IMG/VR virus record: IMGVR_UViG_3300032665_000082
Coordinates: 1 to 40,167 of that record
DNA: 40,167 nt
Source of the DNA: a virus
Strand: one strand, 5' to 3'
How positions within the stretch are numbered: position 1 is the first letter of the stretch; each line of letters opens with the position of its first letter. The position numbers and the translations under genes are program-made. Shown here piece by piece: positions 1 through 40,167 of the stretch. The notes beneath the pieces are model-generated. The model worked only from the letters and a program-made list of their open reading frames with translations, made no database searches and was not told the DNA's origin.

Positions 1-255
1 CATAACGTTTGGATAGAAGCAGATGAAACAGGTGTTAGCGTTACTGTCTATACTCAACAAAAAACAAAGTGGTGGGTACTTAATCGTTGGCAAAAGATTT
101 GGACGTTGTTAACTAAAGGTTACATCGAAGTTGAATCTAATCTTATTATGGGAGAACAGCAAGCATTTAATTATGCTCATACGCTTTTGAGTGCTGTTGA
201 AGACGTAGAAAAATTCAAAGAGGAACGAGATGCAAAACGCCAAACAAATAACTGA
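1..255 (+). CDS. Unknown phage protein, 5' end cut by window
   Basis: Frame 1 is open from the first base to a TGA at 253-255, giving at least 84 residues; the start is outside the window. The visible part is rich in Trp and charged residues (KWWVLNRWQKIW near residue 22) and ends in a Lys/Arg/Glu-rich tail. I do not recognise a catalytic motif. It overlaps the next gene by 26 bases, which suggests translational coupling in the same operon. The function is unknown; similar small proteins occur among T4-like phages, but that is a memory-based impression. Confidence 0.7.
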   Translation, partial: HNVWIEADETGVSVTVYTQQKTKWWVLNRWQKIWTLLTKGYIEVESNLIMGEQQAFNYAHTLLSAVEDVEKFKEERDAKRQTNN

Positions 256-460
256 CGAATTAATTTATCGCATGAAAACTACAGACCTAAATAAGTTTGA
301 GATTAAACGCGAAGTCGGACTTAATTGGTTGCCTAGCGGTACAGTTCCATTTGATATTAGTGCTAGTAAAGGAATTGCTACATTTACAGTATGGGCAGAC
401 AGTATTCAAGATGCCGAAGATCAAGTTTCACAATTTTTAGAGAAAGACGAAGATGAGTAA
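230..460 (+). CDS. Small acidic unknown protein (76 aa)
   Basis: This is an ATG-started 76-residue ORF inside a tightly packed right-facing operon. It overlaps the preceding gene by 26 bases, and its TAA at 458-460 overlaps the ATG (453) of the truncated queE by 8 bases. The AGAGGAACG upstream of 230 supplies a purine-rich Shine-Dalgarno-like region. The C-terminus is very acidic (EKDEDE). No domain is recognised. Its position shows that it was originally translated directly ahead of queE, before the endonuclease insertion. Confidence 0.75.
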   Translation: MQNAKQITDELIYRMKTTDLNKFEIKREVGLNWLPSGTVPFDISASKGIATFTVWADSIQDAEDQVSQFLEKDEDE

Positions 461-527
461 ATTAAAAGTAGCTGAATTGTTTTATTCAATTCAAGGAGAA
501 GGACGTTACATGGGTGTACCGTTCTAA
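453..527 (+). pseudogene. queE: Truncated 5' end of queE (remnant upstream of insertion)
   Basis: The ATG at 453 opens a 24-codon reading frame ending in TAA 525-527. Codons 1-23 (MSKLKVAELFYSIQGEGRYM then GVP) match the first 23 residues of the complete queE at 2220 in 21 positions, with L/I and V/I at the other two. At the DNA level only 45 of 69 bases agree, because 17 of the 19 identical non-Met residues use different codons. Homology stops after Pro23, where foreign sequence begins. I read this as the ancestral queE start, cut off by insertion of the homing endonuclege block. It lies in the same frame as the endonuclease ORF at 543, one stop codon and five codons away. Confidence 0.85.
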
Positions 528-542
528 TTCTGCTTAACATCG

Positions 543-1532
543 ATGATAAATTGGCCCGTAAAATTTGTAGAAAGCAAATATAGCAAGTGGTATAATAACC
601 TTATACACAAAGCACAACTACGAGGTCCGATACAGGGATATAAAGAAACACATCATATTATTCCTCGTAGTTTTGGAGGCGATAATATCAAATCAAACGT
701 CGTTCAACTAACTGCCCGAGAACATTACATTGCTCACGCATTGTTATGGAAAATGAAGTTTGAAGGCATATACGGTAGCAAAATGGCATTTGCGTTTAAT
801 ACATTCATTAACAAAATGACTACTAAGGAACGCGGCGTAAATCATACCTATACAATTTCCAGTAGGATTTATGAAACATTTAGAACACACTATTCTCAAA
901 TGTTAAAAGAGAAGTATGCCAGAGAAGGCGGAACTTGGGTCGGACGAAAACACTCAGAAGAATCTAAAAAGAAGATTGGCGAGAAAAGTAAGTTAAAAGA
1001 GTTTAAGAAAGGTCCCGAAAATCCTAACTGGGGCAAAAAACTCAAAATGACTGCGGACGGCACTAAGAGAAAAAAAGAGGCCGCATTAGCACGATGGGCT
1101 GACCCAGAATACAAAGAAATGATGAAGACCAAACGGCGAGCATTTTTAGAAACTCCGGAAGGCAAATCACTATTACAAAAACAGGCAGATTCAAGAAGAG
1201 GCGTTAAACGCGATCCTGCTATAATGGAAAAATGTGCGGCGGCAAAACGTGGGAAAAAAGAACACGAAATTTATTCTGCTGAAACAATATTAAAAAGAAA
1301 AGAAGCATTAAAAAATAGAGTCGTATCTGATGAAGCAAAAGAAAAAATTCGTCAAGGGGCATTAAGAGGGTGTAAGATGCCCAAATCCGATAACTGGAAA
1401 AAACAAATGAGTGAGCGAATGACTGGAATTGTTCGTCCTACTAAATCGTGCGAACATTGTGGTAAAATTGCGGTTGTATCGAACTACAATAGATGGCACG
1501 GAGATAATTGTAAAACATTAAAGGAACTCTAA
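543..1532 (+). CDS. HNH homing endonuclease (329 aa)
   Basis: This is a probable free-standing HNH-family homing endonuclease that would cut an uninterrupted allele and spread by double-strand-break repair. Residues about 36-70 carry the phage HNH signature, THHIIPRSFGGDN followed by VVQLTAREHYIAHALL. The middle is very Lys/Arg-rich with repeated EESKKKIG- and EKCAAAKRGKK-like segments, resembling the DNA-contacting NUMOD repeats of this family. The C-terminus has a zinc-finger-like CEHCGK...NYNRWHGDNCK. No clear Shine-Dalgarno precedes the ATG at 543. The frame is the same as that of the truncated queE ending 15 bases upstream, so termination-reinitiation coupling is plausible. Activity and target are not shown by sequence; position suggests queE codons 20-25 as the target. 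Confidence 0.85.
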   Translation: MINWPVKFVESKYSKWYNNLIHKAQLRGPIQGYKETHHIIPRSFGGDNIKSNVVQLTAREHYIAHALLWKMKFEGIYGSKMAFAFNTFINKMTTKERGVNHTYTISSRIYETFRTHYSQMLKEKYAREGGTWVGRKHSEESKKKIGEKSKLKEFKKGPENPNWGKKLKMTADGTKRKKEAALARWADPEYKEMMKTKRRAFLETPEGKSLLQKQADSRRGVKRDPAIMEKCAAAKRGKKEHEIYSAETILKRKEALKNRVVSDEAKEKIRQGALRGCKMPKSDNWKKQMSERMTGIVRPTKSCEHCGKIAVVSNYNRWHGDNCKTLKEL

Positions 1533-1546
1533 ATGCGGTGGCTTTT

Positions 1547-1578
1547 AACCCTTAACACATAAATAAGTGTGGAGGGTT
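1547..1578 (+). promoter_or_regulatory. RBS-sequestering hairpin with late-promoter-like loop
   Basis: AACCCTTAACAC (1547-1558) pairs with GTGTGGAGGGTT (1567-1578) with one A-G mismatch and one G-U pair, closing an ATAAATAA loop. The 3' arm contains the strong Shine-Dalgarno GGAGGG (1571-1576) for the ATG at 1583. The box CATAAATA (1558-1565), close to the T4 late promoter TATAAATA, occupies the loop. This matches the known architecture in front of T4 I-TevI: read-through early transcripts fold and hide the ribosome site, whereas a late transcript starting inside the hairpin lacks the 5' arm. The structure is seen; regulation is inferred. Confidence 0.7.
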
Positions 1579-1582
1579 TAAG

Positions 1583-2233
1583 ATGAACTACTTGATGATT
1601 AAAAAATGTATGAACACCGGGCTCAAATATCTGTGTAAAACAAGTGGTAAGAAAAATCCGTATCTATACACAGGCTCCGGAGTTAGATGGTTAAATCACA
1701 TTAAGAAACATAAGTCGCATATCATAACTTGTATAATAGGTGAATATGCTACTAAAGAAGAATTACAAGAAGCAGGGCTGTATTATTCCAAATTATACAA
1801 TGTAGTAGATGATTATACCTGGGCAAATCTAACAGAAGAAAAGGGCGATGGTGGTTTAGTAGGAACTGGACAGTTAGGTAAAACTTGGAAAATTAAAGAC
1901 ACATCCAATATGAATAAACCAAAAACTAAAACGGATGCTTGGTATGAAGGTAAGAAAAAAACTGCCGGTAGGAACAACTACCAATTCAAAGGACAAATAA
2001 AAACGCCTTGGGGTATTTTTGATACGGGATTGGATGCTATTACAGAAGGCAAGAGATTGCGAGATTTAGGCAATATAGAAGTAATAACGGACGGTAATAC
2101 TCTTCGAAAGTATTTACAATCGTTAGATAATGTGTTAAACTTACAAGGTAGGCGAACTCCTAAAAACTGGAGAGGTAAAACGCCAAGAGAATTAGGTTTT
2201 GAAATAATAAAGGATACAAATGTCAAAGATTAA
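1583..2233 (+). CDS. Putative homing endonuclease (216 aa)
   Basis: The 216-residue protein has features of a phage putative homing endonuclease family: YLYTGSGVRWLNHIKKHKS near residues 27-45, and LYYSKLYNVVDDYTWANL followed by EEKGDGG near 66-90. The basic C-terminal half probably contacts DNA. I cannot assign the nuclease fold with certainty (a GIY-YIG-like or EDxHD-like family are candidates). Its GGAGGG ribosome site lies in a hairpin that may silence early translation. The last 14 bases overlap the start of the complete queE, so endonuclease and the recoded queE 5' end look like one unit. The SD for queE (AAAGGA, 2209-2214) lies inside this gene. Confidence 0.75.
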   Translation: MNYLMIKKCMNTGLKYLCKTSGKKNPYLYTGSGVRWLNHIKKHKSHIITCIIGEYATKEELQEAGLYYSKLYNVVDDYTWANLTEEKGDGGLVGTGQLGKTWKIKDTSNMNKPKTKTDAWYEGKKKTAGRNNYQFKGQIKTPWGIFDTGLDAITEGKRLRDLGNIEVITDGNTLRKYLQSLDNVLNLQGRRTPKNWRGKTPRELGFEIIKDTNVKD

Positions 2234-3071
2234 GATAGCGGAACTTTTCTACTCTATACAGGGCGAGGGTAGATATATGGGAGTACCTAGCGTGTTTCTT
2301 AGAACTTTTGGCTGCAATTTTTCTTGTAAGGGCTTCGGTATGCCACGTGGCAAACTTAGCACCGAAGCAGATGAAATTGCGGAAGTAAAACAGCATTTTA
2401 CAAAATACGAAGAATTGCCATTAGTAAGCACAGGCTGTGATAGCTATGCTAGTTGGCATCCTAGATTCAAAGATCTAAGTCCGATGTTAACTAGTAATGC
2501 TATTGCAGAACGTATTGTAGAAATACTACCATGGAAAGGTTGGCAAGATGAACACTTGGTTATCACCGGTGGAGAACCTTTGTTAGGTTGGCAACGTGCT
2601 TACCCAGACTTGCTGGATCATGTTTATATGAAACCGTTAAAAGAAATCACATTTGAAACTAACGGAACTCAAAAACTTACTCCAGAATTTAAAGAGTATT
2701 TACAAGAGTGGTCGTTAAGTGCTGGATTTAATAGAGGAATTACATTTTCCGTTAGTGCTAAACTAAGTTGTTCAGGAGAAAAGAGAGAAGAAGCAATTCG
2801 TCCCGATATTGTTTGTGAGTATCAAGAACTTGGTTATACATATTTAAAATTTGTAGTTGCAACAGAAGACGATGCATACGAAGCACTAGAAGTAATGGAC
2901 ATTTATCGCGCATACGGTTTTGAAGGTCCAGTATATCTAATGCCAGTAGGCGGAGTTGAAAGCGTCTATACACTGAATAACCGCAGGGTAGCAGAGTTGG
3001 CTATGAAGGCAGGCCTACGCTATAGTGATAGATTACAAGTGCCTTTATTTAAAAACGAATGGGGTACCTAA
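2220..3071 (+). CDS. queE: 7-carboxy-7-deazaguanine synthase QueE (radical SAM)
   Basis: QueE converts 6-carboxytetrahydropterin to 7-carboxy-7-deazaguanine in the preQ0/queuosine/deazapurine pathway, using S-adenosylmethionine and a 4Fe-4S cluster. The 283-residue protein begins with the typical FYSIQGEGRYMG substrate-binding region. Cys32 and Cys36 (GCNFSC) and Cys73 (STGCDSYASW) are the likely cluster ligands, spaced CX3CX36C instead of the usual CX3CX2C. TGGEP at 116-120 is the SAM-binding GGE motif. The start is ATG 2220 with AAAGGA six bases upstream, inside the preceding endonuclease gene. The first 23 codons are a recoded replacement of the remnant at 453. Possible roles are tRNA queuosine supply or 7-deazaguanine DNA modification; no other pathway gene is in the window. 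Confidence 0.9.
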   Translation: MSKIKIAELFYSIQGEGRYMGVPSVFLRTFGCNFSCKGFGMPRGKLSTEADEIAEVKQHFTKYEELPLVSTGCDSYASWHPRFKDLSPMLTSNAIAERIVEILPWKGWQDEHLVITGGEPLLGWQRAYPDLLDHVYMKPLKEITFETNGTQKLTPEFKEYLQEWSLSAGFNRGITFSVSAKLSCSGEKREEAIRPDIVCEYQELGYTYLKFVVATEDDAYEALEVMDIYRAYGFEGPVYLMPVGGVESVYTLNNRRVAELAMKAGLRYSDRLQVPLFKNEWGT

Positions 3072-3072
3072 A

Positions 3073-3225
3073 ATGTTCTTTTATTTTTGTCTCGCAGTTG
3101 GTTGGTTAATTATGTTGGTATTAATTTATGGCTTTTTACAAGGTCTTCCAAAAAATAACTGTACTGGTTTTTGCAGACAAGGAAGAGAATGTACATGTAA
3201 GGATACAAATGAAAAACTTAATTAA
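3073..3225 (+). CDS. Small membrane peptide with Cys-rich tail (50 aa)
   Basis: The ATG at 3073 follows the queE stop by one base and encodes 50 residues. Residues 1-24 are a single hydrophobic membrane segment (FCLAVGWLIMLVLIYGFL). The tail NNCTGFCRQGRECTCKD contains four cysteines (CX3CX5CXC), which could bind a metal or form disulphides. The frame is also open upstream of 3073 inside queE, but that part is a shadow. The gene overlaps the start of the next gene (3209) by 17 bases. Similar tiny membrane peptides with a C-x-C tail occur in T4-like phages, from memory; the function is unknown. Confidence 0.65.
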   Translation: MFFYFCLAVGWLIMLVLIYGFLQGLPKNNCTGFCRQGRECTCKDTNEKLN

Positions 3226-3658
3226 AAAAATATTCGGCATTGATAAAATCGAAGCCGCTAAAGCAAAAGCTGAAGAAGAACTAGAAATAGTTAAAGGAAT
3301 CAAACAGCGCCACGAAATGGAAGCTGTTGAGGCTGAAGAAAAAGCAGACCTTGCTAAAAAGACTCCAAAAGAACGTGCAACGATTCGTGGAGAGCCATAT
3401 GTGGCAGTTTTGGATACACACGTAAACAAAGATAATATTCGAAATGGCTTCTTTGAGCTTGACTGGAACCCAGAGTTTATTGTACAATTGAAACAAGCTG
3501 GATACGGTTTCGATGGAGATCCTGAAGAAGAGATAGTAGATCGCTGGTTCAGAGATTTGGCAAGAAACGTATTAGCCGACGAAGGCCAAGATACTAATCG
3601 CGGCATGGGTTTTATTAATGTAAGTAAACTAGGTAACGGAAAAGCATCTGTAGAATGA
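3209..3658 (+). CDS. Conserved unknown phage protein with coiled-coil N-terminus (149 aa)
   Basis: I chose ATG 3209 over an in-frame ATG at 3128, because 3209 has AAGGA six bases upstream and the earlier start would lie deep in the 50 aa gene. Residues about 11-55 (EAAKAKAEEELEIVKG, then EAVEAEEKADLAKK) form a charged helical or coiled-coil segment. The rest is a compact domain with the sequence GEPYVAVL, then GFFELDWNPEF and VDRWFRDLARNVL. No enzymatic motif is recognised. Similar proteins occur in T4-like cyanophages and pelagiphages, from memory. The stop overlaps the next start (ATGA, 3655-3658), so it is co-translated with the RNase H gene. Confidence 0.75.
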   Translation: MKNLIKKIFGIDKIEAAKAKAEEELEIVKGIKQRHEMEAVEAEEKADLAKKTPKERATIRGEPYVAVLDTHVNKDNIRNGFFELDWNPEFIVQLKQAGYGFDGDPEEEIVDRWFRDLARNVLADEGQDTNRGMGFINVSKLGNGKASVE

Positions 3659-4662
3659 CATATATTATAGTTGATACTGCTAACACGTTCTTTCGTGCTC
3701 GCCACGTAGTACAAGGCACCGCCGACATTAAACTCGGTATGGCATTTCATATCACTTTTAACAGCATTAAAAAAGCATGGCAAGACTTTGGCGGCACTCA
3801 TGTAGTATTCTGCCTTGAAGGTCGCTCTTGGCGTAAAGATGTCTATAAGCCTTATAAAGCAAATAGACAAGAAACTCGAGATGCAATGACTCAAAAACAA
3901 CAAGATGAAGATAAGTTATTTTGGGAAGCATTTGACGAGTTTAAAAACTTTATTACAGAAAAGACTAACGCTACTATTTTACAACATCCTAATTTAGAAG
4001 CAGATGATTTAATTGCAGGGTGGGTACAAGCTCATCCAGATGCCAAACACGTTATCATTTCAACAGATGGTGATTTTGCACAACTTATTAGCCCAAATGT
4101 AAGTCAGTATAATGGTGTAGGAGACTTACATATTACACACGAAGGTATTTTTGATGCCAAAGGTAAACCCGTTAAAGACAAAAAGACAGGCGAACCTAAG
4201 CCAGCGCAAGATCCAGAGTGGATGCTCTTCGAGAAATGTATGCGTGGTGATACCAGTGATAATGTCTTCTCAGCGTATCCAGGTGTGCGTACTAAAGGTT
4301 CTAAAAACAAAGTCGGTCTTACTGAAGCGTTCGAAGATCGTAAAGCCAAAGGATTTGCGTGGAACAATCTCATGCTTCAGAGGTGGACCGACCATAATGG
4401 TGTAGAACATAGAGTCTTAGAAGATTATCAACGTAATGTACAGTTATGTGATTTAACTGCACAACCTGACGACATCAAAGCTAAGATTCGAGAAACAATC
4501 GAAGCTAATGCAATTCCTAAGGAAGTTAGCCAAGTTGGTATCCGCATGCTAAAATTCTGTAATGCATGGGATATGAAAAAGATTGCTGATAACATTCAGC
4601 AATATGCAGAACCATTCCAAGCAAAATATCCACAAACAACATATATTCAAATAGAGGACTAA
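3655..4662 (+). CDS. rnh: RNase H / 5'-3' flap exonuclease (FEN family)
   Basis: This is the T4-type RNase H, which removes RNA primers and adjacent DNA from lagging-strand fragments during phage replication. In the 335-residue protein the PIN/FEN acidic metal-binding residues are visible: D7 (IIVDTAN), E55 (FCLEGR), the E115/D117/D118 cluster (LEADDLI) and D138/D140 (STDGDF). MRGDTSDN followed by YPGVRTKG is the helix-hairpin-helix and adjacent region that grips the substrate. YKPYKANR at 64-71 is the helical arch region. The length fits the family (about 300-340 aa). It starts in ATGA overlap with the upstream gene and is followed three bases later by another gene. Confidence 0.92.
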   Translation: MTYIIVDTANTFFRARHVVQGTADIKLGMAFHITFNSIKKAWQDFGGTHVVFCLEGRSWRKDVYKPYKANRQETRDAMTQKQQDEDKLFWEAFDEFKNFITEKTNATILQHPNLEADDLIAGWVQAHPDAKHVIISTDGDFAQLISPNVSQYNGVGDLHITHEGIFDAKGKPVKDKKTGEPKPAQDPEWMLFEKCMRGDTSDNVFSAYPGVRTKGSKNKVGLTEAFEDRKAKGFAWNNLMLQRWTDHNGVEHRVLEDYQRNVQLCDLTAQPDDIKAKIRETIEANAIPKEVSQVGIRMLKFCNAWDMKKIADNIQQYAEPFQAKYPQTTYIQIED

Positions 4663-4664
4663 AA

Positions 4665-4856
4665 ATGAGTAAGTTAGCAAAACTAGCAAAAGTAAACGAA
4701 AGCATCACTATCAATCGTTACGATAACGGTTGGATGGTTGAAATCGGCGGCCGTAATAAAAAGGACGATTGGGCTACTACAAAAAGTATCTGTAATACAG
4801 AAGAGGAAGTTATCGCTCTAATTAAAGAGTGGAACACCTTGCCATTAGATCAATAA
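4665..4856 (+). CDS. Small unknown protein (63 aa)
   Basis: The ATG at 4665, two bases after the exonuclease stop, is preceded by the Shine-Dalgarno-like AGAGGAC. The 63-residue product has a compact alpha/beta-like pattern with a conserved-looking ITINRYDNGWMVEIGG segment and a helical end, EEEVIALIKEWN. No known motif is seen. It is followed at ten bases by the next gene, with AAGGAG between them. Confidence 0.7.
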   Translation: MSKLAKLAKVNESITINRYDNGWMVEIGGRNKKDDWATTKSICNTEEEVIALIKEWNTLPLDQ

Positions 4857-4866
4857 GGAGATTGCC

Positions 4867-5370
4867 ATGGCAACCTGGACCGTTAGCACTTATTATAAAA
4901 AATCTTGTCAAGAAGTTGAAACATATCATCAGCGAAATGGTGACGGTAAAGTTACTGTAGTGAATGGATTTCGATATGGTGAATGGACTGTAGAAACTAC
5001 AGACGATAATCCTCCGGAGTTTGAATTTACAGAAGTTCCTGGTGGAGATGGCAAGAAAGACAGCATCAACATGCTAGACTGTGAAATTAATAATATTGAA
5101 AGTGTTGATCTTGTTGAAATGTTCGACGGAGGTTGCTGGTACGATATTGAATTCGAAGGTCTTACTGACGAAGAAGAAGAAGAAATTCAAGAATTTATTG
5201 ATGATAATAGTCCATACGATTTAGAAGAACGTGAGGATGATCCATGGTCACAAGGCGATACTGAATGGTGGATTTGGGGACCGATTGAAATTAAAAGCGA
5301 AGACGGTGAAACTGTGCGTATTATATGCGCAGATGCAGACGGCAACGTAGTAGATTTCGTCGAAGAATAA
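4867..5370 (+). CDS. Acidic unknown protein (167 aa)
   Basis: The ATG at 4867 has a strong Shine-Dalgarno AAGGAG at 4856-4861. The 167-residue product is strongly acidic, with TDEEEEEIQEFIDD near residues 101-114, and has Trp-rich stretches (DTEWWIWGPIEI). Such acidic phage proteins can be DNA mimics or inhibitors of host nucleic-acid enzymes, but nothing here proves it. Similar proteins occur in T4-like phages, from memory. It is the last gene before a late-promoter-like box. Confidence 0.75.
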   Translation: MATWTVSTYYKKSCQEVETYHQRNGDGKVTVVNGFRYGEWTVETTDDNPPEFEFTEVPGGDGKKDSINMLDCEINNIESVDLVEMFDGGCWYDIEFEGLTDEEEEEIQEFIDDNSPYDLEEREDDPWSQGDTEWWIWGPIEIKSEDGETVRIICADADGNVVDFVEE

Positions 5371-5372
5371 GA

Positions 5373-5381
5373 GATAAATAC
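5373..5381 (+). promoter_or_regulatory. T4-late-promoter-like box GATAAATAC
   Basis: GATAAATAC lies two bases after the stop of the 167 aa gene and 51 bases before the ATG at 5432. It differs from the T4 late consensus TATAAATA by one base. The identical nonamer occurs on the other strand at 18205-18213 ahead of a tail-fibre gene, which supports a real shared signal. It would start a transcript near 5386, at the beginning of the hairpin listed next. Confidence 0.5.
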
Positions 5382-5385
5382 ATAC

Positions 5386-5416
5386 ATTACTCGGGTGCCG
5401 TCAGGGCCCTTGTAAT
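5386..5416 (+). promoter_or_regulatory. Structured leader hairpin
   Basis: ATTAC (5386-5390) pairs with GTAAT (5412-5416). After a two-base internal loop, GGG (5393-5395) pairs with CCC (5407-5409) around an 11-base loop. The palindrome AGGGCCCT (5403-5410) offers an alternative fold. A clean AAGGAG Shine-Dalgarno follows at 5420-5425. No T-run follows the hairpin, so it is not an obvious terminator. It may stabilise the 5' end of the late transcript. Confidence 0.4.
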
Positions 5417-5431
5417 ATTAAGGAGAAAAAT

Positions 5432-5911
5432 ATGACAGTTATATACGCCAAGCCGATTGTGGATGGTAAGTTTTGGATTGTAGAACAAGACGGTTCTAAA
5501 GTCGCAACACTTCACAAAAAAGAAAATAACAAATTCGTACTGAGTAGCACTACAGGCGAAATTATGTTTAACAAAAAACAAGACTTAACTAAACAGTTTG
5601 GAGAAGGATTTTTCCTAACTAGTAACAAAGTTAAAGTTACACAAGCAGAACCAAATGAATGTCACGGATTTGCCACAAGTGTTCCTCCATACAATAGTAT
5701 GTACGATGTAAGACGTAAACTTCCATTGTTTACAAAGAGCTTGCAGAGTAAAAGTTTGTATTGTGCAGGTTACTATACTATTAAATTTAACAAAGGATGG
5801 GTTAAAAGTTTCTGTCCTAAAGTTATTACATTAGAACGTAACGAATACAAAGGCCCGTTTAAAACAGAATTTGAAATGAAACAGGTACTTGCTAATGCAA
5901 AATCAGATTAA
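5432..5911 (+). CDS. Unknown protein (159 aa)
   Basis: The ATG at 5432 is preceded by AAGGAG. The 159-residue product is basic and beta-rich, with an N-terminal segment of alternating hydrophobic residues (VIYAKPIVDGKFWIVEQDG). Two Cys/His positions lie in NECHGFATSVPP. A repeat-like C-terminal part has FNKGWVKSFCPKVITLERN. I do not recognise the family. It has its own late-promoter-like box and leader hairpin, and it overlaps the next gene by 17 bases. Confidence 0.75.
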   Translation: MTVIYAKPIVDGKFWIVEQDGSKVATLHKKENNKFVLSSTTGEIMFNKKQDLTKQFGEGFFLTSNKVKVTQAEPNECHGFATSVPPYNSMYDVRRKLPLFTKSLQSKSLYCAGYYTIKFNKGWVKSFCPKVITLERNEYKGPFKTEFEMKQVLANAKSD

Positions 5912-6140
5912 TTTAACACCGATTACACAACTTATACAGGTAATTCGAAGTGCTGAACTTACTCAACAAAAAGAAGTAAGAATACCTATTCAAACAGCCA
6001 GGTTGTTAAGTTTAGCACTTGCCGAAATACAAGATAAATTGTTACAAGATTACGAGAGCTTGTTCAATGAACTAAGAAATAGAGCAGATACCGAGGTAGT
6101 TACTGTTACTATGGATGGTGGCGGTTTCGAAGACAAATAA
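5895..6140 (+). CDS. Small helical unknown protein (81 aa)
   Basis: ATG 5895 is preferred over an in-frame TTG at 5889; CAGG at 5882-5885 can act as its ribosome site. The 81-residue product is mostly helical (TPITQLIQVIRSAELTQQKE, then ALAEIQDKLLQDYESLFNEL) with a short acidic tail. It overlaps the preceding gene by 17 bases. No function is recognised. Confidence 0.7.
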   Translation: MQNQINLTPITQLIQVIRSAELTQQKEVRIPIQTARLLSLALAEIQDKLLQDYESLFNELRNRADTEVVTVTMDGGGFEDK

Positions 6141-6148
6141 GACTAAAT

Positions 6149-6175
6149 ATATGCGTATATTACTGGAACGCATAT
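6149..6175 (+). promoter_or_regulatory. Perfect 8-bp hairpin abutting a start codon
   Basis: ATATGCGT (6149-6156) and ACGCATAT (6168-6175) form a perfect 8-bp inverted repeat with an 11-base loop. The repeat ends one base before the ATG at 6177. The only purine-rich ribosome-site candidate, GGA (6165-6167), is in the loop. The arrangement could be a translational operator or a protein-binding dyad in the 36-base gap. The role is inferred. Confidence 0.45.
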
Positions 6176-6176
6176 T

Positions 6177-6461
6177 ATGTCTCGACCAAAACCAAAAATC
6201 TTATTAGAAAGTGTTAATAAGAAAACATACAAAGCAGAACAGATTCTTGAGGCGGAAGCTATTTGGGCTGTTTTTTATAAAAACGAAGCTTTCAATTTAA
6301 AAAGTTTCAATAGTCTTACTAGTTATCCTGGACCTAAATATAAAAAGGTTTCGTTCAGTAATCCTGGCCACGCAAGGAATCTTGCTAAAAAATTAAATCA
6401 AACATTTAATTGCGATGATTTTCAAGTGGTTAAACTAACCTCCGGCACAGTAGTAAAATGA
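6177..6461 (+). CDS. Basic unknown protein (94 aa)
   Basis: The ATG at 6177 lies directly after a perfect hairpin and has no ordinary Shine-Dalgarno. The 94-residue product is Lys-rich with a C-terminal segment like [17 protein letters not shown], compatible with a small alpha/beta fold. No domain is recognised. It overlaps the next gene by four bases (ATGA), so it is co-translated with it. Confidence 0.7.
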
Positions 6462-6865
6462 TACCAAGAGATGCATTAACCAAAATATTTTTACAACAAT
6501 GGGGCAAGAGCGTTGATGAAGCTAATGTAAAATTATTTGGACGTAAATGGTGGCAAAGCACTCGAATTAATAAACAGACTGCATATCGACTAAGCGAGGA
6601 AGGTTACGAATTTTTAGTAAAAGAATTGGAATTAAAAGAATATGAAATTCCATTTACTGAACCAATTGAACTAAGTCCCCAAACAATTATATTTTTGGAA
6701 AGGTATGTAGATTGTCCATACTACCTAACACCAATGTCAATTACTGTCTTTTCAGAAAAGAAAGGATTTGAGCTAATGTTGTTTTCCGACGACATTAGAA
6801 AATTTGGTATAATTAAAGCCATAAATGAGCGAGAAAAAGATCTCGCAGGCACAGATAACAGTTGA
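6458..6865 (+). CDS. Unknown protein (135 aa)
   Basis: This 135-residue product starts by ATGA overlap with the upstream gene. It contains [20 protein letters not shown], then [10 protein letters not shown] and a more hydrophobic C-terminal part with [20 protein letters not shown]. It has the feel of a small conserved phage protein with an N-terminal helix-turn-helix-like segment, but I do not assign a function. Its TGA stop (6863-6865) lies inside the -35 box of the next promoter. Confidence 0.75.
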
Positions 6866-6890
6866 CACATCTCCTAGTTTCCTATACAAT
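6862..6890 (+). promoter_or_regulatory. Sigma-70 promoter for moxR-like gene
   Basis: TTGACA (6862-6867) and TACAAT (6885-6890) are separated by exactly 17 bases. The -35 is perfect and the -10 has one mismatch to TATAAT. The promoter lies between the stop of the 135 aa gene and the ATPase gene at 6944. It points to recognition by unmodified host RNA polymerase, and so to expression early in infection. Confidence 0.8.
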
Positions 6891-6905
6891 ACATACTTAC
6901 ACAGC

Positions 6906-6920
6906 GTTATTTTAAATAAC
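6906..6920 (+). promoter_or_regulatory. AT-rich dyad in the 5' leader of the moxR-like gene
   Basis: GTTATTT (6906-6912) and AAATAAC (6914-6920) form a 7-bp inverted repeat around a single T, starting just downstream of the expected transcription start (about 6897). It is followed by T6. The stem has only two G-C pairs, so I favour a repressor-type binding site over a terminator. The ribosome site AGGAAC follows at 6934-6939. Confidence 0.35.
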
Positions 6921-6943
6921 ATTTTTTAAAGATAGGAACTAAA

Positions 6944-8032
6944 ATGGCAGAAATTTCCAGTCGTACAGTTGGCCCTAGCGGTGCTAAAAAGTCTTTGCGT
7001 AAGGCTTTTAAAAATCATCGCCCAATCTTTCTTTGGGGTCCTCCAGGAATCGGCAAATCAGATATTATCAAGCAATTGGGCACAGAATTAGAAGCTCATG
7101 TAATTGACGTTCGTTTGTCACTATGGGAACCTACAGATATTAAAGGTATTCCATATTTCGATTCCAACGATGGCACAATGCGTTGGGCTCCTCCATCAGA
7201 ATTGCCAAGTGCGGAATTGGCTAGTAAGCATAAACAAATCATCCTGTTCCTAGATGAAATGAATAGTGCGGCGCCTGCTGTACAAGCGGCGGCATATCAG
7301 CTTATTTTGAATCGTCGTGTTGGCACTTACCATTTGCCAGATAATGTTGTATTGGTTGCGGCTGGTAACCGTGAAACTGACAAAGGCGTTACATTCCGTA
7401 TGCCTGCGCCACTGGCTAATCGTTTCGTTCACTTGGAAATGACTGTTAACTGGGACGACTATTTTGATTGGGCTGTTGACAATAAAGTACATCAAGATGT
7501 TGTTGGCTTTTTGAGTTTTTCTAAAAAGGACTTGTACGATTTTGATCCAAAGTCTAGTTCACGTGCATTTGCTACTCCACGTAGCTGGTCGTTTGTAAGC
7601 GAATTGCTTACAGATGACGATGTAGATACAGACACATTGACAGATTTGGTGTCTGGATCTGTTGGCGAAGGACTTGCTATTAAGTTTATGGCACACCGTA
7701 AACATGCTAGCAAAATGCCAAATCCAAGTGACATTTTGTCAGGCAAGGTTAAGAAAATGGACTCTAAAGAAATTAGTGCCATGTATTCGTTAACTGTATC
7801 CTTGTGCTATGAATTGAAAGATTCTTGCGATAAAAAGGCTAAAAATTGGAATGATCAAGTTAACTTCTTTTTCGAATTTATGATGAATAACTTTGAAACT
7901 GAATTGGTTATTATGGGTACTAAACTAGCATTGTCAACTTACAAGTTGCCACTAGACCCAGATGAAATCAAATGTTTTGATGAATTCCATGCTAAATTTG
8001 GCAAGTATATTAGCCAAGCAACCGAAAAATAA
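6944..8032 (+). CDS. MoxR-type AAA+ ATPase (362 aa)
   Basis: This is a MoxR/RavA-like AAA+ ATPase. Members act as ATP-driven chaperones or activators, usually paired with a VWA protein, and one is encoded immediately downstream. Walker A GPPGIGKS is at residues 32-39, Walker B LFLDE at 101-105, sensor-1 Asn in AAGNRE near 142, and the arginine-finger region in PAPLANRF near 155-161. RWAPPSELPSA is typical of the MoxR pore-loop region. The C-terminal part (about 180-362) is helical. The gene is preceded by its own sigma-70-like promoter and an AT-rich dyad. Its client is unknown. Confidence 0.88.
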   Translation: MAEISSRTVGPSGAKKSLRKAFKNHRPIFLWGPPGIGKSDIIKQLGTELEAHVIDVRLSLWEPTDIKGIPYFDSNDGTMRWAPPSELPSAELASKHKQIILFLDEMNSAAPAVQAAAYQLILNRRVGTYHLPDNVVLVAAGNRETDKGVTFRMPAPLANRFVHLEMTVNWDDYFDWAVDNKVHQDVVGFLSFSKKDLYDFDPKSSSRAFATPRSWSFVSELLTDDDVDTDTLTDLVSGSVGEGLAIKFMAHRKHASKMPNPSDILSGKVKKMDSKEISAMYSLTVSLCYELKDSCDKKAKNWNDQVNFFFEFMMNNFETELVIMGTKLALSTYKLPLDPDEIKCFDEFHAKFGKYISQATEK

Positions 8033-8049
8033 TTTGGTTTAAGCACTAT

Positions 8050-8078
8050 TTGACACCACCTTCGGGTGGTGTTATAAT
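8050..8078 (+). promoter_or_regulatory. Perfect consensus sigma-70 promoter with hairpin in spacer
   Basis: TTGACA (8050-8055), 17 bases, then TATAAT (8073-8078) is a full consensus sigma-70 promoter. ACACCACC (8053-8060), TTCG (8061-8064) and GGTGGTGT (8065-8072) form a perfect 8-bp hairpin with a UUCG-type tetraloop filling the spacer. As RNA it could slow or end transcripts coming from the ATPase gene, although no proper U-run follows. As DNA it restarts transcription for the VWA gene at 8110. Confidence 0.88.
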
Positions 8079-8109
8079 ATATACATATAGTAAACATTCA
8101 GGAGCAGAG

Positions 8110-9294
8110 ATGTCACATACAGATCCAATTATCGATAAAATTATTGTAGCACGGGTAGGACTATTGTTACGTCATCCGTTCTTTGGTAATATGGCTACAC
8201 GCCTAAAAATTGAAGAAGGCTCAGAATGGATGGGCACTGCCGCCACAGACGGTCGAACCATTTATTTTAACCGTAAGTTTTTCGAACCACTTAGCGTTAA
8301 ACAAGTAGAGTTCGTTATTGCTCACGAAATTTTGCACAATGTATTTGATCACATGTCGCGTCGTGAGGCACGTAATCCACGTATTTTTAACATTGCCGCT
8401 GACTATTGCGTTAACGGACAATTAGTTCGTGACAGAATTGGTGATCACACTATTGAAGGTATTACAATTTTTCATGATGCAAAATACTATGGTATGGGTG
8501 CAGAAGAAGTGTATGACAAGATTTTTGACGAGCACGACGAAGATGAATTGAACGCATTAGGTCAGTTGCTCGACGATCACATTGATTGGGGTGAGAACGG
8601 TAAAGACGGTCAACCAAAATATTCTAAAGAAGAATTAAAACAAATTCGTGACGAGATTCGCGAAGCTACAATGCAGGCCGCACAAGCCGCAGGTGCTGGT
8701 AATACACCTGCTAGTGTACAACGCATGATTAAGGAACTTACAGAGCCTAAGATGAATTGGCGTGAGATTTTGCGTCAACAAATCCAAAGCACTATTAAAA
8801 ACGATTATAGTTTTATGCGTCCTAACCGTAAGGGCTGGCACATGAACGCTATTTTGCCTGGAACTCAATTCCAAGATACTATTGATATTTGTGTATCAAT
8901 TGACATGTCAGGTTCTATCGGAGACGAACAGGCTAAAGACTTCTTAAGCGAAATTAAAGGTATCATGCAAGAATACAAAGACTTTAAAATTAAAGTTTGG
9001 TGTTTTGATACTAAAGTTTATAACGAACAAGATTACGATGGTTATTGCATGGATGAGTTCGATCACTATGAGCCAATGGGCGGTGGCGGAACTGAGTTTG
9101 ATGTAAACTGGGAATACATGAAGGAAAATGATATTCAACCTAAAAAGTTTATCATGTTTACTGATGGTTATCCTTGGGGCAGTTGGGGTGATGAAAACTA
9201 CTGTGATACAGTATTCATCATTCACGGCAATGACAAAATTGTTCCTCCTTTTGGAGAATATGCGTATTACGACGCAATTAAGGAAACAGCTTAA
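8110..9294 (+). CDS. Zinc-metallopeptidase / VWA-domain protein (394 aa)
   Basis: I chose ATG 8110, which has AGGAGCAGAG just upstream; a longer frame from TTG 8050 would start in the promoter. The protein has an N-terminal metallopeptidase-like domain with HEILH at residues 72-76 (HExxH zinc site). Its C-terminal von Willebrand A-like domain has the complete metal-site set: DMSGS at 265-269, the Thr of GGGGTEF near 328, and Asp of FTDGYP near 352. This architecture matches the DUF2201/VWA-like proteins paired with MoxR ATPases. It likely forms a complex with the ATPase upstream. Its TAA overlaps the next ATG by one base. Confidence 0.88.
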   Translation: MSHTDPIIDKIIVARVGLLLRHPFFGNMATRLKIEEGSEWMGTAATDGRTIYFNRKFFEPLSVKQVEFVIAHEILHNVFDHMSRREARNPRIFNIAADYCVNGQLVRDRIGDHTIEGITIFHDAKYYGMGAEEVYDKIFDEHDEDELNALGQLLDDHIDWGENGKDGQPKYSKEELKQIRDEIREATMQAAQAAGAGNTPASVQRMIKELTEPKMNWREILRQQIQSTIKNDYSFMRPNRKGWHMNAILPGTQFQDTIDICVSIDMSGSIGDEQAKDFLSEIKGIMQEYKDFKIKVWCFDTKVYNEQDYDGYCMDEFDHYEPMGGGGTEFDVNWEYMKENDIQPKKFIMFTDGYPWGSWGDENYCDTVFIIHGNDKIVPPFGEYAYYDAIKETA

Positions 9295-9581
9295 TGGCAT
9301 TAAAAACGGGCAAGCCCAATTCTTTAAATTATTTTAATATTAGAAGGGTTGAGTTTGCCTGCCCTCATTTTAAGTACACAACCATTGACAAATACAATCC
9401 AAGTCTAGTCAAATCTATCGACTCTTGGATCAAGAAGAATCTAAATAATAGGTATTATGTTGGACAGGGTATAGCATTAGATAACACCAATACTATTGTA
9501 TATGTTACCCGTATAGGATTTGAAAGTGAAAAAGAATTAAGTTTTTTCACGATTGCATGTCCACATTTACAAACGAGATAA
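9294..9581 (+). CDS. Unknown protein (95 aa)
   Basis: The ATG overlaps the stop of the VWA gene (TAATG), so it is translationally coupled to it. The 95-residue product is basic; it contains two CPH motifs (EFACPHFKYT near residue 20 and IACPHLQTR at the end), which could bind metal together. It may belong to the MoxR/VWA operon, but no function is recognised. Confidence 0.7.
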   Translation: MALKTGKPNSLNYFNIRRVEFACPHFKYTTIDKYNPSLVKSIDSWIKKNLNNRYYVGQGIALDNTNTIVYVTRIGFESEKELSFFTIACPHLQTR

Positions 9582-9610
9582 TTATATACGTACTTTTAAG
9601 GAGATACTAA

Positions 9611-9892
9611 ATGGTAGATACTGTACAAAATCAACAAGCGCCAGACGCTTCACAAGCCAGCAATGACCTAACAATTAATGACTTGAACGCAATGAAAGTT
9701 ATTATTGATATTGCTAGTTCACGTGGTGCATTTAAACCTAACGAAATGGTAGCAGTTGGTCAAACTTATACCAAACTAACTACATTTTTAGATGCAGTTG
9801 CTAAACAACAAGCAGAAGCACAACCTGCAACACAAGCACCAGCACAAGCACCAACAACAACAGCCGCAACATCAGCTATTGCAGGAGCATAA
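9611..9892 (+). CDS. Unknown protein with Ala/Pro/Gln-rich tail (93 aa)
   Basis: The ATG at 9611 has a strong AAGGAG (9599-9604) ahead of it. Residues about 20-65 form a helical domain (LNDLNAMK-type start, then IDIASSRGAFKPNEMVAVGQ). Residues 66-93 are low-complexity Ala/Pro/Gln/Thr (QPATQAPAQAPTTTAATS). From memory it resembles a small conserved protein of marine T4-like phages. It is followed after one base by the next gene. The role is unknown. Confidence 0.75.
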   Translation: MVDTVQNQQAPDASQASNDLTINDLNAMKVIIDIASSRGAFKPNEMVAVGQTYTKLTTFLDAVAKQQAEAQPATQAPAQAPTTTAATSAIAGA

Positions 9893-9893
9893 T

Positions 9894-10529
9894 ATGGCCC
9901 AAGAAATTAAACACGTGGGCCGTGTTAAATCTACTAATAAGAAATGTTTAGTAGCTTATCGCACCCTACCTGGTGATGCAAACCATTGCCTAATTGTTCC
10001 GACAGAAAACTTGCCAGACATTTATCACGATGCTATTATTAACTTAGTGGAAAGTGGTAGTGGTCAAGATGCATACGAATTTGCAGATGCTTTAGATCGT
10101 AATCAGTTTCCAGATGGAAGCAATATGTTACGTAATTTGCATGCAAACGGTCGTTTAATTAAAGCACCTACAAGTGCAATTGAAATGACTCCGACTACCG
10201 GTTTTAGTATTTTACTTTCCGAATTAAATCAAGTTATTGCCGAACAACGCGGTGTAGCAGTAGACGATTTATCAGTTAAAGCAGACACTCCAGAAAAATC
10301 TGAAGCTAAACGTCTTGAAGAAGTTGCTGATGCATCTACTACAGAAGTGACTGTTGGTAAGGTATCTGAGATAGTAAAAGCTACTGTTGAAACAATTCCA
10401 ACATCGTTTAAAAGTCCGGATGATAAAGCAAAGTACTTACGTAGCCAAGCTGATAAGTTAAGTAAAGAAGCCGCTCAAATGCGCAGAGAAGCAGAGGAAT
10501 TGGTTCCGACCAAGAAAAAAACTACTTAA
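9894..10529 (+). CDS. Conserved unknown phage protein (211 aa)
   Basis: I chose ATG 9894 over an in-frame start at 9792, which would read the previous gene's Ala/Gln tail in another frame as a Gln/His run. Residues 1-115 form a domain with HVGRVKSTNKKCLVAYRTLP and DGSNMLRNLHANGRLIKAPT. Residues about 150-211 are charged helix (KYLRSQADKLSKEAAQMRRE), likely coiled coil, with a Lys-rich end. A paired small gene lies directly upstream. I recall the pair in T4-like phages of marine bacteria without known function. The next gene starts immediately after the stop. Confidence 0.75.
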   Translation: MAQEIKHVGRVKSTNKKCLVAYRTLPGDANHCLIVPTENLPDIYHDAIINLVESGSGQDAYEFADALDRNQFPDGSNMLRNLHANGRLIKAPTSAIEMTPTTGFSILLSELNQVIAEQRGVAVDDLSVKADTPEKSEAKRLEEVADASTTEVTVGKVSEIVKATVETIPTSFKSPDDKAKYLRSQADKLSKEAAQMRREAEELVPTKKKTT

Positions 10530-10850
10530 ATGACGAAAACGGGAAGACCTCTTCCCAAGGACGTCATAGCGCATTGGCCAGAAGTATTTGAAGACATACG
10601 TGTAAACGTAGTACCTTTAGGGTACCTTCATACCGTGCTGGTCAATTTTAAAGATGGCAAGACTTGGGAAATAAAAATTACTCAGCAGACTAAACGCAAT
10701 GGATGGGATGCCTTTGAAAAGAATCTAGCCGAACTTGTTAAAAGTTACGAAGCAAACATCGACAATATTGACTTTAAACTAGATACAGATAAAGTTAAAA
10801 AAGATATTGTTCGAACTACACAACGGTTTTTAAAAAAGAAGAAGTTATAA
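10530..10850 (+). CDS. Basic unknown protein (106 aa)
   Basis: The ATG at 10530 follows the preceding TAA without a gap. The 106-residue product carries LGYLHTVLVNFKDGKTWEIK in the N-terminal half and a basic C-terminus ending in KKKKL. No known motif is visible. It sits between a conserved unknown gene and thyX with no spacers, so all three are probably co-translated. Confidence 0.75.
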   Translation: MTKTGRPLPKDVIAHWPEVFEDIRVNVVPLGYLHTVLVNFKDGKTWEIKITQQTKRNGWDAFEKNLAELVKSYEANIDNIDFKLDTDKVKKDIVRTTQRFLKKKKL

Positions 10851-11537
10851 ATGAATGTTAAATTGCTTAGTTATAGCCAGCCAACTGAAGAATTCACTAG
10901 CATGGGAATCTCGGATGCACAAGAACTCATTGCCTACTGTGCAAGAGTCAGTAACCCGAGCAATCAGCTTAATACAGAAACCTCAGAAAAGCTCATACGA
11001 TATCTTATTAAGCACCAACATTGGAGTCCTCTCGAAATGGTGTCCGCCTGCATCGAGATTACTACTACAAGAGATATCGCAAGACAAATCCTTAGACATA
11101 GAAGCTTCAGCTTTCAAGAGTTCAGCCAACGTTATGCTGACCCAACAAAGGATCTCAACTTTGTACTTAGAGATGCTCGCAAGCAAGATACCAAAAATAG
11201 ACAAAACAGTATAGAGCTAGATCCTCATAATAATGATGAAGATCGGTTCCTTGCCTATCAATGGGAACGTATGCAAGAACTAGTTATCAAGCAGTCACGC
11301 GATGCATATGAATGGGCTGTTAGTAAAGGTATTGCTAAAGAGCAAGCCCGTGCTGTACTACCAGAAGGACTAATTGAAAGTCGTTTATATATGAATGGTA
11401 CGTTACGCAGTTGGATTCATTTCATAGAATTGCGTAGTGCTAATGGTACACAAAAAGAACACCAAGAAGTTGCTATTGCTTGTGCCGAAGTTATAGCTAA
11501 GATTTTTCCAATGACCACTGATCTTGTAGCCAAGTAA
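10851..11537 (+). CDS. thyX: FAD-dependent thymidylate synthase ThyX
   Basis: ThyX makes dTMP from dUMP using methylenetetrahydrofolate, NADPH and FAD. The 228-residue protein has the diagnostic RHRX7S signature at residues 82-92, within RHRSFSFQEFSQRY. QHWSPLEM at about 56-63 and LPEGLIESRLYMNGTLRSWI further on fit the flavin- and nucleotide-binding parts. The length is normal for the family. It is the last gene of the right-facing block and replaces the ThyA-type td of T4. A strong terminator lies 18 bases after the stop, and the opposing gene overlaps its last 41 bases. Confidence 0.95.
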   Translation: MNVKLLSYSQPTEEFTSMGISDAQELIAYCARVSNPSNQLNTETSEKLIRYLIKHQHWSPLEMVSACIEITTTRDIARQILRHRSFSFQEFSQRYADPTKDLNFVLRDARKQDTKNRQNSIELDPHNNDEDRFLAYQWERMQELVIKQSRDAYEWAVSKGIAKEQARAVLPEGLIESRLYMNGTLRSWIHFIELRSANGTQKEHQEVAIACAEVIAKIFPMTTDLVAK

Positions 11538-12153
11538 AATCGTTAATCTTAGATAATGCCTCCGGATTGGAGGCATTTTTTTCTCCGTATTCTCTTCCTG
11601 CAAGTGCGCCATTAATTGCATCTAAATCCGATCCTACAGTACACCATCGGTTTAAACGAATCTCTGCTTCTTCATTTTTTATTATTGATAATTTACAACA
11701 TTCTCTAAATGCACTACGCCAAGTACTAAACGGATCTGTGTTAAAGGCTGTTATGTTGCTAACTTCATCCATAACTTTAAAATTAGGACTAATATTCATA
11801 GTCATATCTATACTATCAGTACTCATATTCATAGTTAATTTTTTTGGAAGTAGTTTTACTCCGCCATAACCATACTCTAAATTGTTAACAGGATTACGAC
11901 TTTTCCAAACATGAACAACTTCTAAATCCCAGTCTGGAACACTATAATCAAAATTAAAAGAATCTAGTATTATTGCATCTGCGTCTACTACCCAAAACAT
12001 TTTTGTAAATGCTTTTTTGGCGGCGGCGATATGTGCTTGATGTATACCAGTAATCCCGTGTATACGTTTTGCTAACGGAAATCGTTCTTTTAATCTAGCA
12101 AAGTTTTCATCCGCATACACTTCATTATAACTAATGAATAAAATATCGTACAT
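11497..12153 (-). CDS. Glycosyltransferase-like protein (218 aa)
   Basis: This is a paralogue of the 298 aa gene just upstream: FISYNEVYADENFARLKERF and RIHGITGIHQAHIAAAKKAF align with FLSYNEPNAEKNY and RVHGVKGSDAAHKACAK. The tail TWLQDQW aligns with DWLADQW. A DxD-like VDADA at 56-60 is the candidate metal/nucleotide-sugar site of a GT-A fold. YGYGGVKL corresponds to YGNGGLKL of the paralogue. The gene starts by TAATG overlap with its neighbour. Its 3' end overlaps thyX by 41 bases and carries the thyX terminator. The substrate is unknown. Confidence 0.7.
   Translation of the reverse strand: MYDILFISYNEVYADENFARLKERFPLAKRIHGITGIHQAHIAAAKKAFTKMFWVVDADAIILDSFNFDYSVPDWDLEVVHVWKSRNPVNNLEYGYGGVKLLPKKLTMNMSTDSIDMTMNISPNFKVMDEVSNITAFNTDPFSTWRSAFRECCKLSIIKNEEAEIRLNRWCTVGSDLDAINGALAGREYGEKNASNPEALSKINDFTWLQDQWSLEKS
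11555..11582 (+). terminator. Rho-independent terminator after thyX
   Basis: AATGCCTCC (11555-11563) pairs perfectly with GGAGGCATT (11569-11577) around GGATT, followed by a T-run (11576-11582). The T-run is only on the right-facing strand; leftward reading gives TTATCT. It therefore ends thyX transcripts only. It lies within the coding sequence of the opposing glycosyltransferase-like gene, encoding residues about ASNPEAL of that protein. Confidence 0.88.
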
Positions 12154-13049
12154 TATCGTCTTTTTACAGTGCGTGGAATATTTTCGTAAACTTGTTTAAA
12201 GAATTTACTTACATCTTTACTAGGTTCTACAAGTTCTAAATTGCACTCATGTTTAAGAGTTTCGCCTAGACCGCTTATTTCGTGGGGTAACATTTCATTT
12301 GTTATTTTACTATATGTTGTTTTCCATTGATCTGCTAACCAATCAAAATCTCGAACATTACTATAGTCCCAATCTGTACACAATGTTAAGTATGCACCTT
12401 CTCTTGCTCCATACATACTCCAAAGACCGTTATCTACATCTGCACCAATGTTACACCATATTAGCAGTCTATGATAGTTCTTCCACCAAATTTCTTTAGT
12501 ATTAGTTACTTTAGCTCCTTGGACTAAACACATCTTAACACCTTCGCGAAATCCTGCTCTCCAGGCTTGTTCTGGAGTTGCATTAGTAAAGCTGTCACTG
12601 TAGCATTCATCAAATTGATAATACTTGTCATCAAAACAAAACTCAACTCGACCTTTGTCATCATTCGGATCACTATTTTCATGAGTACGCATGTTATTCA
12701 CAAATTTACGTGTCCATAATTTGAGCCCACCGTTTCCGTATTTTAAATTGTTTACGTAGACATTACCACACCAGCTAAAGACATTATCATCAGTAAATTT
12801 TACACCGTCAATTTCAATTTCTACTTCTAGAAATTTAGGATCGATGATATTGTCACCGTCTACTGTAACAAAGTATTCTGTTTCACTTAATTTTGCACAG
12901 GCTTTGTGTGCGGCATCACTGCCTTTAACTCCATGAACACGTTTAGCCCAAGGAACTTTTGTAAGCAAATCGGCATAGTTTTTTTCAGCATTAGGCTCGT
13001 TGTAACTTAAAAATATAATATCCTGTTCTATAATTTTAATTGTCTTCAT
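12153..13049 (-). CDS. Glycosyltransferase-like protein (298 aa)
   Basis: The 298-residue protein has an N-terminal FLSYNEPNAEKNYADLL, then KRVHGVKGSDAAHKACAK, and VTVDGDNIID with DGD at 64-66 as a candidate DxD. From memory this family occurs in T4-like cyanophages and is annotated as glycosyltransferase-like. The protein carries a Trp-rich second half (WRAGFREGVKM and IWWKNYHRLLIWCNIGADVD). The AAGGAT upstream of the ATG serves as ribosome site. It overlaps the upstream gene by 14 bases. The acceptor (fibre protein, cell surface or DNA) is not known. Confidence 0.7.
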   Translation of the reverse strand: MKTIKIIEQDIIFLSYNEPNAEKNYADLLTKVPWAKRVHGVKGSDAAHKACAKLSETEYFVTVDGDNIIDPKFLEVEIEIDGVKFTDDNVFSWCGNVYVNNLKYGNGGLKLWTRKFVNNMRTHENSDPNDDKGRVEFCFDDKYYQFDECYSDSFTNATPEQAWRAGFREGVKMCLVQGAKVTNTKEIWWKNYHRLLIWCNIGADVDNGLWSMYGAREGAYLTLCTDWDYSNVRDFDWLADQWKTTYSKITNEMLPHEISGLGETLKHECNLELVEPSKDVSKFFKQVYENIPRTVKRR

Positions 13050-13653
13050 TTATAATCCTTAATTTTTGACTTTCAAAAATTAATCTTGTTGCTATGTTAA
13101 TTTTGTCTATATTTAATTCAAACGTGTTTTCAAAAGGTATACCAATACAATTTTTTGTAATTATTTCACGAGAATCTATAACAATAGTTCTAATTAAAAA
13201 ATCATAATCATTTTCTAATATAACAAAAAATAATAATTTAGAATTTTCTAATTTTCCAGTAAGTCGTTTTTTAGCAGTATCTGATAAAAAGAAATTCCAT
13301 TCTTTATTAGGACCGTGCCATTCTACTAATAGTTCTGGGTTTGTAACTGTGTTATCAGTTATAACCTCCAGCATGGTATTTTGAAATTTGTATGCTTGGG
13401 CAATTACTGAAATTAATTTTAAAGTAGTTGTGTCACCGTCTTTAACATACCCTAAAAGATAATCGCTAAATTTGTCTTTACCTGAGGAAAATCTTTCAAA
13501 TGTATCAAAGTCTACTTCAAGGTAATCTGTAAATCCCGGATGTTTTTCGTTTGTGGCGGCTAGCACAGCGTTTGTTGTTTTATCATAATACACATAATAT
13601 GTATTTGTACGATGCGGAGGGGGAGGCAATACTACTGTTTTTTTACGAGCCAT
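13036..13653 (-). CDS. Unknown protein in glycosyltransferase cluster (205 aa)
   Basis: The 205-residue product starts with a basic Pro-rich segment (MARKKTVVLPPPPHRTN), followed by YYVYYDKTTNAVLAATNE and a beta-rich body. AAGGAG lies 8 bases before the ATG. It overlaps both neighbours (by 11 and 14 bases), so it is co-translated with glycosyltransferase-like genes. It could be a small virion or adaptor protein; no domain is recognised. Confidence 0.7.
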   Translation of the reverse strand: MARKKTVVLPPPPHRTNTYYVYYDKTTNAVLAATNEKHPGFTDYLEVDFDTFERFSSGKDKFSDYLLGYVKDGDTTTLKLISVIAQAYKFQNTMLEVITDNTVTNPELLVEWHGPNKEWNFFLSDTAKKRLTGKLENSKLLFFVILENDYDFLIRTIVIDSREIITKNCIGIPFENTFELNIDKINIATRLIFESQKLRIINEDN

Positions 13654-14500
13654 ATGCTAACTCCTTTAATCGTTTTAATACAGACTGATTAATAAAATCT
13701 TTTTCTACATAATGAAATAATCCTGCCTGTTTAATATTGCCAACAACAAAATCACCTTTATCGGTAATCATATAATTTACAAAATTTCTCCAACTGCTTG
13801 GAGTAGATTCCCATCCTTGAATAGGAGTTTTCATATGTACGAATTGCAGTATACCTAATTCGTCTACTACAGTATCCCACATTCCAGAAATTTCAATAGC
13901 AATAGCAGTAGCTAAATCCATACTAGACCATTCTTGAGGATCAAGTGGAGCAAATGTTCCTCGACAAAATTCCCAATTAGTAATAACAAACTCTAATACT
14001 TTATAAAATTCAAAGGCTGCTTCATTCTTTTTAAAATAGTGTAACGCAAAATATGGATTAGATAGGTTATTAGAAATAAATGTTTTTCGATGAAATGTAT
14101 CTTCTAGTACTTGTTCTTGTTTATAATTAAGTATTTTAGAACAAAATTTAACATCGTAATTGCTACAATAATTCCACCATGTTGATATGTCTTTTAATAA
14201 AAGCATATCAGTATCTAGTACAATAGTTTCATCGTACGGAGTTGCATAATAAAATTTCCAGCGGTTTTCTGTTTTTAAAATCGAATCTTGAGTTTCATCG
14301 AACCACGGAATTGGTATAATTTGATCAAACACTGATCTATACTCATCAGGCACTGGATCATTTGTAATTAAAGATACCGATTTAACATCTGTTTGACTAA
14401 ACTGTATGCTCAATGCTAATGCATACGCTTGAATAATGTAATCAACATCTTTAGTATTCTGTGCAAATAATAAAAATCCTTTAGACACCAGATCCTCCAT
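13643..14500 (-). CDS. Glycosyltransferase-like protein (285 aa)
   Basis: The 285-residue protein begins GFLLFAQNTKDVDYIIQAYA, with SVSLITNDPVPDEY near 41-54 and VLDTDMLLLKD near 94-104, so D96-T-D98 is a DxD-type metal site of a GT-A fold (GT8-like). The YDETIVLDTDML strand-turn is typical of that fold. The second half has Trp-rich acceptor-like parts (WSSMDLATAIAIEISGMWD). It shares its plan with the 282 aa gene immediately upstream, with which it overlaps by 20 bases. The product and acceptor are unknown; nearby tail fibres are a candidate target. Confidence 0.75.
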   Translation of the reverse strand: MEDLVSKGFLLFAQNTKDVDYIIQAYALALSIQFSQTDVKSVSLITNDPVPDEYRSVFDQIIPIPWFDETQDSILKTENRWKFYYATPYDETIVLDTDMLLLKDISTWWNYCSNYDVKFCSKILNYKQEQVLEDTFHRKTFISNNLSNPYFALHYFKKNEAAFEFYKVLEFVITNWEFCRGTFAPLDPQEWSSMDLATAIAIEISGMWDTVVDELGILQFVHMKTPIQGWESTPSSWRNFVNYMITDKGDFVVGNIKQAGLFHYVEKDFINQSVLKRLKELAYGS

Positions 14501-15329
14501 CTATAAATCTAGATAAACTCATTTTGTTTATTACATGAACATCTATACCGGTTGTCTTTGTCATGAGGTATTCTCCTATATAATTTTTTTTAGGAGTTAG
14601 GAATTGCATACTATCGTCTTTTGCCTCAACTAGTAAATCAGTATCCATAATATAACTCATAGTTCCTGGAAGTTCTACCGCAAAATCTCCTTCTGTTTTA
14701 CCATTCATAATGTGAATAGCAATACTAAAAGCAAAGTCGTTCCTAAATGTTGAACTATCGATATTATACAACAATTTAAAGTAGGACCAGTTTTCTTTAA
14801 TATAAGAAATTAAATTAAAAAACGATTCAGTAACTATGTTTTTTTGGAATACAAATACCGTTGCCCAATAAAATGGAATACTGTATTGATTTATTCTTTT
14901 AAATTCTGCAGAACTACGATCAACTGCTAAGTCGAAGCTATTGCGATATATTTGAAAATCGTAATTGTTGTTTAACGCATGTTTTAATATTTTTGAATTG
15001 ATAATATAATCACTATCAATTACTAATGTACGATCGTACGGTGTTAAATCATATATAGTGCTACGTGCTTCGTTTTTCCAAGGTAGATTTTTTGATTCTA
15101 AACTACCATCGTAGAATTTTTTAGTTTGGTTAGATGGACTAAATTTGATTTCGATAATTTGGTCGAATGGATGATCTGGAAACTTGTTTAACAAATATTC
15201 TTTACTATCTGTTACAATAGATACTGGGATTTCTAAATATTGTTTTACTCGTGAAGCCGCAAATATTGATAATTTAATATAGTCAATAGTCAAATTATTC
15301 TGAGCAAATATTACTGCGCCGGTTGTCAT
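14481..15329 (-). CDS. Glycosyltransferase-like protein (282 aa)
   Basis: This 282-residue protein is a divergent paralogue of the downstream 285 aa gene: AVIFAQNNLTIDYIKLSIFA, PVSIVTDSKEYL, and TLVIDSDYIINS with D105-S-D107 as the DxD candidate. It has the same GT-A layout and a similar length. Translation begins by ATGA overlap with the 116 aa gene upstream. The sequence is AT-rich and rich in Asn/Ile/Phe. Together with its neighbour it forms the second of two glycosyltransferase-like pairs in this cluster. Confidence 0.75.
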   Translation of the reverse strand: MTTGAVIFAQNNLTIDYIKLSIFAASRVKQYLEIPVSIVTDSKEYLLNKFPDHPFDQIIEIKFSPSNQTKKFYDGSLESKNLPWKNEARSTIYDLTPYDRTLVIDSDYIINSKILKHALNNNYDFQIYRNSFDLAVDRSSAEFKRINQYSIPFYWATVFVFQKNIVTESFFNLISYIKENWSYFKLLYNIDSSTFRNDFAFSIAIHIMNGKTEGDFAVELPGTMSYIMDTDLLVEAKDDSMQFLTPKKNYIGEYLMTKTTGIDVHVINKMSLSRFIDGGSGV

Positions 15330-15676
15330 AACTCAACAATATTAGAAATTTTTCTTTTACTTTTGATTTCTGCATATTTGGCGGCATAATCATTAGTTGC
15401 TTCGAAATAGATTGAAACAATGTTATCAAAAAAGTCCTGAACATCATTAATTACAACTGGCAAATCGTTGCTATCAATAAATGCAGTATCTTCAACATGT
15501 CCTAAATCTAATGTTAATTTAGTGAAATTAATTAATTCTAAATTAATTTTAAATGTTGCACCGTTAATATAATACAATAATTTTTGATTGTATTCTTCTA
15601 GCATTATGCGTCTTTGGTTTGCCAAAGTAGACATGTAATTTGCTACTGCAAATGCTTTTTCAATCCGTTCATCCAT
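15326..15676 (-). CDS. Unknown helical protein (116 aa), first gene of the cluster
   Basis: The 116-residue product starts with helical segments (ERIEKAFAVANYMSTLANQR, then RIMLEEYNQKLLYY) and ends in a basic helix (YAAKYAEIKSKRKI). GGAG precedes the ATG by 9 bases, directly after a strong dyad. It is the promoter-proximal gene of the glycosyltransferase cluster. Its function is not recognised; a structural or tail-accessory role is possible. Confidence 0.7.
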   Translation of the reverse strand: MDERIEKAFAVANYMSTLANQRRIMLEEYNQKLLYYINGATFKINLELINFTKLTLDLGHVEDTAFIDSNDLPVVINDVQDFFDNIVSIYFEATNDYAAKYAEIKSKRKISNIVEL

Positions 15677-15686
15677 AGAAAACTCC

Positions 15687-15725
15687 GTAGTGTATAATAT
15701 TACACTACAGTAGTTATCTTGTCAA
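15687..15725 (-). promoter_or_regulatory. Sigma-70-like promoter with dyad over the -10
   Basis: On the minus strand TTGACA (15725-15720), 17 bases, then TAATAT (15702-15697) forms a sigma-70-like promoter for the 116 aa gene and the glycosyltransferase cluster. The perfect 8-bp inverted repeat GTAGTGTA (15687-15694) and TACACTAC (15701-15708) spans the -10 and ends next to the GGAG ribosome site. That is a good operator geometry for repression. No regulator is identified. Confidence 0.7.
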
Positions 15726-15737
15726 TAGATTAGGGTA

Positions 15738-16682
15738 TTAAGGTCCTGACTGTGTAACTGTCGGGAAGTACGTCAAAGATGGATTAGCTGGATTAGGTGT
15801 CATCATAGATACGTTTGATCCAGATGCATAGTTAGTTATCACTGTACTGTTTAAATTTCCTTCAATTTGCCAGTCTACGTTATAACCGCTTGGATTAGAA
15901 CCTGCTCCAGTATCTTGGAATTTAATAAAAAATGTAACTACAGAGCCTGTTCCATCAATTTGAGCATAAATGTCATATTGGTTATTAGTATAGGTAGGAC
16001 TTGAAGTAGTTTTTCTAAACAATAATTGTTGGCTAGTAGTTAACTGATAAAAGCCTACACTACTTGCTATTGTTTGATTTGATCCGCCAGGGTTACTAGT
16101 AGTAGTACTATTATAATTAAATGTTATAGTTTGTACTCCAGATAGTAATGTTGCAAAATCATTACTCTTTGTAGTACTGTTATCTCCTTGTGGAGAACCT
16201 GTTAAACTTGCACTAAATTGTATATTACTTCCACTATTGAAAAAATACCTAGCGGCATTAGCACTTCCAAAATTTAATGTAACTTGATGTGTTAGTGTGC
16301 CGGTAAACGGAGTAGTACGTGTAGGATTACTTAAAGTTGCAGGACTTGATTGGCCTGTACCTACAGAATATTGATTAGCTTGAATTAGTTGTGCATACGC
16401 TAGATACGCGGCACGATCGTATTCTCTAACAAGAATTCCAGTACTAGGTGGAGTTAAATTTCCACTTTCATCGTTTCCTGTTTGATGCTGACGAGCCGCA
16501 AGTAAATCATTTCTTAATTTTTGCCAACCTACTGCCGTAATTTTGCCGCCAACAGTTACTTGACTGCTTGTTACAGGTTGACCATATCCGGTAGATCCAG
16601 ATCCTGTACCTAAAACGTTAGCAATAATTGATTGAATCGCATTAAAATCACTTGCGAGTATCGTGGTGCCTTGTCCAGCCAT
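15738..16682 (-). CDS. Putative tail appendage protein (314 aa)
   Basis: The 314-residue protein is rich in Ser/Thr/Gly/Asn, with an N-terminal helical part (ILASDFNAIQSIIANVLG, then VGWQKLRNDLLAARQHQTG). A beta-rich body follows with FTGTLTHQVTLNFGSANAAR and a C-terminal GSNVSMMTPNPANPSL. It resembles, from memory, structural proteins encoded near fibres in T4-like phages of marine bacteria. The AAGGAT ribosome site is clear. It is the last virion gene before the promoter of the glycosyltransferase cluster. Confidence 0.65.
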   Translation of the reverse strand: MAGQGTTILASDFNAIQSIIANVLGTGSGSTGYGQPVTSSQVTVGGKITAVGWQKLRNDLLAARQHQTGNDESGNLTPPSTGILVREYDRAAYLAYAQLIQANQYSVGTGQSSPATLSNPTRTTPFTGTLTHQVTLNFGSANAARYFFNSGSNIQFSASLTGSPQGDNSTTKSNDFATLLSGVQTITFNYNSTTTSNPGGSNQTIASSVGFYQLTTSQQLLFRKTTSSPTYTNNQYDIYAQIDGTGSVVTFFIKFQDTGAGSNPSGYNVDWQIEGNLNSTVITNYASGSNVSMMTPNPANPSLTYFPTVTQSGP

Positions 16683-16699
16683 TTTTTATCCTTTACTTC

Positions 16700-18181
16700 T
16701 TAAAGTATCACACATTCTACAAGCGTAACGGCTGTATTATTACAATCCTCTAATGCAATAGCAAAAATTGGATAGCCATCTCCAGGTGCGTTGTTGTCTG
16801 ATTGACCCCAACCTGCACCATATGGTACAATGCGATCACCTTTACTACAACCGCCATATATTTTAACTGGTACACGACCTTTTAGTGCAACATAAACACC
16901 GCCTTTTAATTCGCTGTTCATCATGTATGCTGGGTTAGTACTTATAACGCCAATAGCCATATCGTTTGCACCGCAGGCTCTTACTTCTTTCTCACCGCCT
17001 ACTGCCATTACTGTTCCTGGCTCGTACACTGCATCAGGCAAATATTTTTCTGCCAAGTCAGCGTAATAACTTGTTGTACTTGCACCATTAAAAATTGCGG
17101 CATTAATATTTCCGCTGTTATCTCTAACTACTACAGTATTAGGACTTGTTGCACTACTAGGAGTTGCTACTGCACTATTAAATGCCAAACCAGTTGCTGA
17201 TGCGGCATTACCTGAAAAGTTAGCTCCCCAAACTGTAGTCCATTGGTAATTAGAATTACCTAATTGACTTGTTGCAGTTGCTCCTGGCAATACATCGGTG
17301 CCTACTAACTGCAAAGGAGTCACTGTTGCTGAAGAAACAGTTGTTTGGAAAACGATAGTATTGTTACTTTCATTCTGGATTGTTGGAGTTGTTGCATTGT
17401 TGTTAAACACACGCAAACGAGCAACTGGACTACCAACAGTGTATCCTACGTCAGAAAAATTAACTACAGTACTAAATGCCGCACTACCTGTTTGAACATA
17501 TTGATTTGCAGCCAAACCACCTAATTGGTCAGCGTTAGTTGCTGTTCCCCAGAATCTGTGAGCACTAGTTGTGACTCCTGGTGTACTATTATTATTAGTA
17601 TAACATAATGTTACACCTTGTTGAATTGTAGTAAAACCAGTAATAGCATTTGCAGTATTGTCTAATGTAAATGCAGAATCTGGACTAATAATAAAGATAA
17701 CTTGTCCGTTATCGATTGCTTCGATAATAGTGTGACTGCCGCCAACGTTGTCTTTAACGCTGGTACTTAACATTTCTGTTGTGCTAGATCCAGCTACAGC
17801 CTGTGGTCCGATTAGTGTGAACCCTGTGCCTTGCCACGCAAACAACTGACTAGTAGTTGTATCGAACCAAAAGTCGCCAATTGTAAGTCCGCTAGGAGCA
17901 GTTGCGCCGATTTCAGCACCACCTGTAGTACGGAATTGTGTGCCGTCCCAGAATTTTAACTTACTATTGCCGCTGTCAAACCAAATTTGTCCCGTTAATG
18001 GACTAGCTGGTTGTTGCGAACTTGCAAAGTTTTCAAGCAACCATACAAAATTATCATTTTGAATTTGCCCGTATCCTGCGTAGTTTTTACCAACTAATGT
18101 AAGATCCGTAGACGTATCGACGGTACCATCTGATATAGTTGTAAGCAGAGTACCATTGTAGTGATTAATTGTATATGCCAT
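16700..18181 (-). CDS. Tail fibre (493 aa) with shared N-terminal module
   Basis: Residues about 1-75 share a module with the 377 and 792 aa proteins: LTLVGKNYAGYGQIQNDNF, then LLENFASSQQPASPLTGQIW. This is the likely attachment or trimer-start segment. Residues 372-493 form a distinct C-terminal domain, starting YYADLAEKYLPDAVYEPGTV, then DMAIGVIS and KGRVPVKIYG, seen in other phage fibres and possibly a trimerising or autoprocessing end. AGGAGCA is the ribosome site, and a GATAAATAC late-like box lies 24-32 bases ahead of the ATG. The receptor is unknown. Confidence 0.8.
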   Translation of the reverse strand: MAYTINHYNGTLLTTISDGTVDTSTDLTLVGKNYAGYGQIQNDNFVWLLENFASSQQPASPLTGQIWFDSGNSKLKFWDGTQFRTTGGAEIGATAPSGLTIGDFWFDTTTSQLFAWQGTGFTLIGPQAVAGSSTTEMLSTSVKDNVGGSHTIIEAIDNGQVIFIISPDSAFTLDNTANAITGFTTIQQGVTLCYTNNNSTPGVTTSAHRFWGTATNADQLGGLAANQYVQTGSAAFSTVVNFSDVGYTVGSPVARLRVFNNNATTPTIQNESNNTIVFQTTVSSATVTPLQLVGTDVLPGATATSQLGNSNYQWTTVWGANFSGNAASATGLAFNSAVATPSSATSPNTVVVRDNSGNINAAIFNGASTTSYYADLAEKYLPDAVYEPGTVMAVGGEKEVRACGANDMAIGVISTNPAYMMNSELKGGVYVALKGRVPVKIYGGCSKGDRIVPYGAGWGQSDNNAPGDGYPIFAIALEDCNNTAVTLVECVIL

Positions 18182-18204
18182 TGCTCCTGTTTCCTTATTC
18201 TTGA

Positions 18205-18213
18205 GTATTTATC
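18205..18213 (-). promoter_or_regulatory. T4-late-promoter-like box GATAAATAC
   Basis: The minus-strand GATAAATAC (18213 to 18205) lies in the 48-base gap between the 377 aa and 493 aa fibre genes, upstream of the latter. It is identical to the plus-strand box at 5373-5381. The spacing leaves a leader of about 18 bases with an AGGAGC ribosome site. Late expression of the fibre would fit its function. Confidence 0.55.
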
Positions 18214-18229
18214 ATTATTTTGGTGCTTA

Positions 18230-19363
18230 TTACCATGTGCTTAAAGCCGCACGTTTCCAGGTGTTAGTTGCAACACATACATAAACATAGCTCGAATCCC
18301 ATTCAATTTGCCCGGTAACACCTGTGCTAGAACTAGTTGCTGGAGTCGCAGATGTTGTTATTTTTAAAGCGGTTCCTGAAATAGTGCCGCCTGCTGTTAT
18401 TGCACCGCCTAAAATTGCATTTCCAGTAGCATTAATAGTACCCGTAACGTCTAATCCGTACTGAGGATTTCCATTAAAAATACCAACATACTGGCTACTA
18501 GCATTTATAAACAACGCAGGAGACTGTGTTGACCCTGCTAGTGTAGATATTTCAAAATTCTGATTTGGAGAATTTGATTTAATTTGAAATAATAGTGTGC
18601 TTATATCTATCTCATTATTACTATTAGATCCTAAAATTAAAGGAGTAGAATCCTGTAATGTTAATGTTCCAGTAATAACTTGATCGCCTGTTATTTGTAC
18701 TAACTGATCTGCTGTATATGTTATTCCTTCAGCACTTAACAACTGTGTTGCAGTTAATACAGGAACATTAAACTGCGTACCTGTTAAATTTCCTACATTA
18801 AAACCAATGCCGATGTTTCCAGAAAACCCTGTAATAGAGCTTGCTGGTGTAAATGCTGATTTACTAAAGATTCCTATCAAGCTATTAGACACATACAAAT
18901 ACACAATGGTGTGATTTATGTTATTAGTATCAAGTATATCTTCTACAATAAATCCACTTTGGCCTTGAGTACTAGTGTAGATCGGACCAGCTAATACATT
19001 CGACACACCATCATTAAAATATAATTGAGCTGTTGCTGTATTAATCCACATATCTCCTGTAGTTAAACTACTAGGAGCAGTTGGTGCAGTTAACGTACCT
19101 CCGCTAACAACAAACTGGCTTCCATTATATACCTTTAATCGATTTTGTGTTGTATCAAACCATAGCTGACCTGTTAAAGGATTAGCTGGTTGAGTAGTAT
19201 TAGCAAAATTTTCCAACATATGAACAAAGTTATCGTTAACATATAGTCCATATCCAGTTGCATTCTTTCCTATTAGAGTCAAATCTGTAGATGTTTGATC
19301 TATAGTACCGTCAACTATTTGTGTTAGAACGGCTCCGTCAGTTAAATTTATAGTATAACTCAT
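18230..19363 (-). CDS. Tail fibre (377 aa), paralogue
   Basis: Residues about 1-85 repeat the shared module (LTLIGKNATGYGLYVNDNFV, then MLENFANTTQPANPLTGQLW). The rest is beta-rich with GSNSNNEIDISTLLFQIKSN, then SQYVGIFNGNPQYGLDVTGT, and a terminal short domain ending CVATNTWKRAALSTW, common at fibre ends. The start overlaps the preceding stop by one base (TAATG), so it is coupled to the 792 aa fibre gene. It looks like a distinct adhesin arm built on the same base. The target is unknown. Confidence 0.78.
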   Translation of the reverse strand: MSYTINLTDGAVLTQIVDGTIDQTSTDLTLIGKNATGYGLYVNDNFVHMLENFANTTQPANPLTGQLWFDTTQNRLKVYNGSQFVVSGGTLTAPTAPSSLTTGDMWINTATAQLYFNDGVSNVLAGPIYTSTQGQSGFIVEDILDTNNINHTIVYLYVSNSLIGIFSKSAFTPASSITGFSGNIGIGFNVGNLTGTQFNVPVLTATQLLSAEGITYTADQLVQITGDQVITGTLTLQDSTPLILGSNSNNEIDISTLLFQIKSNSPNQNFEISTLAGSTQSPALFINASSQYVGIFNGNPQYGLDVTGTINATGNAILGGAITAGGTISGTALKITTSATPATSSSTGVTGQIEWDSSYVYVCVATNTWKRAALSTW

Positions 19364-21741
19364 TATATAACACCAGTGAAAATTATGTAGTTAATAGTTA
19401 AGTAAGGATTCATTATTGAAATCGGTGTTGGCGGATTTGTTGCACCAATAATACTTCCACTATTGCTAAGTCCGTACCCTTGACCTATTTGATCCTGAAC
19501 GGTTAAACCTTGGCCGACTGTTGCGTTTGCATCTGATGCGGCCGCTGGGGATCCAACGGCGTAATATTGAGCGTTGCCATCATTAAGGCTGTGTTTGTGA
19601 TCTGGTAAATTAGTAGTTGCCAATGTAACATTTTGTGTACCAGAACTTGCACCTACTAAATCAGCAGTGACAGATGACACGCGATTTGCTGTTCCACCAC
19701 CTGCCGAAATTTGTACACCAGAGCCGTCACCTGCTGGCACTGTAAGACCATTGCCCATATTATCTGGACCAAGTGGGAAACGACCTCTTAGATCCGGCAA
19801 TGCAAATGTACTTAGACCTTGCAACTGTGAAGATGCCTTATAAGTATATTGCAATACTGCAAACAACCCTGGATATGACGATATAAGAACTTCACTACCG
19901 TCACATAACAAGTAACCAGCTGGTATATTAGATCCTGTTCCAGCAAATGGAAATATTGCGCCGATTGGCACTGTAGCCACATGGTTGAACAACACCGCTT
20001 TCGACATTTTTACAAGACCTGAACCGCTTTGATAAACTAAAAATTGGTCAGTTAATGACGAATCTGTTGCGGCAGATTTACTTGTAATAAGAGTTTGGTT
20101 AATAGTTGTATTAAAACTGATAGTTCCGCTAGCAACTTGACCATTAAATTCGTATCCAGGGCTAGTAACGTCTCCTGTTATCTGAAATGTTGTTGCTGAT
20201 TGAAGTTTAGCGGCTGCTCCAGATATACTACCTGTCAACGAACCAGTGAATGTTCCGTTAAAATTTCCAGTAAACGTATTAGCATACACGTTTCTAAATG
20301 TATGTGAGCTACTACCAATGTCATATACTCCATTAGCACTTGGCAATATAGACACAGAATTAAGATCTGCGCCTACATTTATTGCGCCAGATGTTCCTGT
20401 AGTAGTTCCACCAACTGTTAATGTAGTTCCAATACTAGCACTCAATGCCGCAGATAGGCCGCCTTGGGTTTGTATACTTGCTCCACCTGGATCAAATGGG
20501 CTACCACTAGTTGTAGTTACGTCTGTTGTACCTGTAATTATCAAACGACCTGGGACTGGAGCGGAAGGTACTGCACCTACAAATTGTAACGTAGCTGTAC
20601 CGTCAACGGCTGTACCACTAGTAAAATTAGGCGACGTTGTTCCTGTTGTTCCTGCTACTGTAACCCGATAGTAATAATTATTAGAAGTAATATAAGTGTT
20701 CAATGTTACAGCAGTATTGCTAGTCCATGCTATCGACTGCGTACTAGGATCGTCTTTAATAGTAGTTCCACCAATTACATCTAGTGTAGATTGTGGATTA
20801 GTGTTGCTTGCTCCAATACCTAGTCTAGAATTAGCATTAAGATGCATAGAAGTTACTACTGTACCTGCATTATTTGTTGCAAATTCTATAGCATTTCCGC
20901 TACTTTTAGAATATAAAACAGTATTATTTCCGTTAACGCCAATATTAAATCCTAAGCCAGCGCCTAAGGTAATACCGCCATCATTTCTTACGTTAATCGG
21001 ATAATTTGCAACAGTAGTTGTATCACCGCGTAAAAAGTTTGCGGCTGCTACAGTAGTTGTTCCTACTAATAATGCATCTGCTTGTTGAGCAGTACCCCAG
21101 TATCTAGTTAAGCTAGAAGAATTATTTGAATCAATGCTACTTAGATTAAATCCTTCATTGATAGAAGTAAAACCATTAATATTTGCTTTTGGCGTAAAAG
21201 CATCTTTACTTATAATTGCAAGTCTGTAACTAGTAGTTGTGTCACTACTGCTACTTCCGTAAATAGTTGTTACATTGTGTGCAATATTATTTGTATCAAC
21301 GATAGTTTCTACAATTGGTCCTGTTTGCAATCCTGAACTAAATTGAGGTCCAATTAAAACAAAACTACTTCCAGAATACAAATATAATTGATTGTTTGTT
21401 GTGTCAACCCACAAGTCACCGGCTAATGCAGAACTCGGTGCTGTTCCGGCTTTTTTAAGACTTCCAACTGGATTCCAAGTTGTTCCATCGTATACATAAA
21501 GTAAATTAATATTAGCTGAAGTGTCAAACCACAGTTGGCCTTGTACAGGATTAGCTGGAGCTGTATTATTAGCAAAATTTTCTAATAAATGTAAAAAATC
21601 ATTTGCAATAACCGATCCGTAGCCTGTATAATTCTTTCCTACAAATTGTAAACTAGTCGTGCTATCTATAGTGCCGTCTTGAACAACGATAGGTTGTTTA
21701 TCAGGATTATTTGATTCAGTAAATGTAACAGTATAAGACAT
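19363..21741 (-). CDS. Tail fibre with tail-collar domain (792 aa)
   Basis: Residues 1-90 hold the shared fibre module (LQFVGKNYTGYGSVIANDFL, then HLLENFANNTAPANPVQGQL). The middle is Thr/Ser/Gly-rich beta. Residues 591-665 form a phage tail-collar domain (VPIGAIFPFAG, PAGYLLCDGSEV, FALPDLRGRFPLG) as in T4 gp12-like short fibres and MdpB-like proteins. HKH at 715-717 (LPDHKHSLN) could bind metal. It ends with MNPYLTINYIIFTGVI. An AGGAGC ribosome site precedes the ATG. It is the best candidate for a short tail fibre. Confidence 0.85.
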   Translation of the reverse strand: MSYTVTFTESNNPDKQPIVVQDGTIDSTTSLQFVGKNYTGYGSVIANDFLHLLENFANNTAPANPVQGQLWFDTSANINLLYVYDGTTWNPVGSLKKAGTAPSSALAGDLWVDTTNNQLYLYSGSSFVLIGPQFSSGLQTGPIVETIVDTNNIAHNVTTIYGSSSSDTTTSYRLAIISKDAFTPKANINGFTSINEGFNLSSIDSNNSSSLTRYWGTAQQADALLVGTTTVAAANFLRGDTTTVANYPINVRNDGGITLGAGLGFNIGVNGNNTVLYSKSSGNAIEFATNNAGTVVTSMHLNANSRLGIGASNTNPQSTLDVIGGTTIKDDPSTQSIAWTSNTAVTLNTYITSNNYYYRVTVAGTTGTTSPNFTSGTAVDGTATLQFVGAVPSAPVPGRLIITGTTDVTTTSGSPFDPGGASIQTQGGLSAALSASIGTTLTVGGTTTGTSGAINVGADLNSVSILPSANGVYDIGSSSHTFRNVYANTFTGNFNGTFTGSLTGSISGAAAKLQSATTFQITGDVTSPGYEFNGQVASGTISFNTTINQTLITSKSAATDSSLTDQFLVYQSGSGLVKMSKAVLFNHVATVPIGAIFPFAGTGSNIPAGYLLCDGSEVLISSYPGLFAVLQYTYKASSQLQGLSTFALPDLRGRFPLGPDNMGNGLTVPAGDGSGVQISAGGGTANRVSSVTADLVGASSGTQNVTLATTNLPDHKHSLNDGNAQYYAVGSPAAASDANATVGQGLTVQDQIGQGYGLSNSGSIIGATNPPTPISIMNPYLTINYIIFTGVI

Positions 21742-21754
21742 TTAGTTCTGCTCC

Positions 21755-22363
21755 TTATACTGACACTAGGCCAGTTAACGATTGTATACGTACTGTATAA
21801 TCAATTTGAATTAGTCTGTTTAAACTTTTTAGTACCGGGTGAAAGATAACATGGGTTAATAACAAACTTTGTCCTGTTGCACTATAACTTGTTAATCCTA
21901 ATTCATCGAAAACATACGCACTTTGTCCGTTGCTTTCAACATCGTATGCATTTTGTCCGCTTGGCTCGCCGTAATCTAACAAACATGTGACGAATAAGTC
22001 GGTATAGTTAGTACCAGTAGTATGTCGTGTTTCGATAAAATTTCTAGTTGGGTCTAAATTGTTGCTAGAATTTTGATTAACTACTTTAACATAAGTTTGA
22101 TTATACAAACTAGCATTAGTTCCCGATGTGTTTGGTGTGAGGTATGTAATAATTCCTGTTGGATCTATGCTAGTTCCACCGTTACCAAACGCCATTTGAT
22201 ACACAAATCCGTTGCCGCTGTCAGCAAGACTTTCCGCTAGTGCCATACTAATATTTTCATAATGGATTGCGTTACGTTTATTAATATAAACTTCTTGGGA
22301 AACAGGGTCATATATTTTAATATGCCCTTCTATGTGGATTCCTGTTTGGTCTTTAGTCTGCAT
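21755..22363 (-). CDS. Putative tail structural protein (202 aa)
   Basis: The 202-residue protein starts MQTKDQTGIHIEGHIKIYDP and contains EVYINKRNAIHYENISMALA, then MAFGNGGTSIDPTGIITYLT, and ends in a beta-rich part, LIQIDYTVRIQSLTGLV. From memory it resembles a conserved virion protein of T4-like phages of aquatic bacteria. It lies between sedolisin and collar fibre and may be a fibre or baseplate adaptor. A late-promoter-like box lies 21 bases upstream of its ATG. Confidence 0.65.
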   Translation of the reverse strand: MQTKDQTGIHIEGHIKIYDPVSQEVYINKRNAIHYENISMALAESLADSGNGFVYQMAFGNGGTSIDPTGIITYLTPNTSGTNASLYNQTYVKVVNQNSSNNLDPTRNFIETRHTTGTNYTDLFVTCLLDYGEPSGQNAYDVESNGQSAYVFDELGLTSYSATGQSLLLTHVIFHPVLKSLNRLIQIDYTVRIQSLTGLVSV

Positions 22364-22383
22364 AGTTAACTCTCTTTATCTTA

Positions 22384-22391
22384 TATTTATG
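22384..22391 (-). promoter_or_regulatory. T4-late-promoter-like box CATAAATA
   Basis: The minus-strand CATAAATA (22391 to 22384) lies in the 48-base gap between the sedolisin gene and the 202 aa gene. It differs by one base from TATAAATA and is followed by TAAG. It is ahead of tail genes, as expected for late expression. Confidence 0.4.
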
Positions 22392-22411
22392 CTGTGTCAT
22401 TATCTGATAGT

Positions 22412-24073
22412 TTAATCCGTTCTTGCACCCTGAGTGATCCTTGGATAAGTAGGTCCTGTACCCCTAAAACCAAAATTTTGCTTAGGAAAAGTAGATCCTG
22501 TATGCATTAGTTTGTACAATGTAGTACCTATCGGAACACCTAAACCAGTGACTGCATCCCATCCGCTAGTAGTCTTGTAACCATTTACATAAACTGCATT
22601 TTCCCCTGAAGTAATATCAGTAAAAGCAGACGGATTGGCATAGAAGAACGTATTAGCAAACCCTAATCTGTTACCAGTAAGTTGATTAAGACGGGCAACC
22701 ATTCCAGCCATCAATGGACAAACTGCGCTAGTGCCGCCATATTGACTTCTTGTATTAGAATTTCCCCAATTAAATGTATAACCTGTGTTAGGATCTGCAT
22801 TTCCAGCAATGTCCGGAACACCCCTAACGGTCAATGTAGTAGCAGATCCACTAACACCCCCGGTTGAATATGTAGTATAAGTTAATCCAGATTGCCAAGA
22901 CTGTATCGATTGATACGTGCTCAGTCCGCCGCCTGAATCAGTCCAGGCAACTTCTGTAGATCTAGAACTTCCAGAAAGTTGTAACGATGTTCCGCCACAC
23001 GCTGTTACGTATCTGCTCGACGATGGATACAAAACTTCTGTAGTAGATTGACCCCATGTTGAGCCACTATCGCCGCTTGATACTAAAATTGTTATGCCCA
23101 ATGTTACTGCTTGTGCTAAAACATTATCAGTAGCACTGACGTAAGTTGAATTCCAATAAGATGTTTCTCCAGCACCCCAACTTGTACTAAGAACACTAGG
23201 GCTGTTAGTAGTATCGTGAATTGCTGTATTGAAATTATTATACCAATTAGACCCAGCTGTAGGGCTACTAGATCCTGCACCATAACCAAAATAAGTAACA
23301 TATCTAGCTTTTGGTGCTACTCCGGCGGCGCAGTAAATATCTAACATAACTTCAGGGGATCCGTTATTGTCGCCTGGGTTATTAGTTCCGCCGTCAGTTA
23401 ATACACTTGTAATTGTTGGATTAGATAACCCTAATGGAGAAAAACTTGATGTTAAATTACTAGTTGTCCAACCTCCTCCCCATTCCATAATTCCAACACA
23501 AACACCATATCCGTCACCGGCAGGAAAATTGTAAGCAGTAGCAACTTGTGGTGGAGTAAGACTCACCGCAGTTTGTGATATACTGCCATCATAAGGAACT
23601 GCTTCTCGACTAATAGTAACAGATAAATCAAGTCCTAACACATATTCAATAACAGTATCTAACACACTAGGAATATGCATTGTGCCATCGTAACTCATGT
23701 ATGATCTGTCGGCTATTGTAACAGTATTCAGTGTAATACCAAATGCAGAATTAATTTGTGAAACTGTTCCACTTAATTTTATAGTAGCACTTGGTGCATG
23801 GCTATCTACAATAGTAAAACCAGTTGCCGTAGCAAAATCAGATATGAGTGATATGTCAGTATCTAATGAATTAAATTGATTACAAAAATCAACATAAGAC
23901 AAAATTTTATTTGTACCAGCAATTACACCATCTGCATATTCAGTAATAGACATTGGCCTGCGGAGCATTATGCTGAAATTAATTACGTTTCCAAGATTTA
24001 CTGGAGCAACAGATGCTCCGGCAGGTATAGTTAGAGTACTATTTGATAACGCGACAGTTGGAGTTAAGTTCAT
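22412..24073 (-). CDS. S53 sedolisin (kumamolisin-type serine-carboxyl peptidase, 553 aa)
   Basis: This is a complete prokumamolisin-like protease. Residues about 30-160 match the activation prodomain (DSHAPSATIKLSGTVSQINS, then AFGITL). The catalytic domain follows LTPPQVATAYNFP near 172. The full S53 set is visible: E241 and D245 in PEVMLDI, oxyanion D335 in VSSGDSGS, and nucleophile S449 in YGGTSAVCP. The calcium-site region is DITSGENAVYVNGYKTTSGW followed by DAVTGLGVP (D486/D506). No signal peptide is visible. It begins one base after the stop of the 877 aa fibre gene, with poor Shine-Dalgarno, so coupling is likely. A virion or processing role is inferred from its place in the tail module. 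Confidence 0.92.
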   Translation of the reverse strand: MNLTPTVALSNSTLTIPAGASVAPVNLGNVINFSIMLRRPMSITEYADGVIAGTNKILSYVDFCNQFNSLDTDISLISDFATATGFTIVDSHAPSATIKLSGTVSQINSAFGITLNTVTIADRSYMSYDGTMHIPSVLDTVIEYVLGLDLSVTISREAVPYDGSISQTAVSLTPPQVATAYNFPAGDGYGVCVGIMEWGGGWTTSNLTSSFSPLGLSNPTITSVLTDGGTNNPGDNNGSPEVMLDIYCAAGVAPKARYVTYFGYGAGSSSPTAGSNWYNNFNTAIHDTTNSPSVLSTSWGAGETSYWNSTYVSATDNVLAQAVTLGITILVSSGDSGSTWGQSTTEVLYPSSSRYVTACGGTSLQLSGSSRSTEVAWTDSGGGLSTYQSIQSWQSGLTYTTYSTGGVSGSATTLTVRGVPDIAGNADPNTGYTFNWGNSNTRSQYGGTSAVCPLMAGMVARLNQLTGNRLGFANTFFYANPSAFTDITSGENAVYVNGYKTTSGWDAVTGLGVPIGTTLYKLMHTGSTFPKQNFGFRGTGPTYPRITQGARTD

Positions 24074-24074
24074 A

Positions 24075-26708
24075 TTATTCTAATCTTAAGTAAGTTAGTG
24101 TTACAGTAATTGCCGCTGAACTGCCGCTATTATTGTAAATTTTTAAATAAGCGTTTGCTGATACAGAAACATCATTGTTGTATCCAAACACTGCTGGACT
24201 AAAATAAGTTGTAGTTGCTACAGTTGTTATTGCTTCTGCTACTACACCGCTTCCTGGTGTAGGATCAGTAGTAATGCTTCTGCTATTATCATTACTTTGA
24301 GCTGTTGAACTAGTATACAATGTTACCCATGCTCCGGCACTAACTTGAATACTATATAAAACATATCCTTTACCTATAGTAACTGTTGCTGTAGCACTTG
24401 ATTGATTTGATAATGAAACTGTAGTTGCTGAAACAGTATTACGAGTATTAGCAACTGTACTAATGGTGCCACTACTGCTAGTAATAGTAGTACCATCGAC
24501 TTTAACACCGCCCAACACTGATGTTGTTGCTTGCGGTAATGTATATGTGTACGGAGAAGTTATAACACCATTATTAATTGTAATAGTAGTACCATCAATT
24601 TTAACGCCACCTAGTATGCTAGTAGTCGCTGTTGGTAGACTATAACTTCCAGATCCACCTGTTGAACTGATAACTCCGTTGTTAATTGTAATTGTAGATC
24701 CATCAACTTTAACACCACCTAATATTGATGTTGTTGCAGTTGGCAATGTATATGTGTATGGAGAAGTAATAATACCATTATTAATTGTAATAGTAGTACC
24801 ATCAACTTTTACTCCGCCTAATATTTGATTAGTTGCTGTAGGAAGATTATAAGTGGCAGCTGGGGTAAATGTAAACACTCCGGTTGCATAACTTAAACTA
24901 CCTGCACCGCTAGCCGCGGCAGTAGTTACACTTAAACTGCTTGACTGTAACGGTGTAAATCCTAATGCGTTAGTAACTTGTGTGCTTGTTAATGTATTTC
25001 CACTGATACTAGTTACTGTAGCGGCATTACCAGTAATACTACCTGTAATAGTATTAGTTACAGTTAAATTAGTCAGTGTGCCAACACTAGTCAAACTACT
25101 ATTAATTACATTACTTGCTAAGGTTGTTCCAGTTAACGTGCCAGCAGAAGCCGCTGTTCCTGATCCAGGAATTTGTTGCCATGTAGTTCCGTTATAAATT
25201 ACATAATCGCCTGCATTAAAAGTATACCCTAATGCTGTACCTCCAGTTGACACTGCATATTCCCAACCTGCTGTTCCAGAACCGTTTGTTAATGTAGGTG
25301 TATTAGTATTTGCGTTCCATGTACCTTTAAAAATAACTGCGCCGGCTAAACTTGTAGGAATTTGTGAAGATGTTAAATGCCCAGTACTATCTAATGTAGC
25401 AATACCGCTGTTGGCTCCTACTGTTGCGGCAATTGGAACACTAATTGTTCCATTGTTGATGATAACACTAGACCCGTCAACTTTAACTCCACCTAATTGG
25501 GTGTTACTTGCAGTTGCTAGTCCGATAGTTCCACTAGTATTATTAATACCACTAGTACCAACTGCTGGAATAATAACTCCACCTAACGTTGATGTAGTTG
25601 CAGATGGTAAAGAATATGTGCTGACTGAACTAATAACACCAGTACTTGTATTAATAGTAATAGAAGTTCCGTCAACTTTAACACCGCCCAATAATCCTGA
25701 ACCGCCTGTTCCGGCTAGTGGTAACGAATAAGGAACATAATTAGCAGTAATCATTCCACCGTTAATCGAAATTGTAGTTCCGTCAACTTTGACTCCACCG
25801 AGGACACTAGTGGTTGCTGTTGGTAGTGAATAAGGAGTAGCAGTAATAACTCCATTATTAATAGTAACAGATGTTCCGTCAACTTTAACACCGCCTAATA
25901 TGCTAGTTGATGCAGTTGGCAATGAATAATTTGTATAGTTAGCAGTAATAACTCCAGCATTAATTGAAATTGTACTACCGTCAACTTTTACTCCTCCTAA
26001 CACAGTAGTAGTTGCTGTTGGTAGTGTATAAATTGTAGCTGGAGCACTAATTACACCGCTACCATTGATTATAATACTCGACCCGTCAACTTTTACTCCA
26101 CCTAATATACTAGTAGTTGCTGTCGGCAACGAATAAGCACCAGGTGCCGCTGATATTATTCCGCTACCATTTATTGAAATTGTGGTGCCGTCAATTTTGA
26201 CGCCACCTAATATACTAGTAGTTGCTGTTGGCAATGAATATGTATTTGCGCCACTTATAATTCCATTATTAATTGTAATAGTAGTACCATCAACTTTAAC
26301 TCCACCAAGTATACTAGTAGTTGCTGTCGGCAATGAATAATGAGAAGTTAAAACTCCATTACTGCTTGTAATTGTTGTACCGTCTACCGATGCAATACCA
26401 GCAGTAGTCGATGATGCAATTGGTACACTAGTAAGTTTTGTATAACTTAAACTATTAATCCATACTGGATTAACGTACGACCCTGTCGTAACCACACCAT
26501 TGGTTACAGTAACTGGTTGCCAAACCAAAGATGTGCCATTAGTGAACAACGCATAACCTGCATTGCCGGTTTGGTTAGGTAAAGAAGAAGTAGCTATAGT
26601 TCCGTAAATTTCAGAAAAATTTGCATTTATTTTTTGTCCAGCTGTACGCAACGTATCACCTGTATGATCTCCTACATGTGTGCCGACATTAATAATTTGT
26701 TGTGTCAT
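24075..26708 (-). CDS. Repeat tail fibre (877 aa)
   Basis: The N-terminus (IINVGTHVGDHTGDTLRTAG then QKINANFSEIY) is the usual fibre attachment start. Residues 124-424 and 620-752 hold about 13 copies of a roughly 33-residue unit (YSLPTATTSILGGVKVDG, TTITINNGVI), probably repeating beta-turns of a thin shaft. Residues 425-619 form a non-repeated section, including WEYAVSTGGTALGYTFNAGD then YVIYNGTTWQQIPGSG. The C-terminal 120 residues match the common phage fibre head domain with GYVLYSIQVSAGAWVTLYTS and AITVTLTYLRLE. It is placed between the giant gene and the sedolisin gene. An AAGGA ribosome site lies inside the giant gene. Confidence 0.85.
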   Translation of the reverse strand: MTQQIINVGTHVGDHTGDTLRTAGQKINANFSEIYGTIATSSLPNQTGNAGYALFTNGTSLVWQPVTVTNGVVTTGSYVNPVWINSLSYTKLTSVPIASSTTAGIASVDGTTITSSNGVLTSHYSLPTATTSILGGVKVDGTTITINNGIISGANTYSLPTATTSILGGVKIDGTTISINGSGIISAAPGAYSLPTATTSILGGVKVDGSSIIINGSGVISAPATIYTLPTATTTVLGGVKVDGSTISINAGVITANYTNYSLPTASTSILGGVKVDGTSVTINNGVITATPYSLPTATTSVLGGVKVDGTTISINGGMITANYVPYSLPLAGTGGSGLLGGVKVDGTSITINTSTGVISSVSTYSLPSATTSTLGGVIIPAVGTSGINNTSGTIGLATASNTQLGGVKVDGSSVIINNGTISVPIAATVGANSGIATLDSTGHLTSSQIPTSLAGAVIFKGTWNANTNTPTLTNGSGTAGWEYAVSTGGTALGYTFNAGDYVIYNGTTWQQIPGSGTAASAGTLTGTTLASNVINSSLTSVGTLTNLTVTNTITGSITGNAATVTSISGNTLTSTQVTNALGFTPLQSSSLSVTTAAASGAGSLSYATGVFTFTPAATYNLPTATNQILGGVKVDGTTITINNGIITSPYTYTLPTATTSILGGVKVDGSTITINNGVISSTGGSGSYSLPTATTSILGGVKIDGTTITINNGVITSPYTYTLPQATTSVLGGVKVDGTTITSSSGTISTVANTRNTVSATTVSLSNQSSATATVTIGKGYVLYSIQVSAGAWVTLYTSSTAQSNDNSRSITTDPTPGSGVVAEAITTVATTTYFSPAVFGYNNDVSVSANAYLKIYNNSGSSAAITVTLTYLRLE
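24453..24851 (-). repeat. Coding tandem repeats, block B of the 877 aa fibre
   Basis: Four further units of the same LGGVKVDG type are separated from block A by about 590 bases of unique coding sequence. The DNA similarity to block A offers sites for homologous recombination that would delete or expand the shaft. Confidence 0.78.
25437..26339 (-). repeat. Coding tandem repeats, block A of the 877 aa fibre
   Basis: About nine imperfect units of roughly 96-105 bases encode LGGVKVDG-type repeats. Several copies are nearly identical in DNA, notably around the segment encoding TATTSILGGVKVDG. Copy variation by recombination is possible. Confidence 0.8.
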
Positions 26709-26709
26709 T

Positions 26710-29700
26710 TTATGTTGTTCCTTGATCGAATGTTAAATTATCGCCATCAAATGTAAGATCTACGCTGTCTATTGTAGTCGATCCACTTGTGCTTGTTTGC
26801 TCGTATGCTGAATACCAAATGCCTGGTTCTGCTCTTAAAAATTCAGCAATAATTCCAGTATCGTATAGAATATCTATAGAGCTATCCCATGCTGTACCAG
26901 TATTTTTAATTACAGTTATTTGTGTGCCTTCTGTTAACAAATTAGTTAATGTTACCTTAGCTGTTGTTCCATCAACTGAAAAATCTGGAGCAAACGTTAC
27001 ATCACCTGCTGGACTGTACGGTGCGTTGTTTATGTTAAACACAGTATACCCTGTTTTCTTTAAACGAATATTTCCTATAAAGAATTTCCAAACTACGCTA
27101 GAAGCTATGTTTGTGTTAACTGTAGTAACAATATTTCCATTAATAGTTACAGTTGTAACTGGACTAAAGAATGTTGCGCCACTAATATGATTAGAAATAC
27201 ATCTATAAGTGTAACTTCCTACAGTTATTATTGTACCTACAGAGTAAGTTACACCGCTGGCCCACTCGGCTCCATCATTGTAGCCGCCTACGAACACTTC
27301 GATATCATTTACTGAATTTGGTACGAACGGTAAATCAACTATGTTAGTACCGTCGCTTGTTATTTGTTCAATAACTTGAGTATCATTGTACGGAATAGTT
27401 TCTGAAGTACCAATGTCTTGAACGTATGTGCCAGCAGTAACTACCTTATTAACTCCGGTGCCTAGTGTACCACGTCTCAATTGGCTTAATGTATTTCCAG
27501 ATATCTGGAAGTATTCGATACGTTCGCCGCGAATTTCCAAAACACCAGGTTTATTAGAAGCTGGGTTTGGTACATCAAATTTACTAGCATCTTCAACTAC
27601 AATACTAACGTCATTCCAATGCAAATCTTGTGCTAATGTTGTGCGTTTTGATAAACTTAAACGTTTATATGAAACACGATTCAACATGTCTTTAAATTGC
27701 ATATACGCAATGCCGGATGTTAAAATAATACTTCCAAATGTAATCACAGTCATTTGGTCATTTAATACCAAGTCTGTTGCCATTGTAATGCTTTGATGGT
27801 CATCGTTTACTTTATAATCAATGCCGGGCACAAGCAATGTTGAATTTTTTACTAGCCATACATAATCATCTGAAATAACAGATCTATCTAATCCTATCAA
27901 CCCACCAGTTAATGCTTGGTAAGAATAAAACTGTGGTGTGTTTGGTGTTAATGTTGCTGTAGTAGATACATTAACATCAGTGCGTTCTATATCTAATGAA
28001 TCGTGCTGATAAGAACTAATAACTTGTACCAAATGAGTATTATCATACGAGTGAGTAAAAGTAATAGTATTAGAAGATGGATTATAGAAATATGTCTCGC
28101 CAGATGTTATACTAACAATTAATTTTTGTCCAGAGTATTGTGTATAAATTGATTTATTAATTTTAACAGTAATACCACTAAGATCAACTATATAATCTTT
28201 TCCTTGTTCTAATATAGTATCTCCTACTAAAACTGCAATATTAGTAATAGGAACAGAATAAGGAACAAATTTTACCGAGTCAATTGTATAGTTTAATCTA
28301 TTACTACCGATAGTAAAATAACTATTGCTAGGGCCAGTAAGTATACTTTGATCTACACGAACAATCATGTTAGATTCGTTAGGCAATGCATTACCAATTG
28401 TATTTTGTAATGTATAAGTTAGATTACCATTAGTTGCTATAGTTTCTACTTTAGTAATTGCAAATGTTTGCGATGATCCAGAAACAATAATATAATTAAT
28501 TACACTGCCAAACATCGGTGCTGTGCCAAATCTTATTCCTATTGCGTTAGGTAATGCATAAGTGTTATCAGTTTTAAACAACGTTGCATTTGCAACTACA
28601 CCATCAACATAGATTAAACTGGTTGTAGGAGTTTGCCAAGTTGTATTTGTAATAAACTCAACAGTGTTGCCATCTCCTACAAAGTAATCAATATCTAAAA
28701 TGTTTGCACCACTAAATCCAATGCTAAACAAACTAATTTCTGAACCAATTGTTGGTGTGGTGTTGAATACAACTTCTGCTTTTTCGTAGTTGACAATATA
28801 GTCTGTTTTAAGAGTTTTAATATTTCCGTCAACCTTAACTATAACTGCTCCAGTACTATTAGGTTGCTGAGTCAATGCAAATGCTGTAGAAGAACCGTTT
28901 GCTACATAGTTGTCAACTTTAACAGAAGCTGATCCTGCGCCAGGCTTATCAAAAACTTTAATAGCCACAGTATCAACAACTTGACCTGGAACTACTTCTT
29001 CTGGTGCTCCGCTTGTGGTTGGAGTAACTAAATCATCGCCGTCTACAATAATATCATCGGCTAATAATCCAGTAGCTGTAGCATATACACCACTTAAGAA
29101 ATTGCCGCCATCTAATGATGTATCATAATCTTTTGATTGCGGTGCAATAGATCCATCGCTAGTGCTTTGTCTAATGATAAACGTATCGCCAGAATTAACA
29201 GTATATGTATTAGGTAATGTAACTGTTGCTGAAATACCGTCTGCTACTGGTGTTACCATAATAGCATTTTTATTAGTTGCTGACGAGGTTCCATTAAAAT
29301 CTAATGCGTCTATTTTTACAGGATTTGCAATACCCGCTTCTACTTTATAAATGTTCAATAGTGTGTTTGCTGATGGAACATATGGTAAAGTAAATGCATG
29401 TTCGTTTGCGCCTGCTACAACTTTATAATCTGTGTAGTTGTCATCATATTCATCCCATGTGTCTGAATAATAAGGCAAGCTATCCCAACCTAATGCTACT
29501 TGGAATCCAAGTCCATCGACTATTACACCACCGTAATCGATTCCAGTCATTAGCTGAGACAAGTCTTTGCCTAACATTCCAGATGTTGGATTGTAAAAAT
29601 ACTGGATTCGGTCATTTGCAGACAACAGTGATTCGTCAATGTTGTATGTTACTACAATACTACTCTTGTTTGCAGGTGCTGTAACAAATGTAATTGTGCC

Positions 29701-32700
29701 AGAATATTGTGTATATCCATTAGCTTTTGATGAAACAATGTTTAATACATATCCGTCTCTTAGAGCAGGAATGCCATTAACGGTAACTGTACTTTGTCCA
29801 ATTCTTACATCTGGGCCCCATATCAATGGAAACTGCACTCTAGATCCAGAGCCAGTAAATTTTTCAGTTTTTTGCAATTGAGTAATATAATATGACTGAT
29901 CAACCCTATCAAATTTAATACCCATCTGCATTGAACGAATTAGTCCGTTGCCAATAATTGCCGATGCTGTAGCAGCCGTGCCGCCTAGAGCAAGACCGCC
30001 ATCAATAGTAATCGTAGGAGCAGACAAATATCCACTTCCAGGAGTTAGCAACACAATTCTTCCTACTGTACCATTAGTAATGAATGCTCGCGCAGTTGCG
30101 CCAGAGCCACTATCACTGGTAATAACAACTTGTGGTTCTGTTACATAATTAGACCCTGCGTTAGTTAAAATTATGTCTGTTATATTAAACCCAACATTCT
30201 CTTCCCAGAATTTCCATGGGTAGTTTTGAATGTTAGCATCGCCTGTTGTTATACTTCCAGAAGATACATACGCATTGATAGTTGTTATACTTCCATTTTC
30301 GTATATTGGTTGCAAATCAAAGTCAGTGATAGGCAACTGTGCAAGATCTGTACCAGTATAATCATCGATGTATTCTCGAACATTAGTTCTGTATGGTTTA
30401 ACTTCGTTGACGAAATCTTCAAAATTACTTAGATTGTCAGGACGATATGTTACTGGCTGATCTAATCCGCCAACATTGTGTTGAGCTTTAACAAAACTAG
30501 TTTTGAATATCCAATCTACATATGGTTGTTCGCTGTGCGCATATCTTACACTATTAAAGAATAATTTCAAATATGAACCGGTTAATGTGTTTACAAAAAT
30601 ATCATTCTTTAAACTAGTTAATATTATTCTTAATTCAGCAGCCGCATATTGGTCATATCCCTCTGTATCAAAAGTGCTATTATCGAAACCTAGTTGAGTT
30701 CCAGTAGTTTGGTATAATGAAGAACTTAATTGTATTGTACCGTTTTGTATACCAATGACACTGTATGATTGTGTCCAGTCGACTGATGTAGAGTTTGCAT
30801 ATTTTTCTAGTAACAACCAGCCTCCGCTGTTAACTGTTCTTACTTTAACTATTTCGCCGATTGATACTGATATTGAATTTAAATCAACTATTGTAGCAAC
30901 TGAAAAATCTGCCGCTGTAAACTGACTAAATCCGGTAGAATACCAGTCTGCATAATTCCAGAATTTTCTCACATCATATGCTTGAGTTATTATTCTAGAC
31001 CAAATCTTAGTAGTAGGATCGTAAGAATATATACTCCAGTTACCTTCCGATTGGCTATCATTTTTAACTAACGCAGAATAACTTCTTACAACAAATACAG
31101 TATTGCTGTCGTAACCTTCTCCAGCAGATTCAATATCAACTCCAGTAATTTGTCCTTTAGAATTAATAATTGTTTTAATTACTGCACCTGTACCAGAACC
31201 AATTACCTCAACATATGGCGCAACTAGATATCCTTTACCAGAAGATTGAATAATAACTTGGGCAATTTTACCGTTAGTAGTCGATGGATCTACTAGAGTT
31301 AATGTTGGCATTGCAAAGTTTCCAACATTAGCATACACTAATTCTGCATCAGTATCAAAAGTTGTATCATATAATCCTAGTATTTCATTAGGAACAGGAT
31401 CGTAACTGTTTAACGAATCCATATTAATATTTTCAACGATTTGATTTTGCAATAACACTTGATTTGTTAAATCTATAAATTCTTTTAACGCTTCAAATCT
31501 ATTAACAAACATTCCTTGTCGAGGACGATTTTCAATACCGTAGCGTAATTTTGGAGGAAGTTTAGGATCTGGAACTACCCTACCTGCAAAATCTGATCCG
31601 CATAAACTATCAATCCATTTTGCTTCAATTGCTGGTGGAATATAAGTTGTTGGATCTTCGCTAATAATTTTCCAATGACTATGAACATTTTGATCTGTCT
31701 TGTCGATTAACCAGTATTCTACACTTAACACAACTTGTGTTTCATGTAAAAACTGTTTTGCATTTACTAAACTAAAGCTATCAAGTCCTGTTAATGCAAG
31801 GTATGTATAACCACTACCTCGTGGATTAGCAATTAGATTTGCAACATCCGCTGCCGCTAAATTTCTTCCCGGCACATTTGGAATAAATTTCTTGTTTTTA
31901 ACCCAGAAATAATATGTATTTTTAAATGACTGGGTAACTGTATTATATTTTTGTACAACTGTATATGCTGTATTTCCGTATAAACTTGTTCCACTTATGC
32001 CGGCAGCATTACCTGTAGGAGTGTCGGCCAAACTATCCCACACAGCAGGTAATTGATTATAAGATACCCATTCGTAAATATCAATGCTTGCGCCTTTAGC
32101 TAAGGTGTTCCAGTTTGTGTTTCTATAAACAGGATCATTTTCATAAACATTTAAAAATTTAGCAGTTCTTAAATCCCACCACAATGTTCCAACTTGATTT
32201 GCGTTCCATGCTGTGCCGCTATTGACATTAACAGTAGCATCTCCCACAGTATATGTTGCAGGATCATAAAATGCTTTATACTTTATTTCTTCCTCGGCAG
32301 GGCCTGCTATTTTTCCTTGAGCAGGATCTATTACATCTACATAAGTTAGTAATTCTCCGCTATCTTTATTGTACAAGAATGCTTTTTTAAGTTTCTTAAC
32401 ATCAGGTTTATCAATTTCTGTTTGGATCATGCTCCAAGTGAAAGATCCAACAGGCTTAGTATAATCATAAACTATACCAGATACTAACCCCCTATCAATT
32501 GCTTCTGGAGCACCAATTAAAATATTATTATTTCCTACGGCAATACCTGTACCGTATCCGTCTGCTATTACAGATTCTCCGCTAGGTATTGCCGCAGTTC
32601 CAGTACCTGTGCCTGAGCCTGTTGCAACAAACTCGACACCAACTTCATTTAAACTAGCACCAATTGATGTAAAATCTGTATTGCCTATTGAAAGAATAGC

Positions 32701-35700
32701 ATATCGATTACCTGGTATAAATGCTCCAGCTTTTACAACAGGATTTGATTTAGATAACGATTCACTGAATACCCAAGAAGTAGCATATCGATCGTAAACA
32801 TCCACACGACCTGCATTTGATTGATTCACTGAAAACGCTGTTGAGTCTTTGTCAAACGTTGTCGAATTGTTGTCGAACGTTGTTGTAATTAAAGAATCAC
32901 CATATAGACTATAAACAACTATAGTATCGCTATCATTCATAAACGACACTTTAGCACCAAATTGTCCATTTGTTTCTGGTTGATGAGGAATTAAACTTTC
33001 AGGTGTAATTGTATTATAAGATCCTGTTGTAGAATCATATGTATATACAGTAACGGTTCCTTGTCCGTGAATACTAGTACTTGCTTCGCTACTACCAACT
33101 ACGAAATAAGTTCCATCATAAGATAAATCAAAATCAACAGATGTGATAGAAAAACCAGTAAAATTATCAATAGTGTTTAGAACTAAATTCTTATATACAT
33201 TAATTTTTGCAACTGTAGTTGTGCCGGATGTGTATAATCCAGACACCGCAAGTGTTGAACTATCACCGCTTAATTTTACTTCTGTACCAAAATTTGTATA
33301 AGCATCAGATGGTGCTGTAATTGTAGAAGATAATTTATATGCCCATCCAACTACTGCAAATTTTATAATACCTGAAGGAGCACTATCAGGTGAACCGCTT
33401 AACAATAAAGTAGTAGAATTTATTACCGATTCCACAATTTGACCGCTAGTAAATCCTGTACCAATCACGTACATTCCAGCACGAATTCCAGTTGTACTAG
33501 TTACTGTTAATGTAGAATTTATACTTCCCACTGGGTTATAAGCAGAACTTGCTTGTATCACAGTGTTATATATTAAGTTGTAAACTGCGTTGGAACCTGG
33601 AGCACCGATGAATAGTTCGTTGGTGCCAAAAGCCACACTTGATCCAAAATATTCATTTGAACTTATATCATTGCTAAACACAGCAGGGCTAACAATAGTA
33701 TCTACTAATTGATAAATGTTATTCTTGTCTTTTTCATAAAGACTAACAACACCTTGTCCTTGCTGTCCTGCTTGATTTGACACCAATGTCCATTGTCCGT
33801 TTCCGCTATCTGGGGTTAACTGTGCTTGTTGTGTTACATACATTACGCCGGATGCAGTTGTTATGGGTACGTAGTTTGTCGAACTAGGTACTGCGGTAAT
33901 TGTAAACTGTGTTGAACTAACAATATTACCTACATAATATATTTCGCCTGCTGTTACTCCGCCAAACGTTGTTCCAGAAAAAACAATTTCGTAATTAGGT
34001 GCAAGTACAGATGTATCAGCAGTTGTTAGAAGATAACTTCCAGTGGTAGTATTAGTAACTGGTATTGTTACTTTACCATAAACTTTAGTAGTTGCTTGGT
34101 AAACATTGCTTTCATAAACTATCAATGTATTAGCTGGATATGTAACTGTAGGATCCCATGTTCCAAAATTATTAACCGGAACATAGTATACTGGTTTCCA
34201 GTATGCTGGATGACTCGATGGGTTTGATGAAACTGGAACCACTGATAATGCTTGGTAATATGCAATATTACTAATACTATTTCCAATAGATACAATTATG
34301 CCAGGTCCGTATACATTTGCAGAATTATATGTACCAAGGTAATTAGTTACAGCATACCCTGCTAACGGACTGCTAGTTGCTAACCATGAAGCATCTGAAC
34401 TGATATAAATTTGCGAAGCTACTGTATTGCTTGTATTAGGATTATTAGAAATTGTATATGTTGAATATACATTAGATGAAAATGCGGCTTGACTTATAGC
34501 AATACTAACGCCTGGTGTTACAAAAGTAATTTGTGTATTAGCAGGTATTCCTTCTCCTGCAATAGACGATCCTACCATGTTTGATGACGCAGTAGGCATT
34601 ATAACAATTCTACTGTTAATTGTAGTAGTACCAATTGTCAATGTAATAGCATTGGCAGCAATATATGGAGGTTGAATTACTTGTCTCTGAGTCCAGTTTA
34701 GAGAAATTCCAACTTTATCATATGTAATAACTTCGCCAAATGATGTACCAACAGCGGCTAGTGTACCGTCTGTGCTCATTGCAATAGATTGGCCGAATCT
34801 TAATTGATTCTGCGGTGCCGAATTGTTTACATTTATTTTTGCATAAACAGGATTATATTTCCATACAGCCCACTTGCCGTCTCCTCTATCATCTGTCCAA
34901 ATTAATTCGCTTGGATTTAATTTTTTTGTTAGAACTGTATCAAGTGTATTAATAGAACTTGTTCGTTGACTTAATAGTGCATACACAACTAATTCGTTAG
35001 TTTGTGTAAATGGCGTCGGAAACGCAGTAATATTTGGAGCCGAAACGGTAATTGTATTCAATGTAACACTAGTTACTTGATAAAAACCATTTAATAAAGA
35101 AACTTGGTCTAGACCAATATATGATCCTACTGTAATGTTTGTTATATTTTCTGCTGTAAGGGTTAATACTCCTTTAGCAAAGCTAATATTTGTTAACTTT
35201 AAATGTATATCAGTATATCTATAAACATTCCAACTTGGACCTTCAAACGCTACCCAGATGTATGCTCCCTCAGTGAATGTTCTAATGTCATAAGTTGTAA
35301 TCTCTGACAAATAACCTAAACTTAAAAACACATCTGTCGCAGTTACATACCCAGCGTCTCTTAAGAATGGAGAATAATTAGCTAGAATTGGCCACGGTTT
35401 TGAATTATATCCAACTGGTGGCAAATACACATTGCTTGGAAGTTGTTGTATAATAAATGTATTAAGAAGGCCTTGATCAATTGTATTTCCTAATTGAAAA
35501 CCTTGAGGATTTAATCTAAACTTTGCTTCATCTAAAATAAATTCAATGTTTTCAAATGCTCTACTAGCACCGTATTGACCTAAACGTACAGCCCATTCTT
35601 CATAGAATGTTAAACTTTCTTCTCCGAGATTAGTAAGAACACCGAATAATCTATTCAATACGTTTTGTGTTCCTTTGTCTCGAATCATTCCTTGATAAAA

Positions 35701-38700
35701 TTTAAATTCGCTAACATTGTCTTGAATAATATTATTCAAATACTGTCTTTGCTGGTATCCAAATAAATGTTGGCCTAATTTTTGTTGTTCTGTACTAAAG
35801 CTATCAACATCTAAACTATAAAAATCTGTGAATTGTGTTGCAATGTTTGTCCAGTTAGGCAATATCTGTGCCTGTGGTTTAGTATCTAATTGTTTCCAAT
35901 CAGTTGCTATAAATGTTTGACTGCCTGCCAATGCTGAGTCGGCTGCATAATAATATCCTTGATAATTTACTATGTCGCCAAGTGCATAAGACTGCCACGG
36001 TTGCCATAATTGAATAGATGCCTGGTCGTATATAAATCCAGGAATATCTAATCCGCCATACCAATCAACACTTACATACCCAGACACTTTAATTCTTTCT
36101 TGTCTATAGCCGCTTTCAGGATTATAAACAACATCATTGAATATAGTAGTGTTATCAATAGTAATAATTTGCTCGTTTTGTATGAGATAAAAAGATGCAC
36201 CGTAAATACCATCAGTAGTTTTAGGACTATAACTTACAGTATTTCCTTCTCTGTAACTGTCTAAAAATAAAGGAGCAAGCGGTGTTCCGTCGACTTTTAC
36301 AATTTCATACTCATAAAATTGATTAGAAATATCATCAACAACTGTTAAATTTGTTGTGAATGATAATCCGTTTGCACCAGGACTTAGACTAATTACGCTG
36401 TTGCCTACATTACTAAGACCATTTAGTTTACTATATTTTTCTGAATCAAATTCAGTGCTTGGTTGTAAATTATATAATGCACTGTAATAATCGCCATTGT
36501 AACGAACTATGCTACCATAAGTAACTTCTAAATCAGGAGACCAATCTTCCCATTTATCTTCTCCAACACTCCAGTTTTGTGTTGTCCAGAACATAAATTC
36601 TTGTACACTTGTATCCCAGTTAGATACTGTGCCTAACTTCTGATTAAAGGAATTAAAAACAAATCCTTGATCTTTTAGATATGCGCCATACCCTTGTAAA
36701 AAATCTACTACTTCTTGCACAGAATTAAATTCTGTACCGTAAGGAACAGTAATTGGGGCTGTGCTATCCCACATAGTTCTTAAAATTGCGTTGGTGCCGC
36801 CGACTATCGGCAAAGATTCTAATGCGGCAAAATTAGTTACATCAAATGTACTTCCAGCAGTTGTTGTAGCAATAACTCTGTAATATGAATTTCCGTATTT
36901 TATTATAGAACCTGTTGTGTATTGCTGATCAATCGTCCACTCTGAATAAGAATCGCTAATACCGCCTACATTAATTGCGCTACCTGATTGCAAATAAGGA
37001 TAGTATGTAAAATAAGGTTGAGAATTGCTGTAACCTTTAATTTCAAATCCTTCTTGCAATTTAGTGATAATAACTCCACTATATGTAAGTTTTTTAACAG
37101 GGCTTGAACTATTTAAAATTACATGATAATTTTCTTGTGGTATAAACACACTACCTGTACTTAATGGAGTTTTAGAATCTAATAACAAATTAAATTGTGA
37201 TTGGCTAGTAAATGCTCCAACTCTGTAAGACAGAGTAGTTTCCATTGTTTGCAAATCTGACTGATATGTGTTGTAAGCTCTTACATTATTACTAAAAATA
37301 AAATTTAAAATATGATTTACTACGTAATTTGCAATGCCCGCTGTTTGAATTCGTGTCTTACTTGAATAAATGCTTGGCAATATAATATCAGCTGGTCTTA
37401 CTCTTAGACCAGTGTCTTTATAAATTAATTGTCCAGCTAAGTTTCGTTTAATTCTGCTTCTATCTAATAATACACCAAACGTGTTTGCAGGTGTTAGTAG
37501 CATACTAGCTAAAATAACACTGTACGAATAGTGACTGCTTCTTCTCCAAGCACCTTCAACTGGGCTCACATCGCCGAAGATAAAACTACCATCAATGTTT
37601 GGTGTAATAGGTCCAACTGCTAGTCCGCACTCCAGTGGACTTAATAAATTGCCATTACTATCTACTGGAATATGTTCCATTAAAAATGGTTTAGCATAAT
37701 TGCTAAGACGTACTGCCGGCACTCCCGGTTGACGCACCATGCCATCATTTATATCTTGCCACATTGGAAGATTGTCGCCAGTGTATGGCGCTGGTCCGTA
37801 TAAGCCCACCCACCAACTTGGCATTATGCTGAATCCTAACATTTCCCAAGGACATAGATTAGGACGATCGGTATCTAACAACCAACGATAAATTCCTCTC
37901 CAATACCCTGGAACTGACGAACCGTTAGGGGCCGCTGATTCTGTATAGTTGTAAGTAAATGAATTATTGATATCGTAACTTAGCGGCTTTGTAAAATCTC
38001 TTCCGGTTAGTGCAAGCCATTTATAAAAACTAGGTGCCAATACTTGATTAAATTCTGCAAGACTATAGTCATTAGATCTGTTGTAGCTAGGAATAATTTT
38101 TGAAATGTCAAAAATATTTGCATCGTACGGTACTTTTATATTATTAAAAATACGTTTTTCTAATTCTAAAATTAAATCATCTCTAAAATCACCGTATGCC
38201 AATGTTTGACTTCCGTCATGGCCTTGGATCATTGCTTGAGGAGTAACCAATGTAGTATCCACATATTTTTGCGGAACGTATGCAGGCCACATACCTAGCT
38301 TAGTCGGTGTTTCTGGAACAAAACATCCGTCTGTGCTATCATATTCAATTGTAGTAATTATATCATTATTATGCATACCAACACTAGGATCAATTACTAC
38401 CATTGATTGATTGTTAAATGTATAATCTCTGCCGTAAACTAGTTGGATGCCATTAAGATATATTCCAACTGCTTTGTTAGACAATTCAGATAATGTAAAA
38501 TTATTACTTAACGGATATGTTTTTATTCTATAATCAACAACTGTAAGATTTGTAGTAATGGCTGCTCCGTACGGAATCATATCACTAAAATAATAAGGAG
38601 CAGTATTTGGTTTATTTGCATTTAGTTTTTGCAAAATTAAATTAACTAACGTTACTGGATCGCCATCAACACCTAAATTAGTTGCTGTTTTTATAAAATT

Positions 38701-40167
38701 ACGTTTAAAACTGTTATAGTCATCTCGACTTTGTTCTAAACTGCTGACAACATTATTTGTTTCCGATGTAATGTGATACATTGCAAGACTTAACGGGCCG
38801 CTATGCTGAACAAATTTAGTACCATACTGTGTGACATTGCTTAAATCTCTTAAATTGCCAGGGCCTGGAAATGCTCCTACAAAATTACTAGCCAAATTAT
38901 CCACTATGGACAACACGTGGTCAGTAACTTCTCCTAATGTGAAATCTCCCATGACATTGTTAAGAGGATTATTTTGTAGGTTAACTGGAATTTCATAGAA
39001 TCCGTTTGTATTAATTGGTTGTGCAGAAAATGCTCTAATCGTAACAATATCTGAAGACAAAACTGCTGTTTTAAATACCACTTGTTTGTATTTAGGTGCA
39101 TCTACTACAGACCATAAAGATGGGTCGATGCGATATCCGTTAACATATACTCTTACAACTAAATCAGATAATTCATTAATATTATCAAAAATATCAATAT
39201 TAAAATTATTAGTTAAATTAGAATTACTATAAATTCTAACTGCCGCCTGTACTGTCGGTGTTGTACATGTTTGCCAGCCGTTGAGATAAACCGTATTTCC
39301 TACGTAATCTTGTCCTACTAAATATCCAACTTCGACTTGAGTAGTAATAAGTGAAGTAGATTCTTTATATTGAAATGTATCTGTTGCTATTGTAAAATTG
39401 AAAACAATATCACCAATGTTGCTAATATTTCTATAACTTAAAGGAAATCCTAGTGTAGCGTCAGCTACACCAGTACCAGTTTTATAAGAAAAAATAGTTG
39501 TTCCAACAAATGTAGAACCGTTATAAACACTAGTGTCGCCAAAACTTACACCATTGCTATCAACTACATCAAACAATGGAGGTTGATTGATTTTAGTTTT
39601 TTGTTGACCTATTACCCAAGAAGTTCCATTAAACCAATATGATTTACCTTGGTTATGTGCGCCAGTCTTAATTACTACAGTCTGACCTGCTGACGGAGTT
39701 GCAACTTCTACTAAATGAATTTGTTTACTTCCAGAATTTAAATGTAAAAAATCTAAAAATTCTACTTTAAATATTTTATTTTTTACTAACGGATCTGTAT
39801 CAGCAGTAAAAATAATGTACTGTCCTTGTGTTAATGCAATTCCATCAACGTTATATCCGAACGATCCTTCAATTACAGAAAACGCATCTGTAGTATAATC
39901 GTCAATAACATCAATATCTTGTATTGCTTGAGTACCAAAATTAAAAAGTTTTAAGTTAGCGTTAAATTCAATGATTGGACGAATAGCTCTAGCATCTTGA
40001 TTAATGCTAGCTATATTATTATTAAATGCAGAACTTGCATTAATTACATCAATGTGAAACCAACGATTATATCTAGACCAATTATTAAGATCGTTACTTG
40101 CTCTGTTAATTACAAAATAATCTGCTTGGCCTGCAAAGCCTGTTGCATCACTAAATGGTTCGCTGTC
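26710..40167 (-). CDS. Giant virion structural protein, at least 4485 aa, 5' end outside window
   Basis: One frame is open on the minus strand from the window edge to TAA at 26712-26710, 4485 codons (about 480 kDa estimated), so the start is beyond 40167. I reject the TTG at 39576 because the upstream 197 codons read coherently (WSRYNRWFHIDVIN, then VEVATPSAGQTVVIKTGAHN). Visible modules include about six segments like carbohydrate-binding modules 5/12 (e.g. WQSYALGDIVNYQGYYYAAD), FG-GAP-like beta-propeller blades (about 32450-34800), GSGY-type beta repeats (e.g. GSGYLSAPTITIDGG), and SEQPYVDWIFKTSFVKAQHN, which I recall from giant T4-like cyanophage proteins. The last part has RIEYFQISGNTLSQLRRGTL. 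A large tail, baseplate or adhesion role is likely. Confidence 0.88.
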   Translation of the reverse strand, partial: DSEPFSDATGFAGQADYFVINRASNDLNNWSRYNRWFHIDVINASSAFNNNIASINQDARAIRPIIEFNANLKLFNFGTQAIQDIDVIDDYTTDAFSVIEGSFGYNVDGIALTQGQYIIFTADTDPLVKNKIFKVEFLDFLHLNSGSKQIHLVEVATPSAGQTVVIKTGAHNQGKSYWFNGTSWVIGQQKTKINQPPLFDVVDSNGVSFGDTSVYNGSTFVGTTIFSYKTGTGVADATLGFPLSYRNISNIGDIVFNFTIATDTFQYKESTSLITTQVEVGYLVGQDYVGNTVYLNGWQTCTTPTVQAAVRIYSNSNLTNNFNIDIFDNINELSDLVVRVYVNGYRIDPSLWSVVDAPKYKQVVFKTAVLSSDIVTIRAFSAQPINTNGFYEIPVNLQNNPLNNVMGDFTLGEVTDHVLSIVDNLASNFVGAFPGPGNLRDLSNVTQYGTKFVQHSGPLSLAMYHITSETNNVVSSLEQSRDDYNSFKRNFIKTATNLGVDGDPVTLVNLILQKLNANKPNTAPYYFSDMIPYGAAITTNLTVVDYRIKTYPLSNNFTLSELSNKAVGIYLNGIQLVYGRDYTFNNQSMVVIDPSVGMHNNDIITTIEYDSTDGCFVPETPTKLGMWPAYVPQKYVDTTLVTPQAMIQGHDGSQTLAYGDFRDDLILELEKRIFNNIKVPYDANIFDISKIIPSYNRSNDYSLAEFNQVLAPSFYKWLALTGRDFTKPLSYDINNSFTYNYTESAAPNGSSVPGYWRGIYRWLLDTDRPNLCPWEMLGFSIMPSWWVGLYGPAPYTGDNLPMWQDINDGMVRQPGVPAVRLSNYAKPFLMEHIPVDSNGNLLSPLECGLAVGPITPNIDGSFIFGDVSPVEGAWRRSSHYSYSVILASMLLTPANTFGVLLDRSRIKRNLAGQLIYKDTGLRVRPADIILPSIYSSKTRIQTAGIANYVVNHILNFIFSNNVRAYNTYQSDLQTMETTLSYRVGAFTSQSQFNLLLDSKTPLSTGSVFIPQENYHVILNSSSPVKKLTYSGVIITKLQEGFEIKGYSNSQPYFTYYPYLQSGSAINVGGISDSYSEWTIDQQYTTGSIIKYGNSYYRVIATTTAGSTFDVTNFAALESLPIVGGTNAILRTMWDSTAPITVPYGTEFNSVQEVVDFLQGYGAYLKDQGFVFNSFNQKLGTVSNWDTSVQEFMFWTTQNWSVGEDKWEDWSPDLEVTYGSIVRYNGDYYSALYNLQPSTEFDSEKYSKLNGLSNVGNSVISLSPGANGLSFTTNLTVVDDISNQFYEYEIVKVDGTPLAPLFLDSYREGNTVSYSPKTTDGIYGASFYLIQNEQIITIDNTTIFNDVVYNPESGYRQERIKVSGYVSVDWYGGLDIPGFIYDQASIQLWQPWQSYALGDIVNYQGYYYAADSALAGSQTFIATDWKQLDTKPQAQILPNWTNIATQFTDFYSLDVDSFSTEQQKLGQHLFGYQQRQYLNNIIQDNVSEFKFYQGMIRDKGTQNVLNRLFGVLTNLGEESLTFYEEWAVRLGQYGASRAFENIEFILDEAKFRLNPQGFQLGNTIDQGLLNTFIIQQLPSNVYLPPVGYNSKPWPILANYSPFLRDAGYVTATDVFLSLGYLSEITTYDIRTFTEGAYIWVAFEGPSWNVYRYTDIHLKLTNISFAKGVLTLTAENITNITVGSYIGLDQVSLLNGFYQVTSVTLNTITVSAPNITAFPTPFTQTNELVVYALLSQRTSSINTLDTVLTKKLNPSELIWTDDRGDGKWAVWKYNPVYAKINVNNSAPQNQLRFGQSIAMSTDGTLAAVGTSFGEVITYDKVGISLNWTQRQVIQPPYIAANAITLTIGTTTINSRIVIMPTASSNMVGSSIAGEGIPANTQITFVTPGVSIAISQAAFSSNVYSTYTISNNPNTSNTVASQIYISSDASWLATSSPLAGYAVTNYLGTYNSANVYGPGIIVSIGNSISNIAYYQALSVVPVSSNPSSHPAYWKPVYYVPVNNFGTWDPTVTYPANTLIVYESNVYQATTKVYGKVTIPVTNTTTGSYLLTTADTSVLAPNYEIVFSGTTFGGVTAGEIYYVGNIVSSTQFTITAVPSSTNYVPITTASGVMYVTQQAQLTPDSGNGQWTLVSNQAGQQGQGVVSLYEKDKNNIYQLVDTIVSPAVFSNDISSNEYFGSSVAFGTNELFIGAPGSNAVYNLIYNTVIQASSAYNPVGSINSTLTVTSTTGIRAGMYVIGTGFTSGQIVESVINSTTLLLSGSPDSAPSGIIKFAVVGWAYKLSSTITAPSDAYTNFGTEVKLSGDSSTLAVSGLYTSGTTTVAKINVYKNLVLNTIDNFTGFSITSVDFDLSYDGTYFVVGSSEASTSIHGQGTVTVYTYDSTTGSYNTITPESLIPHQPETNGQFGAKVSFMNDSDTIVVYSLYGDSLITTTFDNNSTTFDKDSTAFSVNQSNAGRVDVYDRYATSWVFSESLSKSNPVVKAGAFIPGNRYAILSIGNTDFTSIGASLNEVGVEFVATGSGTGTGTAAIPSGESVIADGYGTGIAVGNNNILIGAPEAIDRGLVSGIVYDYTKPVGSFTWSMIQTEIDKPDVKKLKKAFLYNKDSGELLTYVDVIDPAQGKIAGPAEEEIKYKAFYDPATYTVGDATVNVNSGTAWNANQVGTLWWDLRTAKFLNVYENDPVYRNTNWNTLAKGASIDIYEWVSYNQLPAVWDSLADTPTGNAAGISGTSLYGNTAYTVVQKYNTVTQSFKNTYYFWVKNKKFIPNVPGRNLAAADVANLIANPRGSGYTYLALTGLDSFSLVNAKQFLHETQVVLSVEYWLIDKTDQNVHSHWKIISEDPTTYIPPAIEAKWIDSLCGSDFAGRVVPDPKLPPKLRYGIENRPRQGMFVNRFEALKEFIDLTNQVLLQNQIVENINMDSLNSYDPVPNEILGLYDTTFDTDAELVYANVGNFAMPTLTLVDPSTTNGKIAQVIIQSSGKGYLVAPYVEVIGSGTGAVIKTIINSKGQITGVDIESAGEGYDSNTVFVVRSYSALVKNDSQSEGNWSIYSYDPTTKIWSRIITQAYDVRKFWNYADWYSTGFSQFTAADFSVATIVDLNSISVSIGEIVKVRTVNSGGWLLLEKYANSTSVDWTQSYSVIGIQNGTIQLSSSLYQTTGTQLGFDNSTFDTEGYDQYAAAELRIILTSLKNDIFVNTLTGSYLKLFFNSVRYAHSEQPYVDWIFKTSFVKAQHNVGGLDQPVTYRPDNLSNFEDFVNEVKPYRTNVREYIDDYTGTDLAQLPITDFDLQPIYENGSITTINAYVSSGSITTGDANIQNYPWKFWEENVGFNITDIILTNAGSNYVTEPQVVITSDSGSGATARAFITNGTVGRIVLLTPGSGYLSAPTITIDGGLALGGTAATASAIIGNGLIRSMQMGIKFDRVDQSYYITQLQKTEKFTGSGSRVQFPLIWGPDVRIGQSTVTVNGIPALRDGYVLNIVSSKANGYTQYSGTITFVTAPANKSSIVVTYNIDESLLSANDRIQYFYNPTSGMLGKDLSQLMTGIDYGGVIVDGLGFQVALGWDSLPYYSDTWDEYDDNYTDYKVVAGANEHAFTLPYVPSANTLLNIYKVEAGIANPVKIDALDFNGTSSATNKNAIMVTPVADGISATVTLPNTYTVNSGDTFIIRQSTSDGSIAPQSKDYDTSLDGGNFLSGVYATATGLLADDIIVDGDDLVTPTTSGAPEEVVPGQVVDTVAIKVFDKPGAGSASVKVDNYVANGSSTAFALTQQPNSTGAVIVKVDGNIKTLKTDYIVNYEKAEVVFNTTPTIGSEISLFSIGFSGANILDIDYFVGDGNTVEFITNTTWQTPTTSLIYVDGVVANATLFKTDNTYALPNAIGIRFGTAPMFGSVINYIIVSGSSQTFAITKVETIATNGNLTYTLQNTIGNALPNESNMIVRVDQSILTGPSNSYFTIGSNRLNYTIDSVKFVPYSVPITNIAVLVGDTILEQGKDYIVDLSGITVKINKSIYTQYSGQKLIVSITSGETYFYNPSSNTITFTHSYDNTHLVQVISSYQHDSLDIERTDVNVSTTATLTPNTPQFYSYQALTGGLIGLDRSVISDDYVWLVKNSTLLVPGIDYKVNDDHQSITMATDLVLNDQMTVITFGSIILTSGIAYMQFKDMLNRVSYKRLSLSKRTTLAQDLHWNDVSIVVEDASKFDVPNPASNKPGVLEIRGERIEYFQISGNTLSQLRRGTLGTGVNKVVTAGTYVQDIGTSETIPYNDTQVIEQITSDGTNIVDLPFVPNSVNDIEVFVGGYNDGAEWASGVTYSVGTIITVGSYTYRCISNHISGATFFSPVTTVTINGNIVTTVNTNIASSVVWKFFIGNIRLKKTGYTVFNINNAPYSPAGDVTFAPDFSVDGTTAKVTLTNLLTEGTQITVIKNTGTAWDSSIDILYDTGIIAEFLRAEPGIWYSAYEQTSTSGSTTIDSVDLTFDGDNLTFDQGTT

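Follow-up and report, generated by a model that had tools for sequence, protein, structure and literature searches.

The 5′ end of queE occurs twice, on either side of two endonuclease genes, in the viral DNA analyzed here (the window, a stretch of 40,167 nucleotides, positions 1 to 40,167 of IMG/VR virus record IMGVR_UViG_3300032665_000082), and we think it likely that this arrangement reflects mobile homing units carrying a rescue queE 5′ end that lacks their target. The full-length gene spans positions 2220 to 3071 and was assigned to QueE by its match to phrog_2076 (1.3e-52). The 3′ end of the upstream gene overlaps the start of the severed copy by 8 nt, the same arrangement as in L002, a near-identical phage without the insert. 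Table 1 lists the features of the locus.

Table 1. Features of the queE locus in the window.
Feature	Position	Strand	Basis
Upstream resident gene	230..460	+	ORF; 449/450 identical to L002 over 3-452
queE remnant: 23 native codons (453-521), then insert-derived TTC TAA	453..527	+	Comparison with L002
Left junction of insert, TTCTAATTCTGCTTAACAT...	522		Common to HNH units in other remnant haplotypes
MobE-like HNH homing endonuclease (putative)	543..1532	+	phrog_655; T4 MobE match
Hairpin over ribosome-binding site of second endonuclease	1547..1578	+	z -2.44
GIY-YIG-type endonuclease (predicted)	1583..2233	+	ORF; predicted fold; relative L212
Replacement 5′ part of queE, codons 1-80	2220..2459	+	Codons 2-23 respelled beyond saturation
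Resident part of queE	2460..3071	+	612/612 identical to uninserted L002

The earlier note on this DNA had described queE as interrupted by homing endonuclease genes, with its start repeated in recoded form, and these observations were confirmed. The interrupting genes encode an HNH protein (phrog_655, with a T4 MobE match) and a protein with a GIY-YIG-like predicted fold. Start codons lie at 453 (remnant) and 2220 (copy), and over 23 codons the two are identical at 45/69 bases and 21/23 residues, with a different codon at 17 of the 19 identical non-Met residues. The second endonuclease ORF overlaps the new start, its last 14 nt being the first 14 nt of queE (2220-2233). The codon differences exceed chance, as had been claimed: 10.0 of 19 are expected at saturation under the phage's own codon usage, and the probability of at least 17 is about 4e-4 (5e-4 with pooled queE usage).

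Comparison with L002 separated resident from incoming sequence. The two phages match at 449 of 450 positions upstream, at only 158 of 240 over queE codons 1 to 80, and at 612 of 612 from codon 81 onwards. The remnant is of the native type (64/69 to L002; 0 of 11 respelled codons), and L002 matches the new copy at 45/69, in line with the prediction that an uninserted allele would carry the remnant-type end. Given that L002 is identical on both flanks, is diverged over codons 1 to 80 and has a remnant-type end, the comparison supports a joint arrival of the endonuclease unit and the new queE 5′ end in the window. Divergence spread evenly along queE, which would have spoken against the original proposal, was not found. 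That the unit brought its own 5′ end is thereby upheld, but this end was not purely synonymous, with amino acid changes in codons 24 to 80. The replaced part is a tract of about 240 nt and not the 69 nt first supposed, respelling beyond saturation being limited to its first part.

The replaced tract was seen again in two further metagenomic pairs and in Vibrio phage isolates, compared using six isolate records taken from those matched. Isolates D527 (with endonuclease) and D482 (without) showed 19 differences, all in the first ~110 nt of queE and none beyond. In L250, which carries an endonuclease VII-type unit, differences from L283 per 60 nt were 22, 14, 0, 0, 0, 0, 0, 0, 1, 0, 0, 0, 0, and 8. 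The remnant of L247 matched its uninserted sister L335 at 44/45 positions and its own new copy at 28/45. Tract ends were abrupt in window/L002, D527/D482 and L250/L283, as transfer of flanking sequence predicts, and the endpoints varied among carriers (window/L002 versus L250/L283). Near-identical pairs differing in endonuclease presence had a diverged first 90 nt in 4 of 4 cases, versus 7 of 47 other pairs (Fisher P 0.0013, the pairs not being independent).

The unit, initially treated as a single case, has many counterparts, and the endonucleases joined to the queE start are of at least two unrelated types. An endonuclease gene was joined to this start in 30 of the 238 distinct queE genes gathered, a set enriched by endonuclease queries and by loci chosen for the respelled pattern, so that this fraction is no population frequency. 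Two of the searches behind it kept the best 80 of at least 600 stretches each, ranked by protein identity. Among loci chosen by protein identity alone, codon 18 was CGN in 70 of 79 usable loci and AGR in 9, and two loci of that set (L001 and L014) had at the queE start an endonuclease gene or the tail of one. Both HNH and endonuclease VII-type units enter queE at fixed points in several remnant haplotypes: the HNH left junction falls at the identical base after codon 23 in six, 2 bases further in a seventh, and is eroded in an eighth, while the endonuclease VII-type junction follows codon 15 in three. HNH-type remnants were native in 6/6 tested (0 to 2 of 11 respelled codons), and carriers had AGR at codon 18 and 4 to 11 respelled codons in 17/17 scored. 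HNH-only units examined closely still carry the GIY gene's tail, so the replacement end may not belong to HNH by itself.

Only one widespread haplotype is respelled beyond saturation, and there only over about codons 2 to 32. The synonymous codon match between carriers and natives, divided by the saturation expectation, was 0.60 for codons 2 to 23, 0.71 for codons 24 to 32 and 1.03 for codons 33 to 45; natives were defined by CGN at codon 18, which makes that codon circular in the comparison, and the L209 remnant, aligned out of frame, was left out. Essentially a single haplotype underlies the effect (effective n near 1). Codons 24 to 80 of the window tract were saturated only, L250/L283 (P 0.34) and L247/L335 (P 0.24) were merely saturated, and five distant GIY-type carriers had ordinary codons. 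Respelled codons, unlike codons 24 to 80, were atypical (7.5th percentile or lower) in 25 of the 31 genomes computed, including the endonuclease-free L091, which makes a donor codon habit unlikely, and we rejected it as the source for the main haplotype. A general weakness of codon preference near gene starts was also discarded: it exists in native queE (median of 0.65 in codons 2 to 23 versus 0.71, lower in 79% of genes), but the effect is smaller.

Phages with a 2220-type end and no insertion, named in the earlier note as evidence against it, do exist in part, since L079, L088, L096, L108, and L112 carry this end without a visible endonuclease. These ends probably reflect either a lost endonuclease or gene conversion: L096, L116, and L179 keep the final bases of the endonuclease gene ahead of the queE start, L008 and L009 differ within queE by an endonuclease-free 40-nt block swapped at the site (with a single further base difference far downstream), and the closest relatives have the remnant type.

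Together, the sequences show that endonuclease genes entered queE within its first codons, severing the resident 5′ end that is now the remnant, and brought a foreign, respelled 5′ end equipped with a ribosome-binding site and start codon of its own. Since these overlap the endonuclease stop, one full queE remains, and the abrupt end of the tract within resident queE marks the right edge as a product of homologous recombination. The endonuclease may cut native queE near the junction, with the break repaired from a carrier phage, upstream DNA plus remnant serving as the left arm and downstream queE as the right arm. A respelled end without the target would render the carrier immune while a working QueE is kept, which could account for native remnants and respelled carriers. 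Repair without endonuclease transfer, or later endonuclease loss, might then spread the respelled block as a resistance allele. The respelled start keeps queE whole and probably hides the gene from the cutter. We consider evenly balanced the broader claim of a natural home-and-rescue drive, in which several unrelated endonuclease families converged on a single phage gene at its start, each with a rescue 5′ end respelled past saturation by selection so that it can be neither cut nor used for repair, and endonuclease-free blocks spread as resistance alleles.

Ordinary intronless homing is a less probable but serious alternative. A free-standing endonuclease beside queE would co-convert a diverged ortholog's 5′ end; on this view the respelling is neutral donor divergence, immunity a by-product and the remnant the chance result of a left junction formed imprecisely. 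T4 free-standing endonucleases do adjoin the genes they cut (PMC2988022), the Vibrio isolates have the endonuclease gene between genes without a remnant, and mere saturation of window codons 24 to 80 and of the carriers L250 and L247 fits this account. However, the junctions are precise and repeated across several lineages for both HNH and endonuclease VII-type units, neutral drift would not give a below-saturation codon match limited to codons 2 to 32, and it is the respelled codons, not codons 24 to 80, that are unusual for the carriers' genomes.

A self-splicing intron or intein inserted at codon 23, the second copy then being a spare start, would fit the fixed insertion point and the frequent presence of HNH and GIY-YIG endonucleases in introns, but we judge it very unlikely. 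A cmscan search of positions 1 to 6000 against Rfam (E up to 5) gave no intron family, only a sub-threshold CrcZ match, and a group I intron was rejected, with no core and no family at that cutoff. The remnant frame stops at once, closing one codon beyond the junction (TTC, then TAA at 525-527), and the unit is probably of the free-standing, intronless type. Moreover, tract ends vary by carrier, and an intron would not make uninserted relatives differ over a 5′ tract.

As for the endonucleases themselves, the 543-1532 product matches homing endonuclease family phrog_655 (E 1.6e-41), is 51.5% identical to T4 MobE over 98 aa (residues 13 to 110) and hits Pfam HNH and NUMOD3 below cutoff only; by sequence similarity it is a MobE-like HNH homing endonuclease. 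The 1583-2233 product is predicted to have the GIY-YIG catalytic fold. Its model (pLDDT 69, pTM 0.41) best matched I-TevI in VIA-align (Z 7.5 over 84 residues), and the top nine rows were all GIY-YIG enzymes, counting PD-T4-3, an enzyme of this fold. Relative L212, which has the C-terminal part in common with this protein, matches PF01541. Searches with the protein itself gave no PHROG match and no GIY-YIG match in Pfam, Foldseek with the model gave zero matches at E 0.001 or better, a sequence search of solved structures gave only two matches, to protease 2A, judged to be chance, and no relatives of the gene were confirmed in bacterial genome contigs. The hairpin preceding this gene has ATAAATA in its loop (1559-1565), presumably a T4 late-promoter-like motif.

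Two explanations are extremely improbable. A local duplication of the queE 5′ end, one copy of which later diverged, would explain why both encode nearly the same protein, but it is contradicted by the divergence of the active copy over 240 nt from a phage (L002) identical on both sides, and other carriers and lineages share the spelling of that copy. An assembly chimera, conceivable in metagenomic contigs, is equally remote given that the window junction is also found in contigs of IMG data sets 3300031884 and 3300032677, that many contigs share the architecture, and that deposited genomes of phage isolates repeat the replaced tract.

A full-text literature search, with subscription journals mostly outside its scope, listed nothing on phage genes whose 5′ end is replaced by an endonuclease-linked copy. 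In engineered gene drives, a respelled rescue copy spares the host gene and avoids self-cutting. If our reading is true, phages evolved this design in replicate, hundreds of natural alleles record target sites, resistance and loss, and gene-drive theory (resistance by conversion, one rescue co-opted by several cutters) becomes testable in phages that are fast and culturable; genome sequences of Vibrio isolates that carry or lack the unit already exist. A gene start that has diverged synonymously can also bear the footprint of past endonuclease attack.

Among known systems, the rescue of the synthetic home-and-rescue drive HomeR is reportedly a recoded, cut-proof copy. HomeR joins a cutter to rescue of the cut gene, but it is engineered, CRISPR-based and used in insects, whereas the queE units would be natural, with protein endonucleases, in phages (PMC7968924). 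F-CphI of cyanophage S-PM2 is, like the L014 unit, a phage homing endonuclease with an endonuclease VII motif, although it is not known to be linked to queE (PMC6083498). The window unit resembles the free-standing T4 seg and mob endonucleases, combining intronless MobE-like HNH and GIY-YIG genes beside a presumed target with transferred flanks, and its ribosome-binding-site hairpin with a late-promoter-like element resembles those of I-TevI, SegB and Aeh1 MobE. In contrast to seg and mob genes, queE units enter the coding sequence of the target at fixed points and keep a dead remnant, and where Aeh1 mobE leaves nrdA split, the queE unit supplies a new 5′ end (PMC2988022).

The analogy with fungal mitochondria drawn at the outset for Allomyces atp6 holds and extends to Glomus atp6, atp9, cox2, and nad3, where mobile endonuclease ORFs replace gene ends (PMC3630166); the Glomus atp6 copies have 63.5% DNA and 91% protein identity. 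As in the queE units, the endonuclease lies within the gene, a foreign end restores the frame, and the native end is left as an unused duplicate that matches uninserted relatives. The fungal units replace the 3′ end, in mitochondria, while the queE units replace the 5′ end, in phages, with a start codon and ribosome-binding site; the queE unit thus appears to work like these elements but is not classed as one. Unlike the fungal units described (PMC3630166), the queE start has been joined by at least two unrelated endonuclease types, and its respelled block moves alone.

The window carries the 23-codon start of queE twice, as a cut-off remnant and as the new start of the full gene, with 45 of 69 bases identical. 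The earlier note had read these copies as differently spelled, and a recount agreed: remnant and new copy use another codon at 17 of their 19 identical non-Met residues, when saturation under the window phage's codon usage would give 10.0 (P of about 4e-4). Also as described there, the GIY-type endonuclease gene shares 14 nt with the new queE start. That start lies inside the end of the endonuclease gene, preceded by AAAGGA.

Features of the window, with strand where assigned
Feature	Position	Strand	Remarks
queE remnant	453-521		cut-off 5' end
MobE-like HNH gene	543-1532		between remnant and new queE start
Hairpin	1547-1578		ATAAATA in loop
GIY-type gene	1583-2233		predicted N-terminal domain, with I-TevI as best match (VIA-align Z 7.5)
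New queE start	2220-2288		respelled copy
ORF	22412-24073	-	sedolisin (S53) peptidase look by eye; tail genes around
ORF	26710-39576	-	4288 codons, about 1/3 of window

The origin of the two starts was examined in L002, a contig with queE uninterrupted. Window and L002 were identical at 449 of 450 nt upstream of the remnant and at 612 of 612 from queE codon 81 to the stop, vs only 158 of 240 in codons 1 to 80. In the comparison that the earlier note had proposed, the L002 5' end matched the remnant at 64 of 69 bases and the new copy at 45. Given this flank identity and the remnant-type 5' end of L002, the alignments identify the window as an L002-like phage that received the insert and the 5' part of queE together, the remnant being the resident end. 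The proposal of a foreign 5' end beside a resident remnant therefore stood, but the replaced tract is longer than 23 codons and includes amino acid changes in codons 24 to 80. At residues shared with L002, codons differed in 16 of 18 cases in codons 1 to 23 (expected, 9.6), 26 of 41 in codons 24 to 80 (expected, 22.6), and 0 of 193 in codons 81 to 283.

Similar patterns were found in other pairs. L250, which has an endonuclease VII-type gene, and its uninserted relative L283 differed at 36 positions in roughly the first 110 nt of queE, at 1 over the following 600 nt, and then again at the 3' end. In L247, with the same gene type, the remnant was identical at 44 of 45 bases to uninserted L335 and at 28 of 45 to its own new copy. 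The Vibrio phage isolates D486, D527, K566, and K567 encode a relative of the GIY-type gene (34% over residues 3 to 167), placed between genes and with no remnant; its overlap with queE is 10 nt in the three genomes retrieved (D486, D527, and K566). D527 and D482, which lacks the gene, had 19 differences, all in the initial ~110 nt of queE, with 0 elsewhere in it. In pairs with ≥94% identity over nt 301 to 700 (not independent, and with L247 counted twice), the first 90 nt were <85% identical in 4/4 differing in endonuclease presence vs 7/47 others. Separately, D482 and D483 (L224/L227), nearly identical before, had 18 differing bases in the last 64 nt of queE compared, which looks like a second, conversion-like tract.

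To measure the respelling, the synonymous codon match of main-group carriers (endonuclease gene joined to queE) to 56 native alleles was expressed as a fraction of the saturation expectation. It was 0.60 in codons 2 to 23, 0.71 in codons 24 to 32, and 1.03 in codons 33 to 45, vs 1.22 to 1.30 among native alleles, a class defined by codon 18, itself within the scored stretch. Drift cannot, on average, bring the match below saturation. This signal comes essentially from one haplotype, and in the L250 and L247 pairs, codon differences were at saturation only. Ranked against the 23-codon windows of their own genome, respelled codons reached the 7.5th percentile at most in 25 of the 31 loci computed; the other six are five distant GIY carriers and one mosaic. 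Native queE genes also had slightly weaker codon preference in this 5' region.

In six remnant haplotypes, the HNH left end (TTCTAATTCT...) is at one and the same base, directly after codon 23. In a seventh (L230-232), it lies 2 bases beyond that, and an eighth (L236-239) is eroded and contains a stop. For the endonuclease VII-type units, the left end comes after codon 15 in three remnant haplotypes, with L250/L251 shorter. Among single GIY-only insertions, the remnant ends after about codon 29 (L209), codon 11 (L200), or codon 17 of a longer start (L201), with no clear remnant in L189, L199, and L206. One junction has different resident haplotypes on its left, which shows that the units passed from lineage to lineage and that the remnant is what each recipient kept of its own queE.

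GIY-type relatives lay at the queE start in 32 of 40 loci (the other 8 match the N-terminal domain only), HNH relatives were linked to queE in 11 of 14 (3 elsewhere), and the endonuclease VII-type gene in 10 of 10. After de-duplication, 30 of 238 queE genes had a linked endonuclease (16 GIY, 6 endonuclease VII-type, 5 GIY plus HNH, and 3 HNH), in a sample enriched by endonuclease queries. The HNH-only loci examined, which keep truncated GIY genes (L158 and L138) or the last bases of one (L230-232 and L236-239), are HNH plus GIY units after deletion, leaving two types with a direct junction to the queE start, GIY and endonuclease VII. Their C termini are alike, NVKD/NVKN read through the same queE start codon. 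L249, an endonuclease VII-type carrier, has a second GIY-type N-terminal domain (5639-5376; 54% over residues 3 to 91) downstream of queE, encoded on the opposite strand. At this locus in L212, domains have been swapped: its GIY-YIG gene (4001-4642) has a canonical-type catalytic half and a C-terminal half matching the window GIY-type gene.

Respelled blocks also occur without an endonuclease. L008 and L009 were identical save one base over 460 nt upstream; within queE, they differed in a 40-nt block (nt 48 to 87), respelled in L008, and at a single base much further downstream. Other breakpoints occur in the mosaics L103, L089, L094, and L013, and in L096, L116, and L179, a full respelled start comes after the terminal bases of the GIY-type gene, the gene itself being absent. 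We infer that these phages were converted to a resistant target or that such a target survived in them.

ATAAATA was found 13 to 40 nt before the endonuclease start in all 15 units examined (GIY-type, endonuclease VII-type, and Vibrio), at 24 to 25 nt in 12, and was absent from both HNH starts examined. In most units bearing it, including the window, it sits in the loop of a hairpin pairing with the ribosome-binding site. Being common to units with unrelated proteins, it suggests a shared regulatory cassette for the GIY-type and endonuclease VII-type units. Such an arrangement is described for I-TevI, SegB, and Aeh1 MobE (PMC2988022). In L006-L009 and L209, queE is preceded, a few genes earlier, by a gene that looks by eye like GTP cyclohydrolase I (folE), so queE is probably part of a 7-deazaguanine DNA-modification set.

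Together, these alignments show endonuclease entry into queE in several lineages, gene and 5' end arriving jointly, with an abrupt right edge. In the mechanism we propose, the endonuclease would cut native queE, the cut gene would be repaired from a carrier phage, and the respelled end would be immune. No phage case of endonuclease-linked 5' end replacement was found in the literature searched. The closest parallel is the mobile ORFs of fungal mitochondria, which also replace a gene end, although the opposite one from the queE units (PMC3630166). By analogy, the design of the queE unit would equal that of synthetic home-and-rescue drives.

Follow-up and report, generated by a model that had tools for sequence, protein, structure and literature searches.

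What is a complete protease of the sedolisin family (S53) doing in the tail module of an uncultured phage, and if it works there at all, what holds it in place? The locus that raises this question lies in the virus record IMGVR_UViG_3300032665_000082 of IMG/VR, all 40,167 bases of which were analyzed and are referred to below as the window. The initial annotation, made from the sequence alone, described the gene as a complete S53 enzyme located between a repeat fibre and collar fibres, and proposed that its C-terminal extension could be a virion-attachment tag; both of these main ideas are supported by the present analysis, which also points to the likely partner of the tag, namely the C-terminal domain of the preceding fibre. 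The features that are relevant for the discussion are collected in the table.

Table. Features of the 40,167-base window and the basis for their assignment
Position	Strand	Feature	Basis
6944-8032 and 8050-9294	+	MoxR-type AAA+ ATPase followed by a vWA protein with a metallopeptidase-like N-terminus	by eye
11497-13049 and 13643-15329	-	two pairs of tandem paralogues that look like glycosyltransferases	by eye; the one scanned with Pfam and the one scanned with PHROGs gave no hit
19363-21741	-	tail fibre with a Collar domain	PF07484
21755-22363	-	202-aa protein	phrog_11259
22412-24073	-	S53 (kumamolisin-type sedolisin) protease gene, 553 aa, ATG start	Pfam, phmmer, alignment of phage homologues, model
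22415-22498	-	C-terminal extension, residues 526-553, containing the tag FPKQNFGFRGTGPTYPRITQGAR	conserved in phage S53, shared with S8 proteases; disordered in the model
22508-23566	-	catalytic domain, about residues 170-522, with E241, D245, D335, S449 and the D486/D506 calcium-site region	phmmer, alignment of phage homologues
23579-24073	-	prodomain, about residues 1-165	PF09286, residues 54-149 matched; model matches intact pro-kumamolisin
24075-26708	-	repeat tail-fibre-like protein, 877 aa, head-fibre-type repeats; ends 1 nt before the S53 start codon	phrog_15343
24078-24458	-	dock domain, residues 751-877 of the fibre, predicted beta-sandwich	conservation, model
26710-40167	-	giant reading frame of at least 4,485 aa, open at the contig end	C-terminal third matches phrog_10938 (virion structural) and a head-closure-like stretch

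The first issue is whether the gene encodes a complete S53 protease, and by sequence and model this is confirmed. The pro-kumamolisin activation domain is recognized by Pfam above the gathering cut-off (36.9 vs 23.5 bits), and phmmer aligns residues 69-522 with pro-kumamolisin (PDB 1t1e) with E 3e-85, the identity to kumamolisins (1t1e, 1gt9; MEROPS S53) being about 33-39%. The catalytic residues E241, D245, D335 and S449 are those given in the initial annotation and are invariant in 17 aligned phage homologues of about 40-60% identity, as are D486 and the G504-W505-D506 segment of the calcium-site region. The AlphaFold2 model (pTM 0.86) matches intact pro-kumamolisin 1t1e with TM 0.82/0.85. 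A search of NCBIfam gave no hit. The initial annotation also noted the absence of a signal peptide; none is apparent by eye, but the bacterial S53 sequences that we inspected in the same way lack one as well, so this feature is not peculiar to the phage. The C-terminal extension is about 28 rather than 24 residues long; it is the longest disordered stretch of the model (pLDDT < 50) and, notably, it is conserved.

How rare are such genes among viruses? A tblastn search found no S53 relative in 50,697 GenBank phage records, whereas profile scans of IMG/VR returned 16 and then 79 loci; given about 80 viral loci and the conservation of the catalytic residues, chance or artefact can be rejected. 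A degenerate DNA pattern for the tail peptide, GFR-x5-YPRxTxGAR, which is blind to the protease itself, hit five stretches, and all five turned out to be the C-termini of further, diverged S53 proteases. In all these loci with upstream sequence, with the exception of a fusion protein (locus L016) and an outlier (locus L018), the gene preceding the protease varies in length and at the N-terminus but ends in the same domain of about 125 aa, which we call the dock. The dock is a confidently predicted beta-sandwich (pLDDT 95.7) whose nearest predicted relatives are the C-termini of cyanophage fibres; no convincing solved relative was detected (best VIA Z 7.8, Foldseek E 7e-4 to an archaeal virus turret), so no homology is claimed. 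In GenBank, the dock occurs in 48 records, nearly all from Synechococcus phages, and in the six annotated records whose downstream gene was scanned, that gene, 1 nt or so away, encodes a subtilase (Peptidase_S8), a protease of a different family. These S8 proteases end in, or contain after the catalytic domain, the same kind of peptide as the window S53, for example, RQRPTTGHIFPR, KGERTSGMTFPR and KGRRPVEGATYPR. The subtilases in question (T4-GC_292 and relatives in S-RSM4, S-CREM1, S-H9-1 and S-H38) are annotated only as peptidase, subtilisin-like or hypothetical, without an assigned function in the papers that we could read.

The association between the dock, the protease and the tag was then examined in three directions. 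Starting from the dock, a scan of IMG/VR gave at least 561 relatives, of which 80 loci were kept; together with the earlier loci, 110 dock proteins were examined, and the next gene encodes an S53 protease in 45, an S8 protease in 49 and another protein in 16, so that 94 of the 110 docks are followed by a protease, most often with a gap of +1 nt (40/45 S53, 31/49 S8). The loci are partly redundant and partly fragmentary; at 80% identity the full-length proteases form 25 S53 and 27 S8 clusters. Starting from the protease, 70 of the 79 IMG/VR S53 loci have a dock directly upstream, three are cut upstream, and the remaining six comprise five fusions and one cellular-type enzyme (locus L315). Starting from the tag, a blind DNA scan for RPT[ST]GQxYPR gave 39 hits, all of them in frame, with a dock present in 30 of the retrieved loci and elsewhere in the contig in four more; some of the tag loci have no dock in the contig (two such contigs, and several others that are short fragments). 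It should be kept in mind that the tag expressions had been tuned on the data before this blind search, and that relatives of the window may be hidden from some of the searches.

The tag itself has the consensus RP[TSA][ST]G[QPA][TVA]YPR in S53 and RP[TS]SGQ[VT][YFW]PR in S8, and the identical peptide RPTSGQVYPR occurs in one S53 and one S8 protease; the tag of the window protease, FRGTGPTYPR, is a one-residue-shorter variant. The tag, RP[ST][ST]GQx[YFW]PR, recurs in nearly all dock-linked S53 proteases, although a few of the dock-linked proteases (loci L086, L291 and L309) have degenerate tags or no recognizable tag. A loose regular expression finds the tag in 25/30 complete S53 and 19/34 complete S8 proteases, against 5 of 747 background ORFs, one of which is itself an S53 fragment, with a shuffled expectation of about 0.01 proteins. 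In 13 phage records, the tag pattern hits the protease gene in 7 and two other structural-region genes in S-SCSM1, and otherwise yields only 3 matches, against 5 for the reversed control pattern. Thus, a role of the tag as a general virion signal is not supported, given that within whole records it is almost confined to the protease gene, although S-SCSM1, S-H9-1 and others carry it on small proteins beside a dock. The 39 hits of the blind scan fall in S53, S8 and small ORFs of 38-116 aa, near the C-terminus, plus two ORFs of 490 aa. Where the dock is followed by a different large protein (S-H9-1, S-SCSM1, AG-345-P14), the tag sits on a small protein one gene further on, and in a second layout of the system, small ORFs of 48-116 aa ending in RPT[ST]GQxYPR lie about 0.9-1.5 kb after a dock, with an unrelated large protein in between. 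Nor does the tag need to be terminal, because in some S8 proteases (L025:6377-8383, L027:6374-9298, L030:6377-8548 and L111:5175-7979, coordinates within the respective loci) it is followed by further domains, cupredoxin-like or esterase-like.

In six loci (L016, L272, L283, L302, L307 and L312), the S53 domain forms the N-terminal part of a larger protein with cadherin-like or Ig-type repeats, and these proteins have neither a dock upstream nor a tag; no dock was found anywhere in the 90,668-base contig of L016. Fisher's exact test gives a p value of 3e-8 for this pattern, which overstates the evidence because the loci are related. Because L016 lies inside the phage S53 clade, the fusion seems to be derived. 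The S8 of P-SSM2 lacks the tag and its neighbouring collagen-like protein lacks the dock, whereas the S8 of S-SCSM1 is fused into a 1,411-aa virion protein without a tag.

So where does the phage protease come from? A profile search of genome contigs with the phage-only profile found no relative, but after kumamolisin was added, 80 bacterial S53 homologues were examined, mainly from Burkholderiaceae, Acidobacteria and other soil or bog bacteria, and none of the 80 has the tag, nor does a dock lie near them. The 31 phage sequences other than L018, the fusion L016 included, form one clade with 100/100 support, so that recent capture of a host gene by this one phage can be rejected; L018 and L315, which come from viral-labelled contigs without dock or tag, are nearer to bacterial kumamolisins and possibly represent cellular DNA or an independent acquisition. 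Within the phage lineage of the window, one locus (L039) has a dock 82% and a phrog_11259 protein 88% identical to those of the window but an S53 that is only 43% identical, whereas a locus with another backbone (L002) has a 59% identical S53. Four further relatives (L103, L105, L107 and L108) have the dock directly followed by the phrog_11259 gene, without any protease in between. The protease is therefore an exchangeable, optional part next to a backbone gene. In locus L022 (3853-5119), the S53 gene is split into two overlapping frames, by a frameshift or an assembly error, with intact copies present in related contigs.

The hypothesis that, in our view, most likely accommodates these observations, and that we favor with reasonable although not high confidence, is that this is a virion-mounted protease: the S53 zymogen is produced directly after a fibre protein and is proposed to bind the C-terminal dock of that fibre through its predicted disordered tag, so that the fibre tip carries a protease that would act outside the cell, probably on a protein layer or receptor on the host surface. 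The binding of the tag to the dock, the presence of this enzyme in the particle, its activity, the autoactivation of the zymogen outside the cell (at low pH for S53) and the substrate are all inferences, as there is no direct evidence that this protease is in particles or active. Of the functions suggested in the initial annotation (fibre maturation, digestion of host surface proteins, or escape), host-surface digestion appears to fit best. That the docks are virion components is documented for relatives: the P-SS2 dock protein (ORF087, profile E 2e-26) was detected by mass spectrometry in purified virions with an average of 11 peptides (PMC2784084), and for S-SCSM1, in which 45 virion proteins were found by mass spectrometry (PMC9602691), the record marks a dock protein, its partner and the S8 fusion as virion proteins, notes that, by our reading, derive from the mass spectrometry. 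Two complications have to be acknowledged, namely that about 12 of the 110 docks have no tag-bearing gene downstream, so the dock is not only a tag receptor, and that nine dock-linked S53 proteases of 407-425 aa lack the prodomain, starting directly at the catalytic domain while keeping the tag, so zymogen protection is not universal.

Among the alternatives, the one that survives best, although we consider it unlikely, is a maturation protease that cleaves the phage's own fibre or neighbouring structural proteins during assembly, with the tag serving as a recruitment signal for the substrate. The protease gene is adjacent to, and probably translationally coupled with, a single fibre gene, and phage head-maturation proteases are well known. 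However, S53 and S8 proteases, with presumably different specificities and pH ranges, interchange beside the same dock; relatives of the same lineage keep the dock and its neighbours without any protease; S53 enzymes generally act at acid pH, unlike that of the cytoplasm; and fusion to stalks implies display. Still more doubtful is a soluble lysis or release factor that would be liberated at lysis to break down host debris or surface proteins, the tag having another role such as stability; the lack of a signal peptide and of direct proof of virion binding leaves room for this possibility, but the conserved adjacency to one fibre domain, the dock-tag association in all three searches and the fusion to structural stalks speak against it. 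Finally, that the protease fold is used only for receptor recognition, with catalysis irrelevant, is improbable because, even though in other dock loci the gene after the dock encodes a large protein without a recognized protease domain, the catalytic residues are invariant over a deep phage clade and two catalytic families fill the same slot.

Literature searches for sedolisin or kumamolisin in connection with phages gave nothing relevant, and cyanophage S8 peptidases are only listed (PMC3037559); the dock-tag association and the exchange between S53 and S8 appear to be undescribed. Phage tail enzymes described so far mostly cut sugars or peptidoglycan, whereas here a widespread cassette seems to place true proteases on tail fibres. 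Should the tag indeed bind the dock, this would provide a minimal rule for attaching enzymes to phage particles, assign a location to many unannotated cyanophage subtilases, and imply that some aquatic bacteria and cyanobacteria are shielded by, or recognized through, surface proteins that the phage must cut.

A more far-reaching possibility, which is tentative and on current evidence rather unlikely, is that aquatic tailed phages share a general display system in which a fibre-tip predicted beta-sandwich and a ten-residue peptide, RPxSGQxYPR, allow proteases of different families to be plugged onto the virion, the choice following the water in which the phage lives, with acid-active S53 in acidic bog lakes and S8 in marine water. 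Kumamolisin-type zymogens are typically activated at acid pH, which would keep the enzyme silent in the host and start it in acidic water. The pH part of this hypothesis is weak, however, because only one S53 metagenome is documented as acidic (IMG 3300000553, Trout Bog hypolimnion, PMC6344600; lake pH 4.8, PMC5636890), most samples could not be traced, and two metagenomes (3300037189 and 3300032271) hold both kinds of cassettes.

Elsewhere in the window, apart from the giant reading frame upstream of the dock fibre and the putative glycosyltransferases (see the table), a MoxR-type ATPase gene is followed by that of a vWA protein; such pairs have been proposed to function as virion-assembly chaperones in jumbo phages (PMC7824862).
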